Position numbers and translations under genes: made by a program. Under the pieces are notes generated by a model, which ran no database searches, was not told where the DNA came from, and saw nothing but the letters and a program-made list of their open reading frames with translations. A stretch of 49,588 bases of DNA from Mameliella sp. MMSF_3455 (GTDB lineage: Bacteria > Pseudomonadota > Alphaproteobacteria > Rhodobacterales > Rhodobacteraceae). How positions within the stretch are numbered: position 1 is the first letter of the stretch; every line of letters begins with the position of its first letter. Positions 1 through 49,588 of this stretch are shown here, one piece after another. The stretch is taken from assembly GCF_030733205.1 (NCBI RefSeq), contig NZ_JASHJL010000036.1:1-49588 (forward strand). The letters run 5' to 3'.

Positions 1-344
1 TAGCCCGAGGTGAAGAGCAGCGCCGCCTCCTTGCCGTGCAGGTCGGCGAGTTCACGTTCCAGCGCGACGTGGTGCGCATTGGTGCCCGAGATGTTGCGCG
101 TGCCGCCCGCCCCGGTGCCGCACTGGTCCACCACCTCCTTCATCCGCGCGCGAACCGCCGGATGCTGGCCCATCCCGAGATAGTCGTTCGAACACCAGAC
201 GGTCACTTCGTCCGGCGTGTCGGCGTCATGGCTGCGCGCGGCGGGAAAGGCCCCGCAGCGGCGTTCGAGTTCCGCGAAGATCCGGTAGTTGCCCTCCTGT
301 TTGAGCGCGTCGAGCTGGGCGGTGAACAGGGCGTCAAATTCCAT
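1..344 (-). CDS. hemA: 5-aminolevulinate synthase, N-terminal part (cut by window edge)
   Basis: This is the first 114 codons of a leftward gene whose remainder lies outside the window. The readable protein begins MEFDALFTAQLDALKQEG and contains VWCSNDYLGMGQHP followed by GTGAGGTRNISGTNAHH, which are the N-terminal hallmarks of the PLP-dependent ALA synthase of alphaproteobacteria (glycine plus succinyl-CoA to 5-aminolevulinate, first step of tetrapyrrole synthesis, cytosolic). The ATG at 344 is preceded by GGAGGAAC at good spacing. The start overlaps the end of puhE by 11 bp, so it is the last visible gene of the bchF-to-hemA run. An ALA synthase placed here ties precursor supply to pigment synthesis, as in other photosynthesis clusters. 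The PLP lysine lies beyond the edge and cannot be checked. Confidence 0.93.
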   Translation of the reverse strand, partial: MEFDALFTAQLDALKQEGNYRIFAELERRCGAFPAARSHDADTPDEVTVWCSNDYLGMGQHPAVRARMKEVVDQCGTGAGGTRNISGTNAHHVALERELADLHGKEAALLFTSG

Positions 345-1149
345 GAGGTTCCTCCGGGTGTCGTGTCGTCTTGTCAGGGCGGGGCGCGGGCAGCATCCAG
401 CGCCAGAGTTTCGCATCGGGCAGGGGCAGCACCATCAGCCAGTGTTCCAGCAGCGCCAGCGCGGTCAGGGCCGCCAGCAGGGCGAACCCCGTGGCCGCCC
501 CGGGCATTGCCGCTGCCGCCAGCCGTTCCAGCCAGCAGGCGGTGGCCAGGCTCAGCGCCGTGACCGAAACCGGGAACAGCCAATTGAGCCGCTGCACGCG
601 GAAATGGCTGGCAAGGTGCGAGAGCGCCTCGGGAATGAACTCGGTGTTGATCCGGGGTACGCCGAAAAAGAGGTTCAGCTTGGCCGAGATGCGCGCGAAG
701 TAGAGGATGGTAAAGGTCCAGGGGGCGACGCTGTTCGTGGCGTCATGGCCGTGCAGCCAGATCGCGATCAGCACCGCGGCCAGCAACATCTCATGGTAGG
801 CGATGGTGCCCCAGGCGCGGATAAAGCGTTCCCATTCCGGCAGGTCACCGGGGCAGGCATAGGGATTGGGGCCGGTGATCGCACCGGTCATGAACGACAA
901 TTCAATCCAGCCCCAGACCGCCAGCGCCGACAGGAAGGCCCAGTAGGCGGCGCCACGGCCGTTCAGCCCCTGGGTGACGTGAATGCCCCAGGCGCCCAGT
1001 GCCAGCAGGGGCAGACCCGCCAGCGTGACCGCTCGCCGTGCGCGCGGGCCGTGCCGGTCTGCCATGCGAACGGCGATCAGGATCGCCCCGGTGGAAGACC
1101 ACCAGAGAAACAGCGCGGCCAGCGCGGCGACCCATGGCGCGCCCGTCAT
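334..1149 (-). CDS. puhE: Photosynthetic complex assembly protein PuhE (DUF3623)
   Basis: The 271-residue product is a multi-pass membrane protein: hydrophobic stretches start right after the N-terminus (MTGAPWVAALAALFLWW) and recur through the protein, with polar loops containing NPYACPGDLPEWERF and the motif FGVPRINTEFIPEALSHL. These match the PuhE/orf274 family found only in photosynthesis gene clusters, implicated in reaction-centre/LH1 assembly and pigment production. The frame stays open upstream to a GTG at 1188, but the ATG at 1149 begins directly before the first membrane segment and gives the expected family length, so I chose it; neither start has a strong Shine-Dalgarno. It lies 61 bp after acsF and overlaps hemA by 11 bp. 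Confidence 0.9.
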   Translation of the reverse strand: MTGAPWVAALAALFLWWSSTGAILIAVRMADRHGPRARRAVTLAGLPLLALGAWGIHVTQGLNGRGAAYWAFLSALAVWGWIELSFMTGAITGPNPYACPGDLPEWERFIRAWGTIAYHEMLLAAVLIAIWLHGHDATNSVAPWTFTILYFARISAKLNLFFGVPRINTEFIPEALSHLASHFRVQRLNWLFPVSVTALSLATACWLERLAAAAMPGAATGFALLAALTALALLEHWLMVLPLPDAKLWRWMLPAPRPDKTTRHPEEPHGI

Positions 1150-1210
1150 GATGGGCCCGGCCGAAAGGCGCCGCCTGCGCAGAGGCACCGGGGGATATGC
1201 GCCCGGTCAG

Positions 1211-2335
1211 TCAATAGGCCGGCTCCAGCCGGGTGCTGGCCGGCAGACGATGCTTTTTCGCCGGGATGAAATAGAGCCCGGCAAAGGCGGTCACCGCCCG
1301 CATCTGCGCCGAGATCCGCCGCGCGAACCCGGCCACGCCGCCCTGTTTGCGGGCGCGGTCAAGATCGGCATTGGCCCGTTGCAACCGCTTCAGCCCGGCC
1401 GACCAGCGCGGGCTGTCGATGTCCAGCGTGATCGGAAAGATCTGTTTCGACAGGGTGCTGGTCTTGGCAAAGACCTCTTGCCCGTACCAATCCGGATCGA
1501 CGCCAAGCGCCTTGTGAAAGGCCGGGCGCTGGTGGTCGCGGACATACATCGTGGCAAAGACCGCCGTGAGAAAGAACTTGATCCACAGCACGTTGACGCC
1601 CGAGGTCAGTTTCGGATCGGTCTTCATCAGCAGGGCAAAGGCTTCGCCGTGGCTGAACTCGTCGTTGCACCATTCCTGGAACCACTTGAAGATCGGGTGA
1701 AAGCGGTGCTCGGGATGCGCCTCGAGGTGGCGATAGATGGTGATGTACCGCGCGTAGCCGATCTTTTCCGACAGGTAGGTGGCGTAGTAGATGAACTTGG
1801 GCCGGAAATAGGTGTATTTCTTCTTCTGCGTCAGAAAGCCGAGGTTCACCGCCACGCCTGCCTCGCGCAGCGCGTCGTTGATAAAGCCCGCGTGCCGCGC
1901 CTCGTCCCGTGCCATCAGCTGGAACAGCTGGGTCACGTCCTTGTTGGTGCCGCGCCGCTTCATCTCCTTGTAGAGCACGCAGCCCGAGAATTCGGCAGTG
2001 CAGGACGAGATCAGGAAGTCGATGAACTCCTTGCGCAACTGCGGCTCCATCCCGTCCCAGTCGATCCGGTCCCAGTCCTCGTTCTTCTTGAAATGGCCCT
2101 TGTTCGGGTCGCTGACCATCTGCGCGATCAGCCGGTCCCAGTCGTCGCGCACCGGGCTGACGTCGATGGCGTCCAGCTCGTCGAAATCGGTGGTGTAAAA
2201 GCGCGGCGTCAGCAGGGTGTTCTGCATCGCCGTCTCGGTGGCAGCCTTGCTGTCGAATTTCGCCTGTTCCTCCTGGATCGCCAGGCCTTCCTCGGCGGTG
2301 GTGGCGTCGGCGCTGTGCATGTTCTGGACGTTCAT
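1211..2335 (-). CDS. acsF: Aerobic Mg-protoporphyrin IX monomethyl ester oxidative cyclase
   Basis: The 374-residue protein carries the two di-iron carboxylate motifs of the AcsF family, DEARHAGF (Glu145, His148) and DEFSHGE (Glu226, His229), with further glutamates in CTAEFSG (Glu115) and YLSEKIGYARY (Glu190). AcsF uses oxygen to form the isocyclic E ring, converting Mg-protoporphyrin monomethyl ester to protochlorophyllide at the membrane. Having the oxygen-dependent cyclase fits an aerobic phototroph; the oxygen-independent bchE is not in this window. Its start overlaps the stop of the upstream 98-aa gene by 4 bp, implying translational coupling. Length and motifs are complete. Confidence 0.97.
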   Translation of the reverse strand: MNVQNMHSADATTAEEGLAIQEEQAKFDSKAATETAMQNTLLTPRFYTTDFDELDAIDVSPVRDDWDRLIAQMVSDPNKGHFKKNEDWDRIDWDGMEPQLRKEFIDFLISSCTAEFSGCVLYKEMKRRGTNKDVTQLFQLMARDEARHAGFINDALREAGVAVNLGFLTQKKKYTYFRPKFIYYATYLSEKIGYARYITIYRHLEAHPEHRFHPIFKWFQEWCNDEFSHGEAFALLMKTDPKLTSGVNVLWIKFFLTAVFATMYVRDHQRPAFHKALGVDPDWYGQEVFAKTSTLSKQIFPITLDIDSPRWSAGLKRLQRANADLDRARKQGGVAGFARRISAQMRAVTAFAGLYFIPAKKHRLPASTRLEPAY

Positions 2336-2628
2336 AGCGTGACCTCCTCTGAGAAGGAGAATTCACAGAGCTCCATGACCTCGAAATCGCCGGTCAGCCG
2401 GGTCCAGAGCCGTTCCAGCCCGGAGGCGCGGACGATCGTCGCCTCGCGCGCCTCGCGGATCACCTCACCATAGGGCGCCATGATCTCGGGTCCGTGGACC
2501 CGGACGCTGTCGCCGGGGTAGACGGTGGTGCCGTTGTCGAAACGCACATGCGCGTGCAGGCTCTCGAACCGGTGAGAGATCTCTACCGTGCAGGGCGCCC
2601 TTTCCAGTTCATGTGTCAGCCATCCCAT
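2332..2628 (-). CDS. Small conserved protein between puhC and acsF (98 aa, function unknown)
   Basis: The protein is soluble-looking, about 98 residues, beginning MGWLTHELERAPCTVEIS and rich in beta-strand-like alternation (LHAHVRFDNGTTVYPGDSVRVHG). There is no signal peptide or membrane segment. A clear GGAGG sits 5 nt before the ATG at 2628; the frame is open further upstream but without a better site. It is wedged between puhC (17 bp gap) and acsF (4-bp overlap), so its product is probably made in step with AcsF. A small gene in this slot occurs in related clusters, and R. capsulatus has a small puhD near this position, but I cannot equate the two from sequence alone. A role as an AcsF partner is only a positional inference. 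Confidence 0.8.
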   Translation of the reverse strand: MGWLTHELERAPCTVEISHRFESLHAHVRFDNGTTVYPGDSVRVHGPEIMAPYGEVIREAREATIVRASGLERLWTRLTGDFEVMELCEFSFSEEVTL

Positions 2629-2645
2629 TTGTTGGCCTCCTTCCC

Positions 2646-3119
2646 TCATTGCGCCAGCAAACGCCCGAAGGCCCTGGCATTGTCTGCGCCGAACCCCATC
2701 AGGTCGGCGCGCCACCCGGTGCTGCTGTCGTGCAGCTCGAGCCTTCCGGTATCGCGTTGCAAGAGCGTGACGGGGGCGTCAGGCGCGACGCCGTGTTTGC
2801 CACGTTCGTGCAGCAGGACCCGGTAGACACCGGAGATGAATCCGCCCTCTTCGGGCGCAAGATCGGCGATCAGCACACCCTCGGGCGTGTGGACCCGCGC
2901 GGCACCGGCCATGTCGCCGGACAGCACGATCTCGCGGCTGAGGGTCACGGCGCCGCCGGGCGGCACGGCCTCCAGCGGACGGTCGGTCAGGCGGGCGGCG
3001 GTCACCAGTGCCAGCACCGTCAGCATCAGCAGGCCCACCAGCCGCACCATGACGCGCGGGACAAGCTCCTTGTCGTTGGCGGGGCGTCTCAGGCGGGGCG
3101 GCATGGCGGTGCGGGACAT
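2646..3119 (-). CDS. puhC: Photosynthetic complex assembly protein PuhC
   Basis: The 157-residue product has a short cationic cytoplasmic N-terminus (MPPRLRRPANDKELVPR), one membrane anchor at about residues 22-42 (VMVRLVGLLMLTVLALVTAA) and a periplasmic domain, the topology of PuhC. The domain includes GGFISGVYRVLLHERGKHG, typical of the family. PuhC is needed for normal reaction-centre/LH1 core assembly in Rhodobacter. I chose the ATG at 3119, which has GAGG 7 nt upstream, over a start at 3170 that would run into puhB. The puhB stop lies only 10 bp upstream. Confidence 0.9.
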   Translation of the reverse strand: MSRTAMPPRLRRPANDKELVPRVMVRLVGLLMLTVLALVTAARLTDRPLEAVPPGGAVTLSREIVLSGDMAGAARVHTPEGVLIADLAPEEGGFISGVYRVLLHERGKHGVAPDAPVTLLQRDTGRLELHDSSTGWRADLMGFGADNARAFGRLLAQ

Positions 3120-3129
3120 TGCGAAACCT

Positions 3130-3771
3130 CTATTCTGCGGCCAGGGTCGCGGGACGGGCAGGGGTGCCACGGGCTACGCGGGGCGTCGCGATCTCGGCCT
3201 CGGCCTGGTCTGCCAGCAGGCGCGCGACGTTTTCGGCCTCGGGGATGCAGCGCAACGCGGGCTGCGTGCGGCGCAGCACCCAGGGGCGCACATGCGGCCA
3301 GCACACCAGGTAGGACAGGCGCACGTCCCCGGGCAGCAGGTCCAGCGCGATGGTTCCTGTGCCCCGGCGGCGCAATGACAGGTCGGCGCTGCGGATCTGG
3401 CTGTAGGGCAGGTTCAGCGTCACGGTCAGCGCAGCACCGATGCGCATCGCGACCCGGCGATTGGTGATCGTGTAGACCGTGGCCCGGGCCTGGACAAAGC
3501 CGACGACCATCAGCAGCGCGCAGACGATCGCGCCCAGGATCAGGAAGGGGGACGAGGCCGCAAAGGCCTGAACCGCGCTGCCCTGGTCGACCAGCGTGAC
3601 AAAGCGCCAGGCCGCCAGCCCGGAAAAGTAGAGCGCCACCCATTTCAGGTTAAGCGCCTCCACCGTCAGCGCCCACCAATCCGGGCGCCCCTGCCAGAGG
3701 ATCTGCTCTCCCTCCGGTGGGCGTTCGGGCAGGCCGCGGACCGGCTCGAAGGCGAAATCGTCATGGCTCAT
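3130..3771 (-). CDS. puhB: Photosynthetic complex assembly protein PuhB (PH domain)
   Basis: The 213-residue protein opens with FEPVRGLPERPPEGEQILWQG, a segment typical of PuhB, followed by two to three hydrophobic helices (about residues 40-95) and a bacterial PH-like domain with TVYTITNRRVAMRIG and LPYSQIRSADL. PuhB acts as an assembly factor for the reaction centre and LH1 in the cytoplasmic membrane. It starts 21 bp after puhA and ends 10 bp before puhC, in the standard puhABC order. The C-terminal tail (about 25 residues) is Ala/Pro/Arg-rich and probably unstructured. Confidence 0.93.
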   Translation of the reverse strand: MSHDDFAFEPVRGLPERPPEGEQILWQGRPDWWALTVEALNLKWVALYFSGLAAWRFVTLVDQGSAVQAFAASSPFLILGAIVCALLMVVGFVQARATVYTITNRRVAMRIGAALTVTLNLPYSQIRSADLSLRRRGTGTIALDLLPGDVRLSYLVCWPHVRPWVLRRTQPALRCIPEAENVARLLADQAEAEIATPRVARGTPARPATLAAE

Positions 3772-3792
3772 GGCGCTTTTCCTTTCCCGGTC

Positions 3793-4560
3793 TCAGCCCA
3801 ACTGCGGGTCCTGCCGCGCGGCGCTGGCGTAAAGCGTGCCGCCGCCGTACCAGGCGCAGATCTTTTCCTCTTCCAGCAGGGTCACCTGTCGCGGTGAGGC
3901 ATGTTGCGGCACGCCCGCGAACTGCGCGCCAAAGATCGAGCGCACGCGAACGCCGTCCTTGCGGATGCGGGCCATCGTCATCGGGATCAGCCGCTTGCCC
4001 GCCTCGTCGTCCAGCGTCACCTCCAGGTAGCGGACCAGCTGTTCCGGCGCGTCCACCCACATGTCGGAAATCTTGCCGACGACGGCGCCGTCCCCGGCCA
4101 CCACGGGCAGCCCGCGCGGGTCGCGCCCGGCGGCGACGTGAAAGGTGCCGGTGGCATTCATCGGCACGATCTTGGGGTGGCCGTGGCCGTCCAGTTCCGG
4201 CACGTCGCGCCGTGCCGCCCAGGAGGCGGGGCCGACACCATCGGCCATCGGGTCGCCGGTCGGCTCAAAGGGGAACCCGTCCGAGGCGGCGGTGCGTGCC
4301 AGCGCCAGGTCGGCCCGTTCCCTGTTCTGGCCCGACGGCACGGTGACGGTGCCGCGCCCGTGAGGCAGCGTAAAGGTCTTGTCGTCGGGAACCGGGAACA
4401 TGCCCTGGTTGGGCGCCGGGTCGCCGTCGTCGTTTTCGAGTGGATAGCCCTCGCGCATGTTCTCGCGCTGGATGTAGTAGATCAGCAGGGCGAAGAAGAC
4501 GAGAAACAGCCAGAGCGCCAGGCTCGCCAGGTCGAAGTTTCCGAAGAAGGGGTCTGCCAT
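3793..4560 (-). CDS. puhA: Photosynthetic reaction centre H subunit
   Basis: The 255-residue protein begins with a short periplasmic segment ([17 protein letters not shown]), a single transmembrane helix (residues about 12-32) ending [16 protein letters not shown], then the cytoplasmic PRC-barrel domain (NPKIV-like [43 protein letters not shown]). These are diagnostic of reaction-centre H, which caps the L/M complex and shapes the proton path to QB. The ATG at 4560 is preceded by GGAAAGGA. The gene lies 43 bp after lhaA. L and M (pufLM) are not in this window, so the second arm of the cluster must be elsewhere. Confidence 0.97.
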
Positions 4561-4603
4561 TGGTCTTTCCTTTCCAGGGTGTCCGTGCTCTCGCCTCGGG
4601 GTC

Positions 4604-6040
4604 TCAGGTGGGGAAATCCGCAAGTCCGATGCGGGTCTCCGATTGCGGGGTGGGGGGCGGCCTGCGCAGGCGCACCAGCGGGCCAAGGGCCGCGAGGGTC
4701 ACGAAAAGCAGCCCGATTTCCAGGTGGTAGACAAAGGCATAGCCGGTGGCGGGGGATTGCAGCGCGGTTCCCAGGTCGCCGGCGCTGGCCAGCGCCCCGA
4801 TCCAGTCGCGCAGGCCGCCGCCCAGGGCGATGGCCAGCCCGGCCCCGGTGGCCTGTGCGGCGCCCCATGCGCCCAGGGCCAGGCCGTGCCCGGCCCGGCC
4901 GGTGGCCGGCATCCGCATCGCCGCCAGCAGGGTCGAAACTGCAAAAAGCCCGCCGCCCAGGCCGATCAGCCCGGCCCCGGCAAAGAACAGACCGGGCGCC
5001 TGCATCGGCGCGGCAAAGATCACCGCGCAGAAACCCGCGATCCCGGTCAGCATCCCGGTGCCCGCCATGCGCATGGCGTCCCGCCCGCGCGCCAGGGCCC
5101 GGCCCGCCAGGGCAAAGCCCGCCAGCGCGCCCGTCGCCCAGATGGCGGTCAGGAGAGTCGTGGTGGACACGCTCAGGCCCAGGATCTCGCCGCCGTAGGG
5201 TTCCAGCAGCACGTCCTGCATGTTGAATGCCAGCGTGCCGAGGAAGACCACCGCCAGCAGCCGCCCGGCCTCTCCGCCGGCCAGCAGGTCGGCCCAGGCC
5301 TCGGCAAAGCGCGGGCGGGGCGCTTCGCGTTCGGCGCGAGACATCGGGCGCATGTGTTCCTGTTTCCACAGCGCGACGAGGTTCAGCAGGATGCCGACGA
5401 CCGCCGCGCCCTGCACCACGCGCACCAGCGTCAGGGGGCTGAAGTCCCGCAACAGCCAGCCGATCACCAGCGACGACACCCCCATGCCCAGCAGGAACAT
5501 GACGTAAAGCAGCGCCACCACGCGTGGACGCGTCTCCGCATCGGCGCGGTCCGTGGCCAGGGCCAGCCCGGCGGTCTGGGTCATGTGCAGGCCCAGGCCC
5601 GTCATCAGGAAGGCCAGCGCCGCCAGCACCTCTCCGGCAAAGGGCACTTGGTGCACCGCGTCGCCGGACAGGACCAGCAGCGCAAAGGGCATGACCGCCA
5701 GCCCGCCCATCTGCCAGAGCGAGCCGAACCAGAGGTAGGGAATGCGTTTCCAGCCGATCGCGCTGCGGTAGGTGTCCGACCGGAACCCCAGCAGCGCCCG
5801 GAACGGCGCGATCAGCACCGGCAGGGCGATCATCGCGGCGACCACCGTGGCCGCCACCGAAAGCTCGACGATCATCACCCGGTTCAGCGTGCCCAGCAGC
5901 ATCACCGTCGCCATGCCGACCGAGACCTGGAACAGCGACAACCGCAAAAGCTGGCCCATCGGCAGGCCGGGGCTGGCGGCATCCGCAAAGGGCAACAGCC
6001 GCGCCGTCAGGGCCTTGAGATGTGCGGGGCGCAGGATCAT
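4604..6040 (-). CDS. lhaA: Light-harvesting 1 assembly protein LhaA (PucC/MFS family)
   Basis: The 478-residue product is a 12-helix MFS-type protein of the PucC family. Family signatures include [14 protein letters not shown] near residue 50, [31 protein letters not shown], and [18 protein letters not shown] in the second half. LhaA is required for insertion and assembly of the LH1 antenna. The ATG at 6040 overlaps the bchM stop by 4 bp; an upstream in-frame start at 6211 would lie deep inside bchM and is rejected. The position between bchM and puhA is the standard one. BCH2 at 18172-19461 is a second, more divergent member of the same family. Confidence 0.94.
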
Positions 6041-6717
6041 GAGGCCAGCTCCATCGCCTGGCTGATGTAGAAGCCGACCGAAACCCTCTCCAGCACCGCC
6101 AGCCGCCCGGGCGCCCCGGCGCGTCCCAGCGCGCGCGACAGGCGGCCCGGGGCATGCGGCACCATCACCGGCGACCGGTCGGCGCGCGGGAACAGCTGTC
6201 CCATGCGCCACATCGCCATCAACAGGGGCGTGCGCGGCGCCACGGTAAAGACCAGGCGGCCCTCGGTGCGGCGGGCCAGCCCCTGCAGGGCCTGCGCGAT
6301 GTCGCTTTCGGCGTAGTAGATCAGGCTGTCCATCGCGGTCACATGGTCGAAACGGCCAAGCGCCGGGTCCAGCATGTCGCCGCTGGTGAAATGTACCTGC
6401 CCGCGCAGGTCGATGGGCAGGCGGTCACGCGCGATACCGACCAGCGCCGGGGAAATGTCGACGGCCACCACCTCGGCCCCGCGCGCCGCCAGTTCGGCGG
6501 TCATCTGCCCGGTGCCACAGCCCGCGTCCAGCACCCGCGCCCCGCGCAGGTCACCGGGCAGGCGCGACAGGATCTGTGCCCGCATCGCGTCCCGTCCGCG
6601 CCGCACGGTCTCGCGGATGCGGCTGACCGGCGCATCGCTGGTCAACCGCTCCCACGTGCGGGTGGCGGTGGTGTCGAAATAGGTCTCGACCCGGGATTTG
6701 GTGGCCTCGTAGCTCAT
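6037..6717 (-). CDS. bchM: Mg-protoporphyrin IX O-methyltransferase
   Basis: The 226-residue soluble protein has the SAM-binding glycine loop VLDAGCGTGQM (about residues 62-72), the acidic strand AEVVAVDIS, and the BchM-type N-terminus VETYFDTTATRTWERLTSD. It methylates Mg-protoporphyrin IX using SAM, giving the substrate for AcsF. The ATG is directly adjacent to the bchL stop (no intervening base) and the gene end overlaps lhaA by 4 bp, so the three are translated as a unit. Length is normal for the family. Confidence 0.96.
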   Translation of the reverse strand: MSYEATKSRVETYFDTTATRTWERLTSDAPVSRIRETVRRGRDAMRAQILSRLPGDLRGARVLDAGCGTGQMTAELAARGAEVVAVDISPALVGIARDRLPIDLRGQVHFTSGDMLDPALGRFDHVTAMDSLIYYAESDIAQALQGLARRTEGRLVFTVAPRTPLLMAMWRMGQLFPRADRSPVMVPHAPGRLSRALGRAGAPGRLAVLERVSVGFYISQAMELAS

Positions 6718-14568
<7,851 letters not shown>

Positions 14569-14600
14569 CTTCGCCCTCCCCAGCGGAGAAATCACCTCTG

Positions 14601-14642
14601 ATGCTAGGGGGTGGGCTTGCGAAGTGTCAATTAAAACTTACA
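14601..14642 (-). promoter_or_regulatory. Predicted sigma-70 promoter of the bchF superoperon, overlapped by a PpsR box
   Basis: Read leftward there is a perfect -35 hexamer TTGACA (14630-14625), an 18-nt spacer and a -10-like TAGCAT (14606-14601, 4 of 6 consensus), placing the start near 14594 and giving a leader of about 26 nt before the bchF ATG. The -35 is the inner half of the TGT-N12-ACA box at 14625-14642, so bound PpsR would block polymerase. This is the architecture known for PpsR/CrtJ-controlled promoters. The promoter itself is predicted, not shown. Confidence 0.7.
14625..14642. promoter_or_regulatory. PpsR/CrtJ binding box 1 (bchF side)
   Basis: TGTCAATTAAAACTTACA fits the TGT-N12-ACA consensus exactly. 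It overlaps the -35 hexamer of the leftward bchF promoter. The sequence is AT-rich against a GC-rich background, which adds weight. Confidence 0.85.
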
Positions 14643-14778
14643 CTCGAGATGGCAGAATTTTCTGACGCAAAAGACTGGCGCGAGTCCCCCAATTGCAGGC
14701 CTTGCCCTGCGAAAAAACGCGCTATCTCGGTTAAAGTTCGGTGTTTTCATCTGCTTGACGACAGTGAGGGAAACTCGA

Positions 14779-14796
14779 TGTCAATTAAAATTGACA
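14779..14796. promoter_or_regulatory. PpsR/CrtJ binding box 2 (ppaA side)
   Basis: TGTCAATTAAAATTGACA fits TGT-N12-ACA and is a near-perfect palindrome with 8-bp arms (TGTCAATT/AATTGACA). Its right half supplies TTGACA as a -35 for rightward transcription; the -10 (CACACT at 14814-14819, 17-nt spacer) is weak. It lies 154 bp from box 1, so co-operative looping between the two is possible. The 14569-14890 gap holds nothing else I can identify. Confidence 0.85.
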
Positions 14797-14890
14797 GATG
14801 CCTGTGCCGTCCGCACACTCTTGGGATGCGTTGGCGACTCGTTTCTGGCGAAAGCCGCCGGCGCCACCATCCAGGAGGGGGGATGGTCGC

Positions 14891-15688
14891 ATGGAGCACA
14901 GCATGAGTCGGCGTGACCAGTCCGACGACCGGGACACGGCGATACGGTTCCTCGTAGAAGCGGCGCTCAAATCCGTTGCAGACAATCGCAGGATCCGGTC
15001 TCCGCAATCCAAGGATGACTGGATTGATCGTCTCTGCGAAGAGATCATGTCCGAGTCGGAGACCAGCCACCAGGCGGTCATCTCGTCCCTGATCGCAACC
15101 GGAGTGACCTCGGAAGAGGTGCTGACTGACTACGTGCCCGCCGTGGCCCGACGGATCGGTGAGCTGTGGGTCCAGGACAAGGCCACTTTTGTCCAGGTCA
15201 CGATCGGCGCGGCGCGGCTGCAGGCCCTGTTCCAGAACCGTTCCGACCTGCCCGGGGGCACCTGGCTGGACCGTACCGTGCCGCTGGGACAGTCGATCCT
15301 GATGATTCTGCCCGCGGTCGAGGATCACACTCTGGGCGCCTTCGTGGCCGCCGACCAGTTTCGCCGGCACGGCCTCTGGGTGCGCATGGCGATCCGTCTT
15401 TCAAACGCCGAACTGCTGCGCGTCGTCGAAGAAGGCCGGTTCTCGATGCTCGGGATCTCTATGGCGACCTACAAATCTGTTGAAAACGTTCAGGAAATCA
15501 TAAAGAATCTGAAGGCCGGCCTTGGTCGGTGCCCTCCGATCGTCGTGGGCGGCAAATATGTTGCTGATTCGGACGGTGTCGAGGTTCTGACAGGGGCTGA
15601 CCTTGCGGTCCGGTCGGCGCGTGAGGCAATAGAGGGATGCGGACTTGCCACTGTGGCCAATTCGCTGACCGTCGACTCGCTTGCGTAG
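14891..15688 (+). CDS. ppaA: B12-binding photosynthesis antirepressor PpaA/AerR
   Basis: The 265-residue protein matches the PpaA/AerR family, which binds cobalamin and modulates PpsR/CrtJ in response to light. The helical segment has ELWVQDKATFVQVTIGAARLQ (residues 91-111). The B12 domain follows with EDHTLGAF: His146 sits in the E-x-H-x-x-G motif and is in the position of the cobalamin-ligating His145 of R. capsulatus AerR. I chose ATG 14891, preceded by a G-rich stretch (GGAGGGGGGA); MSRRDQ at 14903 is an alternative start. The frame is open back to an ATG at 14798. It is 46 bp upstream of ppsR, as is usual. Confidence 0.93.
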   Translation: MEHSMSRRDQSDDRDTAIRFLVEAALKSVADNRRIRSPQSKDDWIDRLCEEIMSESETSHQAVISSLIATGVTSEEVLTDYVPAVARRIGELWVQDKATFVQVTIGAARLQALFQNRSDLPGGTWLDRTVPLGQSILMILPAVEDHTLGAFVAADQFRRHGLWVRMAIRLSNAELLRVVEEGRFSMLGISMATYKSVENVQEIIKNLKAGLGRCPPIVVGGKYVADSDGVEVLTGADLAVRSAREAIEGCGLATVANSLTVDSLA

Positions 15689-15734
15689 CTACTGCGTTAG
15701 GAGCTGGCGTATGTAAGACAAGTGAGGATGCACA

Positions 15735-17198
15735 TTGACACGGCAGGATGCGCCATCGGAGTTCGAACACGTCGGCGTCTTGCCGGACGCGTCTGCGGTT
15801 GGCCAGATCATCGAGCACACCGCCGACATCGCCGTGCATATCGACGCCCGGGACACGGTCATCGGCATCTTCGTTAGTCCCGAATGCCCGGCCTTCGGAT
15901 GCCTGGATCACTGGGTCGGCCGCAAGTTCGAAACCTTCCTGAACGTCGAAAGCAAGGTCAAATACGCCGCCCGCCGCGAGAGCCTTGCCGAAAGCCCGCA
16001 GCAATTCGGCGGTCCGCTTGAACTCAATCACTTCGACAATGCCGACTGGGAGTTCCCGGTGCGTTACGTTCCTCTGCCAGTCAATGGGGGAGAGACCCTG
16101 CTGCTGGTCGGGCGTGACATGCAGCCTGTGGCCGAGGTCCAGCAGCGGCTGGTCAACGAACAACTGGCCCGCGAGCGGGACAAGCAGCGCATCCGCAGCG
16201 CCGAGACCTTTTTCCGCGTGGTGCTGGAGGCGGCCGAGACACCGCTGATCCTCGTCGACCCGGACAGCGGGCGCATCCGCGATGCAAATAGCGCTGCCGC
16301 CGCCCTGCTGGGGGCCAAGCCCGACACGCTGCCCGGCAGCGCACTGAACCAGGCCTTTGAGGGGCGCCGCCGGTCGGAACTGATGGAGGCGCTGCAGGCG
16401 GCAGGGGGGCAGGACGACCGCCCCGGTATCGACCTTGTGGCGCGCCGCAACGACAAGCCCGTGGTCCTGTTCCCCGAGTTTTTCCGCGCCGCCGGAGAGC
16501 TTGGCCTGCTCTGCCGGCTTGCCCCGACCCGCGAGGAAGCCAGTGGCGGAACCGAGGCGGCGCAGGCATTGTCGACCCTCTTTGACGCCACCAGCGACGC
16601 CATCGTTCTGCTGGACGCCAATGGCATGATCCGCGAGGCCAACGAGGCGTTCCTTGTCATGGCCGATGCGGCGCAACTGCGTGACGTCAAGGACAGGCCC
16701 TTTTCAGATTTCCTGGTGCGCGGCGGCGTAAGCAGCCGCCTGCTGATGGACAGCACCCAGCGCGAGGGGCGCATCCGCAGCTTCATGGCGCAGTTCCGCA
16801 GTGTCGTGGGCACCCGCACCACCGTCGACATCTCGACGGCGCAACTGCGCAAGGGCGGGCGTGACCAGGGTATCGGGCTGATCCTGCGCGATGCCTCGGG
16901 CGGCGACATGGCGGTCGAAGCGGCCGCCGGGGCGGCGGTCAGCGAAGAGGCGCTCAAGAACGTCATGGACCTTGTCGGCACCGCCTCTCTCAAGGAGTTG
17001 GTCTCGGCCACCTCGGACGTGATCGAACGCATGTGCATCGACACCGCGCTGCAACTGACCAAGAACAACCGCGTCGCCGCCGCCGAGATGCTGGGCCTGT
17101 CGCGGCAGAGCCTCTACGTCAAGCTGCGCAAGTACGACATGCTGAACGGCGAACCCTCGGACGCCGGCTCGGGCGACCAGACAGGCCGATCGGGCTAG
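15735..17198 (+). CDS. ppsR: Redox-responsive photosynthesis repressor PpsR/CrtJ
   Basis: The 487-residue protein has an N-terminal domain (VGVLPDASAVGQIIEHTADIAV), a Q-linker helix, two PAS domains (about 165-270 and 285-400) and a C-terminal Fis-type helix-turn-helix (NNRVAAAEMLGLSRQSLYVKL). Cys260 (GLLCRLA) and Cys434 (ERMCIDTAL, just before the HTH) correspond by context and by their 174-residue spacing to the redox cysteines 251 and 424 of R. sphaeroides PpsR. It represses bch, crt and puc genes under oxygen. The start is a TTG at 15735 with GTGAGGA 4-10 nt upstream; the ATG at 15728 is out of frame. Confidence 0.96.
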   Translation: MTRQDAPSEFEHVGVLPDASAVGQIIEHTADIAVHIDARDTVIGIFVSPECPAFGCLDHWVGRKFETFLNVESKVKYAARRESLAESPQQFGGPLELNHFDNADWEFPVRYVPLPVNGGETLLLVGRDMQPVAEVQQRLVNEQLARERDKQRIRSAETFFRVVLEAAETPLILVDPDSGRIRDANSAAAALLGAKPDTLPGSALNQAFEGRRRSELMEALQAAGGQDDRPGIDLVARRNDKPVVLFPEFFRAAGELGLLCRLAPTREEASGGTEAAQALSTLFDATSDAIVLLDANGMIREANEAFLVMADAAQLRDVKDRPFSDFLVRGGVSSRLLMDSTQREGRIRSFMAQFRSVVGTRTTVDISTAQLRKGGRDQGIGLILRDASGGDMAVEAAAGAAVSEEALKNVMDLVGTASLKELVSATSDVIERMCIDTALQLTKNNRVAAAEMLGLSRQSLYVKLRKYDMLNGEPSDAGSGDQTGRSG

Positions 17199-17243
17199 GC
17201 TGGCGGGGGCTCGGCCAAAGAAAACCCTTTCTCCGACTCGATG

Positions 17244-17286
17244 TGTGTAGTTAACTTGACGGCATGAGTGTATCGTCAAGTTTACA
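17244..17286. promoter_or_regulatory. Tandem PpsR boxes over the bchG start
   Basis: An exact box TGTATCGTCAAGTTTACA lies at 17269-17286, and a one-mismatch box TGTGTAGTTAACTTGACG lies at 17244-17261. The two are separated by 7 bp, the spacing at which PpsR/CrtJ dimers bind side by side. The right box lies inside the first codons of bchG. TTGACG at 17256-17261 could be a -35, but a matching -10 is not clear. Confidence 0.65.
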
Positions 17287-18175
17287 TTTTACACGCCGCG
17301 CCCCGCATCCGCGGGCGGTGCTGACCTTGGTCAAGCCCATCACCTGGTTTCCGCCGATCTGGGCCTATCTCTGCGGCGCGGTCTCCTGCGGTGTCGCGGT
17401 CAACGCGGCGCCGGGGCAGGTGATCCTGAGCATGGTGCTGGCCGGCCCGGTGGTCTGCGGCATGAGCCAGGCCGCGAACGACTGGTGCGACCGCCATGTC
17501 GACGCCATCAATGAACCTGACAGGCCGATCCCTTCGGGGCGCATTCCCGGTCGCTGGGGGCTGTGGATCGCGCTGGCGATGACGCTGCTGGCGCTCTGGA
17601 TCGGGTCATTCCTGGGGTCCTGGGGGTTTGGCGCGACGGTCTTTGGCGTGCTGGCCGCCTGGGCCTACTCGGCAGAGCCCGTGCGGCTGAAACGCTCCGG
17701 CATCTGGGGGCCCGGGCTGGTGGCGCTCTGTTACGAGGGATTGCCCTGGTTCACCGGCGCCGCCGTTATTTCCGCCGGGGCGCCCTCGGTGCAGGTGATC
17801 GCCGTTGCGGCGCTCTATGCGCTGGGCGCGCACGGGATCATGACGCTCAACGATTTCAAGGCCCTGAAAGGAGACCGCCGGATGGGGGTGAACTCCCTGC
17901 CCGTCACCCTGGGGCCGGGGCGCGCCGCGCGGGTGGCCTGTGGTGTCATGACGCTGCCACAAGTGGCGGTGATCGCGCTTCTGACGCTCTGGGGCGCGCC
18001 GATGCTGGCACTGGTCATCGCGGCGCTGTTGGCGGGGCAGGTCTGGGCGATGACCGTCCTCCTGCGTGATCCCGAAGGCCGCGCGCCCTGGTACAACGGC
18101 ACCGGCGTGCTGATGTACGTCAGCGGCATGATGGTTGCCGCCTTCGCCTTGCGGAGCCTGGGGGCAGGGGGATGA
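17264..18175 (+). CDS. bchG: Bacteriochlorophyll synthase (chlorophyllide esterification)
   Basis: The 303-residue UbiA-family prenyltransferase has about 8-9 membrane helices and both Asp-rich motifs: NDWCDRHVDAINEPDRPIP (about residues 72-90) and NDFKALKGDRRMGV. It attaches geranylgeranyl (or phytyl) to bacteriochlorophyllide a in the membrane. The ATG at 17264 gives an N-terminus (MSVSSSLH then RAVLTLVKPITWFPP) resembling Rhodobacter BchG; the Shine-Dalgarno is poor. The stop overlaps bch2 by 4 bp. PpsR boxes cover the start, so it may be both read through from ppsR and separately repressed. Confidence 0.96.
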   Translation: MSVSSSLHFTRRAPHPRAVLTLVKPITWFPPIWAYLCGAVSCGVAVNAAPGQVILSMVLAGPVVCGMSQAANDWCDRHVDAINEPDRPIPSGRIPGRWGLWIALAMTLLALWIGSFLGSWGFGATVFGVLAAWAYSAEPVRLKRSGIWGPGLVALCYEGLPWFTGAAVISAGAPSVQVIAVAALYALGAHGIMTLNDFKALKGDRRMGVNSLPVTLGPGRAARVACGVMTLPQVAVIALLTLWGAPMLALVIAALLAGQVWAMTVLLRDPEGRAPWYNGTGVLMYVSGMMVAAFALRSLGAGG

Positions 18176-19461
18176 CGCTGGGGTGGCTGTCGATTGTCCG
18201 GCTGGGACTGGTGCAGATGTGCCTAGGCGCAATCGTCGTGCTGACGACCTCTGTGCTGAACCGGCTGATGGTGGTGGAACTGGCCTTGCCCGCGGTACTG
18301 CCGGGACTTCTGGTGGGGCTGCACTACGGCATCCAGATCACCCGCCCGAACTGGGGGTTCCTGTCCGATATCGGTGGGCGGCGCACGCGCTTCATCATCG
18401 GCGGCATGGCGGTGCTGGGACTGGGCGCGATCGGGGCGGCGCTGGGCGTGGCCCTGTTCGACATCGCTTTTGCCGCCGCGCTGATACTGTCGATACTGTC
18501 ATACGCGCTGATCGGGCTGGGGGTGGGGGCCTCGGGCACCTCGCTGCTGGCCCTGCTGGCCACGGCGACCGACCCGCGCCGCCGCGCTGCTGCCGCCACC
18601 ATCACCTGGCTGATGATGATCGCGGGCATCGCGCTGACGGCGGGCGGCATCGGCGCGCTCCTGGATCCCTACAGCCCGGCGCTGCTGTTGCGCATCGTGG
18701 CGGGCGTCACACTGGGCGCGCTGGTGCTGACGGTGCTAGCCACCTGGGGAATCGAGCGGCGCCTGGCCCCGCCCGCGCCGCAGCCCGAACCGCCCTCGCT
18801 GATCGAGGGCCTGCGCGAGGTCTGGGCCGAACCGGACGCCCGCGCCTTCACGGTTTTCGTCTTTCTTTCGATGATCGCCTATTTCATGCAGGAGCTGATC
18901 CTCGAACCCTACGCGGGCCTCGTCTTCGGTTTCACGCCCGGACAGTCCACCACCTTGAGCGGCGCACAGAACGGCGGTGTCTTCCTGGGGATGCTGGCGG
19001 TGGGCGTGGCGGCGACGGGGCTGCGCATCGGCAGCCTCTGTGCCTGGGTCATGGCGGGCTGCCTGGGGTCCGCGGCCAGCTTGGCGGCGATCACCCTGAC
19101 CGGCGCCACGGGCAGCGTGGCGGCACTGATGCCGGCCGTGGTCGCGTTGGGCCTGTTCAACGGCATGTTCGCCGTGGCCGCCATCGGGTCGATGATGGCG
19201 CTTGCGGGACAGGGGCGTGGCGCGCGCGAGGGAACGCGCATGGGTCTCTGGGGCGCGGCCCAGGCCATTGCAGCGGGCTTTGGCGGGCTGACAGGGGCGG
19301 CGGCGGTTGACCTGCTGCGCCTGACGCTGGTGCCCGATGCCTCTGCCTTCGGGCTCGTTTTCCTGGCCGAGGCCGGGCTTTTCATCCTTGCCGCGCTGAT
19401 GGCGCTGCGGGTCATCCCGGACCGTCGTCACGTGGCGGTCCGGATCACGCCGGGGGAATAG
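18172..19461 (+). CDS. PucC-family MFS protein (BCH2/orf428 type)
   Basis: The 429-residue protein has 12 predicted helices and PucC-family motifs: TTSVLNRLMVVELALP, GLHYGIQITRPNWGFLSD, AYFMQELILEPYAGLVFG and GTRMGLWGAAQAIAAGFGG. In Rhodobacter the corresponding gene between bchG and bchP is called orf428 or bch2. Its biochemical role is uncertain; relatives (PucC, LhaA) help antenna assembly and may handle bacteriochlorophyll. It overlaps bchG by 4 bp and is followed by bchP after 3 bp, so the three form one unit. Confidence 0.92.
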   Translation: MTLGWLSIVRLGLVQMCLGAIVVLTTSVLNRLMVVELALPAVLPGLLVGLHYGIQITRPNWGFLSDIGGRRTRFIIGGMAVLGLGAIGAALGVALFDIAFAAALILSILSYALIGLGVGASGTSLLALLATATDPRRRAAAATITWLMMIAGIALTAGGIGALLDPYSPALLLRIVAGVTLGALVLTVLATWGIERRLAPPAPQPEPPSLIEGLREVWAEPDARAFTVFVFLSMIAYFMQELILEPYAGLVFGFTPGQSTTLSGAQNGGVFLGMLAVGVAATGLRIGSLCAWVMAGCLGSAASLAAITLTGATGSVAALMPAVVALGLFNGMFAVAAIGSMMALAGQGRGAREGTRMGLWGAAQAIAAGFGGLTGAAAVDLLRLTLVPDASAFGLVFLAEAGLFILAALMALRVIPDRRHVAVRITPGE

Positions 19462-19464
19462 ATC

Positions 19465-20643
19465 ATGTTCGATGTCATCGTGGTGGGCGGCGGCCCCGCC
19501 GGGGCCACCGCCGCCGAAGACCTGGCGCGCTCGGGTCACCGGGTGGCCCTGCTGGACAGGGCCGGGCGGATCAAGCCCTGCGGCGGTGCCATCCCGCCCC
19601 GGCTGATTGCGGATTTCGACATCCCCGACGATCAACTTGTGGCCAGGATCACCACGGCGCGGATGATCTCGCCCACCGGGCGGCGGGTGGATATCCCGAT
19701 CGAGAACGGCTTTGTCGGCATGGTCGACCGCGCGCATTTCGACGCCTTCCTGCGCACCCGTGCCCGTCGGGCCGGGGCGCGGCTGTTCTCCGGAACCTTT
19801 CGCCGGACCATCCGCGACGCCGGGGGCGCGCAGGTCGTCTACCGCGACAAGGCCAGCGGCGAAGAGCGCCGCCTTGGCGCCCGGCTGGTGATCGGGGCCG
19901 ATGGTGCGCGCTCGCTGGTGGCCCGGGCCGAGGTGCCGGGCGGCGACCGCATCCCATATGTCATGGCCTACCACGAGATCATCGACGCCCCCGCGGCCTC
20001 CGGGCATTACGATCCGCGCCGCTGCGACGTGGTCTATGACGGGCGGATTTCTCCGGATTTCTACGGCTGGGTCTTTCCGCACGGGGCCTCTGCCAGCGTC
20101 GGCATGGGGTCGATGGTGCAGGGGGTGGACCTGAAGCGGGCCACAGCGGACCTGCGCGCGGCCTCGGGGTTGAGCGCCTGCCGCACTCTGCGCCGCGAGG
20201 GCGCGCCGATCCCGTTGCAGCCGCTGGCGCGCTGGGACAACGGGCGCGACGTGGTGCTGGCAGGCGATGCCGCCGGCGTGGTCGCCCCCAGTTCGGGCGA
20301 GGGGATCTATTACGCGATGGTTGGCGGCCGCGTGGCCGCCACCGCCGCCGCCGCCTGCCTGGCCAGCGGCCGGGTGCGCGACCTGCGGCTGGCCCGGCGC
20401 CTTTTCATGCGCGAGCACAAGACCGTGTTCCGGGTGCTGGGATCGATGCAGCGGGCCTATTACCGTTCGGACGAGCGGCGCGAGCGTTTCGTCTCGCTCT
20501 GTCATGACGTCGATGTGCAGAGCCTGACCTTCGAGGCCTACATGAACAAGAAGCTGGTCAGTGCCCGCCCGCTGGCGCATCTGAAGATCGGGCTGAAGAA
20601 CCTCGCCCATCTGACCCGGCTGGTTCCCTCGGGCTATACCTAG
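19465..20643 (+). CDS. bchP: Geranylgeranyl reductase
   Basis: The 392-residue flavoprotein starts with a dinucleotide-binding fold MFDVIVVGGGPAGATAAEDLA and the BchP signature RIKPCGGAIPPRLI; GDAAGVVAPSSGEGIYYAM is the second FAD motif. It reduces the geranylgeranyl tail of bacteriochlorophyll to phytyl. The C-terminus (HLKIGLKNLAHLTRLVP) is typical. It is the last photosynthesis gene in this arm; the idi, crt, bchCXYZ and puf genes often found nearby are absent here. Confidence 0.96.
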   Translation: MFDVIVVGGGPAGATAAEDLARSGHRVALLDRAGRIKPCGGAIPPRLIADFDIPDDQLVARITTARMISPTGRRVDIPIENGFVGMVDRAHFDAFLRTRARRAGARLFSGTFRRTIRDAGGAQVVYRDKASGEERRLGARLVIGADGARSLVARAEVPGGDRIPYVMAYHEIIDAPAASGHYDPRRCDVVYDGRISPDFYGWVFPHGASASVGMGSMVQGVDLKRATADLRAASGLSACRTLRREGAPIPLQPLARWDNGRDVVLAGDAAGVVAPSSGEGIYYAMVGGRVAATAAAACLASGRVRDLRLARRLFMREHKTVFRVLGSMQRAYYRSDERRERFVSLCHDVDVQSLTFEAYMNKKLVSARPLAHLKIGLKNLAHLTRLVPSGYT

Positions 20644-20671
20644 GCGGGCAGGAGCCGCCCCTTTGCCCGCC
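20643..20671 (+). terminator. Hairpin directly after bchP
   Basis: GGCGGGCA (20643-20650) pairs with TGCCCGCC (20664-20671), a perfect 8-bp stem with a 13-nt loop starting at the bchP stop. No T-run follows, so it could be a weak or Rho-assisted terminator, or an RNA 3'-end stabiliser. Confidence 0.5.
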
Positions 20672-20747
20672 GTCGGCATGTTGGCCGGGCGGGGAAGGGC
20701 ATCTTTCTTGGAAACCTGAAAACGGCGGCCGCCGGACGGATCGTGCC

Positions 20748-20771
20748 GGACCGGGGTGTCAATCCCGGTCC
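20748..20771. terminator. Second hairpin in the bchP/DUF4336 gap
   Basis: GGACCGGG and CCCGGTCC form a perfect 8-bp stem with an 8-nt loop. It lies between the rightward bchP and the leftward decayed DUF4336 gene and could serve either direction. There is no T-run. Confidence 0.4.
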
Positions 20772-20802
20772 CTCGGGGCGTCGCCCCCTTGTTCCGCGCA
20801 GA

Positions 20803-21425
20803 TCAAAAGGCCCCCGAGCGGGGTCGTGATCCGGTCTTCAGTGCTAGCGGGGCAGAGGGTGCGGCGGGCAGGTTGACGAAAGATGAGCGCAGCGCGCGTT
20901 GCGCACAGCGGGCCCAGTCGAAGGCTCGTGCCACCACCGCCCGCCAGCCGCAAGTCATCCCCTGGGGCAGTTGCTGCAGCAGGTGGGTGAAGATCGTTGT
21001 GCCGCTGGGACGTTGAAAGAAGTCCACCTCCGTGGTGATCCGGTCGCCGACAAAGACAAGCTGGTCAAACGTGCCGGCCCAGTCCGCCGGTGGCACCTCG
21101 CCCAGCGGGTGGTCGACCACGACGCCGGCGGAATTTGCCTGCACGCCGGGCGCCGCATGGACCTGCGCCAGCGGATGGGCCGAGGCCCAGCTGGCCAGAA
21201 AGCCGTGGTGCAGGCCATTGGGGGCAACCAGGTAGCCGCGCCGGCCCCAGGTCGGTCAGCTCCTCGGCCTGCGCAGGATCGGGCGCGATGGGGGGGTATC
21301 CAAAGCCCGCCGTCCGGCAGGCGGGCGACGCACATTCGGGTGGGGAAATCGAACCCGGCGGCGCCCCGGATCGGCGGGCCGTCAACAGTCCAGAGGTCCT
21401 GCCCCAGCGGGATCAGCCTTGTCAT
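20803..21425 (-). pseudogene. Decayed DUF4336-domain gene
   Basis: Read leftward, the protein starts normally (MTRLIPLGQDLWTVDG then GFDFPTRMCVARLPDGGLWI). It leaves frame at a run of seven C (G on the plus strand, 21290-21296): after it the next frame continues PIAPDPAQAEELTDLGP. A second one-base shift near 21235-21241 brings the third frame, YLVAPNGLHHGFLASWASAHPL, then VPPADWAGTFDQLVFVGDR and VDFFQRPSGTTIFTHLLQQL. The usual C-terminal part of the family is largely missing; after LLQQLPQGM only ARAFDWAR-like residues remain. DUF4336 proteins are metallo-beta-lactamase-like and of unknown function. A sequencing error could explain the homopolymer shift but not the second shift and the missing segment. 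Confidence 0.75.
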
Positions 21426-21505
21426 CGCGTGCCCTCGGCGGATGAAACAATGGGGTACTGCCTACGGCCGCCAGATCGGCTTTGCCAATCTGCCTTGCAG
21501 CCAGT

Positions 21506-21541
21506 GGCAGGGGCCCGCGGCTGCAAGCGCGGGCTCCTGCC
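21506..21541 (-). terminator. Strong hairpin downstream of the first ABC operon
   Basis: Fourteen positions pair between GGCAGGGGCCCGCG (21506-21519) and CGCGGGCTCCTGCC (21528-21541), with one mismatch in the leftward RNA. It lies 10 bp after the stop of the ATPase gene. No U-run follows; a 3'-end protecting or Rho-linked terminator is likely. Confidence 0.55.
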
Positions 21542-21551
21542 GGGGGCGGCG

Positions 21552-22322
21552 TCAGATCGCCGCCAGTTCGCCTTCGAGGTCCTTCATCTCGGCCCCGCCG
21601 GCCATCAGGCGGCGGATCTCGTCGTGGCTGAGCTCGCCCGCCTTGCCCGCGCCGATCACCTGTCCCAGCGCAAGGAAGGTGTACCGGTCGGCCACAAGCT
21701 GCGAGTGGATCTCGTTGTGGGTGATGAAGATGATGGCGATGTCGCCGCGCTTGCGCACGCGCTTGATCGTCTTCAGGACCTCCATCTGCTGCTTCTGCCC
21801 CAGCGCGCTGGTCGGCTCGTCCAGGATCAGGACCTTGGCGCCAAAGTAGATGGCGCGGGCGATGGCCAGCGTCTGGCGCTGACCGCCGGACATGGTGCCC
21901 ACCGCCTGGGTCGGATCGCTGAAGTCGATGCCGATCTTGAGCATCTCGTCATGGGCGATCTTGTCCATCTCGGCCATGCGCAGGGTGCCCAGCGGGCCCT
22001 TCAACTCGCGCCCCATGAAGAAGTTGCGCGTCACGCTCATCAGCTGGTTCACGGCAAGGTCCTGGTAGACCGTGCCGATGCCCGCGTCCGAGGCATCGCG
22101 GGGCGAGCGGAAGTTGACTGGCTTGCCCTCGATGTAGAGCTGGCCGGAGGTCGGTTGGTGCACGCCCGCCAGGGTCTTGATCAGGGTGGATTTGCCGGCC
22201 CCGTTGTCCCCCAGAAGGGCGTGGACCTCGCCCGGGTAGACCTCGAGGTTGACGCCGTTCAGGGCCATGAAGGGGCCGAATTTCTTTACGAGGTTTTCGA
22301 CGCGGAGATAGGGTTCGGTCAT
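21552..22322 (-). CDS. CUT2-type sugar ABC transporter, ATP-binding protein (FrcA-like)
   Basis: The 256-residue protein has one nucleotide-binding domain: Walker A LLGDNGAGKSTLIKT, Q-loop VYQDLAVNQ, signature MSGGQRQTLAIARA, Walker B VLILDEPTSALG and H-loop ITHNE. Most CUT2 ATPases (RbsA, MglA) are double-domain proteins near 500 residues; this is the single-domain FrcA type, which should act as a dimer at the membrane. It starts 3 bp after the permease gene. The substrate is not fixed by sequence. The second transporter in this window (44606-45430) has a closely similar ATPase. Confidence 0.93.
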   Translation of the reverse strand: MTEPYLRVENLVKKFGPFMALNGVNLEVYPGEVHALLGDNGAGKSTLIKTLAGVHQPTSGQLYIEGKPVNFRSPRDASDAGIGTVYQDLAVNQLMSVTRNFFMGRELKGPLGTLRMAEMDKIAHDEMLKIGIDFSDPTQAVGTMSGGQRQTLAIARAIYFGAKVLILDEPTSALGQKQQMEVLKTIKRVRKRGDIAIIFITHNEIHSQLVADRYTFLALGQVIGAGKAGELSHDEIRRLMAGGAEMKDLEGELAAI

Positions 22323-22325
22323 GGC

Positions 22326-23438
22326 TCAGATCCCCCCGGTGATGCGCTTGCGGATGCGTTCGTTGGCAAAGACCGCGGCCAGCAGGACAAGACCCACGAA
22401 GACCCGGTAGAAGGAACCGTCGAGCCAGGGAATGTAGAAGACCGCGTTGGCCACCAGCCCGAAGGTCACGGCGCCGAAAGCGACCCCGATGACCGAGCCG
22501 AAACCGCCGGTCATCAGCGTGCCGCCCACGACGGCGATGGCGATGGCGTTCAGTTCCATCAGGTTGCCCTTGGCCGCATCGGCGGTGTTGGTGTCATAGA
22601 CCTGGCAGGCCGCGAACATGGTGGCGCAGAAGGCGGTGAACATGAACAGGCCGATCTTGACCTTGTTCACCGGCACGCCGTTGGCGCGGGCGCTGTCCTT
22701 GTTGTCGCCAGTGGCGTAGATCCAGTTGCCGATCTGGGTACGCGACAGCACGAACCATGCGCAGAAGGCGACCACGATCCACCACAGGAACCGCGCGTCG
22801 AACCCGTCGACCCATTGTTCCCCGCGGCGGTTGATGTTGCCGCCCAGCTGGAACCACAGGTCGTAGACCCAGCCGAAGACCTCGCCGCCCAGGATCCAGG
22901 CGACCCAGCTTTCCTCCTTGAAATCGGGCAGACCCGAGATCTGGGTGGACTGGTTGATGAGGCGGAAGCAGACCTCTGTCAGGCCGCGCAGGAAGAACAG
23001 GAAGGCCAGCGTCACGATGAAGCTGGACAGGCCCGAACGCACGACGATCGTTCCGATCATCCATCCGATGAACAGCGTCATGCACATGGTCAGGACAAAG
23101 GCGGTAAGCGGTGTCGCCTCTCCCAACCCGAAGGGCAGCCCCCATTTCAGCATCATGGCCATCGACATGCCGGCAAATCCGATCATCGAGCCGATGGAGA
23201 GGTCGAATTCCCCGGCGATCATCAGCATTGCGGCGCCGGTGGCGATGATGCCGAACTGCGAGATGATGGCGATGTTGTTCTTCAGCCCCAGCGCGTTGAA
23301 CGCCTTGAAGTCCGAGGCAAAGGTGATCGCGGTCACGACGACGAGCATGACGATGAAGGCCCCGGCCTCGGGGCGGCGCACAAGGCGCATGAAGGTGGTT
23401 TCCTGCGTCAGCCGGTCCGCTTCGCTGCGGTCAGACAT
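22326..23438 (-). CDS. CUT2-type sugar ABC transporter, permease
   Basis: The 370-residue protein is a BPD_transp_2 permease of the RbsC/FrcC type with about 10 helices. The family motifs are ATGAAMLMIAGEFDLSIGSMIG, SGLSSFIVTLAFLFFLRG, SARANGVPVNKVKIGLF and GGTLMTGGFGSVIGVAFGA. It has a cytoplasmic N-terminal extension of about 30 residues (MSDRSEADRLTQETTFMRLVRRPEAG). A terminator-like hairpin lies between it and the upstream binding-protein gene, which should lower its expression relative to the binding protein. Confidence 0.93.
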   Translation of the reverse strand: MSDRSEADRLTQETTFMRLVRRPEAGAFIVMLVVVTAITFASDFKAFNALGLKNNIAIISQFGIIATGAAMLMIAGEFDLSIGSMIGFAGMSMAMMLKWGLPFGLGEATPLTAFVLTMCMTLFIGWMIGTIVVRSGLSSFIVTLAFLFFLRGLTEVCFRLINQSTQISGLPDFKEESWVAWILGGEVFGWVYDLWFQLGGNINRRGEQWVDGFDARFLWWIVVAFCAWFVLSRTQIGNWIYATGDNKDSARANGVPVNKVKIGLFMFTAFCATMFAACQVYDTNTADAAKGNLMELNAIAIAVVGGTLMTGGFGSVIGVAFGAVTFGLVANAVFYIPWLDGSFYRVFVGLVLLAAVFANERIRKRITGGI

Positions 23439-23467
23439 GAGACCCCCCAGTATGTAAGGATGTATCG

Positions 23468-23498
23468 AAAAAGGGGACAGGTTTGGCTGCCTGTCCCC
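23468..23498 (-). terminator. Attenuator/terminator between binding protein and permease genes
   Basis: A perfect 9-bp stem GGGGACAGG/CCTGTCCCC with an 8-nt loop (23473-23498) is followed, in the leftward RNA, by five U residues (23472-23468). This is a classic intrinsic terminator 25 bp after the binding-protein stop. Partial read-through would give the usual excess of binding protein over membrane parts. Confidence 0.8.
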
Positions 23499-23523
23499 GC
23501 GATGTTTCCGAATGTGCCCGCGA

Positions 23524-24435
23524 TCAGCGGTTCACGCCCGCCTGCGATTTCACGTCGGCGGCGTTCGAAGCATCCACGAAGCCCGGGCCGGAGGTCACGT
23601 TGGCACCCGGTAGCATGCCTGCGTTGGTGTTGTAGAGGTGCAGGACGATGACCGGCATGTAACCCTGCAGGCGCTGCTGCTGGTCGATGGTGAAGGAGAC
23701 GTGGCCCGCCTCGATCAGATCCATCACGCCGGGCGACAGGTCGAAGCAGGCCAGGTGCACGTCGGCGCCCACTTCCTCGACCGCTTCCCATGCCGCTTCG
23801 CAGACGTGGGGGCCAACCGCCATCAGGCCGTCGATGCTCTCGTCTGCCTGCAGGGCGGCGGCGGTGCGGGTCTTGATCTGGGTGACGTCGTTCGACACGT
23901 CGATCTGGTTCAGTTCCTGCCCGAAGGCGTCGAAATAGCCGGTGCAGCGATCCACCAGCGCGGTGTTGTAGGCTTCCTGGTTGAGGCACAGGCCGTTGGT
24001 CACGCCTTCTTCCTTGGCGCGTTCGCCCGCGGCCTTGCCGGCGTCGTATTCCGGTTGGCCGACGTGCATCAGCGCGCCCACATCCTTGGAGTTCTCAAGG
24101 CCGGAGTTGATGGTGATGACGGGGATGCCCGCGTCCACGGCGCTGCGGATCGCGCCGCCAAGCGCATCTGCATCGGGCAGCGAGACGATGATGCCGTCCG
24201 GGTCGGTCGCGGCGGCGGCCTCGATCAGCTTGGCCATGGCCGACATGTCGCCGGAAGGATCGAAATTGTATTCCAGCGTTGCACCGACGGCGGCAGCGGC
24301 ATCCTTGGCGCCTTTCTCGACCACCGGCCAGAACGGGTCGGTGCCCTGGGTGTGGGTGATCATGACATAGCGTTCGGCCGCAGCGGCAGAGGCCATCGCC
24401 GCGATGGCAGCGGTGGCAAGCAGGATCTTTTTCAT
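23524..24435 (-). CDS. CUT2-type sugar ABC transporter, periplasmic binding protein
   Basis: The 303-residue protein has a Sec signal peptide (MKKILLATAAIAAMASAAAA, cleavage near AAA-ER) and a type I periplasmic-binding fold (Peripla_BP_4): YVMITHTQGTDPFWPVVEKGAKDAA, DGIIVSLPDADALGGAIR and PVITINSG. The ATG at 24435 has GGAG 6 nt upstream; an earlier in-frame start at 24456 lacks one. Sequence suggests a sugar or polyol ligand only. It heads the leftward transporter operon and follows the FAD monooxygenase gene after 266 bp. Confidence 0.93.
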   Translation of the reverse strand: MKKILLATAAIAAMASAAAAERYVMITHTQGTDPFWPVVEKGAKDAAAAVGATLEYNFDPSGDMSAMAKLIEAAAATDPDGIIVSLPDADALGGAIRSAVDAGIPVITINSGLENSKDVGALMHVGQPEYDAGKAAGERAKEEGVTNGLCLNQEAYNTALVDRCTGYFDAFGQELNQIDVSNDVTQIKTRTAAALQADESIDGLMAVGPHVCEAAWEAVEEVGADVHLACFDLSPGVMDLIEAGHVSFTIDQQQRLQGYMPVIVLHLYNTNAGMLPGANVTSGPGFVDASNAADVKSQAGVNR

Positions 24436-24588
24436 GGTGTCTCCTCCATTGGACAATTGCCCGTTTTCCCGGGCATTTGGTGCGGATCGGCTCTCTTCCG
24501 GAGCTGTTCTCCGGTTGAAAGCCTAGCAACGCCCCGGGGAGTTGTCAGCAATGAATGATGCCTCCTCCCGTCCCCCCGTGGCGGGTGG

Positions 24589-24602
24589 CGTTATCGCTAA
24601 CG
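24589..24602. promoter_or_regulatory. Possible operator upstream of the first ABC operon
   Basis: CGTTATCGCTAACG has 5-bp inverted arms (CGTTA/TAACG) around a central CG, the general form of LacI-family operators. It is 154 bp upstream of the binding-protein start, within the 266-bp gap 24436-24701. No regulator for this transporter is encoded next to it. No clear promoter hexamers were identified in the gap. Confidence 0.3.
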
Positions 24603-24701
24603 ACCGAAGGTGGTTGCGTCGAGGATTTCGGCTGTTTCAGTGGTCAAATTCCCTCATGGATGAGGGGCTGTGACCCCGCATCCTGAGAGGATTCCATCAT
24701 T

Positions 24702-25982
24702 TCAGGCCGAAGGGGCGAAAACCCTTGCGTCGCGACCGATGATCGGCGGCGCGGCGTTCAGCGTCTCGATGGCGAAACCGGCCGCGGCCTTGTAGTCGGC
24801 CAGAAAGGCCTCGCGCTCGTTCGGGGGGATCACGCTGTCGATGTCGTCGAAATGCCCGCCGCAGCGTTCGTCGACAAGGTTGAGCAGGCCAAAGGGACCG
24901 GCGCCGCGATTGCGCAGGATCAGCCTGGACACCGGGTCGCAAAGGCGCGCGTCATAGGCCCTGAGCGCTTCGGGGCGGACACCGTGTTCCAGCAGGCTTG
25001 CGCCCAGGGTGCGGGCGTCGATCACCGCCTGGCTGGCCCCGTTCGACCCGGTGGGATACATCGCATGGGCCGCATCCCCCATCAATGCCACGCGGCCCTG
25101 CACCCATGTCGGCACCGGGTCACGGTCGATCATCGGGTTTTCAAAGGCGCGCGAAGCGCCCCGGATCATCGTCGGCACGTCCAGCCAGTCATAGCGGAAC
25201 TGGTCGAAATGATGCACGAAACTGTCGATCGGCACCTCGCGGAACCAGCCGGTTTCGGTCCAGTCCTCGTCCTCGCCCAGGGTGCGTTCGGCAATCCAGT
25301 TGATCTCGGCCAGCCCGTTCTCGTCGGGGGCGGAGATCGGGTAGATCACCATCCGGTGCCGGTGCGTGCCAAGGCCGACAAAGCTCGACCCGGTGCGGAT
25401 CGGTTTCGCCCGCGTGGTGCCCCGCCACATCAGCGCGCCGCCCCAGTGGATCGGGGGCTGGTCGGGATGCATCTGCGCTCGGATCGCGGAATGGATGCCT
25501 TCGGCCCCGATCAGCAGGTCGGCGGTATCGGTGCGCGTGCCCCCGGCGCATTCCAGGTGCAGCGTCGCGCTGTCCTCATTCTGGGTATAGCCGGCCGCAC
25601 GGCAGCCCGTCTGCACCGCGTCGGGGCCCAACCGGTCCAGCACGAGATCATAGAGCGCCATGTGGAACCGGCCCCGGTGGACGGCGTATTGCGGCCAGTT
25701 GTACCCGGCCTCCAGCCCGCGCGGTTCGGAATGGATGTCGGCGCCGCCGAGCCCGACCAGCGCCCATTCGCGGGCCGGGACACCGCAGCGGTCCAGCAGT
25801 TCCTGGCCGATGTCGAGGTCGAACAGCTCGCGCACCGCGTTGGGTTGCAGGTTGATGCCGACGCCCAGCGGTTTGAGTTCGCGCACCGCCTCGTAGACGG
25901 TGCAGGACAGGCCGATCTGGTGCAGCGTGAGCGCGGTGACAAGACCACCGATGCCGCCGCCTGCGATGATGACACGGGTCAT
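24702..25982 (-). CDS. FAD-dependent aromatic-type monooxygenase (salicylate hydroxylase-like)
   Basis: The 426-residue protein is a class A flavoprotein monooxygenase: Rossmann motif VIIAGGGIGGLVTAL at the N-terminus, DLLIGAEGIHSAIR (the DG-like motif) and RVALMGDAAHAMYPTGSNGASQAVIDA (the second FAD motif). Relatives hydroxylate aromatic or heteroaromatic acids using NAD(P)H and oxygen in the cytosol. The substrate is unknown; the amidohydrolase and crotonase further upstream on the same strand suggest a ring-degradation context. A GntR-type palindrome lies 28 bp before the start. Confidence 0.88.
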   Translation of the reverse strand: MTRVIIAGGGIGGLVTALTLHQIGLSCTVYEAVRELKPLGVGINLQPNAVRELFDLDIGQELLDRCGVPAREWALVGLGGADIHSEPRGLEAGYNWPQYAVHRGRFHMALYDLVLDRLGPDAVQTGCRAAGYTQNEDSATLHLECAGGTRTDTADLLIGAEGIHSAIRAQMHPDQPPIHWGGALMWRGTTRAKPIRTGSSFVGLGTHRHRMVIYPISAPDENGLAEINWIAERTLGEDEDWTETGWFREVPIDSFVHHFDQFRYDWLDVPTMIRGASRAFENPMIDRDPVPTWVQGRVALMGDAAHAMYPTGSNGASQAVIDARTLGASLLEHGVRPEALRAYDARLCDPVSRLILRNRGAGPFGLLNLVDERCGGHFDDIDSVIPPNEREAFLADYKAAAGFAIETLNAAPPIIGRDARVFAPSA

Positions 25983-26009
25983 TGCGCTCTCCGTTTCTGG
26001 GCGCTGAAC

Positions 26010-26019
26010 TGGTATGCCA
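26010..26019. promoter_or_regulatory. GntR-type operator-like site before the monooxygenase gene
   Basis: TGGTATGCCA, inside CTGGTATGCCAG, resembles the FCD/GntR consensus TGGTATACCA with one central change. It is 28 bp upstream of the monooxygenase ATG and about 80 bp from a decayed gntR gene. Confidence 0.5.
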
Positions 26020-26096
26020 GAATTTCAGCCGAAGCAATTGGTTGCTACGCAAGGGAGAATGGCGTGCTGTCGCGCACAGCTTGTGGGTGTGCGGGC

Positions 26097-26311
26097 TCAG
26101 CGAGAGACCTTGATCTGCTCCATCAGGGCCAGCGACCGCAGCAGGTGATCGCGCATCCGGGCGCGCCATCCGCGCGGGGGCGTGGAAGTCCGCGCGACGT
26201 GAGGTCGCCCGGCGCCAGCGTTCCGGCGCGGATCTTTTCGGTCGGCGCATCGGTGACCTGGTCCGCGAACTTCTGCATCCAGAGCGCACGGCGGGAGGAA
26301 GCGTGGCTCAT
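26097..26311 (-). pseudogene. Remnant of a GntR-family regulator gene
   Basis: Read leftward from ATG 26311, the protein has a GntR N-terminus (MQKFADQVTDAPTEKIRAGTLAPGD, shown here as separate motifs FADQVTD and EKIRAGTLAPGD, the start of the winged helix). It then breaks off. The final stretch, in another frame, reads MRDHLLRSLALMEQIKVSR and a stop, like the last helix of the FCD effector domain. About 150 residues between are missing, so this is a gene reduced to its two ends by deletion. It cannot bind DNA as a normal regulator. Its start overlaps the end of the DUF475 remnant by 4 bp. Confidence 0.65.
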
Positions 26312-26930
26312 CCGTTGCCCTCCGCGCGGCCTTCGTGTCGGATCGAGGCGAGCAGCGACAGGCCTATCAGGCAGGCGCTCAGGAGGCCGGTGATGACCTC
26401 GGGTACATGGGGCAGCGACTGGGCGAACATGATGATCGACAGCACGAGCACGGAATAGAAGGCGCCGATGCCGAGCCCGATGGCGATCAGGAACAGGTTC
26501 TGGGTCAGGGCAAATGCGCCGATCACCGCGTCAAAGCTGAACGAGGTGTCCAGCAGCTAGCGGTAGAGAAAGGTCAGCAGCCCACAGACCGGGGCAAAGT
26601 GGACCTCGGCACCCTGGCCGGCCGGAAGGCTGACGGTAAACCCCACGGCGACGGCCAGAACAAGTGCAACCTTAGTGCCGCGAATCCCGGACCAGTCGCG
26701 CAGACGGCTTTCCAGCGCCTTCACCCGGTTGACCTCTTTTTCCTCGTCCATGCATTGGCTCAGCGCGACCATCATCAGGAAGGTGCCGCCGAAGGCCGAG
26801 ATCGACAGATGCGCGCCTTCCATGATGTGGGCGTATTCCTGCGGCTCGCGCGGCGAGGATCAGCGCCTCGTTCGGCCCGGTGGCGGGGGCAAGGCAAAAG
26901 CCGCGCGCGTTGCCCGTGATGACATGCGCG
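26308..26930 (-). pseudogene. Decayed DUF475 membrane-protein gene
   Basis: Segments of a DUF475 (TerC-like) membrane protein occur in order, read leftward: GPNEALILA in one frame, then EPQEYAHIMEGAHLSISAF and GGTFLMMVALSQCMDEEKEV in another, GLLTFLYR, a TAG stop at about 26554-26556, then LLDTSFSFDAVIGAFALTQN in the same frame, LFLIAIGLGIGA fused directly to FYSVLVLSIIMFAQ, and PEVITGLLSACLIGLSL. Compared with intact family members it has a frameshift near the start, an in-frame stop, and a missing loop after GIGA of about 30 residues. The N-terminal third is absent. Function of the intact family is not well established. Confidence 0.75.
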
Positions 26931-26936
26931 CCGAAT

Positions 26937-26965
26937 GAGTATTTTTGGAGAGAAGAAGCCCCGGG
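26937..26965 (+). repeat. Short interspersed repeat (GAGTATTTTTGG type)
   Basis: GAGTATTTTTGGAGAG followed by AAGAAGCCCCGGG resembles the core of the repeat at 7632-7694 (GAAGTATTTGC...AAAGAAAC...GGGG). It lies between the DUF475 remnant and the amidohydrolase stop. It is probably one copy of a genome-wide intergenic element. Confidence 0.55.
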
Positions 26966-26970
26966 TGGTG

Positions 26971-27849
26971 TCAGAGGTTCAGCAGGCGCTTGGCGTTTTC
27001 CTTGAGGATCAGCGGGCGCACCTCGTCGCGGATGTCCAGCTCCTCGAAATCCTTGAGCCAGCGATCCGGCGTGATGGCGGGCCAGTCGGAGCCGAAGAGC
27101 ATCTTCTTCTTCAGGATCGTGTTGGCGTATTGCACGAAGATCTTCGGGAAATACTTGGGCGACCAGCCGGACATGTCGATGTAGACGTTGGGCTTGTGCT
27201 GGGCGACCATCAGACCCTCTTCGGTCCAGGGAAACGAGGGGTGCGCCAGGACGATGGGCGTGTCCGGGAAATCCACCGCCACGTCGTCGACATGCACCGG
27301 GTTGGAGTATTTCAGACGCATCCCCATGCCGCCGCGCATCCCCGAGCCGACGCCGGTCTGGCCGGTGTGGAACAACATGACCGCGCCTTCCTCGGCAATC
27401 GCCTCGTACAGGGGATAGGCCCAGCGTTCGTTGGGGTAGAACCCCTGCATCGTCGGGTGGAACTTGAACCCCTTGACGCCGAATTCCTTGACCAGGCGCC
27501 GTGCCTCGCGGGCGCCGGCCTTGCCCTTGGAGGGGTCAATGCTGGCGAAGGGGATCAGGATGTCGTCGTTCTCGGCGGCGATCTGGGCCACTTCCTCGTT
27601 CGAGTAGCGGCGGAACCCGGTTTCGCGTTCGGCATCGACCGGGAAGATCACCGCGCCGATCTTGCGCTCGCGGAAATACTCGGCTGTCTGCTGGACCGAG
27701 GGCAGCATCCCCGATGCGCCCGCCGGGTTCTTGAAATACCTGGCCATGCCGGCCTGGAATTCGTCATAGCCATCGTCGCGGGGACCGCAGCAGGGTTCTT
27801 CGGCATGGGTGTGGATGTCGATGGCAACCAGGTCGTCGAGGTTCATCAT
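26971..27849 (-). CDS. Amidohydrolase family 2 protein (metal-dependent TIM barrel)
   Basis: The 292-residue protein has the amidohydrolase metal site: His13-x-His15 (AIDIHTHAEE), His131 (FKFHPTMQGF), His161 (LFHTGQTG), His203 (LAHPSFPW) and Asp255 (FGSDWPAIT). Members of Amidohydro_2 include decarboxylases (ACMSD, gamma-resorcylate decarboxylase) and hydrolases of ring-cleavage products, all cytosolic. The specific reaction cannot be read from the sequence. It follows the crotonase gene by 22 bp on the same strand, so they are probably co-transcribed. Confidence 0.87.
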   Translation of the reverse strand: MMNLDDLVAIDIHTHAEEPCCGPRDDGYDEFQAGMARYFKNPAGASGMLPSVQQTAEYFRERKIGAVIFPVDAERETGFRRYSNEEVAQIAAENDDILIPFASIDPSKGKAGAREARRLVKEFGVKGFKFHPTMQGFYPNERWAYPLYEAIAEEGAVMLFHTGQTGVGSGMRGGMGMRLKYSNPVHVDDVAVDFPDTPIVLAHPSFPWTEEGLMVAQHKPNVYIDMSGWSPKYFPKIFVQYANTILKKKMLFGSDWPAITPDRWLKDFEELDIRDEVRPLILKENAKRLLNL

Positions 27850-27871
27850 GGTCTCTCTCCTATGCCTTCGG

Positions 27872-28672
27872 TCAGCTGGTGGGCGCCTGCACCTTGGCGG
27901 CGCGCTTTTCTAGGAAGTCCTTGAGACGCTGTTTCGCCTCGGGCGTCATGGTGGCCAGCGAGGCCACCATCGCCTCGGTGAACAGCCCGTCGTCGGCGGA
28001 CATGTCCGCGATGCGGGGCAGGGCGTTGAGGATGGCGTAATTGGTGAACTCGGCGTTTTCCGCCATGCGATGCGCGATCTCACGCGCGCGGGACAGGGCC
28101 GTGCCGTCCTCGACGACATAGGACACGCCGCCCCAGCGTTCCATGTCACTGGCCGAGACAGAGCGCCCGGTCAACATCATGTCGCCCATGCGCGCAGGGC
28201 CGATCAACCGCGAGATGCGGACCGAGCCGCCGCCGCCGACAAAGATGCCGCGCGTGCCCTCTGGCAGGGCGAAAAAGGCGCTTTCCTCGGCCACGCGGAT
28301 ATGGGTGCTGGAGGCCAGCTCGAACCCGCCACCCACGGCCGCGCCGGTGATGGCGGCGACAAAGGGGATCTCGCCCAGTTCGATGGTCTCGAAGGTGCGG
28401 TGCCAGAGGCGCGACCCCTTGACCGCCTCGAAGAGCGGTTTTTCGGAATGTTCGGCAAGGTCCAGCCCGGCGCTGAAGTTCTTTCCATGACCGTGGATCA
28501 CGCCCGCGCGGGCCTCTGCCGTGGCGCGGGCCACGGCCTGGCCCAGTGCGATCACAAAGCGGTCGGACAGGGCGTTGCGCTTGTCCGGACGGTTCAGCCC
28601 GATGACGGCGATGTCGCCGTCCAGTTCATAGGTGATCAGGCCGTCGCCCATCGTTTCCGGTTGTGCCGTCAT
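27872..28672 (-). CDS. Crotonase / enoyl-CoA hydratase family protein
   Basis: The 266-residue protein has the crotonase oxyanion-hole motifs GKNFSAGLDLAEH and GAAVGGGFELASSTHIRVA, and LPEGTRGIFVGGGGSVRI, where the glutamate is at the usual catalytic position. It should act on an acyl-CoA in the cytosol (hydration or a related reaction). I chose ATG 28672; the frame runs open far upstream through the aminotransferase region, but that is a shadow. It is divergent from the aminotransferase gene, with a 171-bp shared control region. Confidence 0.88.
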   Translation of the reverse strand: MTAQPETMGDGLITYELDGDIAVIGLNRPDKRNALSDRFVIALGQAVARATAEARAGVIHGHGKNFSAGLDLAEHSEKPLFEAVKGSRLWHRTFETIELGEIPFVAAITGAAVGGGFELASSTHIRVAEESAFFALPEGTRGIFVGGGGSVRISRLIGPARMGDMMLTGRSVSASDMERWGGVSYVVEDGTALSRAREIAHRMAENAEFTNYAILNALPRIADMSADDGLFTEAMVASLATMTPEAKQRLKDFLEKRAAKVQAPTS

Positions 28673-28802
28673 GTCGGAAAACTCCTCCCCAGGGTGCCGC
28701 GCTGGCGGCAAGTTAGTTTCCAAGTAAACAATTTTCGCCGATGGAGTCAATCGGGCTTGCGCTTTGGGAGGATGGCATAACCGCTTTTCCTTGCGGTTCT
28801 TC

Positions 28803-28812
28803 TGGTATACCA
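28803..28812. promoter_or_regulatory. GntR-type palindromic operator in the crotonase/aminotransferase control region
   Basis: TGGTATACCA is a perfect palindrome matching the FCD-subfamily GntR consensus. It is 31 bp before the aminotransferase ATG and 131 bp before the crotonase start, so it could govern one or both. The nearest gntR gene in the window is the decayed one at 26097-26311. Confidence 0.6.
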
Positions 28813-28843
28813 AACTGGCGAAACGAGGCGCCGGGGAGGACGC

Positions 28844-30013
28844 ATGAGTGATCTGAAACTTGCCGCGGGCATGTCGCGGCTGGGCACCGAATCCGCATTC
28901 GTGGTTCTTGCGCGGGCCGGCAAGCTGGCCGCCGAGGGGCGCGACATCATCAATCTTGGCATCGGGCAGCCCGATTTCGCCACGCCCGACCATATCGTCG
29001 AGGCCGGGATCAAGGCGCTGCGCGACGGCCACCACGGCTATACACCGGCCAACGGCATTCCCGCGCTGCGCGAGGCGGTGGCCGCCGACCTGCATCGACG
29101 GCATGGCGCCGAAGTGAACCCCGACAACGTGGTGGTGGTGCCGGGCGGCAAGCCGACCATGTTCTTTGCCGTTCTCATGTTCGGCGAACCGGGGGCGGAG
29201 ATCATGTATCCCAACCCGGGCTTTCCGATCTACGAAAGCGTCATCAAGTATTCCGGCGCCACGCCGGTGCCCATCGCGCTGAAGGAAGAAAACGATTTCG
29301 CCTTTTCCGCCGAAGAGGTGCTGGGCCAGATCACCGAGAAGACGCGGCTGATCATCATCAACTCGCCCGCCAACCCGACCGGCGGCGTGACGCCCAAGGA
29401 AGAGATCGACAAGCTGGTGGCCGGTCTGGCCGATCACCCGCATGTGGCGCTGATGTCGGACGAGATCTATTCCAACATGCTTTACGGCGGGCGCGAACAT
29501 GTCTCGTTGCTGAACTACCCGGAAATCCGCGACCGGCTGATCATGCTGGACGGCTGGTCCAAGACCTATGCCATGACCGGCTGGCGGATCGGCTACGCGG
29601 TCTGGCCCGATCAACTGGTCGACCATGCCACGCGGCTGTGCATCAACGACCATTCCTGCGTGAACGCGGCGACGCAATACGCCGGGATCGCCGCGCTGGA
29701 CGGGCCGCAGGACGCGGTGCGCGACATGGTCGCCGCCTTCGACGAGCGCCGCCAGGTCATCGTCCGTGAATTGAACGCGCTGCCCGGCGTGCGCTGCGCC
29801 GATGCGGCGGGCGCCTTTTATGCCTTCCCCAATGTCGAGGGCACCGGGTTGACCTCGAAAGAGGCCGAGGCACGCTTTCTCGAAGAGGCGGGCGTGGCGA
29901 CGGTGGCGGGGACATCCTTCGGCGCCTGGGGCGAGGGCTACCTGCGGTTCTCCTATGCCAACTCGACCGAGAACATCCTGGAGGCGCTTTCGCGCATCCG
30001 CAAACTTCTGTGA
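28844..30013 (+). CDS. PLP-dependent aminotransferase (class I/II, aspartate-aminotransferase fold)
   Basis: The 389-residue protein has fold-type I features: NLGIGQPDFATPDHI near the N-terminus, Asn177 in INSPANPTGG, Asp206 in LMSDEIYS, the PLP lysine Lys240 in GWSKTYAMTGWRIGY, and a C-terminal arginine in GYLRFSYANS. It transfers amino groups between an amino acid and a 2-oxo acid; the amino donor is unknown. Translation starts at ATG 28844 after GAGGACGC. The next gene, a 2-hydroxyacid dehydrogenase, is 15 bp downstream; the two could interconvert the amino, keto and hydroxy forms of one acid. Confidence 0.92.
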   Translation: MSDLKLAAGMSRLGTESAFVVLARAGKLAAEGRDIINLGIGQPDFATPDHIVEAGIKALRDGHHGYTPANGIPALREAVAADLHRRHGAEVNPDNVVVVPGGKPTMFFAVLMFGEPGAEIMYPNPGFPIYESVIKYSGATPVPIALKEENDFAFSAEEVLGQITEKTRLIIINSPANPTGGVTPKEEIDKLVAGLADHPHVALMSDEIYSNMLYGGREHVSLLNYPEIRDRLIMLDGWSKTYAMTGWRIGYAVWPDQLVDHATRLCINDHSCVNAATQYAGIAALDGPQDAVRDMVAAFDERRQVIVRELNALPGVRCADAAGAFYAFPNVEGTGLTSKEAEARFLEEAGVATVAGTSFGAWGEGYLRFSYANSTENILEALSRIRKLL

Positions 30014-30028
30014 CGAAAGGCCAAAGCC

Positions 30029-30976
30029 ATGAGCGATACGCAACTGCTGATCTGCGGCAAGAGCTTCAATCAAGACGAGCGTGACCGGCTGAGTACGGCC
30101 TATCCGGCGGTGTATGTCGACGGGCCGGACGACATGGCGGGGCTGGATTCGAGCCTGCGGGCCAGCATTCGCGCGGTGGCCTACAAGGGTCACGCGCCCT
30201 TTGGCGGGGACCGGATGGACCTGTTCCCGCAACTGGGGGTGATCGCCAATTACGGCGTGGGCTATGATGCCATCGACGTCGAGGCCGCCAGCGCGCGCGG
30301 CATCGCGGTGACAAACACGCCGGACGTGCTGTCGGATGACGTGGCCGACCTGGCGGTGGGGCTGATGATCGCGCAGGCGCGGACGATGATCCGCGGCCAT
30401 GCACATGTCGCCTCGGCGCGCTGGGCGCAGGAAGGGGAGATCCCGCTCAACCGCAAGGTCTCCGGTTCGACCGTGGGGATCGTGGGTCTGGGCCGCATCG
30501 GGCGCGAGATCGCCGACCGGCTGGCCGCCTTCAAGTGCGAGATCCACTATTCCTCGCGCACCGAGAAGGAGACACCGGGCTGGACCTATCATTCGGACGT
30601 GGTGTCTTTGGCGAAAGCGGTGGATTTCCTGGTGATCGCACTGGTCGGCGGGGCCGAGACCAAAGGCCATGTGACCCGCGAGGCGATCCAGGCGCTGGGG
30701 CCGCGCGGCGTGGTCATCAACATCTCGCGCGGGACGACCATCGACGAAGGCGCGTTGCTGGATGCGCTTGAGGCCGGAGAGATCGCGGGCGCGGGGCTGG
30801 ATGTCTACGTGAACGAGCCCAACATCGACCCGCGGTTCCTGAAACTGGACAACGTTGTGTTGCAGCCGCACCAGGGGTCGGGGAGCGTCGAGACGCGGAC
30901 CGCGATGGCGGAATTGCAGCTGGCCAACGTGGCGGCCTTCCTGAAGGGCGAGCCGCTGGTGACGCCAGTCAACTGA
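30029..30976 (+). CDS. D-isomer-specific 2-hydroxyacid dehydrogenase
   Basis: The 315-residue protein has the NAD(P) Rossmann motif VGIVGLGRIGREIADRL and the family catalytic triad: Arg in INISRGTTIDE, Glu in VNEPNID and His in LQPHQGSGS. The N-terminal half matches the substrate domain (GVIANYGVGYDAIDVEAA, NTPDVLSDDVADLAVGLM). It reduces a 2-oxo acid (glyoxylate/hydroxypyruvate-like) to the D-hydroxy acid. It follows the aminotransferase by 15 bp. Confidence 0.93.
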   Translation: MSDTQLLICGKSFNQDERDRLSTAYPAVYVDGPDDMAGLDSSLRASIRAVAYKGHAPFGGDRMDLFPQLGVIANYGVGYDAIDVEAASARGIAVTNTPDVLSDDVADLAVGLMIAQARTMIRGHAHVASARWAQEGEIPLNRKVSGSTVGIVGLGRIGREIADRLAAFKCEIHYSSRTEKETPGWTYHSDVVSLAKAVDFLVIALVGGAETKGHVTREAIQALGPRGVVINISRGTTIDEGALLDALEAGEIAGAGLDVYVNEPNIDPRFLKLDNVVLQPHQGSGSVETRTAMAELQLANVAAFLKGEPLVTPVN

Positions 30977-30984
30977 GGCCGCGC

Positions 30985-31002
30985 GGCGGGGCGAGCCCCG
31001 CC
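30985..31002. terminator. Hairpin after the hydroxyacid dehydrogenase gene
   Basis: GGCGGGGC and GCCCCGCC form an almost uninterrupted GC stem starting 8 bp after the stop. No T-run follows. It separates the aminotransferase-dehydrogenase pair from the HemG-like gene. Confidence 0.45.
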
Positions 31003-31075
31003 CTGCGCCACATGACCTGGGTCAAGGCAGGGCCGCGGGCGTTTCGGCATCCTTCGCGCGACAGGAGGGACGCCC

Positions 31076-31609
31076 ATGAAGACGCTCATCGCCTATGCCT
31101 CGACCGAGGGGCAGACCCGCAGGATCGCCCGGTTCCTCATGGACCGGCTGGCCGATCAGGGGCATTCGGTCGAACTGTTGCCCGTCGCGGAAGCAGGGGA
31201 CATCGACCTCGCGCGGTTTGACCGGGTGATCCTGGCCGCCTCGGTCCACCTGGGGCATTACCAGAAGGAGATGGGCGAATTCGCGGCCCGGCACGGAGCC
31301 GCGCTGGACCGCCTGCCGGTGTTTTTCGTGTCCGTCTCGCTGGCCGCTGCCGGACATGACGCCGAGGAATGGGCCGACCTCGACCGGATCGTGACGGATT
31401 TTGCGCAGGCGACAGACTGGCACCCAAGAAAGGTGCTGCAGGTGGCAGGCGCCTACCGGCCCTCCGACTACGACATCTTCCGCCGTTTCGTCATGCGCCG
31501 CATCGTTGCGGCCAAGGACCCGCAGGCCGATCCGGACAAGGATCGCGAATACACCGACTGGCAGGCCCTGGGGACGGCCCTCGATGACTGGATCGCGGCG
31601 AAGGGCTGA
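31076..31609 (+). CDS. HemG-like flavodoxin-domain protein (possible protoporphyrinogen oxidase)
   Basis: The 177-residue protein begins MKTLIAYASTEGQTRRIARFL, the FMN phosphate loop of the flavodoxin-fold HemG family, and continues DRVILAASVHLGHYQKEM and VFFVSVSLAAAG, both typical of this family. HemG oxidises protoporphyrinogen IX to protoporphyrin IX using quinone as acceptor at the membrane, the step before BchH/heme. The family also contains proteins of other function, so the activity is probable, not certain. GGAGGGACGCCC precedes the ATG. It is monocistronic-looking: 99 bp follow the upstream gene and 73 bp precede the next. Confidence 0.75.
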   Translation: MKTLIAYASTEGQTRRIARFLMDRLADQGHSVELLPVAEAGDIDLARFDRVILAASVHLGHYQKEMGEFAARHGAALDRLPVFFVSVSLAAAGHDAEEWADLDRIVTDFAQATDWHPRKVLQVAGAYRPSDYDIFRRFVMRRIVAAKDPQADPDKDREYTDWQALGTALDDWIAAKG

Positions 31610-31682
31610 CATTCGGCGGGCAGAATCGGTTAGGCTTCCTTCAAGGGCCCGCGACGGTCGGGTGAACAACGGGAGGAAGACC

Positions 31683-32759
31683 ATGACTCAGCGCAGCACC
31701 GAGGGTCGGGGGCGCCGCTATGACAGCGTGCTCGACACGATCGGAAACACACCTGCGATCCGCATCAACCGCATCGCGCCAGACCATGTCACTGTCTACG
31801 TCAAGTTCGAGGCCTTCAACCCGGCGGGCTCGGTCAAGGATCGCCTGGCCATCGGTATCATCGAGCAGGCCGAACGGGACGGAACGCTGAAACCGGGGCA
31901 GACCGTGGTCGAGGCGACCAGCGGCAACACCGGTATCGGGCTGGCGATGGTCTGTGCCGCCAAGGGCTATCCGCTGGTGGTGACCATGGCCGAGAGCTTC
32001 TCTGTCGAACGGCGGCGGCTGATGCGTTTCCTGGGGGCCAAGGTCGTGCTGACGCCCAAGGCGCTCAAGGGGTTCGGCATGTATTCCAAGGCCAAGGAAC
32101 TGGCCGAGGCGAACGGCTGGTTCCTGGCCAGCCAGTTTGAGACTTCGGCCAACGCCGATATCCACGAAAGCACCACCGCGCGCGAGATCATGAGCGATTT
32201 CGACGGTGAGCGGCTGGATTACTTTGTCACCGGTTACGGCACCGGGGGCACGGTCTCGGGTGTGGCGCGCGTTCTGCGCGCGGAACGCCCGGACACGAAG
32301 ATCATCCTCAGCGAACCGGCCAATGCCGCGCTGGTGGGCTCGGGCTACACCAATACCCGCAACGAGGCGCATCAGCCCACCGAGAGTCACCCGAACTTCG
32401 AACCTCACCCGATCCAGGGCTGGACGCCGGATTTCATTCCCTGGGTGCTGCAGGAGAGCATCGACAAAGGCTATTACGACGAGTTGATCCCGGTGCCCGG
32501 TCCCGATGGCGTTGCCTGGTCGCGGCGGCTGGCGGCGGAAGAGGGGATCTTTACCGGGATCTCCGGCGGCGCCAGTTTCGCCGTGGCGATGAAGGCGGCA
32601 GAGAGCGCGCCCGAAGGTTCGGTCATGCTGGTCATGCTGCCCGACACGGGTGAACGTTATCTCTCGACGCCCCTGTTCGAAGGCCTGCCCGAGGACATGA
32701 CCGAGGAGGAACGGGCGATTTCGCTGTCGACGCCCACGGCCCAGATGGCCGCGGAATAG
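31683..32759 (+). CDS. Cysteine synthase-like PLP enzyme
   Basis: The 358-residue protein is a fold-type II enzyme: PLP lysine Lys52 in NPAGSVKDRLA, the substrate loop EATSGNTGIGLAM, and the glycine-rich phosphate loop GYGTGGTVSGVARVL. It matches O-acetylserine sulfhydrylase (CysK/CysM) but is longer, owing to an insert around residues 220-260 (TNTRNEAHQPTESHPNF). Related long forms are often annotated as cysteine synthase A. The ATG at 31683 has GGGAGGAAG 3-11 nt upstream; the frame is open to 31401 but that overlaps hemG-like. Assignment to sulfur metabolism is likely but unproven. Confidence 0.87.
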   Translation: MTQRSTEGRGRRYDSVLDTIGNTPAIRINRIAPDHVTVYVKFEAFNPAGSVKDRLAIGIIEQAERDGTLKPGQTVVEATSGNTGIGLAMVCAAKGYPLVVTMAESFSVERRRLMRFLGAKVVLTPKALKGFGMYSKAKELAEANGWFLASQFETSANADIHESTTAREIMSDFDGERLDYFVTGYGTGGTVSGVARVLRAERPDTKIILSEPANAALVGSGYTNTRNEAHQPTESHPNFEPHPIQGWTPDFIPWVLQESIDKGYYDELIPVPGPDGVAWSRRLAAEEGIFTGISGGASFAVAMKAAESAPEGSVMLVMLPDTGERYLSTPLFEGLPEDMTEEERAISLSTPTAQMAAE

Positions 32760-32795
32760 GACAGGAACGGGTCCCCGCACCAAGGCCAAGGCTCT

Positions 32796-32825
32796 GCCAG
32801 CCGGGGCGCCACGACCCCGGCTGGC
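32796..32825. terminator. Bidirectional terminator hairpin between convergent genes
   Basis: GCCAGCCGGGG (32796-32806) and CCCCGGCTGGC (32815-32825) form a perfect 11-bp stem with an 8-nt loop between the convergent cysteine-synthase-like and SDR genes. It lacks T-runs but is positioned to end both transcripts. Confidence 0.65.
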
Positions 32826-32870
32826 CGACATGATGAGGCGGACGACGAACTTGCGGCCCTGGTCAACCGA

Positions 32871-33626
32871 TCAGATGGACCCGGCTTCGACCATGTAGTT
32901 CGACGCGGTGCACATGGCGCTGTCGTCGGAGGCCAGGAAAAGTGCCATGCGTGCCAGGTAGACCGGTTCGATCAGGTCCGGCAGGCATTGCCGCTGGCGG
33001 TGCTTGTCGATCGATTCCGGCGTGACCCAGAGTTCTTTCTGCCGTTCGGTCATGATCCAGCCGGGCACGATGGCGTTGACGCGGATGCTATGCTCGCCCA
33101 GGTCGCGGGCCATCGTCCGGGTCAGCCCGTGCACGGCGGATTTCGCCGTGGTGTAGGCAGGCATGCCGCCGCCCGCCTCCCACCAGCTGTTCGATCCCAT
33201 GTTGATGATCGACCCGCCGCCGGCCTCGATCATGCCGGGTGCGACGGCCTGGATGGCAAAGAACTGGTGGCGGATGTTGGTGGCCATGCGCTCGTCCCAG
33301 TACTCGGGGGTGACGTCCTGCCAGCTGTGGCGGTCGTCGCGGGCGGCGTTGTTGACCAGCACCGTGGCGGGGCCAAGGGACTCGGCCAGGCGGGCGAAGC
33401 TGGCCTTGAGCTGGTCGATCTCACGCAGGTCGCAATAGTCGAAGAGGACCTCGCCATCGGTCTCGGCGGCGAGTTTCTCGCCGGCCTCGCGGTCGAAATC
33501 GACAAAGCCGGTGCGCGCGCCCTGCGCCGCGAAGGCGCGGACCATCTCGGAGCCGATGCCCGAGGCGCCGCCGGTGATGAAGACGGTCTTGCCCTTGAGG
33601 CTTGGGTAGATCGCGAAGTCTGGCAT
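32871..33626 (-). CDS. SDR-family NAD(P)-dependent sugar/alcohol dehydrogenase
   Basis: The 251-residue protein has the classical SDR motifs: TGGASGIGSEMV (cofactor), VNNAARDDRHSW (NNA motif), NMGSNSWWEAGGGMPAYTTAK with the catalytic Ser, Tyr and Lys, and NAIVPGWIMT. Close relatives oxidise aldoses such as xylose, arabinose or galactose, which fits the sugar genes around it, but I cannot fix the substrate. It ends at a convergent terminator hairpin. A long, gene-free region lies upstream. Confidence 0.9.
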   Translation of the reverse strand: MPDFAIYPSLKGKTVFITGGASGIGSEMVRAFAAQGARTGFVDFDREAGEKLAAETDGEVLFDYCDLREIDQLKASFARLAESLGPATVLVNNAARDDRHSWQDVTPEYWDERMATNIRHQFFAIQAVAPGMIEAGGGSIINMGSNSWWEAGGGMPAYTTAKSAVHGLTRTMARDLGEHSIRVNAIVPGWIMTERQKELWVTPESIDKHRQRQCLPDLIEPVYLARMALFLASDDSAMCTASNYMVEAGSI

Positions 33627-34310
33627 GCTGTTCTCCGTGGTTGGCGGGGTAGGGGGCGCTGATCGGCCGTTGTTTGCACCCAGAGAAACAACTTGGGTTG
33701 CGTCGTGCTCAAGCGCCGTACGAAAAGCCGACAGCGCTTGCCAGCTGACCTGACATTTTTGGTTTTAGCGCTCTTATAGCCGCCAGGCAAACTATTCGCA
33801 CGCGCTCAAGCAGTTCCGCCGCAACCGCCCAGAACCTCCGCAAACAGGCCAAGATCTTTCCTGCACCGCAGCAACCTCGGAAAGCCTGACAGGAAAGGCG
33901 CTCGCGCACGAAATAGATACCACTTTCTGCGTCAGCAACACGTTGTTTATCCAAAGAATCGGCGGAAATCGGGCTTTCGCTGCGGTCGCGAGTACGTCGC
34001 TATCGGACATCGGAAGCCGCTATTCGCGCAGCGGGCCCGCTTCATCTGAAGTATTGTTGGGTATGGCGGAGGCGAGATTTCTCTGCGATCGCGGCAAGGT
34101 CACCTCGCGACGTCTGAGCCGACAAGAAACAATCGTGAATGCTGGGAAGAATGGACATCGCTTGTGAGCGCGAAGGGAGTGTGATTCAAGTTCAACTGCT
34201 TAAAAGAGGCTGGCAAAGCGAATTGGACTGAGCCGACCGCCAAGGATGGCTATCAATGCACCATATTCCGGACCAAGTAAGCCGCATCGCATCGAATTGC
34301 CATGCACGAT
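33627..34310. other. Gene-free, AT-richer region of about 680 bp
   Basis: No open frame in this stretch has a recognisable domain, a convincing ribosome site or the codon bias of its neighbours; the longest (33943-34167 and 33709-33954) look random. By eye it is visibly richer in A and T than flanking genes. It must contain the SDR promoter at its left end. It separates the SDR block from the start of the cyclitol-type island and may be eroded DNA at an insertion boundary. Confidence 0.6.
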
Positions 34311-35144
34311 TCAGGCAGCAACCCGCGACCAAAGATCCCTGACGATTTCTCGAATATTTAGCGCGTCCTCCCATCTGTCGGATAAATCGTCGCCGTCGGG
34401 GCCGGAGATGGCATAAGGTTTCGGCCCAAGTTCCACGGTGAAGGTCAGGCTGCCGCCGGGGGCACCCCGCGCCAGCCAGTCGCCGAAGCCCATTGCCCAC
34501 CACGCCGCGAACTGGTCGACCCAGGGTTTGTGATAGGGGAAGCCGATCTCGATCTGGATCTGTTCGGCGCTTGAGACGCGCCCGTGAAATCCCCGCGCAT
34601 GGCGCAGGATACGGGCGATCATCGCCTGATTCACCGGCGAGATCGGCATGGTCATTTCCTGACCGCAGACATAATGCGACAGGTCGGCCAGCAACGGCAG
34701 GTCGCCCAGCTTGTCGATCATCTCGCGCGTTGACCAAAGGTCGTTGGTCATCATGCCGCGGTGGGTCTCGACCAGCACCGGGACACCGTATTCCCTGGAC
34801 AGTTCTTGCCATCCTGCGAGGATCGGCAGGCTGGAGGCGACATCGTAGGGGCGCACGTCCGGCTGGATGGTCAGGTGATGGATCTTGTGCTCGGCGGCCA
34901 GTTCCAGCGCCGGGCGCAGGTCGTCGATGTCACGTGGAAAGGCCTGACCTTCGACGACAAAGCCCCGGTCGCGCGCCTGCCCGATCCATTTGTCGACATC
35001 GGCGCGGGTGTGGAAATGGGTGCAGATGCCATCGAACCCGGCATTTGCGATCATCTCGAACTTTTCTTCGGTGGACCATTCCATGCCATCAGACTGGTGC
35101 CGCTCCATGCCCCAGAGCGATTGCAGGATGTGAAGATCAGGCAT
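34311..35144 (-). CDS. Sugar phosphate isomerase/epimerase family TIM-barrel protein
   Basis: The 277-residue protein belongs to the AP-endonuclease-2/xylose-isomerase-like fold. Candidate metal and catalytic residues appear in VETHRGMMTND, LADLSHYVCGQEM and FHGRVSSAEQIQIE. The family covers IolE/IolI-type cyclitol enzymes and other sugar isomerases; the specific reaction is unknown. It is the last gene of the leftward operon headed by the membrane hydroxylase, 82 bp after the PanB-like gene. The family fits a role late in the same pathway. Confidence 0.85.
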   Translation of the reverse strand: MPDLHILQSLWGMERHQSDGMEWSTEEKFEMIANAGFDGICTHFHTRADVDKWIGQARDRGFVVEGQAFPRDIDDLRPALELAAEHKIHHLTIQPDVRPYDVASSLPILAGWQELSREYGVPVLVETHRGMMTNDLWSTREMIDKLGDLPLLADLSHYVCGQEMTMPISPVNQAMIARILRHARGFHGRVSSAEQIQIEIGFPYHKPWVDQFAAWWAMGFGDWLARGAPGGSLTFTVELGPKPYAISGPDGDDLSDRWEDALNIREIVRDLWSRVAA

Positions 35145-35226
35145 GACAAATTTCCATGAGTGAGGCCGCCGCGCCGTGGCACGGGCCGCGACAGTGGTGT
35201 GTGAAGGGCATCGGGACGGGCCGATG

Positions 35227-36045
35227 TCAGCCGTTCACCGTTTCCATGAAGGCGACGAAGTCTTCGTCCTTGATCGGGACGCTGTGCTCTGGTCCCGGGT
35301 AGCCACCGGCGTCCACGTCGGCCTTGAAATCCTTCATCGCTGCGACGCGTTCGGCCTGTAGCCGGGCCAGTTCCGGGGCGAAGTTGCGATAGACCTTGCC
35401 GTGGCGCGGCTTGTGGTTCTTGCCGTAGCCGCAGATATCCTCGGTAAAGAGGTATTGCGCGTCGGCGTATTTTCCCGCGCCCATGCCCAGCATGATGAGC
35501 GAGGAGTTCTCGGTCAGGAATTTCGCCACCCGGTCGGGGACGACCTCCAGCTCTGCCCCGAAAACGCCGATCTCCTCCAGCTTTTGCACGTGCCGCCAAA
35601 GCGCCAGTGCCTCATCCGCCGTCTTGCCCACCGCGCGCCAGCCGGTCCACGTGATGTAGGACGGAATCAGCCCGATATGGCCAACCACCGGGATGTGATT
35701 GTCACAGAGCACCTTCTGGATGTCGTATGACGCCGAACAGTAAACGCAGTCGCCGCCCAGCGCAGAATAATGAAAGGCCGCGCGCAAATAGTCCTCGGCG
35801 GTGGCAAGGGGACGCCCGTTGAACTGCCCCCAGCCGCCGTAAGGCAGGCCAACCTGCACAAAGCAGTCACCGGCGGCGGCGCGCATCTCGGCATCAAAGA
35901 ACCGGCCCTCGATCGACAGCATGTGAATGCCTGCCTCGGCGGCGGCGGCGGCTTCGTCCGGCGTGGTGACAAACAGCATCGAGATTTTCTCGCCGCGCCT
36001 TTTCATTGCGCGGATGTCTTCGACGTGGGGGCGGTTGTGGTACAT
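35227..36045 (-). CDS. PanB-like (ketopantoate hydroxymethyltransferase fold) protein with altered metal site
   Basis: The 272-residue protein aligns with PanB in VVGHIGLIPSY (residues 121-131), GKTADEALALWRHVQKLEEIG, ELEVVPDRVAKFL (Glu167 in the place of the catalytic Glu181 of E. coli PanB) and LGMGAGKYADAQ. However, the three Mg ligands of PanB are not in place: the VGDS motif (Asp45) reads SIEG at 44-47, the D-M-P-F motif (Asp84) reads GLPY at 67-70, and the K-L-E-G motif (Glu114) reads YCSA near 102-105. It is therefore unlikely to be the pantothenate enzyme. It has GAGGAGGAAC before its ATG and lies 20 bp after the ferredoxin reductase gene, inside a catabolic operon. Confidence 0.85.
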   Translation of the reverse strand: MYHNRPHVEDIRAMKRRGEKISMLFVTTPDEAAAAAEAGIHMLSIEGRFFDAEMRAAAGDCFVQVGLPYGGWGQFNGRPLATAEDYLRAAFHYSALGGDCVYCSASYDIQKVLCDNHIPVVGHIGLIPSYITWTGWRAVGKTADEALALWRHVQKLEEIGVFGAELEVVPDRVAKFLTENSSLIMLGMGAGKYADAQYLFTEDICGYGKNHKPRHGKVYRNFAPELARLQAERVAAMKDFKADVDAGGYPGPEHSVPIKDEDFVAFMETVNG

Positions 36046-36065
36046 CTGTTCCTCCTCGGCCTTGG

Positions 36066-37253
36066 TCAGGCGGCTTTCAACTGGCGTTTCAGGTTTTCGG
36101 CAGGGTCGGCCAGAACATGGGGATCGATCCGCGCGCCGCGTTCGATGAGCTTTTCGAAGATGCGGAGATCCTTGGCGATCCTGTTGCCCGGCCCGATCCC
36201 GGCGGCAGCAGAGAGGCGCCCGTCGGCGTCACACTGGAAGACGAGTGTCTTGTCATCGCCAGTTTCGCGGCAGCGGACGGGGCGGCCCATGTCGAACAGG
36301 CCCGCGACCTGCAGTGTCAGGTCGTATTGGTCAGACCAGAACCACGGCACCTTGGCATAGGCGTCCGAGCCGCCCAGCATCGCCGTGGCCACATGCGCGC
36401 CCTGATCCTGCGCTGCCTTCCAGCTTTCCAGCCGGATGCGCGTGCCCCGCCATTGGAAGTTGCAGCAATCTCCGGCGGCAAAGATATTCGGGTCAGAGGT
36501 GCGAAACTGCCCGTCCACGACGATGCCGTTGTCCACCGTGATCCCCGCCGCCTCGGCCAGCGCGGTCTCTGGCCGCGCGCCGACACCTGCGATGACCGCG
36601 TCGAAGTCGAGCGCGGTGCCATCGGCAAGCGTGATCCTGCGCGCATCGGCTGCCGCCACATCCGCGCCGGTCAGTAGGCGGGCGCCTTCGGCCCCGTGGC
36701 GATCTGCGACCCGCGCGGCGATCTCTTGTGGTACGGCCCGGCCCAGAACGCGCGGCGCGGCCTCGATCACCGTGACCTCGGCCCCGGCCTTGCGAGCGGT
36801 GGCGGCCAGTTCGAGACCGATGAAACCGCCGCCGATGATGCCGATGCGCGCACGCGGCCTCAGCTGGGCCTGAATGGCGGTGGCATCCCGGTCGCTGCGC
36901 AGCGTCAGGCAGCCCGCCATGCCGGGGAACAAGCGCGCCCGCGCGCCGGTCGCCAGAAGCAGGCTGTCATAGGTCAGGCAATCCCCATCCGCCAAGGTCA
37001 CGGAGCGGGCTGCCGGATCAATCCCGGACACCCGCGCACCCAACCGAAGCGTGATGCCCGCCTCGGCATAGGCTGACGCGGGCCTGATGGCCTTTGGTGC
37101 GGCCTGCGGGTTCTTTGACAGCGGCGGGCGTTCATAGGGCAGCGCGGCCTCTTCGCCGATCAGCGTGATGGTGCCGTCAAACCCCTGTCCCCGCAGCGCA
37201 AAGGCTGCGCGCACGCCGCTTTCGCCGGCGCCTATGATCAAGATTGCTGTCAT
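36066..37253 (-). CDS. FAD/NAD ferredoxin reductase (MocF-like)
   Basis: The 395-residue protein has an FAD-binding Rossmann motif (LIIGAGESGVRAAFAL), the NAD-binding motif (IGIIGGGFIGLELAATA), and a second FAD motif (NIFAAGDCCNFQW). The C-terminal domain (SDQYDLTLQVAGLF) is the reductase-C domain of oxygenase-coupled ferredoxin reductases. It should pass electrons from NAD(P)H to the Rieske ferredoxin encoded 43 bp upstream. In Sinorhizobium rhizopine catabolism the corresponding component is MocF. It is the third part of the oxygenase system in this operon. Confidence 0.88.
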   Translation of the reverse strand: MTAILIIGAGESGVRAAFALRGQGFDGTITLIGEEAALPYERPPLSKNPQAAPKAIRPASAYAEAGITLRLGARVSGIDPAARSVTLADGDCLTYDSLLLATGARARLFPGMAGCLTLRSDRDATAIQAQLRPRARIGIIGGGFIGLELAATARKAGAEVTVIEAAPRVLGRAVPQEIAARVADRHGAEGARLLTGADVAAADARRITLADGTALDFDAVIAGVGARPETALAEAAGITVDNGIVVDGQFRTSDPNIFAAGDCCNFQWRGTRIRLESWKAAQDQGAHVATAMLGGSDAYAKVPWFWSDQYDLTLQVAGLFDMGRPVRCRETGDDKTLVFQCDADGRLSAAAGIGPGNRIAKDLRIFEKLIERGARIDPHVLADPAENLKRQLKAA

Positions 37254-37296
37254 GGATCGGTTACCTTGTCAGGCGGCGCGCAGGCTGCGCGCGGGG

Positions 37297-37608
37297 TCAG
37301 ATTTCGACGAAGACGCGGCCGTTCTCGACCTTGGTAGGATAGGTGTGCAGGTTCTCGCAGGCGGGCGGGGTTTCGACCTCGCCGCTGGAGGCGTTGAAGA
37401 TCGAGGCGTGCTTGGGACATTCGATGGTGTTTTCCACTACCAGCCCGTCTTCAAGATGCACGTCCTCATGGGTGCAGAGGCCGTCGGTGCAGTAATAGTT
37501 GTCCTCGTGATCGCGGATGATAACGAAGGTGCGGCCGCCGTGATCGAAACGGATCACGTCTTCTTCGTCGATGTCGGTGGCGGCGCAGGCGTCGATCCAG
37601 TCGGCCAT
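37297..37608 (-). CDS. mocE: Rieske [2Fe-2S] ferredoxin, MocE family
   Basis: The 103-residue protein has a complete Rieske site: Cys45-x-His47 (GLCTHEDVHL) and Cys64-x-x-His67 (IECPKHASIF). Its N-terminus (MADWIDACAATDIDEEDVIRF) and ending (CENLHTYPTKVENGRVFVEI) match MocE-type ferredoxins, named from rhizopine catabolism. It should shuttle electrons from the reductase to the membrane oxygenase. It is 43 bp from the reductase gene and 18 bp after the MocA-like dehydrogenase gene. Confidence 0.93.
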   Translation of the reverse strand: MADWIDACAATDIDEEDVIRFDHGGRTFVIIRDHEDNYYCTDGLCTHEDVHLEDGLVVENTIECPKHASIFNASSGEVETPPACENLHTYPTKVENGRVFVEI

Positions 37609-37626
37609 GATGGTTTCTCCCTTTGT

Positions 37627-38655
37627 TCAGAGCGTGATAGAGCGGTTTTCCTCCGCGCTTTGCCGCGCGGCATCGAGGATTTGCAGCGTGCGCACGCCGG
37701 AGGCAGCGGTCACCGGCGGCGGCGTGCCATCGCGAACCGCGCGGGCGAAGGCGGCATAGTAGTCGTGATAGCGGCCCTGTTCCGACGGAACGTGGGCCGC
37801 GCCCACGGCGGTGCGCAGGGTGCCCCAGTGGCTTTCGGGCTCATAGCCCCAGGCGTCGGGGGCCTGAACGGGCCGAATGCCTGCAAAGATCGCCTGCGCC
37901 TGCACATCCGTCCCGTGCGAGACGTAGGATCCTGCATCGCCGTAGGCGCGCAACTCGCGCTGGTCGAAATGGTTCAGTTTGCTGGCCGAGATGTGGCTAT
38001 GCGGGCCGCCCTCATGCCGGAGCGTGATGGTGAAACTGGCGTCGGTGCGCCCCTCGGGCAGGTCGACATGGTCTAGCTGCGCGTCAACCGCCACGACCGG
38101 CCCCAAGAGCCAGACCATCTGGTCCACCAGATGTGAGCCGAGATCGCGCAGAAGTCCTCCGGTCGGCCCGTGTTCCAAGGTTGCCGGATCGTCGAAATCC
38201 ATCCGCGAATGCACGCGCCAGACGCGGCCCAGCCGACCGTCGGCGATCAGTTTTGCCAATGTCTGGATGTCGCTGTCGTAGCGGCGGTTCTGGTACACGC
38301 CCAGCACCACGCCCCGGGCGTTCGCCGCTTCGTCCAACCGCCGTGCGCCGTCGGCATTCGGGGCAAAAGGTTTGTCCGCGATCACATGCAGCCCGGCGTC
38401 GATCGCCTCCATCACCAGATCATGACGGGTCTGGGGCGGCGTGGTGATCGTGACCGCATCCACCTCGCCGCTGGCGATCATCTCGCCGAGGCTGGCATAG
38501 ACAGGCTGTTCCGGCAGATCCGACCGCACCTTTGCAACCGTGCCAGGCGCGCGCGCCACCACCCCGGCCAGAGCGCAGCCTTCGGCGGCCTCGATAAAGG
38601 GGGCGTGAAAGTGCTGGCCTCCGGTGCCGTATCCGACAACGCCAATTCTCAACAT
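37627..38655 (-). CDS. Gfo/Idh/MocA-family dehydrogenase
   Basis: The 342-residue protein has the N-terminal Rossmann motif IGVVGYGTGGQHFH, the cofactor/substrate loop VIADKPFAPN (the EKP motif with Asp in place of Glu), and the catalytic region GGLLRDLGSHLVDQMVWLLG with the conserved His. It should oxidise or reduce a cyclitol or sugar with NAD(P). It lies in the same operon as the hydroxylase, ferredoxin and reductase, where a MocA-like dehydrogenase also occurs in rhizopine gene sets. The start at 38655 (MLRIGVVG) fits the family; an earlier in-frame start would overlap the hydroxylase gene. Confidence 0.9.
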   Translation of the reverse strand: MLRIGVVGYGTGGQHFHAPFIEAAEGCALAGVVARAPGTVAKVRSDLPEQPVYASLGEMIASGEVDAVTITTPPQTRHDLVMEAIDAGLHVIADKPFAPNADGARRLDEAANARGVVLGVYQNRRYDSDIQTLAKLIADGRLGRVWRVHSRMDFDDPATLEHGPTGGLLRDLGSHLVDQMVWLLGPVVAVDAQLDHVDLPEGRTDASFTITLRHEGGPHSHISASKLNHFDQRELRAYGDAGSYVSHGTDVQAQAIFAGIRPVQAPDAWGYEPESHWGTLRTAVGAAHVPSEQGRYHDYYAAFARAVRDGTPPPVTAASGVRTLQILDAARQSAEENRSITL

Positions 38656-38693
38656 GTCGAGCCTGCTTTCTGTCTGAAATGTGCGATGGGTTT

Positions 38694-39719
38694 TCAGGCT
38701 GCCGGAGCACCGGCCTTCTTGGCGTTCATGCGCTCTTTCTTGGCGCGAAAGCGGGCCTTCATCGCCTCGTCCGCCTCTTTTGAGCCGTCGTGCCAATAGC
38801 CGAACCATTTATCCAGCGGCACGATGCCGTCGGCGCCATAGTTCACCTCGAAATACTTGTGGTGCAGGTAGTGGCCGTAGGCGTGGCTATCGAGCGCGGT
38901 TTCGTCCGTCAGTTCAAGCTTGTCGAAGCCGATATGCCCGTTGATCGCGCCGTAGCCGACGATATGGCTGTTGAACATCATCACGATCGGGTTCGACGGG
39001 ATGATGAAATGCCAGACGATCTCGGCGAAATAGAGCAGATGCTCGACCGGATGCATGGACAGCGAAGACCAGGGCGACGGGTTGATCGAGTTGTGGTGAA
39101 CCGAATGGATGTGTTTGTACAGAAACGGCGAATGGATCAGCCGATGAATGCAGAAGAAGTGGATCTCGTGGATCGCCGGCACGAGGAAGATCAGCAGCGT
39201 CAGCCACAGCCAGTTGTCCTGCCAATCCAGCCAGCCAAAGACATGGTAGCCGTTGGCGAAGGCCCAGAGCATCAGCACCTCGATCATCGTCCAGATCGGG
39301 ATGCCCACAAGGAACGAGCGCAGGAAGTTGTCGAGGTTCTGGCTCTGGAACCAGAAGATGTCAGACGGGTTTTCAGACGGGAACTTGTGGTTGAACTTGA
39401 ACCGTGTGCCCTGCTTGCGCCGCACGTAGTAAAAGAGCTCAATGGCGCCATACATCGCGAAGATGCCGACCATGTTCACAACCAGCAGCCACAGGGCCCA
39501 GCCCCAGGACAGCGTCTGCAGCGTTGCGACGTCGGGAATGACAAAGACCCAATAGAGCAGCGCTGTGGCCATGTGAAAGGCATTCCACGGCCAGATCAAC
39601 TCGAACAGGTAATGCCCAACCTTGTTGAATCGGCCCTCCCAGAAAGGGGCCACTTTCAGGGCCTCGTTCGGCGCCCAGTTGCCGCGCTTGTCGCGGGTTC
39701 CGTATAGTGTGTCGTCCAT
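38694..39719 (-). CDS. Membrane di-iron hydroxylase of the sterol desaturase/fatty acid hydroxylase superfamily
   Basis: The 341-residue protein has about five membrane helices and the full set of histidine boxes: HRLIH (192-196) preceded by H184 and H187, HSVHH (205-209), HPVEH (223-227) and HYLHH (283-287). These bind the di-iron centre that uses oxygen for C-H hydroxylation or desaturation. The C-terminus is Lys/Arg/Ala-rich. In rhizopine catabolism MocD is a membrane oxygenase of the related desaturase family; here the slot is taken by a member of the fatty acid hydroxylase branch. First gene of the leftward operon, divergent from a LacI-family regulator. Confidence 0.88.
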   Translation of the reverse strand: MDDTLYGTRDKRGNWAPNEALKVAPFWEGRFNKVGHYLFELIWPWNAFHMATALLYWVFVIPDVATLQTLSWGWALWLLVVNMVGIFAMYGAIELFYYVRRKQGTRFKFNHKFPSENPSDIFWFQSQNLDNFLRSFLVGIPIWTMIEVLMLWAFANGYHVFGWLDWQDNWLWLTLLIFLVPAIHEIHFFCIHRLIHSPFLYKHIHSVHHNSINPSPWSSLSMHPVEHLLYFAEIVWHFIIPSNPIVMMFNSHIVGYGAINGHIGFDKLELTDETALDSHAYGHYLHHKYFEVNYGADGIVPLDKWFGYWHDGSKEADEAMKARFRAKKERMNAKKAGAPAA

Positions 39720-39877
39720 GTTCTTCCCCACTCTTCGCCCCAAAGCGTGGCGCCGCATTAGACGGGCCGCTGTGAAAGGGTGAGCCTTGATCAGATAGAT
39801 CGGATGAATTTCCGGGGCGTGACCGACGCCCAAGGGATGCATACACCACCAATTGACAGCCTGTCGCAGAGCGTGTT

Positions 39878-39891
39878 GATTGATTTCAATC
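39878..39891. promoter_or_regulatory. Inverted repeat, candidate LacI-family operator
   Basis: GATTG-ATTT-CAATC, with the overlapping palindrome TGATTTCAATCA, lies in the 208-bp gap between the divergent hydroxylase and regulator genes, 37 bp before the regulator ATG. It is a reasonable site for autoregulation and control of the hydroxylase operon. No clear promoter hexamers were picked for either gene. Confidence 0.4.
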
Positions 39892-39927
39892 AGCGCAGCG
39901 GCGATGCGCAGGCAAAGCACTGAGACA

Positions 39928-40983
39928 ATGGCAAAAGAAGCTTCTGGCAAAGTCACGTTGCAGGATGTTGCCACCAAGGCAGGTGTCGGAAGCGCGACCG
40001 TGGACCGGGTGCTGAACGAACGCGGCAATGTCAGCGACTCGGTGCGCAAACGGGTGATCGAGGCGGCCCGGGAGCTTGGGCTGCGGCGCATTCTGCCATC
40101 TGCCTATCGTCGCACCGTTCGGATCAACTTCATCCTGTCGCGGACGGAGCGGCCGCTGCTGAAACGCATGGCCACGGAGGTCGGACGGCTCAGCCAGCGC
40201 TGCGAAGAGGGCCTTTACATTCAACGGACCTTGCTTGACCGGGAAGACCCCGAATCCGTCGCCAAGGCGATGCTGCGTGGGGCCTATGACGCGGTGGCTA
40301 TTTGCGCGCCCGATCACGCGTTCGTCCATCAGGCCATCGACACGCTGGCACGCCGCGATTGCCCCGTCGTGACATTGATTTCGGACGTTCCCGGCTCGGC
40401 CCGGCTTGCTTATGCCGGAACCGATCACGTCAAGGCCGGGCGCTCGGCGGCTTTTTTCCTCGCCCGGATGGCTCCACGCCTGGATGGGTTGGGAAAAGTT
40501 ATCGTGCTCTGTCACGACGAGGGATTTCAGGCCCATGCCGAACGCATTCGCGGCTTTGCCGAGCAATTGGAGGCCGACGACCTTGGCTTGAAGTTGGCGG
40601 AAATCGTCCGTGGCGGGGATGACCCCTTGTTGTCAGAGATAAAGTTGAAAGAGACGTTGCGCCGTCACCCGGAAACTGTCGGGATCTACAATGCCGGTGG
40701 CGCAAACCGGGGAGTGATCGCGGCGATAGCGGCCAACTTACTGCCCAGGCGACCGCTCTTTCTGGGCCATGAACTCACGAATTTCACTTGGCACTGCCTG
40801 CGGGACGGGCGGATGACCCTGGCAATCGATCAGAGCCCCGAATTGCAGGCGCAATACGCACTGGAAGTGGTGATGCACCACTATGGATTCGAAGGCGCCG
40901 TGCGCGCGCTACCGCCCTATGTGTCCGATGTTCCGATCGTTTTGTATGGGCCGCAGAACCTGCCGGATGTGCCGCCAAACTGA
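39928..40983 (+). CDS. LacI-family transcriptional regulator (first paralogue)
   Basis: The 351-residue protein has an N-terminal LacI helix-turn-helix (VTLQDVATKAGVGSATVDRVLNERGNVSD) and a periplasmic-binding-like effector domain, with GIYNAGGANRGVIAAIAAN and LFLGHELTNFTWHCLRDG near the C-terminal half. I chose ATG 39928; the frame opens at 39880, inside the inverted repeat, so the longer form is unlikely. It is divergent from the hydroxylase operon, which it probably controls, and convergent with a close paralogue 34 bp away. The ligand is likely a cyclitol or related sugar. Confidence 0.9.
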   Translation: MAKEASGKVTLQDVATKAGVGSATVDRVLNERGNVSDSVRKRVIEAARELGLRRILPSAYRRTVRINFILSRTERPLLKRMATEVGRLSQRCEEGLYIQRTLLDREDPESVAKAMLRGAYDAVAICAPDHAFVHQAIDTLARRDCPVVTLISDVPGSARLAYAGTDHVKAGRSAAFFLARMAPRLDGLGKVIVLCHDEGFQAHAERIRGFAEQLEADDLGLKLAEIVRGGDDPLLSEIKLKETLRRHPETVGIYNAGGANRGVIAAIAANLLPRRPLFLGHELTNFTWHCLRDGRMTLAIDQSPELQAQYALEVVMHHYGFEGAVRALPPYVSDVPIVLYGPQNLPDVPPN

Positions 40984-41017
40984 TGTCACCCTCGCCTTGC
41001 ACCTGCCTTTACAAACA

Positions 41018-42046
41018 TCAGGGACCGCAATTGTACCGGGTGTGGATCGAAATCTGCGTCTCTGCGGGCTCCGAAATTTCGGTGCCGCCGACATGGCTGC
41101 GTAGCCACTCTGCCGCCGTTGTCACCTCGGCGACGAAGTCGTGCGAAATGACGTAGTCCATGACGCCGCTTTCCAGCAGCGCCCGGGTATAGGGCGTCAG
41201 TTCGTGGCCGACAAAGATCGTCTCATGAGTCTTTTCAAAGGCCTCCAACGCTTCGGCGACGCCACGGTTGGCCCCGGCAACATTGTAGATGGCCGCCGGA
41301 CAGCCATGTGTGTCGATATAGGCCGCAAGCTGTTCGCGTGTGGTTTCGGTGCTGTCGTCCGAGGTCACGCGCTCTTCGATCTTGAGGTAGGGGAATTCGC
41401 TACGCAGGACACGGCGGAAACCCATCTCGCGTTCCTGTTGGGATCGGAACGGCACGCTCATCATCAAGAGGATGTTGTTGCGCTTCTCCGGCAGGATCTG
41501 GCCAATCAACTGGGCTGCCACGCTGCCCGCCGCGTATTGGTTATTGCCGATATAGGCCGAGCGTCGCGACGAGGGCAGATCCGTTGTCAGGGTCACGACC
41601 GGACGGTCGCTGCCGACCAGTTTGCGCACCGCGCGGTTGATCGCGGGGTGTTCACGCGCAATGACGATCACCCCGTCCGCGTCAAAGCCTTCGTCCTCGA
41701 TCTTGCGGGCAAAGGGCATCGGATCCATCTGGTGGGTCGATACATAGTGACCATCGATCTGAATCCCGGGGAGGGTGCGATTGATCCGGTCCACCGCCGC
41801 TTCCATCAACCCGTTGAAGGACGCGCCTGAATCGCAATAAAGCTTTAGGTTCAGCAGGCGTTCAACAGCGCCACGTTCGGTAGCGAGTTTCTCAAAGGCA
41901 TTCTGGACCCGCTGCCGGGTCTTTTCGCTGACACCGGGGCGGTTGTTCAGAACCCGGTCCACCGTTGCAGATCCCACACCGGCAACCTTGGCGATTTCAC
42001 TGACTGTCGGCCCTCGCCAGGGCAGTTTTTTTCGCACGTCTTCCAA
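41018..42046 (-). CDS. LacI-family transcriptional regulator (second paralogue)
   Basis: The 342-residue protein has the helix-turn-helix TVSEIAKVAGVGSATVDRVLNNRPGVSEKT and the effector-domain motifs AIYNVAGANRGVAEALE and IFVGHELTPYTRALLESG, close to those of the first paralogue. The best start is a TTG at 42046, 5 nt after GGGAGGA; a GTG at 42085 has no such site. It is divergent from the second CUT2 transporter and so probably represses that operon, including the iol-type genes. The pair of regulators with shared motifs suggests chemically similar inducers. Confidence 0.88.
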   Translation of the reverse strand: MEDVRKKLPWRGPTVSEIAKVAGVGSATVDRVLNNRPGVSEKTRQRVQNAFEKLATERGAVERLLNLKLYCDSGASFNGLMEAAVDRINRTLPGIQIDGHYVSTHQMDPMPFARKIEDEGFDADGVIVIAREHPAINRAVRKLVGSDRPVVTLTTDLPSSRRSAYIGNNQYAAGSVAAQLIGQILPEKRNNILLMMSVPFRSQQEREMGFRRVLRSEFPYLKIEERVTSDDSTETTREQLAAYIDTHGCPAAIYNVAGANRGVAEALEAFEKTHETIFVGHELTPYTRALLESGVMDYVISHDFVAEVTTAAEWLRSHVGGTEISEPAETQISIHTRYNCGP

Positions 42047-42480
42047 ATTGTTCCTCCCTGGTCGTCGAGATGGAGCGGGCACCACTGCCTGTGGGTAACA
42101 TACACAATCCGGTTTGGTTGACCGTAGGCACCCGTGGCTTCGTCATGATGTTATTTACATCAGAAACACGCGAAAGCGGCAAATTTGACTGTTTTATTCG
42201 GTTTATCAAAGCGTTATTAACTTTCTGGTCGCCATATGATGGAAAACGCATCAAGAATTGGCGCGCAACTTCGTTCTCTCGAAATGACGATTCAGGTAGT
42301 TAACCTAGCGTCGGCACTCGGGAGGACACGCCGTCATCGTTCATTGCGCACCGGGGAGGTGTCGCTTCGAACGCCGTCCACACATGCAAATCGAATTGAC
42401 CGTGTCCGCGTCGCGTTGGCACGCCGGTCGACTGATGTCGGGCCGCAGAGGTGCGGCCGTATCCAAGGGAGGAAATCGAC
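42047..42480. promoter_or_regulatory. Divergent control region between the second LacI regulator and the ABC/iol operon
   Basis: This 434-bp gap contains an AT-rich stretch at about 42130-42305 with candidate operators: CAAATTTG (about 42180), GTTATTAAC (about 42213) and the GTTAAC palindrome within GGTAGTTAACC (about 42296). No open frame here is convincing. A stem-loop GGCCGCA-GAGG-TGCGGCC at 42441-42458 lies just before the ribosome site GGGAGGAA of the binding-protein gene, in what should be the leader RNA. Confidence 0.55.
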
Positions 42481-43440
42481 ATGAAACTCACCAAAACCAT
42501 CGCAGCTACGGCCATCGCCGCAGTGATGTCCACCGGCGCCTATGCGCAGGACATCGCCGTGATCGGCGGATCGGCCCAGGATGGCTTCTGGAACCTGGTC
42601 AAGAAGGGCGTTGATGACGCGACACTGGTGGTCGAGGCCAATGGCGGCACCGTCAACTACCTGCTGACCCAGAACTACGACAACTTCGGCCCCGACCTCG
42701 TGACCCTGATCGAACAGGCCGTTGCGCAGGGCGCAGACGGCATCGCGATCCCGAACTGGATCCCCGAATCCGAAACGCCGGCGCTGCAGGCTGCGGCGGA
42801 AAAAGGCGTCAAGATCATCTCTTACAACGCAGGTCAGGGCGAAATGGACAAGTACGACTCGCTCAACTACTTCGGCTCTGACGAGTATCTGGCCGGTGTC
42901 GCGGGCGGCAAGTACATGGCTGAAAAAGGCGCCAAGAAGATCATGTGCCACATCCAGATCCCCGGCGCGATCAACCTTGAAACCCGCTGCAAGGGTGTCG
43001 AGGACGGAGCCAAGGACGCCGGTGCTGAGGTCTACATCGTGCGTGTTCCCGCCAACCTCGACGGTGACATGATCGGCACTTCCGAAGCCATCAAGGCAGA
43101 GCTGATTGCAGATGGCGACATCGACGCGGTTATCAACCTGGCGGCCTGGGCTGCGGATGCCTCCGCTTCGGCGCTGGAGCAGCTGGGCAAGACCGACAGC
43201 GTCATGCTGGGCACCTTTGACCTGTCGGCTTCCGTCCTGAACCGCATCGAAGGCGGCACCCAGACCATGGCCATCGACCAGCAGCCCTACCTGCAAGGCT
43301 TCCTGGCGACCTCGATGCTGTTCTCCAACCTGAAGTTCGGCACCGAGCTGGCGACCAAGCCGGTCCTGACCGGCCCGGCCATCGTCGACTCTTCGAACGT
43401 CGCGACCGCCATTGCCGGCGTGAAGCTGGGCGCGCGCTAA
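42481..43440 (+). CDS. CUT2-type sugar/cyclitol ABC transporter, periplasmic binding protein
   Basis: The 319-residue protein has a Sec signal peptide (MKLTKTIAATAIAAVMSTGAYA, cleavage near AYA-QD) and a type I periplasmic-binding fold: IAVIGGSAQDGFWNLVKKGV, DGIAIPNWIPESE, KIISYNAG and VMLGTFDLSASVLNRI. The ATG at 42481 follows GGGAGGAAATCGAC. It heads an operon whose later genes look like inositol catabolism, so a cyclitol or its derivative is the likely cargo. Expression relative to the permease is probably raised by the hairpin after it. Confidence 0.93.
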   Translation: MKLTKTIAATAIAAVMSTGAYAQDIAVIGGSAQDGFWNLVKKGVDDATLVVEANGGTVNYLLTQNYDNFGPDLVTLIEQAVAQGADGIAIPNWIPESETPALQAAAEKGVKIISYNAGQGEMDKYDSLNYFGSDEYLAGVAGGKYMAEKGAKKIMCHIQIPGAINLETRCKGVEDGAKDAGAEVYIVRVPANLDGDMIGTSEAIKAELIADGDIDAVINLAAWAADASASALEQLGKTDSVMLGTFDLSASVLNRIEGGTQTMAIDQQPYLQGFLATSMLFSNLKFGTELATKPVLTGPAIVDSSNVATAIAGVKLGAR

Positions 43441-43458
43441 GCCGTCACCCACAAACCG

Positions 43459-43483
43459 GACCCGGCCGGTCAATGGCCGGGTC
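43459..43483 (+). terminator. Intercistronic hairpin between binding protein and permease genes
   Basis: GACCCGGCC and GGCCGGGTC form a perfect 9-bp stem with a 7-nt loop, 18 bp after the binding-protein stop. No T-run follows, so it is more likely to protect the upstream mRNA or attenuate weakly. The first transporter operon has a stem-loop in the same place. Confidence 0.6.
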
Positions 43484-43538
43484 ACCCAAGCTCACCCGCG
43501 ACCGGGTTCGAGCCGCATTCCATCAGGAGCCTGCCCAA

Positions 43539-44594
43539 ATGACCGATACGTCTTCCACCACTGGTTCGGGGGAAACGCCAAAAGCCGAAGAAATGTCGGC
43601 GGGCTTTTCCTTCGGTGATTTTCTGCGCAGCCCGGCAGCAGGGGCTCTCATGGGCTTTGTCGTTGTCTTCTGTGTCTTCGCAATTTTCGGCTTCAGCCGC
43701 AATTTCCTGTCCATCCCCGGGGTGACCACCTGGGTGAACTTTGCCTCGCTGGTCGGAATCATTGCCATTCCCGTCGGCTTTCTGATGATCGCGGGCGAGC
43801 TCGACATTTCCACCGGCGCGGTGCTGCCCGCGGGCGCCATGACGGTGGCAATCGTGTCCGGCCACTATGACCTGCCGGTTCTCGTCGGCATTCTGGCGGC
43901 ACTGAGCGTCGGCGCGCTGGTCGGGTTCATCAACGGGTTCATCGTGACGCGGACCGAAGTGCCGTCTTTCATCGTGACTTTGGCCACGCTCTTTGCGGTT
44001 GCCGGTCTGACGCTGTACCTGTCGATCCTGTTCATCAACAACACCAACTCCTTCTACCATGCGCCGGACTGGGCCAAATCGCTCTTCGGCGGCAAGGTCT
44101 ACGGTTTCAACTCGTCGGTCTTCTGGTGGCTGGCGCTGGTGGCGGCGTTCTACTTCTTCCTGCACAAGTCGCCCAAGGGGTCCTGGGTCTTCGCTCTTGG
44201 CGGTGATCAGGAAAGCGCGCGAAACGCCGGTATCCCGGTGCGCAAGCTGAAGATCAGCCTGTTCATGCTGTGCTCGACCTGCGCGGCCTTCGCCGGGGCG
44301 CTTCAGGTGATCACGTTCAACTCGGCCACCAGCCAGGCGAACTTTGGCCTGATCTTCAACACCATCATCTCGGTCGTGGTCGGCGGTGTGCTGCTGACGG
44401 GCGGGTTTGGCACCGTGATGGGCATCGTCTTTGGTGTGCTGACCCTGTCCATCGTAACGCAGGCCATCGGCTTTACAGAGATCGACCGCAACCTGTCGTT
44501 CCTCATCATCGGTGTGATGCTTCTGATCGCGGTTCTGATGAATGACACCTTCCGCAATTTGGCGACCAGCTGGTCGACCTCGAAGAAGAAGTGA
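43539..44594 (+). CDS. CUT2-type ABC transporter, permease
   Basis: The 351-residue RbsC-type permease has about ten helices and family motifs IPVGFLMIAGELDISTGAVLPAG, EVPSFIVTLATLFAVAG, ESARNAGIPVRKLKISLF and GGVLLTGGFGTVMGIVFGV. The ATG at 43539 (MTDTSSTTGSG) has AGGAGC 9 nt upstream; an in-frame start at 43473 would begin inside the hairpin. It has a roughly 30-residue soluble N-terminus. It is 11 bp from the ATPase gene. Confidence 0.92.
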   Translation: MTDTSSTTGSGETPKAEEMSAGFSFGDFLRSPAAGALMGFVVVFCVFAIFGFSRNFLSIPGVTTWVNFASLVGIIAIPVGFLMIAGELDISTGAVLPAGAMTVAIVSGHYDLPVLVGILAALSVGALVGFINGFIVTRTEVPSFIVTLATLFAVAGLTLYLSILFINNTNSFYHAPDWAKSLFGGKVYGFNSSVFWWLALVAAFYFFLHKSPKGSWVFALGGDQESARNAGIPVRKLKISLFMLCSTCAAFAGALQVITFNSATSQANFGLIFNTIISVVVGGVLLTGGFGTVMGIVFGVLTLSIVTQAIGFTEIDRNLSFLIIGVMLLIAVLMNDTFRNLATSWSTSKKK

Positions 44595-44605
44595 GGAGAG
44601 AGACC

Positions 44606-45430
44606 ATGTCCGACAAGAAACCCGTCCTCGAACTCCGCAAGGTCGACAAGAGCTTTGGCCCGATCGACGTGCTCCACGAAATCAGCCTGAAGGTGGGCGA
44701 GGGCGAAGTGCTCTGCCTGCTGGGGGACAACGGCGCCGGCAAGTCGACCCTGATCAAGACCCTCGCCGGGGTGCACCAGCCGACGCGCGGCGAAATCCTG
44801 ATGGATGGCACGCCGACGTCGTTCTCCAGCCCGCGAGATGCGCAGGGCCGGGGGATCGCCACGGTGCACCAGTTTGGCGGGACCTATCCGCTGATGTCCG
44901 TCGGGCGCAACTTCTTCATGGGGATGGAACCGACCAAGGGCGTCGGTCCGTTCAAGGTCTTCGACCGCGCCAAGGCCAACCGGATCGCGGTGGAAGAGGT
45001 CCAGAAGATGGGCATCACCCGCATCACCGACGGCGACCGTCTGGTTGGTGGCCTGTCGGGTGGCGAGCGTCAGTCGCTGGCCATCGCCCGTGCGGTGTAT
45101 TTCGGCGCCCGCGTGCTGATCCTTGATGAGCCGACCGCCGCGCTGGGGGTCAAGCAGGCCGCCCACGTGCTGCGCATCGTGAACGAGGCCAAGAAGCGCG
45201 GTCTGGCCGTGATCTTCATCACCCACCAGGTGATGCACGCCATGGCCGTGGGCGATCACTTTGCCGTCCTGATCCGGGGCGCAATCGCCGCCGATTTCCG
45301 CAAGGGCGACAAGACCCGCGAAGAAATCGCCGACCTGATGGCAGGCGGGGAAAGCATGGCAGACCTCGAAGCCAATATCGAGGGCTACATGGAAACTCAC
45401 GACGGCCATCCGCCGCAGCCTGCGGCCTGA
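44606..45430 (+). CDS. CUT2-type ABC transporter, ATP-binding protein (single domain)
   Basis: The 274-residue protein has one nucleotide-binding domain: Walker A LLGDNGAGKSTLIKT, Q-loop VHQFGGTYPLMS, signature LSGGERQSLAIARA, Walker B VLILDEPTAALG and H-loop ITHQV. It is again the single-domain form, and its Walker A region is identical to that of the first transporter's ATPase, so the two are paralogues. The Gln in HQFGG replaces the usual YQD/FQD context. The C-terminus (ETHDGHPPQPAA) is variable. Confidence 0.93.
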   Translation: MSDKKPVLELRKVDKSFGPIDVLHEISLKVGEGEVLCLLGDNGAGKSTLIKTLAGVHQPTRGEILMDGTPTSFSSPRDAQGRGIATVHQFGGTYPLMSVGRNFFMGMEPTKGVGPFKVFDRAKANRIAVEEVQKMGITRITDGDRLVGGLSGGERQSLAIARAVYFGARVLILDEPTAALGVKQAAHVLRIVNEAKKRGLAVIFITHQVMHAMAVGDHFAVLIRGAIAADFRKGDKTREEIADLMAGGESMADLEANIEGYMETHDGHPPQPAA

Positions 45431-45436
45431 CCTGAC

Positions 45437-45459
45437 TGGACGGGGGCCTACCCCGTCCA
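45437..45459 (+). terminator. Hairpin after the transporter ATPase gene
   Basis: TGGACGGGG and CCCCGTCCA form a perfect 9-bp stem with the loop GCCTA, 6 bp after the ATPase stop and before the dehydrogenase gene. Without a T-run it may attenuate or stabilise; the downstream genes on the same strand suggest read-through. Confidence 0.5.
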
Positions 45460-45525
45460 TCCCTCGAACACTTGTGACGCAAACCGGGGCGGCCAGACGG
45501 CCAGCCCCCTGGGAGGAGATTTGCC

Positions 45526-46551
45526 GTGACGATAAGACTTGCCGTTATCGGGGCCGGATTGATGGGCGCGGACCACGCGAAGATCGTGGCCCAGGATCTG
45601 CCCGGCGCGACGTTGCAGGTGATCTGCGATATGGACAGGGCCCGTGCCAAGAGCCTCGCGGACACCTTGGGCGCGCAGGATGTGGCCAATGATCCGAACG
45701 CCGTGATCAACCGCGCGGATGTGGATGCCGTGATCATTGCCAGCCCCGACTTCACCCATGCGCCCCTGTCCAAGGCCTGTATCGCTGCGGGCAAGAGCGT
45801 GCTTTGCGAAAAACCGCTGTCGCAGAAGCCCGCCGAATGTCTTGAGGTGATCGAGGCCGAGATGGCGGCAGGCGCGCGCCGGGTCATGCTGGGCTTCATG
45901 CGCCGCTATGACCGGGCCTATGCCGAGATGCGGCAGGCCCTGCAGGACGGCACGCTGGGCCGCCCCCTGATGATGCACAACTTTCACCGCAACGTGGAAA
46001 CGCCGGCGTCCGACTTTACCGGCGCGATGGCGATCACCAATTCCGCCCCGCATGAATTCGACGTGGTGCGCCATGTGTTGGGATGTGAATTCACCAGCGT
46101 CACCGCGATGCAGCCCAAACGCTCGGACGACAAGGTCGCGCCGGTGGTGATGGTTCTGGAAACCGATGGCGGTCAGCTGGTGACCATCGAGATCAACAAC
46201 AACGCCGACTATGGTTATGACGTACGCGCCGAACTGGTGGGTGAGACCGGGTCGATCGCGACGAACAACGTGGCCTACAGCCGAACCGATATGAAGCTGG
46301 CCTCGGCGACCCGCTACGACACCGACTGGCGCGGCCGTTATCACGACGCCTACGTACAGCAGAACCGCGCCTTCCAGCGCTTTGTCGAGACGGGCGAATT
46401 CCCCGAGATCGCGTCCGATTGCTGGGACGGCTACTGCGCCGCCGTGGTGGCCGAAACCGGTGCGAAGGCACTGGAAAGCGGCCAGAAGGCAAAGGTCGAG
46501 ATGATCGCCAGGCCGGGGTTCTATTCTACCAAACAAGGAAAAGCGGCATGA
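45526..46551 (+). CDS. Gfo/Idh/MocA-family dehydrogenase (inositol dehydrogenase-like)
   Basis: The 341-residue protein has the NAD(P) motif LAVIGAGLMGADHAKIV, the EKP motif LCEKPLSQKP and the catalytic-His region NSAPHEFDVVRHVLG. It likely oxidises a cyclitol or its derivative. The start is a GTG at 45526 with GGGAGGAGAT upstream. It overlaps the next gene by 4 bp. A third family member, IolG-like, follows at 48305; different members usually act on different stereo-isomers (myo, scyllo) or derivatives. Confidence 0.9.
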   Translation: MTIRLAVIGAGLMGADHAKIVAQDLPGATLQVICDMDRARAKSLADTLGAQDVANDPNAVINRADVDAVIIASPDFTHAPLSKACIAAGKSVLCEKPLSQKPAECLEVIEAEMAAGARRVMLGFMRRYDRAYAEMRQALQDGTLGRPLMMHNFHRNVETPASDFTGAMAITNSAPHEFDVVRHVLGCEFTSVTAMQPKRSDDKVAPVVMVLETDGGQLVTIEINNNADYGYDVRAELVGETGSIATNNVAYSRTDMKLASATRYDTDWRGRYHDAYVQQNRAFQRFVETGEFPEIASDCWDGYCAAVVAETGAKALESGQKAKVEMIARPGFYSTKQGKAA

Positions 46552-47507
46552 AACTCGGCTTTGTTTCCGACAGCCTCGGTGGCATGAGCCTGCAAGAGGT
46601 CCTGCAGAACGCGCAGCGCATGGGCGTTCAGGGCATCGAGGTGAACACATGCGGCTGGTCCACCGCGCCGCATTTCGACCTAAAGGCCATGCTGGGCGAT
46701 GCGCAGGCGCAAAAGGATTTCCGCGCCCGGTTCAAGGATCACGGGCTGGAGATCATCAGCCTGAACGCCAATGGCAATCCGCTGCACCCGACCGATCCAG
46801 TACAGGCAGAGGGTCTGCGCGACACCATCCGTGTCGCAGGTCAGATGGGCATCAAGACGGTCTGCACCATGTCCGGTCTGCCCGCTGGCTCGGCCTCGGA
46901 CACCATGCCCAATTGGGTGGTCTCCTCCTGGCCGCCGGAAACGCAGGACATCCTGAAATACCAGTGGGAAGAGAAGCTGATCCCCTTCTGGACAGAGATC
47001 GCGGCGCTGGCCCGCGACAATGGCGTCGAGCGCATCGCGCTCGAACTGCACGGCAACCAGTGTGTCTACAACGTGCCCTCCCTGTGGAAACTGCGCGACG
47101 CGGTCGGGCCCGTCATCGGGGCAAACCTCGACCCGTCGCATCTTTTCTGGATGGGTGCTGATCCGCTGGTGGCGGCAGAGGCCCTGGGCGAGGCGATCTA
47201 TCATGTGCACGCCAAGGACACGATGCTGAACGCGCCGGTGCAGGCGACGACCTCGCTCTTGGAAAACGGATCGTTGATGGACATCCCGGCCCGCAGTTGG
47301 TCCTACATAACGCTGGGTTTCGGCCACGGCGAGGAATGGTGGCGGCAGTTCTGCTACCGGCTGAAGATGGCCGGCTACGACGGCTGGCTGTCGATCGAAC
47401 ATGAGGATGTTTTGCTCAACTCTCTGGAAGGGTTGGAGAAATCCGTAACGCTGCTGCAAAACGTGATGCCTTCCGCCCCGGCGGACTACAAACCACAGGA
47501 TATCTGA
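46548..47507 (+). CDS. Sugar phosphate isomerase/epimerase (IolE/MocC-like TIM barrel)
   Basis: The 319-residue protein is in the xylose-isomerase-like TIM-barrel family. Metal-site motifs are IALELHGNQCVYN, ANLDPSHLFWMGAD, IYHVHAKDTML and WLSIEHEDVLLN. In inositol pathways this fold supplies IolE (dehydratase) or related MocC-like proteins. The ATG at 46548 overlaps the preceding gene by 4 bp; a much longer in-frame start upstream runs inside the dehydrogenase gene and is rejected. I cannot separate IolE-like from MocC-like activity by sequence alone. Confidence 0.85.
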   Translation: MKLGFVSDSLGGMSLQEVLQNAQRMGVQGIEVNTCGWSTAPHFDLKAMLGDAQAQKDFRARFKDHGLEIISLNANGNPLHPTDPVQAEGLRDTIRVAGQMGIKTVCTMSGLPAGSASDTMPNWVVSSWPPETQDILKYQWEEKLIPFWTEIAALARDNGVERIALELHGNQCVYNVPSLWKLRDAVGPVIGANLDPSHLFWMGADPLVAAEALGEAIYHVHAKDTMLNAPVQATTSLLENGSLMDIPARSWSYITLGFGHGEEWWRQFCYRLKMAGYDGWLSIEHEDVLLNSLEGLEKSVTLLQNVMPSAPADYKPQDI

Positions 47508-47508
47508 C

Positions 47509-48282
47509 ATGGCTTTTCAACTCGCGGCCTGCGCCGAGATGCTCTGGGCCGACAAACCGATCCACTGGCGCGCCGCGCGCCTCAAGGAGATGGGCCTGGG
47601 CGTCGGCCTCTGGAACTGGCCGGAATGGGATCTGGACGCGCTGGAGAAAACTGGTGCCACCTTCACCATCATGAACGGCTACCTGCAGGGACGGCTGACC
47701 GATGCGGCAGGCGCGGACATGCTGCTGAAATCGGCGCGGGAAACCGCGCAGGTGGGCAAGCGGCTGGGCGTGCATCGGCTGAACCTGCACGGCACCGGCC
47801 TTGGCGACGGCGGCATCCCGATCCCGCAGCACGGCACCTTTGCGCCCGGCATGGAACTGCGCGCGCGCGATACCCTGCACCGGATCTGCGACATGGCAGA
47901 GGAAGAGGGCGTGACCTTCACGCTGGAAAACCTCAACCCGCTGGATCACCCGGGCTGTCCCTTCGGCTCCACCGAGGCGGTGCTGTCGCTGGTCTCTGCC
48001 GTCAACCGCCCGCAGTTGCGCATCAACCTTGACCTCTACCACACCCAGATCGGCGAGGGCGACCTTGTCCGTTGGTGTCAGGCTTGCCTGCCATGGATCG
48101 GCGAGGTGCAGGTGGCTGACAATCCGGGCCGCTGCGAACCGGGCACCGGTGAAATCAACTATCCGGGCATCGCCCGCGCGCTGGCCGACATGGGCTATGA
48201 CGGCCCTGTCGGGATGGAAGCCAATGCCAAGGGCGACTCTGACGCGGCTGTCGAAGCCTTCCGCGCTGCCTTTACCCTTTGA
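47509..48282 (+). CDS. Hydroxypyruvate isomerase-like TIM-barrel protein
   Basis: The 257-residue protein begins MAFQLAACAEMLWADKPIHW. The motifs FTLENLNPLDHPGCPFG, INLDLYHTQIGEGD and PGRCEPGTGEINY are close to those of the hydroxypyruvate isomerase (Hyi/OtnI) family, with the glutamate in GMEANAKGD. The reaction in this operon is probably a keto-aldose-type isomerisation of a cyclitol breakdown product. It starts 1 bp after the previous stop, so the two are coupled. Alternative: an IolI-like inosose isomerase. Confidence 0.85.
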   Translation: MAFQLAACAEMLWADKPIHWRAARLKEMGLGVGLWNWPEWDLDALEKTGATFTIMNGYLQGRLTDAAGADMLLKSARETAQVGKRLGVHRLNLHGTGLGDGGIPIPQHGTFAPGMELRARDTLHRICDMAEEEGVTFTLENLNPLDHPGCPFGSTEAVLSLVSAVNRPQLRINLDLYHTQIGEGDLVRWCQACLPWIGEVQVADNPGRCEPGTGEINYPGIARALADMGYDGPVGMEANAKGDSDAAVEAFRAAFTL

Positions 48283-48304
48283 CCCCTCATAGAAAGACTC
48301 TGCC

Positions 48305-49297
48305 ATGATCAACGTCGGACTTCTGGGCGCAGGCCGCATCGCCGGTGTCCACGCCACTGCCATCACCTCCAACCCGGACAGCACGCTAACCGCCGTGTCG
48401 GACTATTACCCCGAAAACGCCGAAAAGCTGGCGGCGCAATATGGTTCTGTCGCGCGTACAACGGATGAGATCATTGCCGATCCATCGATCAACGTGGTGC
48501 TTATTGCCACCTCGACCGACACCCATTCGAACCTGATCGAACAGGCTGCGGCGGCGGGCAAGGCCGTGCTTTGCGAAAAGCCCGTCGATCTGTCGCTTGA
48601 GCGCGCGCGCCAATGCCAAGCCAACGCGGCCCAATCGGGCAAGCCGGTCATGATCGGCTTCAACCGCCGGTTCGATCCGAACTTTGCCGCCGTCAAACAG
48701 GCGCTGGACGCGGGTGAGATCGGCAAGGCCGAGATGCTGGCCATCACCTCCTATGACCCGGCGCCGCCGCCGCTTGCCTATATCAAGGTCTCGGGCGGCA
48801 TCTTTCGCGACATGATGATCCATGATTTTGACATGGCCAACTTCATGATGGGCACAGCACCGGTCACGGTCTCGGCCGTGGGCTCTTGCCTGGTCGATCC
48901 GGCGATTGGCGAGGCGGGCGATTTCGACACAGCTGCCGTGACGCTGACCTATGCCGATGGCCGGATCGCGACCATCCGCAACACCCGCCGCGCCGGTTAT
49001 GGCGACCAGCGGGTCGAGGTGCAGGGGTCGGAAGGGATGCTGCAGGTCGGCAACCTGATGGAAAACCTCGTGATGAAGTCGACCGCGAATGGCGTGACCA
49101 GCGCCAAGCCGGTGCTGTTCTTCCTCGAACGCTACATGCCGGCCTATGCCGCCGAGTGGAACGCCTTTGTCGCGGCCTACAAGGCGGGTGGTGCGATGCC
49201 GGTGACGCTGGACGATGGCGTGGCCGCGCTGGCCATGGCAGAGGCCGCCACGCAATCCGCAAAGTCGGGCCAACCGGTGAGGCTGTCCGATGTCTGA
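48305..49297 (+). CDS. iolG: Inositol 2-dehydrogenase
   Basis: The 330-residue protein has the Rossmann motif VGLLGAGRIAGVHA, the catalytic-lysine loop LCEKPVDLSLE, and GGIFRDMMIHDFDMANFMMG, where the His and Asp of the IolG active site are found. It oxidises myo-inositol (or a close isomer) to 2-keto-inositol with NAD. It is followed, with an 8-bp overlap, by an IolC-like kinase, which supports the inositol assignment. It is 22 bp from the hydroxypyruvate-isomerase-like gene. Confidence 0.93.
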   Translation: MINVGLLGAGRIAGVHATAITSNPDSTLTAVSDYYPENAEKLAAQYGSVARTTDEIIADPSINVVLIATSTDTHSNLIEQAAAAGKAVLCEKPVDLSLERARQCQANAAQSGKPVMIGFNRRFDPNFAAVKQALDAGEIGKAEMLAITSYDPAPPPLAYIKVSGGIFRDMMIHDFDMANFMMGTAPVTVSAVGSCLVDPAIGEAGDFDTAAVTLTYADGRIATIRNTRRAGYGDQRVEVQGSEGMLQVGNLMENLVMKSTANGVTSAKPVLFFLERYMPAYAAEWNAFVAAYKAGGAMPVTLDDGVAALAMAEAATQSAKSGQPVRLSDV

Positions 49298-49588
49298 CCT
49301 TGACCTGATCACGATAGGCCGTTCCTCGGTCGACCTCTACGGTGCCCAGATTGGCGGGCGGCTGGAGGATATGGGGTCCTTTGACAAGTATATTGGTGGA
49401 TCGCCCACCAATATCGCCTGCGGGACGGCGCGTCTTGGGTTGAAATCGGCGGTGATCACCGGGGTCGGGGATGAGCACATGGGCCGCTTCATCACCGAAC
49501 AGCTTGCGCGTGAAGGCGTCAGCACGGAAGGCGTGAAGGTGGACCCCGACCGGCTGACCGCGCTGGTTCTTCTCGGCATCCGGGATCA
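49290..49588 (+). CDS. iolC: 5-dehydro-2-deoxygluconokinase, N-terminal part (cut by window edge)
   Basis: The visible 99 codons begin MSDLDLITIGRSSVDLYGAQ and contain the PfkB-family sugar-binding signature YIGGSPTNIACGTARLGL and VITGVGDEHMGRF. IolC phosphorylates 5-dehydro-2-deoxygluconate in inositol catabolism. The ATG overlaps the iolG end by 8 bp. The ATP-binding half lies outside the window; in many alphaproteobacteria this kinase is fused to an IolB/aldolase-like domain, which cannot be checked here. Confidence 0.85.
   Translation, partial: MSDLDLITIGRSSVDLYGAQIGGRLEDMGSFDKYIGGSPTNIACGTARLGLKSAVITGVGDEHMGRFITEQLAREGVSTEGVKVDPDRLTALVLLGIRD

Follow-up and report, generated by a model that had tools for sequence, protein, structure and literature searches.

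A locus of Mameliella sp. MMSF_3455 raises the question of which compound is oxidized by a membrane di-iron hydroxylase whose gene lies beside those of a Rieske ferredoxin, a flavin reductase and a MocA-type dehydrogenase. The analysis has been carried out on a stretch of 49,588 nucleotides (the window). The four genes, which an earlier note had described as a three-component oxygenase operon with a dehydrogenase, were found on the minus strand at the positions and with the identities claimed, according to Pfam and NCBI profile matches. The limits proposed for the unit (36066..39719) enclose real genes and are too narrow: the four genes are half of a larger unit, because a PanB-like gene and a TIM-barrel gene (TIM1), which follow on the minus strand, and a facing operon (39.9-49.3 kb) join them. 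This operon encodes a ribose-type ABC transporter, two inositol-dehydrogenase-type enzymes and two TIM barrels; together with the PanB-like gene, likewise overlooked in the note, it carries most of the evidence.

Table 1. Features of the cluster, with coordinates in the window.
Feature	Description	Position	Strand	Basis
TIM1	TIM barrel of xylose-isomerase type, putative cyclitol isomerase/epimerase	34311..35144	-	Weak PF01261
PANB-like	PanB (ketopantoate hydroxymethyltransferase) fold lacking three canonical active-site residues; putative formaldehyde/tetrahydrofolate partner of the oxygenase	35227..36045	-	PF02548
FRED	NAD(P)H:ferredoxin reductase, HcaD/MocF-like, FAD	36066..37253	-	Pyr_redox_2 and Reductase_C
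MOCE	MocE-family Rieske [2Fe-2S] ferredoxin, electron donor	37297..37608	-	TIGR02377 above cut-off
GFO1	Gfo/Idh/MocA oxidoreductase, YdgJ-like	37627..38655	-	Profile matches, below every curated cut-off
HYD	Membrane di-iron hydroxylase, fatty acid hydroxylase/sterol desaturase superfamily, PF04116; proposed O-demethylating oxygenase	38694..39719	-	Pfam, histidine boxes
Palindrome TTGATTGATTTCAATCAG	Candidate LacI-family operator between HYD and LACI1	39876..39893	.	Conserved in Marinovum algicola L011
LACI1	LacI-family regulator, transcribed divergently from HYD	39880..40983	+	PF00356 and PF13407
LACI2	Another LacI-family regulator, transcribed divergently from the transporter operon	41018..42085	-	Profile match
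SBP	Periplasmic binding protein	42451..43440	+	Top curated match rhizopine-binding protein, below cut-off
PERM	Ribose/arabinose-type ABC permease	43473..44594	+	Profile match
ATPB	ABC ATPase of the SBP/PERM transporter	44591..45430	+	Profile match
GFO2	Inositol/chiro-inositol dehydrogenase-like Gfo/Idh/MocA protein	45526..46551	+	Profile and PDB matches
TIM2	Xylose-isomerase-like TIM barrel, weakly IolE-like	46548..47507	+	PF01261; TIGR04379 30.8 bits
TIM3	Hydroxypyruvate/2-oxotetronate isomerase-like TIM barrel	47509..48282	+	Profile matches
GFO3	Inositol 2-dehydrogenase (IolG)	48305..49297	+	TIGR04380

The sole Pfam match of HYD was PF04116 (57.4 bits, gathering cut-off 31). Its histidine boxes were located at residues 192-196, 205-209 and 283-287, as previously noted, and the histidines H192/H196, H205/H208/H209 and H283/H286/H287 are kept in the 26 homologues selected by us for the box alignment and in 37/37 sequences of alignment A3. 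The AlphaFold model (pLDDT 77) is mostly helical and matched no PDB entry by fold (best E-value 3.6), and a blastp comparison with MocD of the moc-like locus L106 gave no significant match (best E-value 3). The members of the fatty acid hydroxylase superfamily, among them alkylglycerol monooxygenase, CrtZ and OlsE, are likewise histidine-box di-iron membrane enzymes, and HYD differs from them by its sugar-type gene neighbourhood and by having no PDB match by sequence.

Among the other minus-strand products, MOCE exceeded the TIGR02377 cut-off (151.5 versus 136.15 bits) and contains the C45-x-H47 motif, the second C-x2-H pair being read by eye in the sequence, and FRED showed 50-52% identity to the reductase encoded in MocD-type plasmid loci. 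GFO1 (TIGR04380, 108.7 bits, cut-off 355) and TIM1 (PF01261, 24.8 bits) were under the cut-offs of these families; a TIM1 homologue (52-53% identical) closes a HYD-MocE-SBP-reductase run on three rhizobial plasmids. In the facing operon, GFO3 passed the TIGR04380 equivalog cut-off (408.2 versus 355 bits) and had an inositol 2-dehydrogenase (4hkt, E-value 2.5e-95) as top PDB match, differing from IolG in its position inside a transporter operon that faces an oxygenase. GFO2 passed neither NF052679 (264 bits, cut-off 540) nor TIGR04380 (214.8 bits, cut-off 355), and matched 3ec7 and 3mz0 in the PDB. The rhizopine-binding protein profile, although not passed by SBP (156 bits, cut-off 420), was still its top curated match, and the best PDB match was 4ru1. 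The chance expectation of the palindrome in the window is 0. The likely start of LACI1, as judged by eye, is the ATG at 39928. A xylose-dehydrogenase-like SDR gene adjoins the cluster, and the iolD genes of this genome are on other contigs.

The gene company of HYD was conserved across Rhodobacterales and rhizobia and, being retained in 80 loci, is more than a chance arrangement. A LacI gene was present within 3.5 kb of HYD in 78/80 loci. Among the 65 loci having 8 kb or more of downstream sequence, the genes found downstream of HYD were SBP (62), ATPase (62), permease (61), MocE (58), PanB-like (52), TIM3 (50), GFO3 (29), FRED (10) and GFO1 (4), the last two values indicating that the exact four-gene order is not conserved. 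The PanB-like gene was not seen in 13 of these 65 loci. It is lacking in a 56-58% HYD clade in which four loci (L091, L094, L109 and L110) have MocE, some of them adding a reductase and a TIM barrel, and a fifth (L093) is also devoid of MocE, reductase and TIM barrel. The hosts, supposed earlier to be marine-type bacteria, are not confined to marine environments, with 29/80 loci belonging to Hyphomicrobiales, mostly rhizobia, as counted from record titles.

An association with inositol catabolism, proposed in the note as a check, was found. With one genome per genus, no tree and cut-offs (including that of HYD closeness) set after the lists had been viewed, iolD was present in 17/18 family genomes with a close HYD versus 84/180 others (Fisher p 5e-5), and in the looser set of all HYD homologues to E 1e-40 in 48/68 versus 53/130 (p 5e-5); the weakest PanB-like group had no iolD excess (6/11, p 0.53). 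The iolD gene is located 3-18 kb away from 10/74 PanB-like genes. Only two of these ten loci (L154 and L166) hold HYD, five hold the MocD type and three neither in view, so this linkage favours the PanB-like/Moc module more than HYD. In L166 both HYD and MocD are in one cluster, and the run goes on into an iolC-type gene and iolD.

The PanB-like protein shares family PF02548 with PanB, scored 82 bits against TIGR00222 without passing its cut-off (207.55), and coexists with a separate canonical panB in the same genome (302.8 bits). Its model (pLDDT 87) matches PanB structures and has the PanB fold, with 3vav as best Foldseek match (E-value 1.1e-17, TM 0.69). In E. coli PanB numbering, His136 and Glu181 are retained in 93/93 PanB-like proteins, whereas Lys112 and Glu114 are lost in 93/93 and Asp84 in 91/93; Asp84, Lys112 and Glu114, presumably the residues around the metal in PanB, are kept in 5/5 canonical PanB proteins. 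No panC was found in 94 PanB-like loci. A di-iron oxygenase gene lies within 1.5 kb of 56/94 PanB-like genes versus 0/14 canonical panB genes (nine of the 14 were checked and are above the PanB cut-off), and 30/94 PanB-like genes had no same-strand di-iron oxygenase within 6 kb, some being at contig ends or having the oxygenase further off. The PanB-like gene adjoins both oxygenase families, HYD and MocD, including loci with rhizopine moc gene content. Some diverged copies have GCV_T, MTTB and Rieske oxygenase genes as neighbours, and more than one methylated compound may accordingly be handled by the module. In the annotated records opened, the gene carries a vitamin-enzyme label.

One-carbon genes join the HYD cluster in some rhizobia, PurU being encoded in 8/61 HYD loci, at full length in six of them, and FolD in 3/61; PurU is absent from the fetched stretch of the other 53 and from the window. 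PurU also follows the PanB-like gene in 4/11 MocD-type plasmid loci (L106, L107, L248 and L255, the last almost identical to L106); FolD is encoded in L107, and L106/L255 have a weaker FolD match.

The rhizopine moc cluster (mocCABRDEF) of Sinorhizobium/Rhizobium, described as feeding inositol catabolism (Bahar 1998), has in common with this locus a membrane oxygenase, a MocE ferredoxin, a MocF reductase, a Gfo/Idh protein, a TIM barrel and a ribose-type binding protein. In rhizobial LacI-mocDEF-TIM barrel loci (FixV/Msi119 homologues), for which an inositol derivative has been suggested as inducer, LacI is divergent from the oxygenase operon and a TIM barrel adjoins, as here, with an oxygenase that is MocD-type, unlike HYD (PMC3538637). 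Both moc-like loci opened (L106 and L255) have a PanB-like gene after the reductase. The present cluster differs from moc in its PF04116 oxygenase instead of a desaturase-type MocD, in the replacement of MocR by LacI, in the transporter genes inside the cluster and in the additional inositol dehydrogenase and TIM barrels; the MocE family cut-off was passed, and that of the rhizopine-binding protein was not.

Methylated inositols are cyclic sugar alcohols that occur in plants and algae. The conserved neighbourhood, the iolD co-occurrence and the GFO3 score above the IolG cut-off support the earlier suggestion that a cyclitol is the substrate of an oxygenase resembling MocDEF but coming from a different branch. 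From the sequence, we assign a probability of about 0.66 to a LacI-controlled cluster by which an O-methyl-inositol would be taken up, oxidatively O-demethylated and passed into inositol catabolism. From the substrate class that we infer, pinitol, ononitol, bornesitol, sequoyitol or a similar compound would be the candidates. O-demethylation is suggested by the linkage to purU/folD and the PanB-like gene and by the analogy with MocDEF; alternatively, a ring carbon could be the site of hydroxylation. For this cluster we found no enzyme assay, no substrate and no mutant. O-methyl-inositols are reported to accumulate in nodules and to be widespread in legumes, where rhizobia encounter pinitol and ononitol (PMC8730688). 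A root exudate with pinitol as its most concentrated compound was reported to raise the levels of mocDEF homologues, a mocB-type transporter and iol genes of R. mesoamericanum (PMC5789663).

In the order of steps that we infer, O-methyl-inositol would be imported by the ABC transporter and its O-CH3 group hydroxylated by HYD, with FRED and the MocE ferredoxin relaying electrons from NAD(P)H, and the hemiacetal would collapse to inositol and formaldehyde. Alkylglycerol monooxygenase likewise cleaves an ether once it has been hydroxylated. The formaldehyde or hydroxymethyl group would be transferred to tetrahydrofolate via the PanB-like protein and leave as formate through FolD and PurU, while the freed inositol would be oxidized by GFO3/GFO2/GFO1 and the TIM-barrel proteins would set the right isomer for the iol pathway. 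PanB is described as a metal-requiring aldolase, and formaldehyde and tetrahydrofolate as being in spontaneous equilibrium (PMC4814558). The PanB-like protein is probably the formaldehyde/tetrahydrofolate partner of the oxygenase. A wider and rather doubtful proposal is that these proteins may form a new enzyme class, one-carbon partners dedicated to demethylating oxygenases, loading hydroxymethyl/formaldehyde on tetrahydrofolate and serving rhizopine MocDEF, the PF04116 branch and other alphaproteobacterial demethylases, as a tetrahydrofolate counterpart of the formaldehyde-activating enzyme.

Demethylation of another methylated sugar, polyol or osmolyte, the inositol genes being there since the hosts handle many polyols, would fit the ribose-type transporter, the adjoining SDR and the diverged PanB-like genes near GCV_T, MTTB and Rieske oxygenase genes; it is unlikely in view of the inositol dehydrogenase above its cut-off and the iolD association. 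A decidedly unlikely substrate is an algal C-methyl cyclitol of the laminitol or mytilitol type, which HYD would convert to C-CH2OH and a Gfo enzyme to the neighbouring ketone, before a retro-aldol removal of formaldehyde onto tetrahydrofolate by the PanB-like protein. Formaldehyde would likewise be fed to FolD/PurU, and Gfo enzymes are in the cluster, but the PanB-like family is altered at the residues that PanB presumably uses around the metal. Although this route would make the most direct use of PanB aldolase chemistry (PMC4814558), the PanB-like gene occurs in loci with rhizopine moc gene content, rhizopine being an O-methyl compound (PMC6668481), and the pinitol and ononitol met by rhizobia in legumes (PMC8730688) also argue against it.

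A pathway proper for rhizopine (3-O-methyl-scyllo-inosamine) is very improbable despite the MocE score, the MocF-like reductase and the rhizopine-SBP-like binding protein, and despite a MocD-type gene that is also present in 5/80 HYD loci. The window has LacI and not MocR, and its oxygenase is not MocD. A MocR-like gene (36-37% identity) was found in just 2/80 HYD loci, no MocB-type protein was matched in the 80 loci at the limit used, and no aminotransferase was found among their recurrent genes. Many hosts are marine Rhodobacterales, and a rare natural occurrence has been described for rhizopines (PMC6668481). That HYD hydroxylates lipids, sterols or carotenoids, as the Pfam name and the record annotation (lipid metabolic process) would have it, is extremely improbable, its recurrent neighbours being genes for a transporter of sugar type, LacI, MocE and inositol-type enzymes rather than the lipid or carotenoid genes that the earlier note had set against its own reading.

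To our knowledge, no aerobic demethylation route for O-methyl-inositols has been described besides rhizopine MocDEF. The cluster would offer such a route, with transporter, regulators and product pathway, testable in growable marine and soil bacteria. If the PanB-like protein moves formaldehyde to tetrahydrofolate, an enzyme would be supplied for a reaction that runs spontaneously, and many annotations would be corrected.

The four genes that the earlier note had placed at 36066..39719 and had read as a three-component oxygenase operon with a MocA-like dehydrogenase were all found there by gene calls and family matches, on the minus strand of a window that corresponds to the complete contig C42 (49588 bases) of a 5.7 Mb host genome. 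Upstream of the membrane di-iron hydroxylase (HYD) there are a divergent LacI gene, another LacI gene and an operon composed of a ribose-type substrate-binding protein (SBP), permease and ATPase, two Gfo/Idh/MocA dehydrogenases (GFO2, GFO3) and two TIM barrels (TIM2, TIM3).

Coordinates of the hydroxylase operon and of the genes located downstream
Feature	Position	Strand	Remarks
Hydroxylase (HYD)	38694-39719	minus	
Gfo/Idh/MocA dehydrogenase (GFO1)	37627-38655	minus	
MocE ferredoxin	37297-37608	minus	
Reductase (FRED)	36066-37253	minus	
PanB-like gene	35227-36045	minus	Downstream of FRED, same strand
TIM-barrel gene (TIM1)	34311-35144	minus	Downstream on HYD strand
SDR related to D-xylose 1-dehydrogenase	32871-33626		312 bits against a cut-off of 400; far side of operon

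The histidine boxes of HYD are located at 192-196, 205-209 and 283-287, as previously described, and they were kept in 26/26 homologues of a hand-picked alignment (chosen from 91 extracted hydroxylases and 6 diverged ones) and in 37/37 sequences of the hydroxylase alignment A3. The fold search with the HYD model yielded 13 matches with a best E value of 3.6. In the facing operon, its last gene, GFO3, passes the curated inositol 2-dehydrogenase profile (408 bits, cut-off 355) and matches the PDB entry 4hkt, an inositol 2-dehydrogenase (E 2.5e-95), and GFO2 matches 3ec7 and inositol/chiro-inositol dehydrogenases such as 3mz0. The top curated match of the SBP is the rhizopine-binding protein, at 156 bits and under its cut-off of 420, and its PDB match is 4ru1, whose ligand is myo-inositol. 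The xylose dehydrogenase-like SDR was not recurrent with the HYD cluster.

A scan with one genome per species revealed 112 relatives of HYD, and the best 80 of these were kept as HYD loci, 78 of which carry a LacI gene within 3.5 kb of the hydroxylase. Neighbors were counted in the 65 of these 80 loci with at least 8 kb downstream, where the most frequent ones were the SBP (62/65), ATPase (62/65), permease (61/65), MocE (58/65), the PanB-like gene (52/65) and TIM3 (50/65), followed by GFO3 (29/65), GFO2 (22/65), TIM2 (19/65), the reductase (10/65), GFO1 (4/65) and TIM1 (1/65). From these counts, the conserved unit consists of the hydroxylase, MocE, the PanB-like gene, TIM3, the transporter and LacI, often with an inositol-type dehydrogenase. 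The search for the four-gene neighborhood proposed in the earlier note came out in its favor, since HYD keeps a conserved company, although among the 80 loci the exact foursome of the window is shared only by Marinovum algicola (L011). The recurrent neighbors, the only ones classified, speak against a location of the homologs mainly beside lipid or carotenoid genes and against HYD being a lipid or carotenoid enzyme.

In five of the 80 HYD loci (L012, L017, L027, L040 and L049), HYD is accompanied by a MocD-type oxygenase that shares 59-69% identity with the one in L106, a plasmid locus with the gene content of a moc locus, so that the two oxygenase families can operate alongside each other. 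A clade of hydroxylases with 56-58% identity to HYD, from rhizobial plasmids (L091, L093, L094, L109 and L110), has LacI and hydroxylase genes, usually MocE and, in some members, SBP, reductase and a TIM1-like gene; the PanB-like gene is absent from these five loci. One of them, the Sinorhizobium meliloti 1021 pSymA homolog (L091, 57% identity), consists of just LacI, HYD and MocE, in a stretch without annotation. The 12-base core of the palindrome located between HYD and its divergent LacI gene (39876..39893), a candidate LacI operator, was found among 255 loci only in L011, in L159 (promoter position not established) and twice in copies of the window's sequence, and such a sparse distribution is no proof of co-regulation of the two operons.

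A second, decayed copy of the cluster is present in the window's own genome (L006, contig G000:C56, about 8131-11244), with hydroxylase homology split across two frames, one stretch having internal stops, and with a MocE homolog in which Tyr replaces the first Rieske His (C-T-Y). This copy also includes GFO2- and TIM3-like genes and adjoins what by eye appear to be phenylacetate (paa) genes. In Mameliella sp. CS4 (L017), a hydroxylase cluster with a gene of MocD size lies beside genes sized like those at L006.

The distribution of the PanB-like family was analyzed with a profile built from 12 proteins and run against 385 genomes from the class and 198 from the family. Neighborhoods were read at 94 loci; places scoring below about 165 bits were not included, and neither were two fragments at contig ends (168.7 and 153 bits), a second gene copy inside a locus already covered, and the window itself. 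These loci overlap with the 80 HYD loci, with shared contigs such as L040/L157 and L037/L155, and therefore both sets are not independent. On the same strand and within 6 kb of the PanB-like gene, a di-iron oxygenase was found in 64/94 loci, MocE in 53/94, PurU in 2/94 and FolD in 1/94. Counting against the link, 30/94 loci had no such oxygenase within this distance, although some of them are cut by a contig end or have it further off. Considering either strand and 1.5 kb, an oxygenase was present in 56/94 PanB-like loci versus 0/14 canonical panB loci, of which 9 were verified above the PanB cut-off and 5 were assigned from a low score alone. The panC gene adjoins 4 of these 14 controls and did not turn up in the gene calls of any of the 94 PanB-like loci. 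For this reason, and because the window's genome carries panC beside a canonical panB (302.8 bits) distinct from the PanB-like gene, a role as an ordinary pantothenate enzyme was rejected.

The oxygenase link persists in members sharing about 28-37% identity with the PanB-like protein of the window and in 1.4 Mb genomes (L216-L225, L229-L231), and a single run of L233, from a genome of 1.6 Mb, includes MocD, reductase, MocE, PanB-like, a second MocD and hydroxylase genes, adjoining a ribose-type transporter. MocD-type genes beside the PanB-like gene were observed in the small (1.4-1.6 Mb) alphaproteobacterial genomes of L229, L230, L231 and L233; in L229, the opposite strand carries nearby genes for a Rieske oxygenase and for a member of the glutamine synthetase family. 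The group near 240 bits (L236-L245) has no di-iron oxygenase neighbors, L241 having a Rieske oxygenase instead. Among 20 neighbors chosen from 190 listed for a family scan, some diverged members adjoin Rieske ring-hydroxylating oxygenases (L223, L241), GCV_T (L218) or MTTB (L209), families that include demethylases, and other neighbors were unrelated, such as PALP, UxuA or DUF1800.

The PanB-like model (pLDDT 87) matched PanB structures first (E 1.1e-17, TM 0.69). Active-site residues, in Escherichia coli PanB numbering, were compared in the window protein and in those of 92 PanB-like loci (all 94 but L170 and L208) with 5 of the 14 canonical proteins: Lys112 and Glu114 are changed in 93/93 and Asp84 in 91/93, His136 and Glu181 are retained in 93/93, and in the poorly aligned region of Asp45 an Asp occurs in 15/93. 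PanB is described as an aldolase that requires a metal and takes methylene-tetrahydrofolate as a substrate (PMC4814558), and as acting in aldolase fashion with free formaldehyde (PMC7610986). A PanB lacking the changed residues and keeping the rest could retain the folate/formaldehyde half-reaction.

A search for plasmid MocE genes, carried out irrespective of PanB, listed 60 matches; in the four loci opened the oxygenase was of the desaturase (MocD) type, and a PanB-like gene followed MocE or the reductase in 4/4. The PanB-like gene is followed by purU in L106, and by purU and folD in L107, from an Agrobacterium plasmid. Eight further plasmid loci, selected by their PanB-like gene, have the same arrangement, seven of MocD type and one of HYD type (L254). 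Thus, the 11 opened MocD-MocE loci of rhizobial/Agrobacterium plasmids (L105, L106, L107, L108, L248-L253 and L255) all have the PanB-like gene (11/11), named pantothenate enzyme where annotated, and PurU follows it in 4/11, two being near-copies. In L254 (5788-10334, Bradyrhizobium plasmid) the PanB-like, sterol-desaturase-type hydroxylase, Rieske protein, sugar isomerase and reductase genes form one run, equivalent to a minimal form of the operon in the window. Among long-flank HYD loci, PurU was found in 8/61 (six of full length, one a fragment, and one broken up at a contig edge on the opposite side) and FolD in 3/61. Because FolD and PurU convert methylene-tetrahydrofolate to formate, this linkage suggests formaldehyde disposal, for which a hydroxylase merely adding a hydroxyl group to a ring would have no need. 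The two oxygenase families show no sequence similarity, and the occurrence of PurU/FolD beside both of them, together with the MocE and PanB-like genes that they share, is the main argument for the putative demethylation.

The link to inositol catabolism was surveyed in 198 family genomes, with a single genome for each genus, iolD being defined as TIGR04377 above cut-off and present in 101/198. In this test of co-occurrence with iol genes, which the earlier note had suggested, iolD was more common with a close hydroxylase (E <=1e-100), in 17/18 genomes versus 84/180 others (Fisher p 5e-5), the lone miss being a 71% complete genome; the closeness and the PanB-like bit-group cut-offs were chosen after the lists were seen. 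The values were 31/50 versus 70/148 with only weaker HYD homologs (p 0.05), 48/68 versus 53/130 with all homologs pooled (p 5e-5), 29/38 versus 72/160 with PanB-like proteins of at least 270 bits (p 4e-4) and 6/11 with those of only 165-250 bits (p 0.53). Of 74 PanB-like places, 10 share a contig with iolD at a distance of no more than 20 kb, about 1 being roughly estimated by chance; HYD was found in L154 and L166, a MocD-type gene in L158, L159, L168, L171 and L172, and neither was seen in L162, L196 and L214. The L166 cluster runs on into an iolC-type kinase/aldolase gene (above cut-off) and iolD, the MocD-type cluster of L172 into iolD, and that of L227 (HYD type) into genes with the sizes of the L166 pair. 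The two iolD genes of the window's genome lie on other contigs.

MocDEF demethylates the rhizopine 3-O-methyl-scyllo-inosamine. The window's pathway would work alike, yet it is not a Moc system because its oxygenase, its regulator and the score of its binding protein set it apart. In a study on Rhizobium mesoamericanum in Mimosa root exudate, mocDEF homologs, a mocB-type transporter, iol genes and idhA were increased, pinitol was the exudate component with the highest concentration, and possible rhizopine use was proposed (PMC5789663); pinitol demethylation is our alternative reading of this mocDEF induction. A LacI gene divergent from the mocD operon and an adjoining TIM barrel have been described in several rhizobia, with an inositol derivative proposed as inducer, in PMC3538637, whose main text does not contain the terms panB, ketopantoate or hydroxymethyltransferase. 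No mention of the PanB-like gene was found in the available parts of the moc papers, and in the open-licence literature searched no description was recognized of a PanB-like gene in moc operons, nor of a PF04116 hydroxylase accompanied by MocE and PanB-like genes. The conserved pathway would most likely carry out the uptake and oxidative O-demethylation of an O-methyl-inositol, probably under LacI control, and its novel element is the PanB-like companion.
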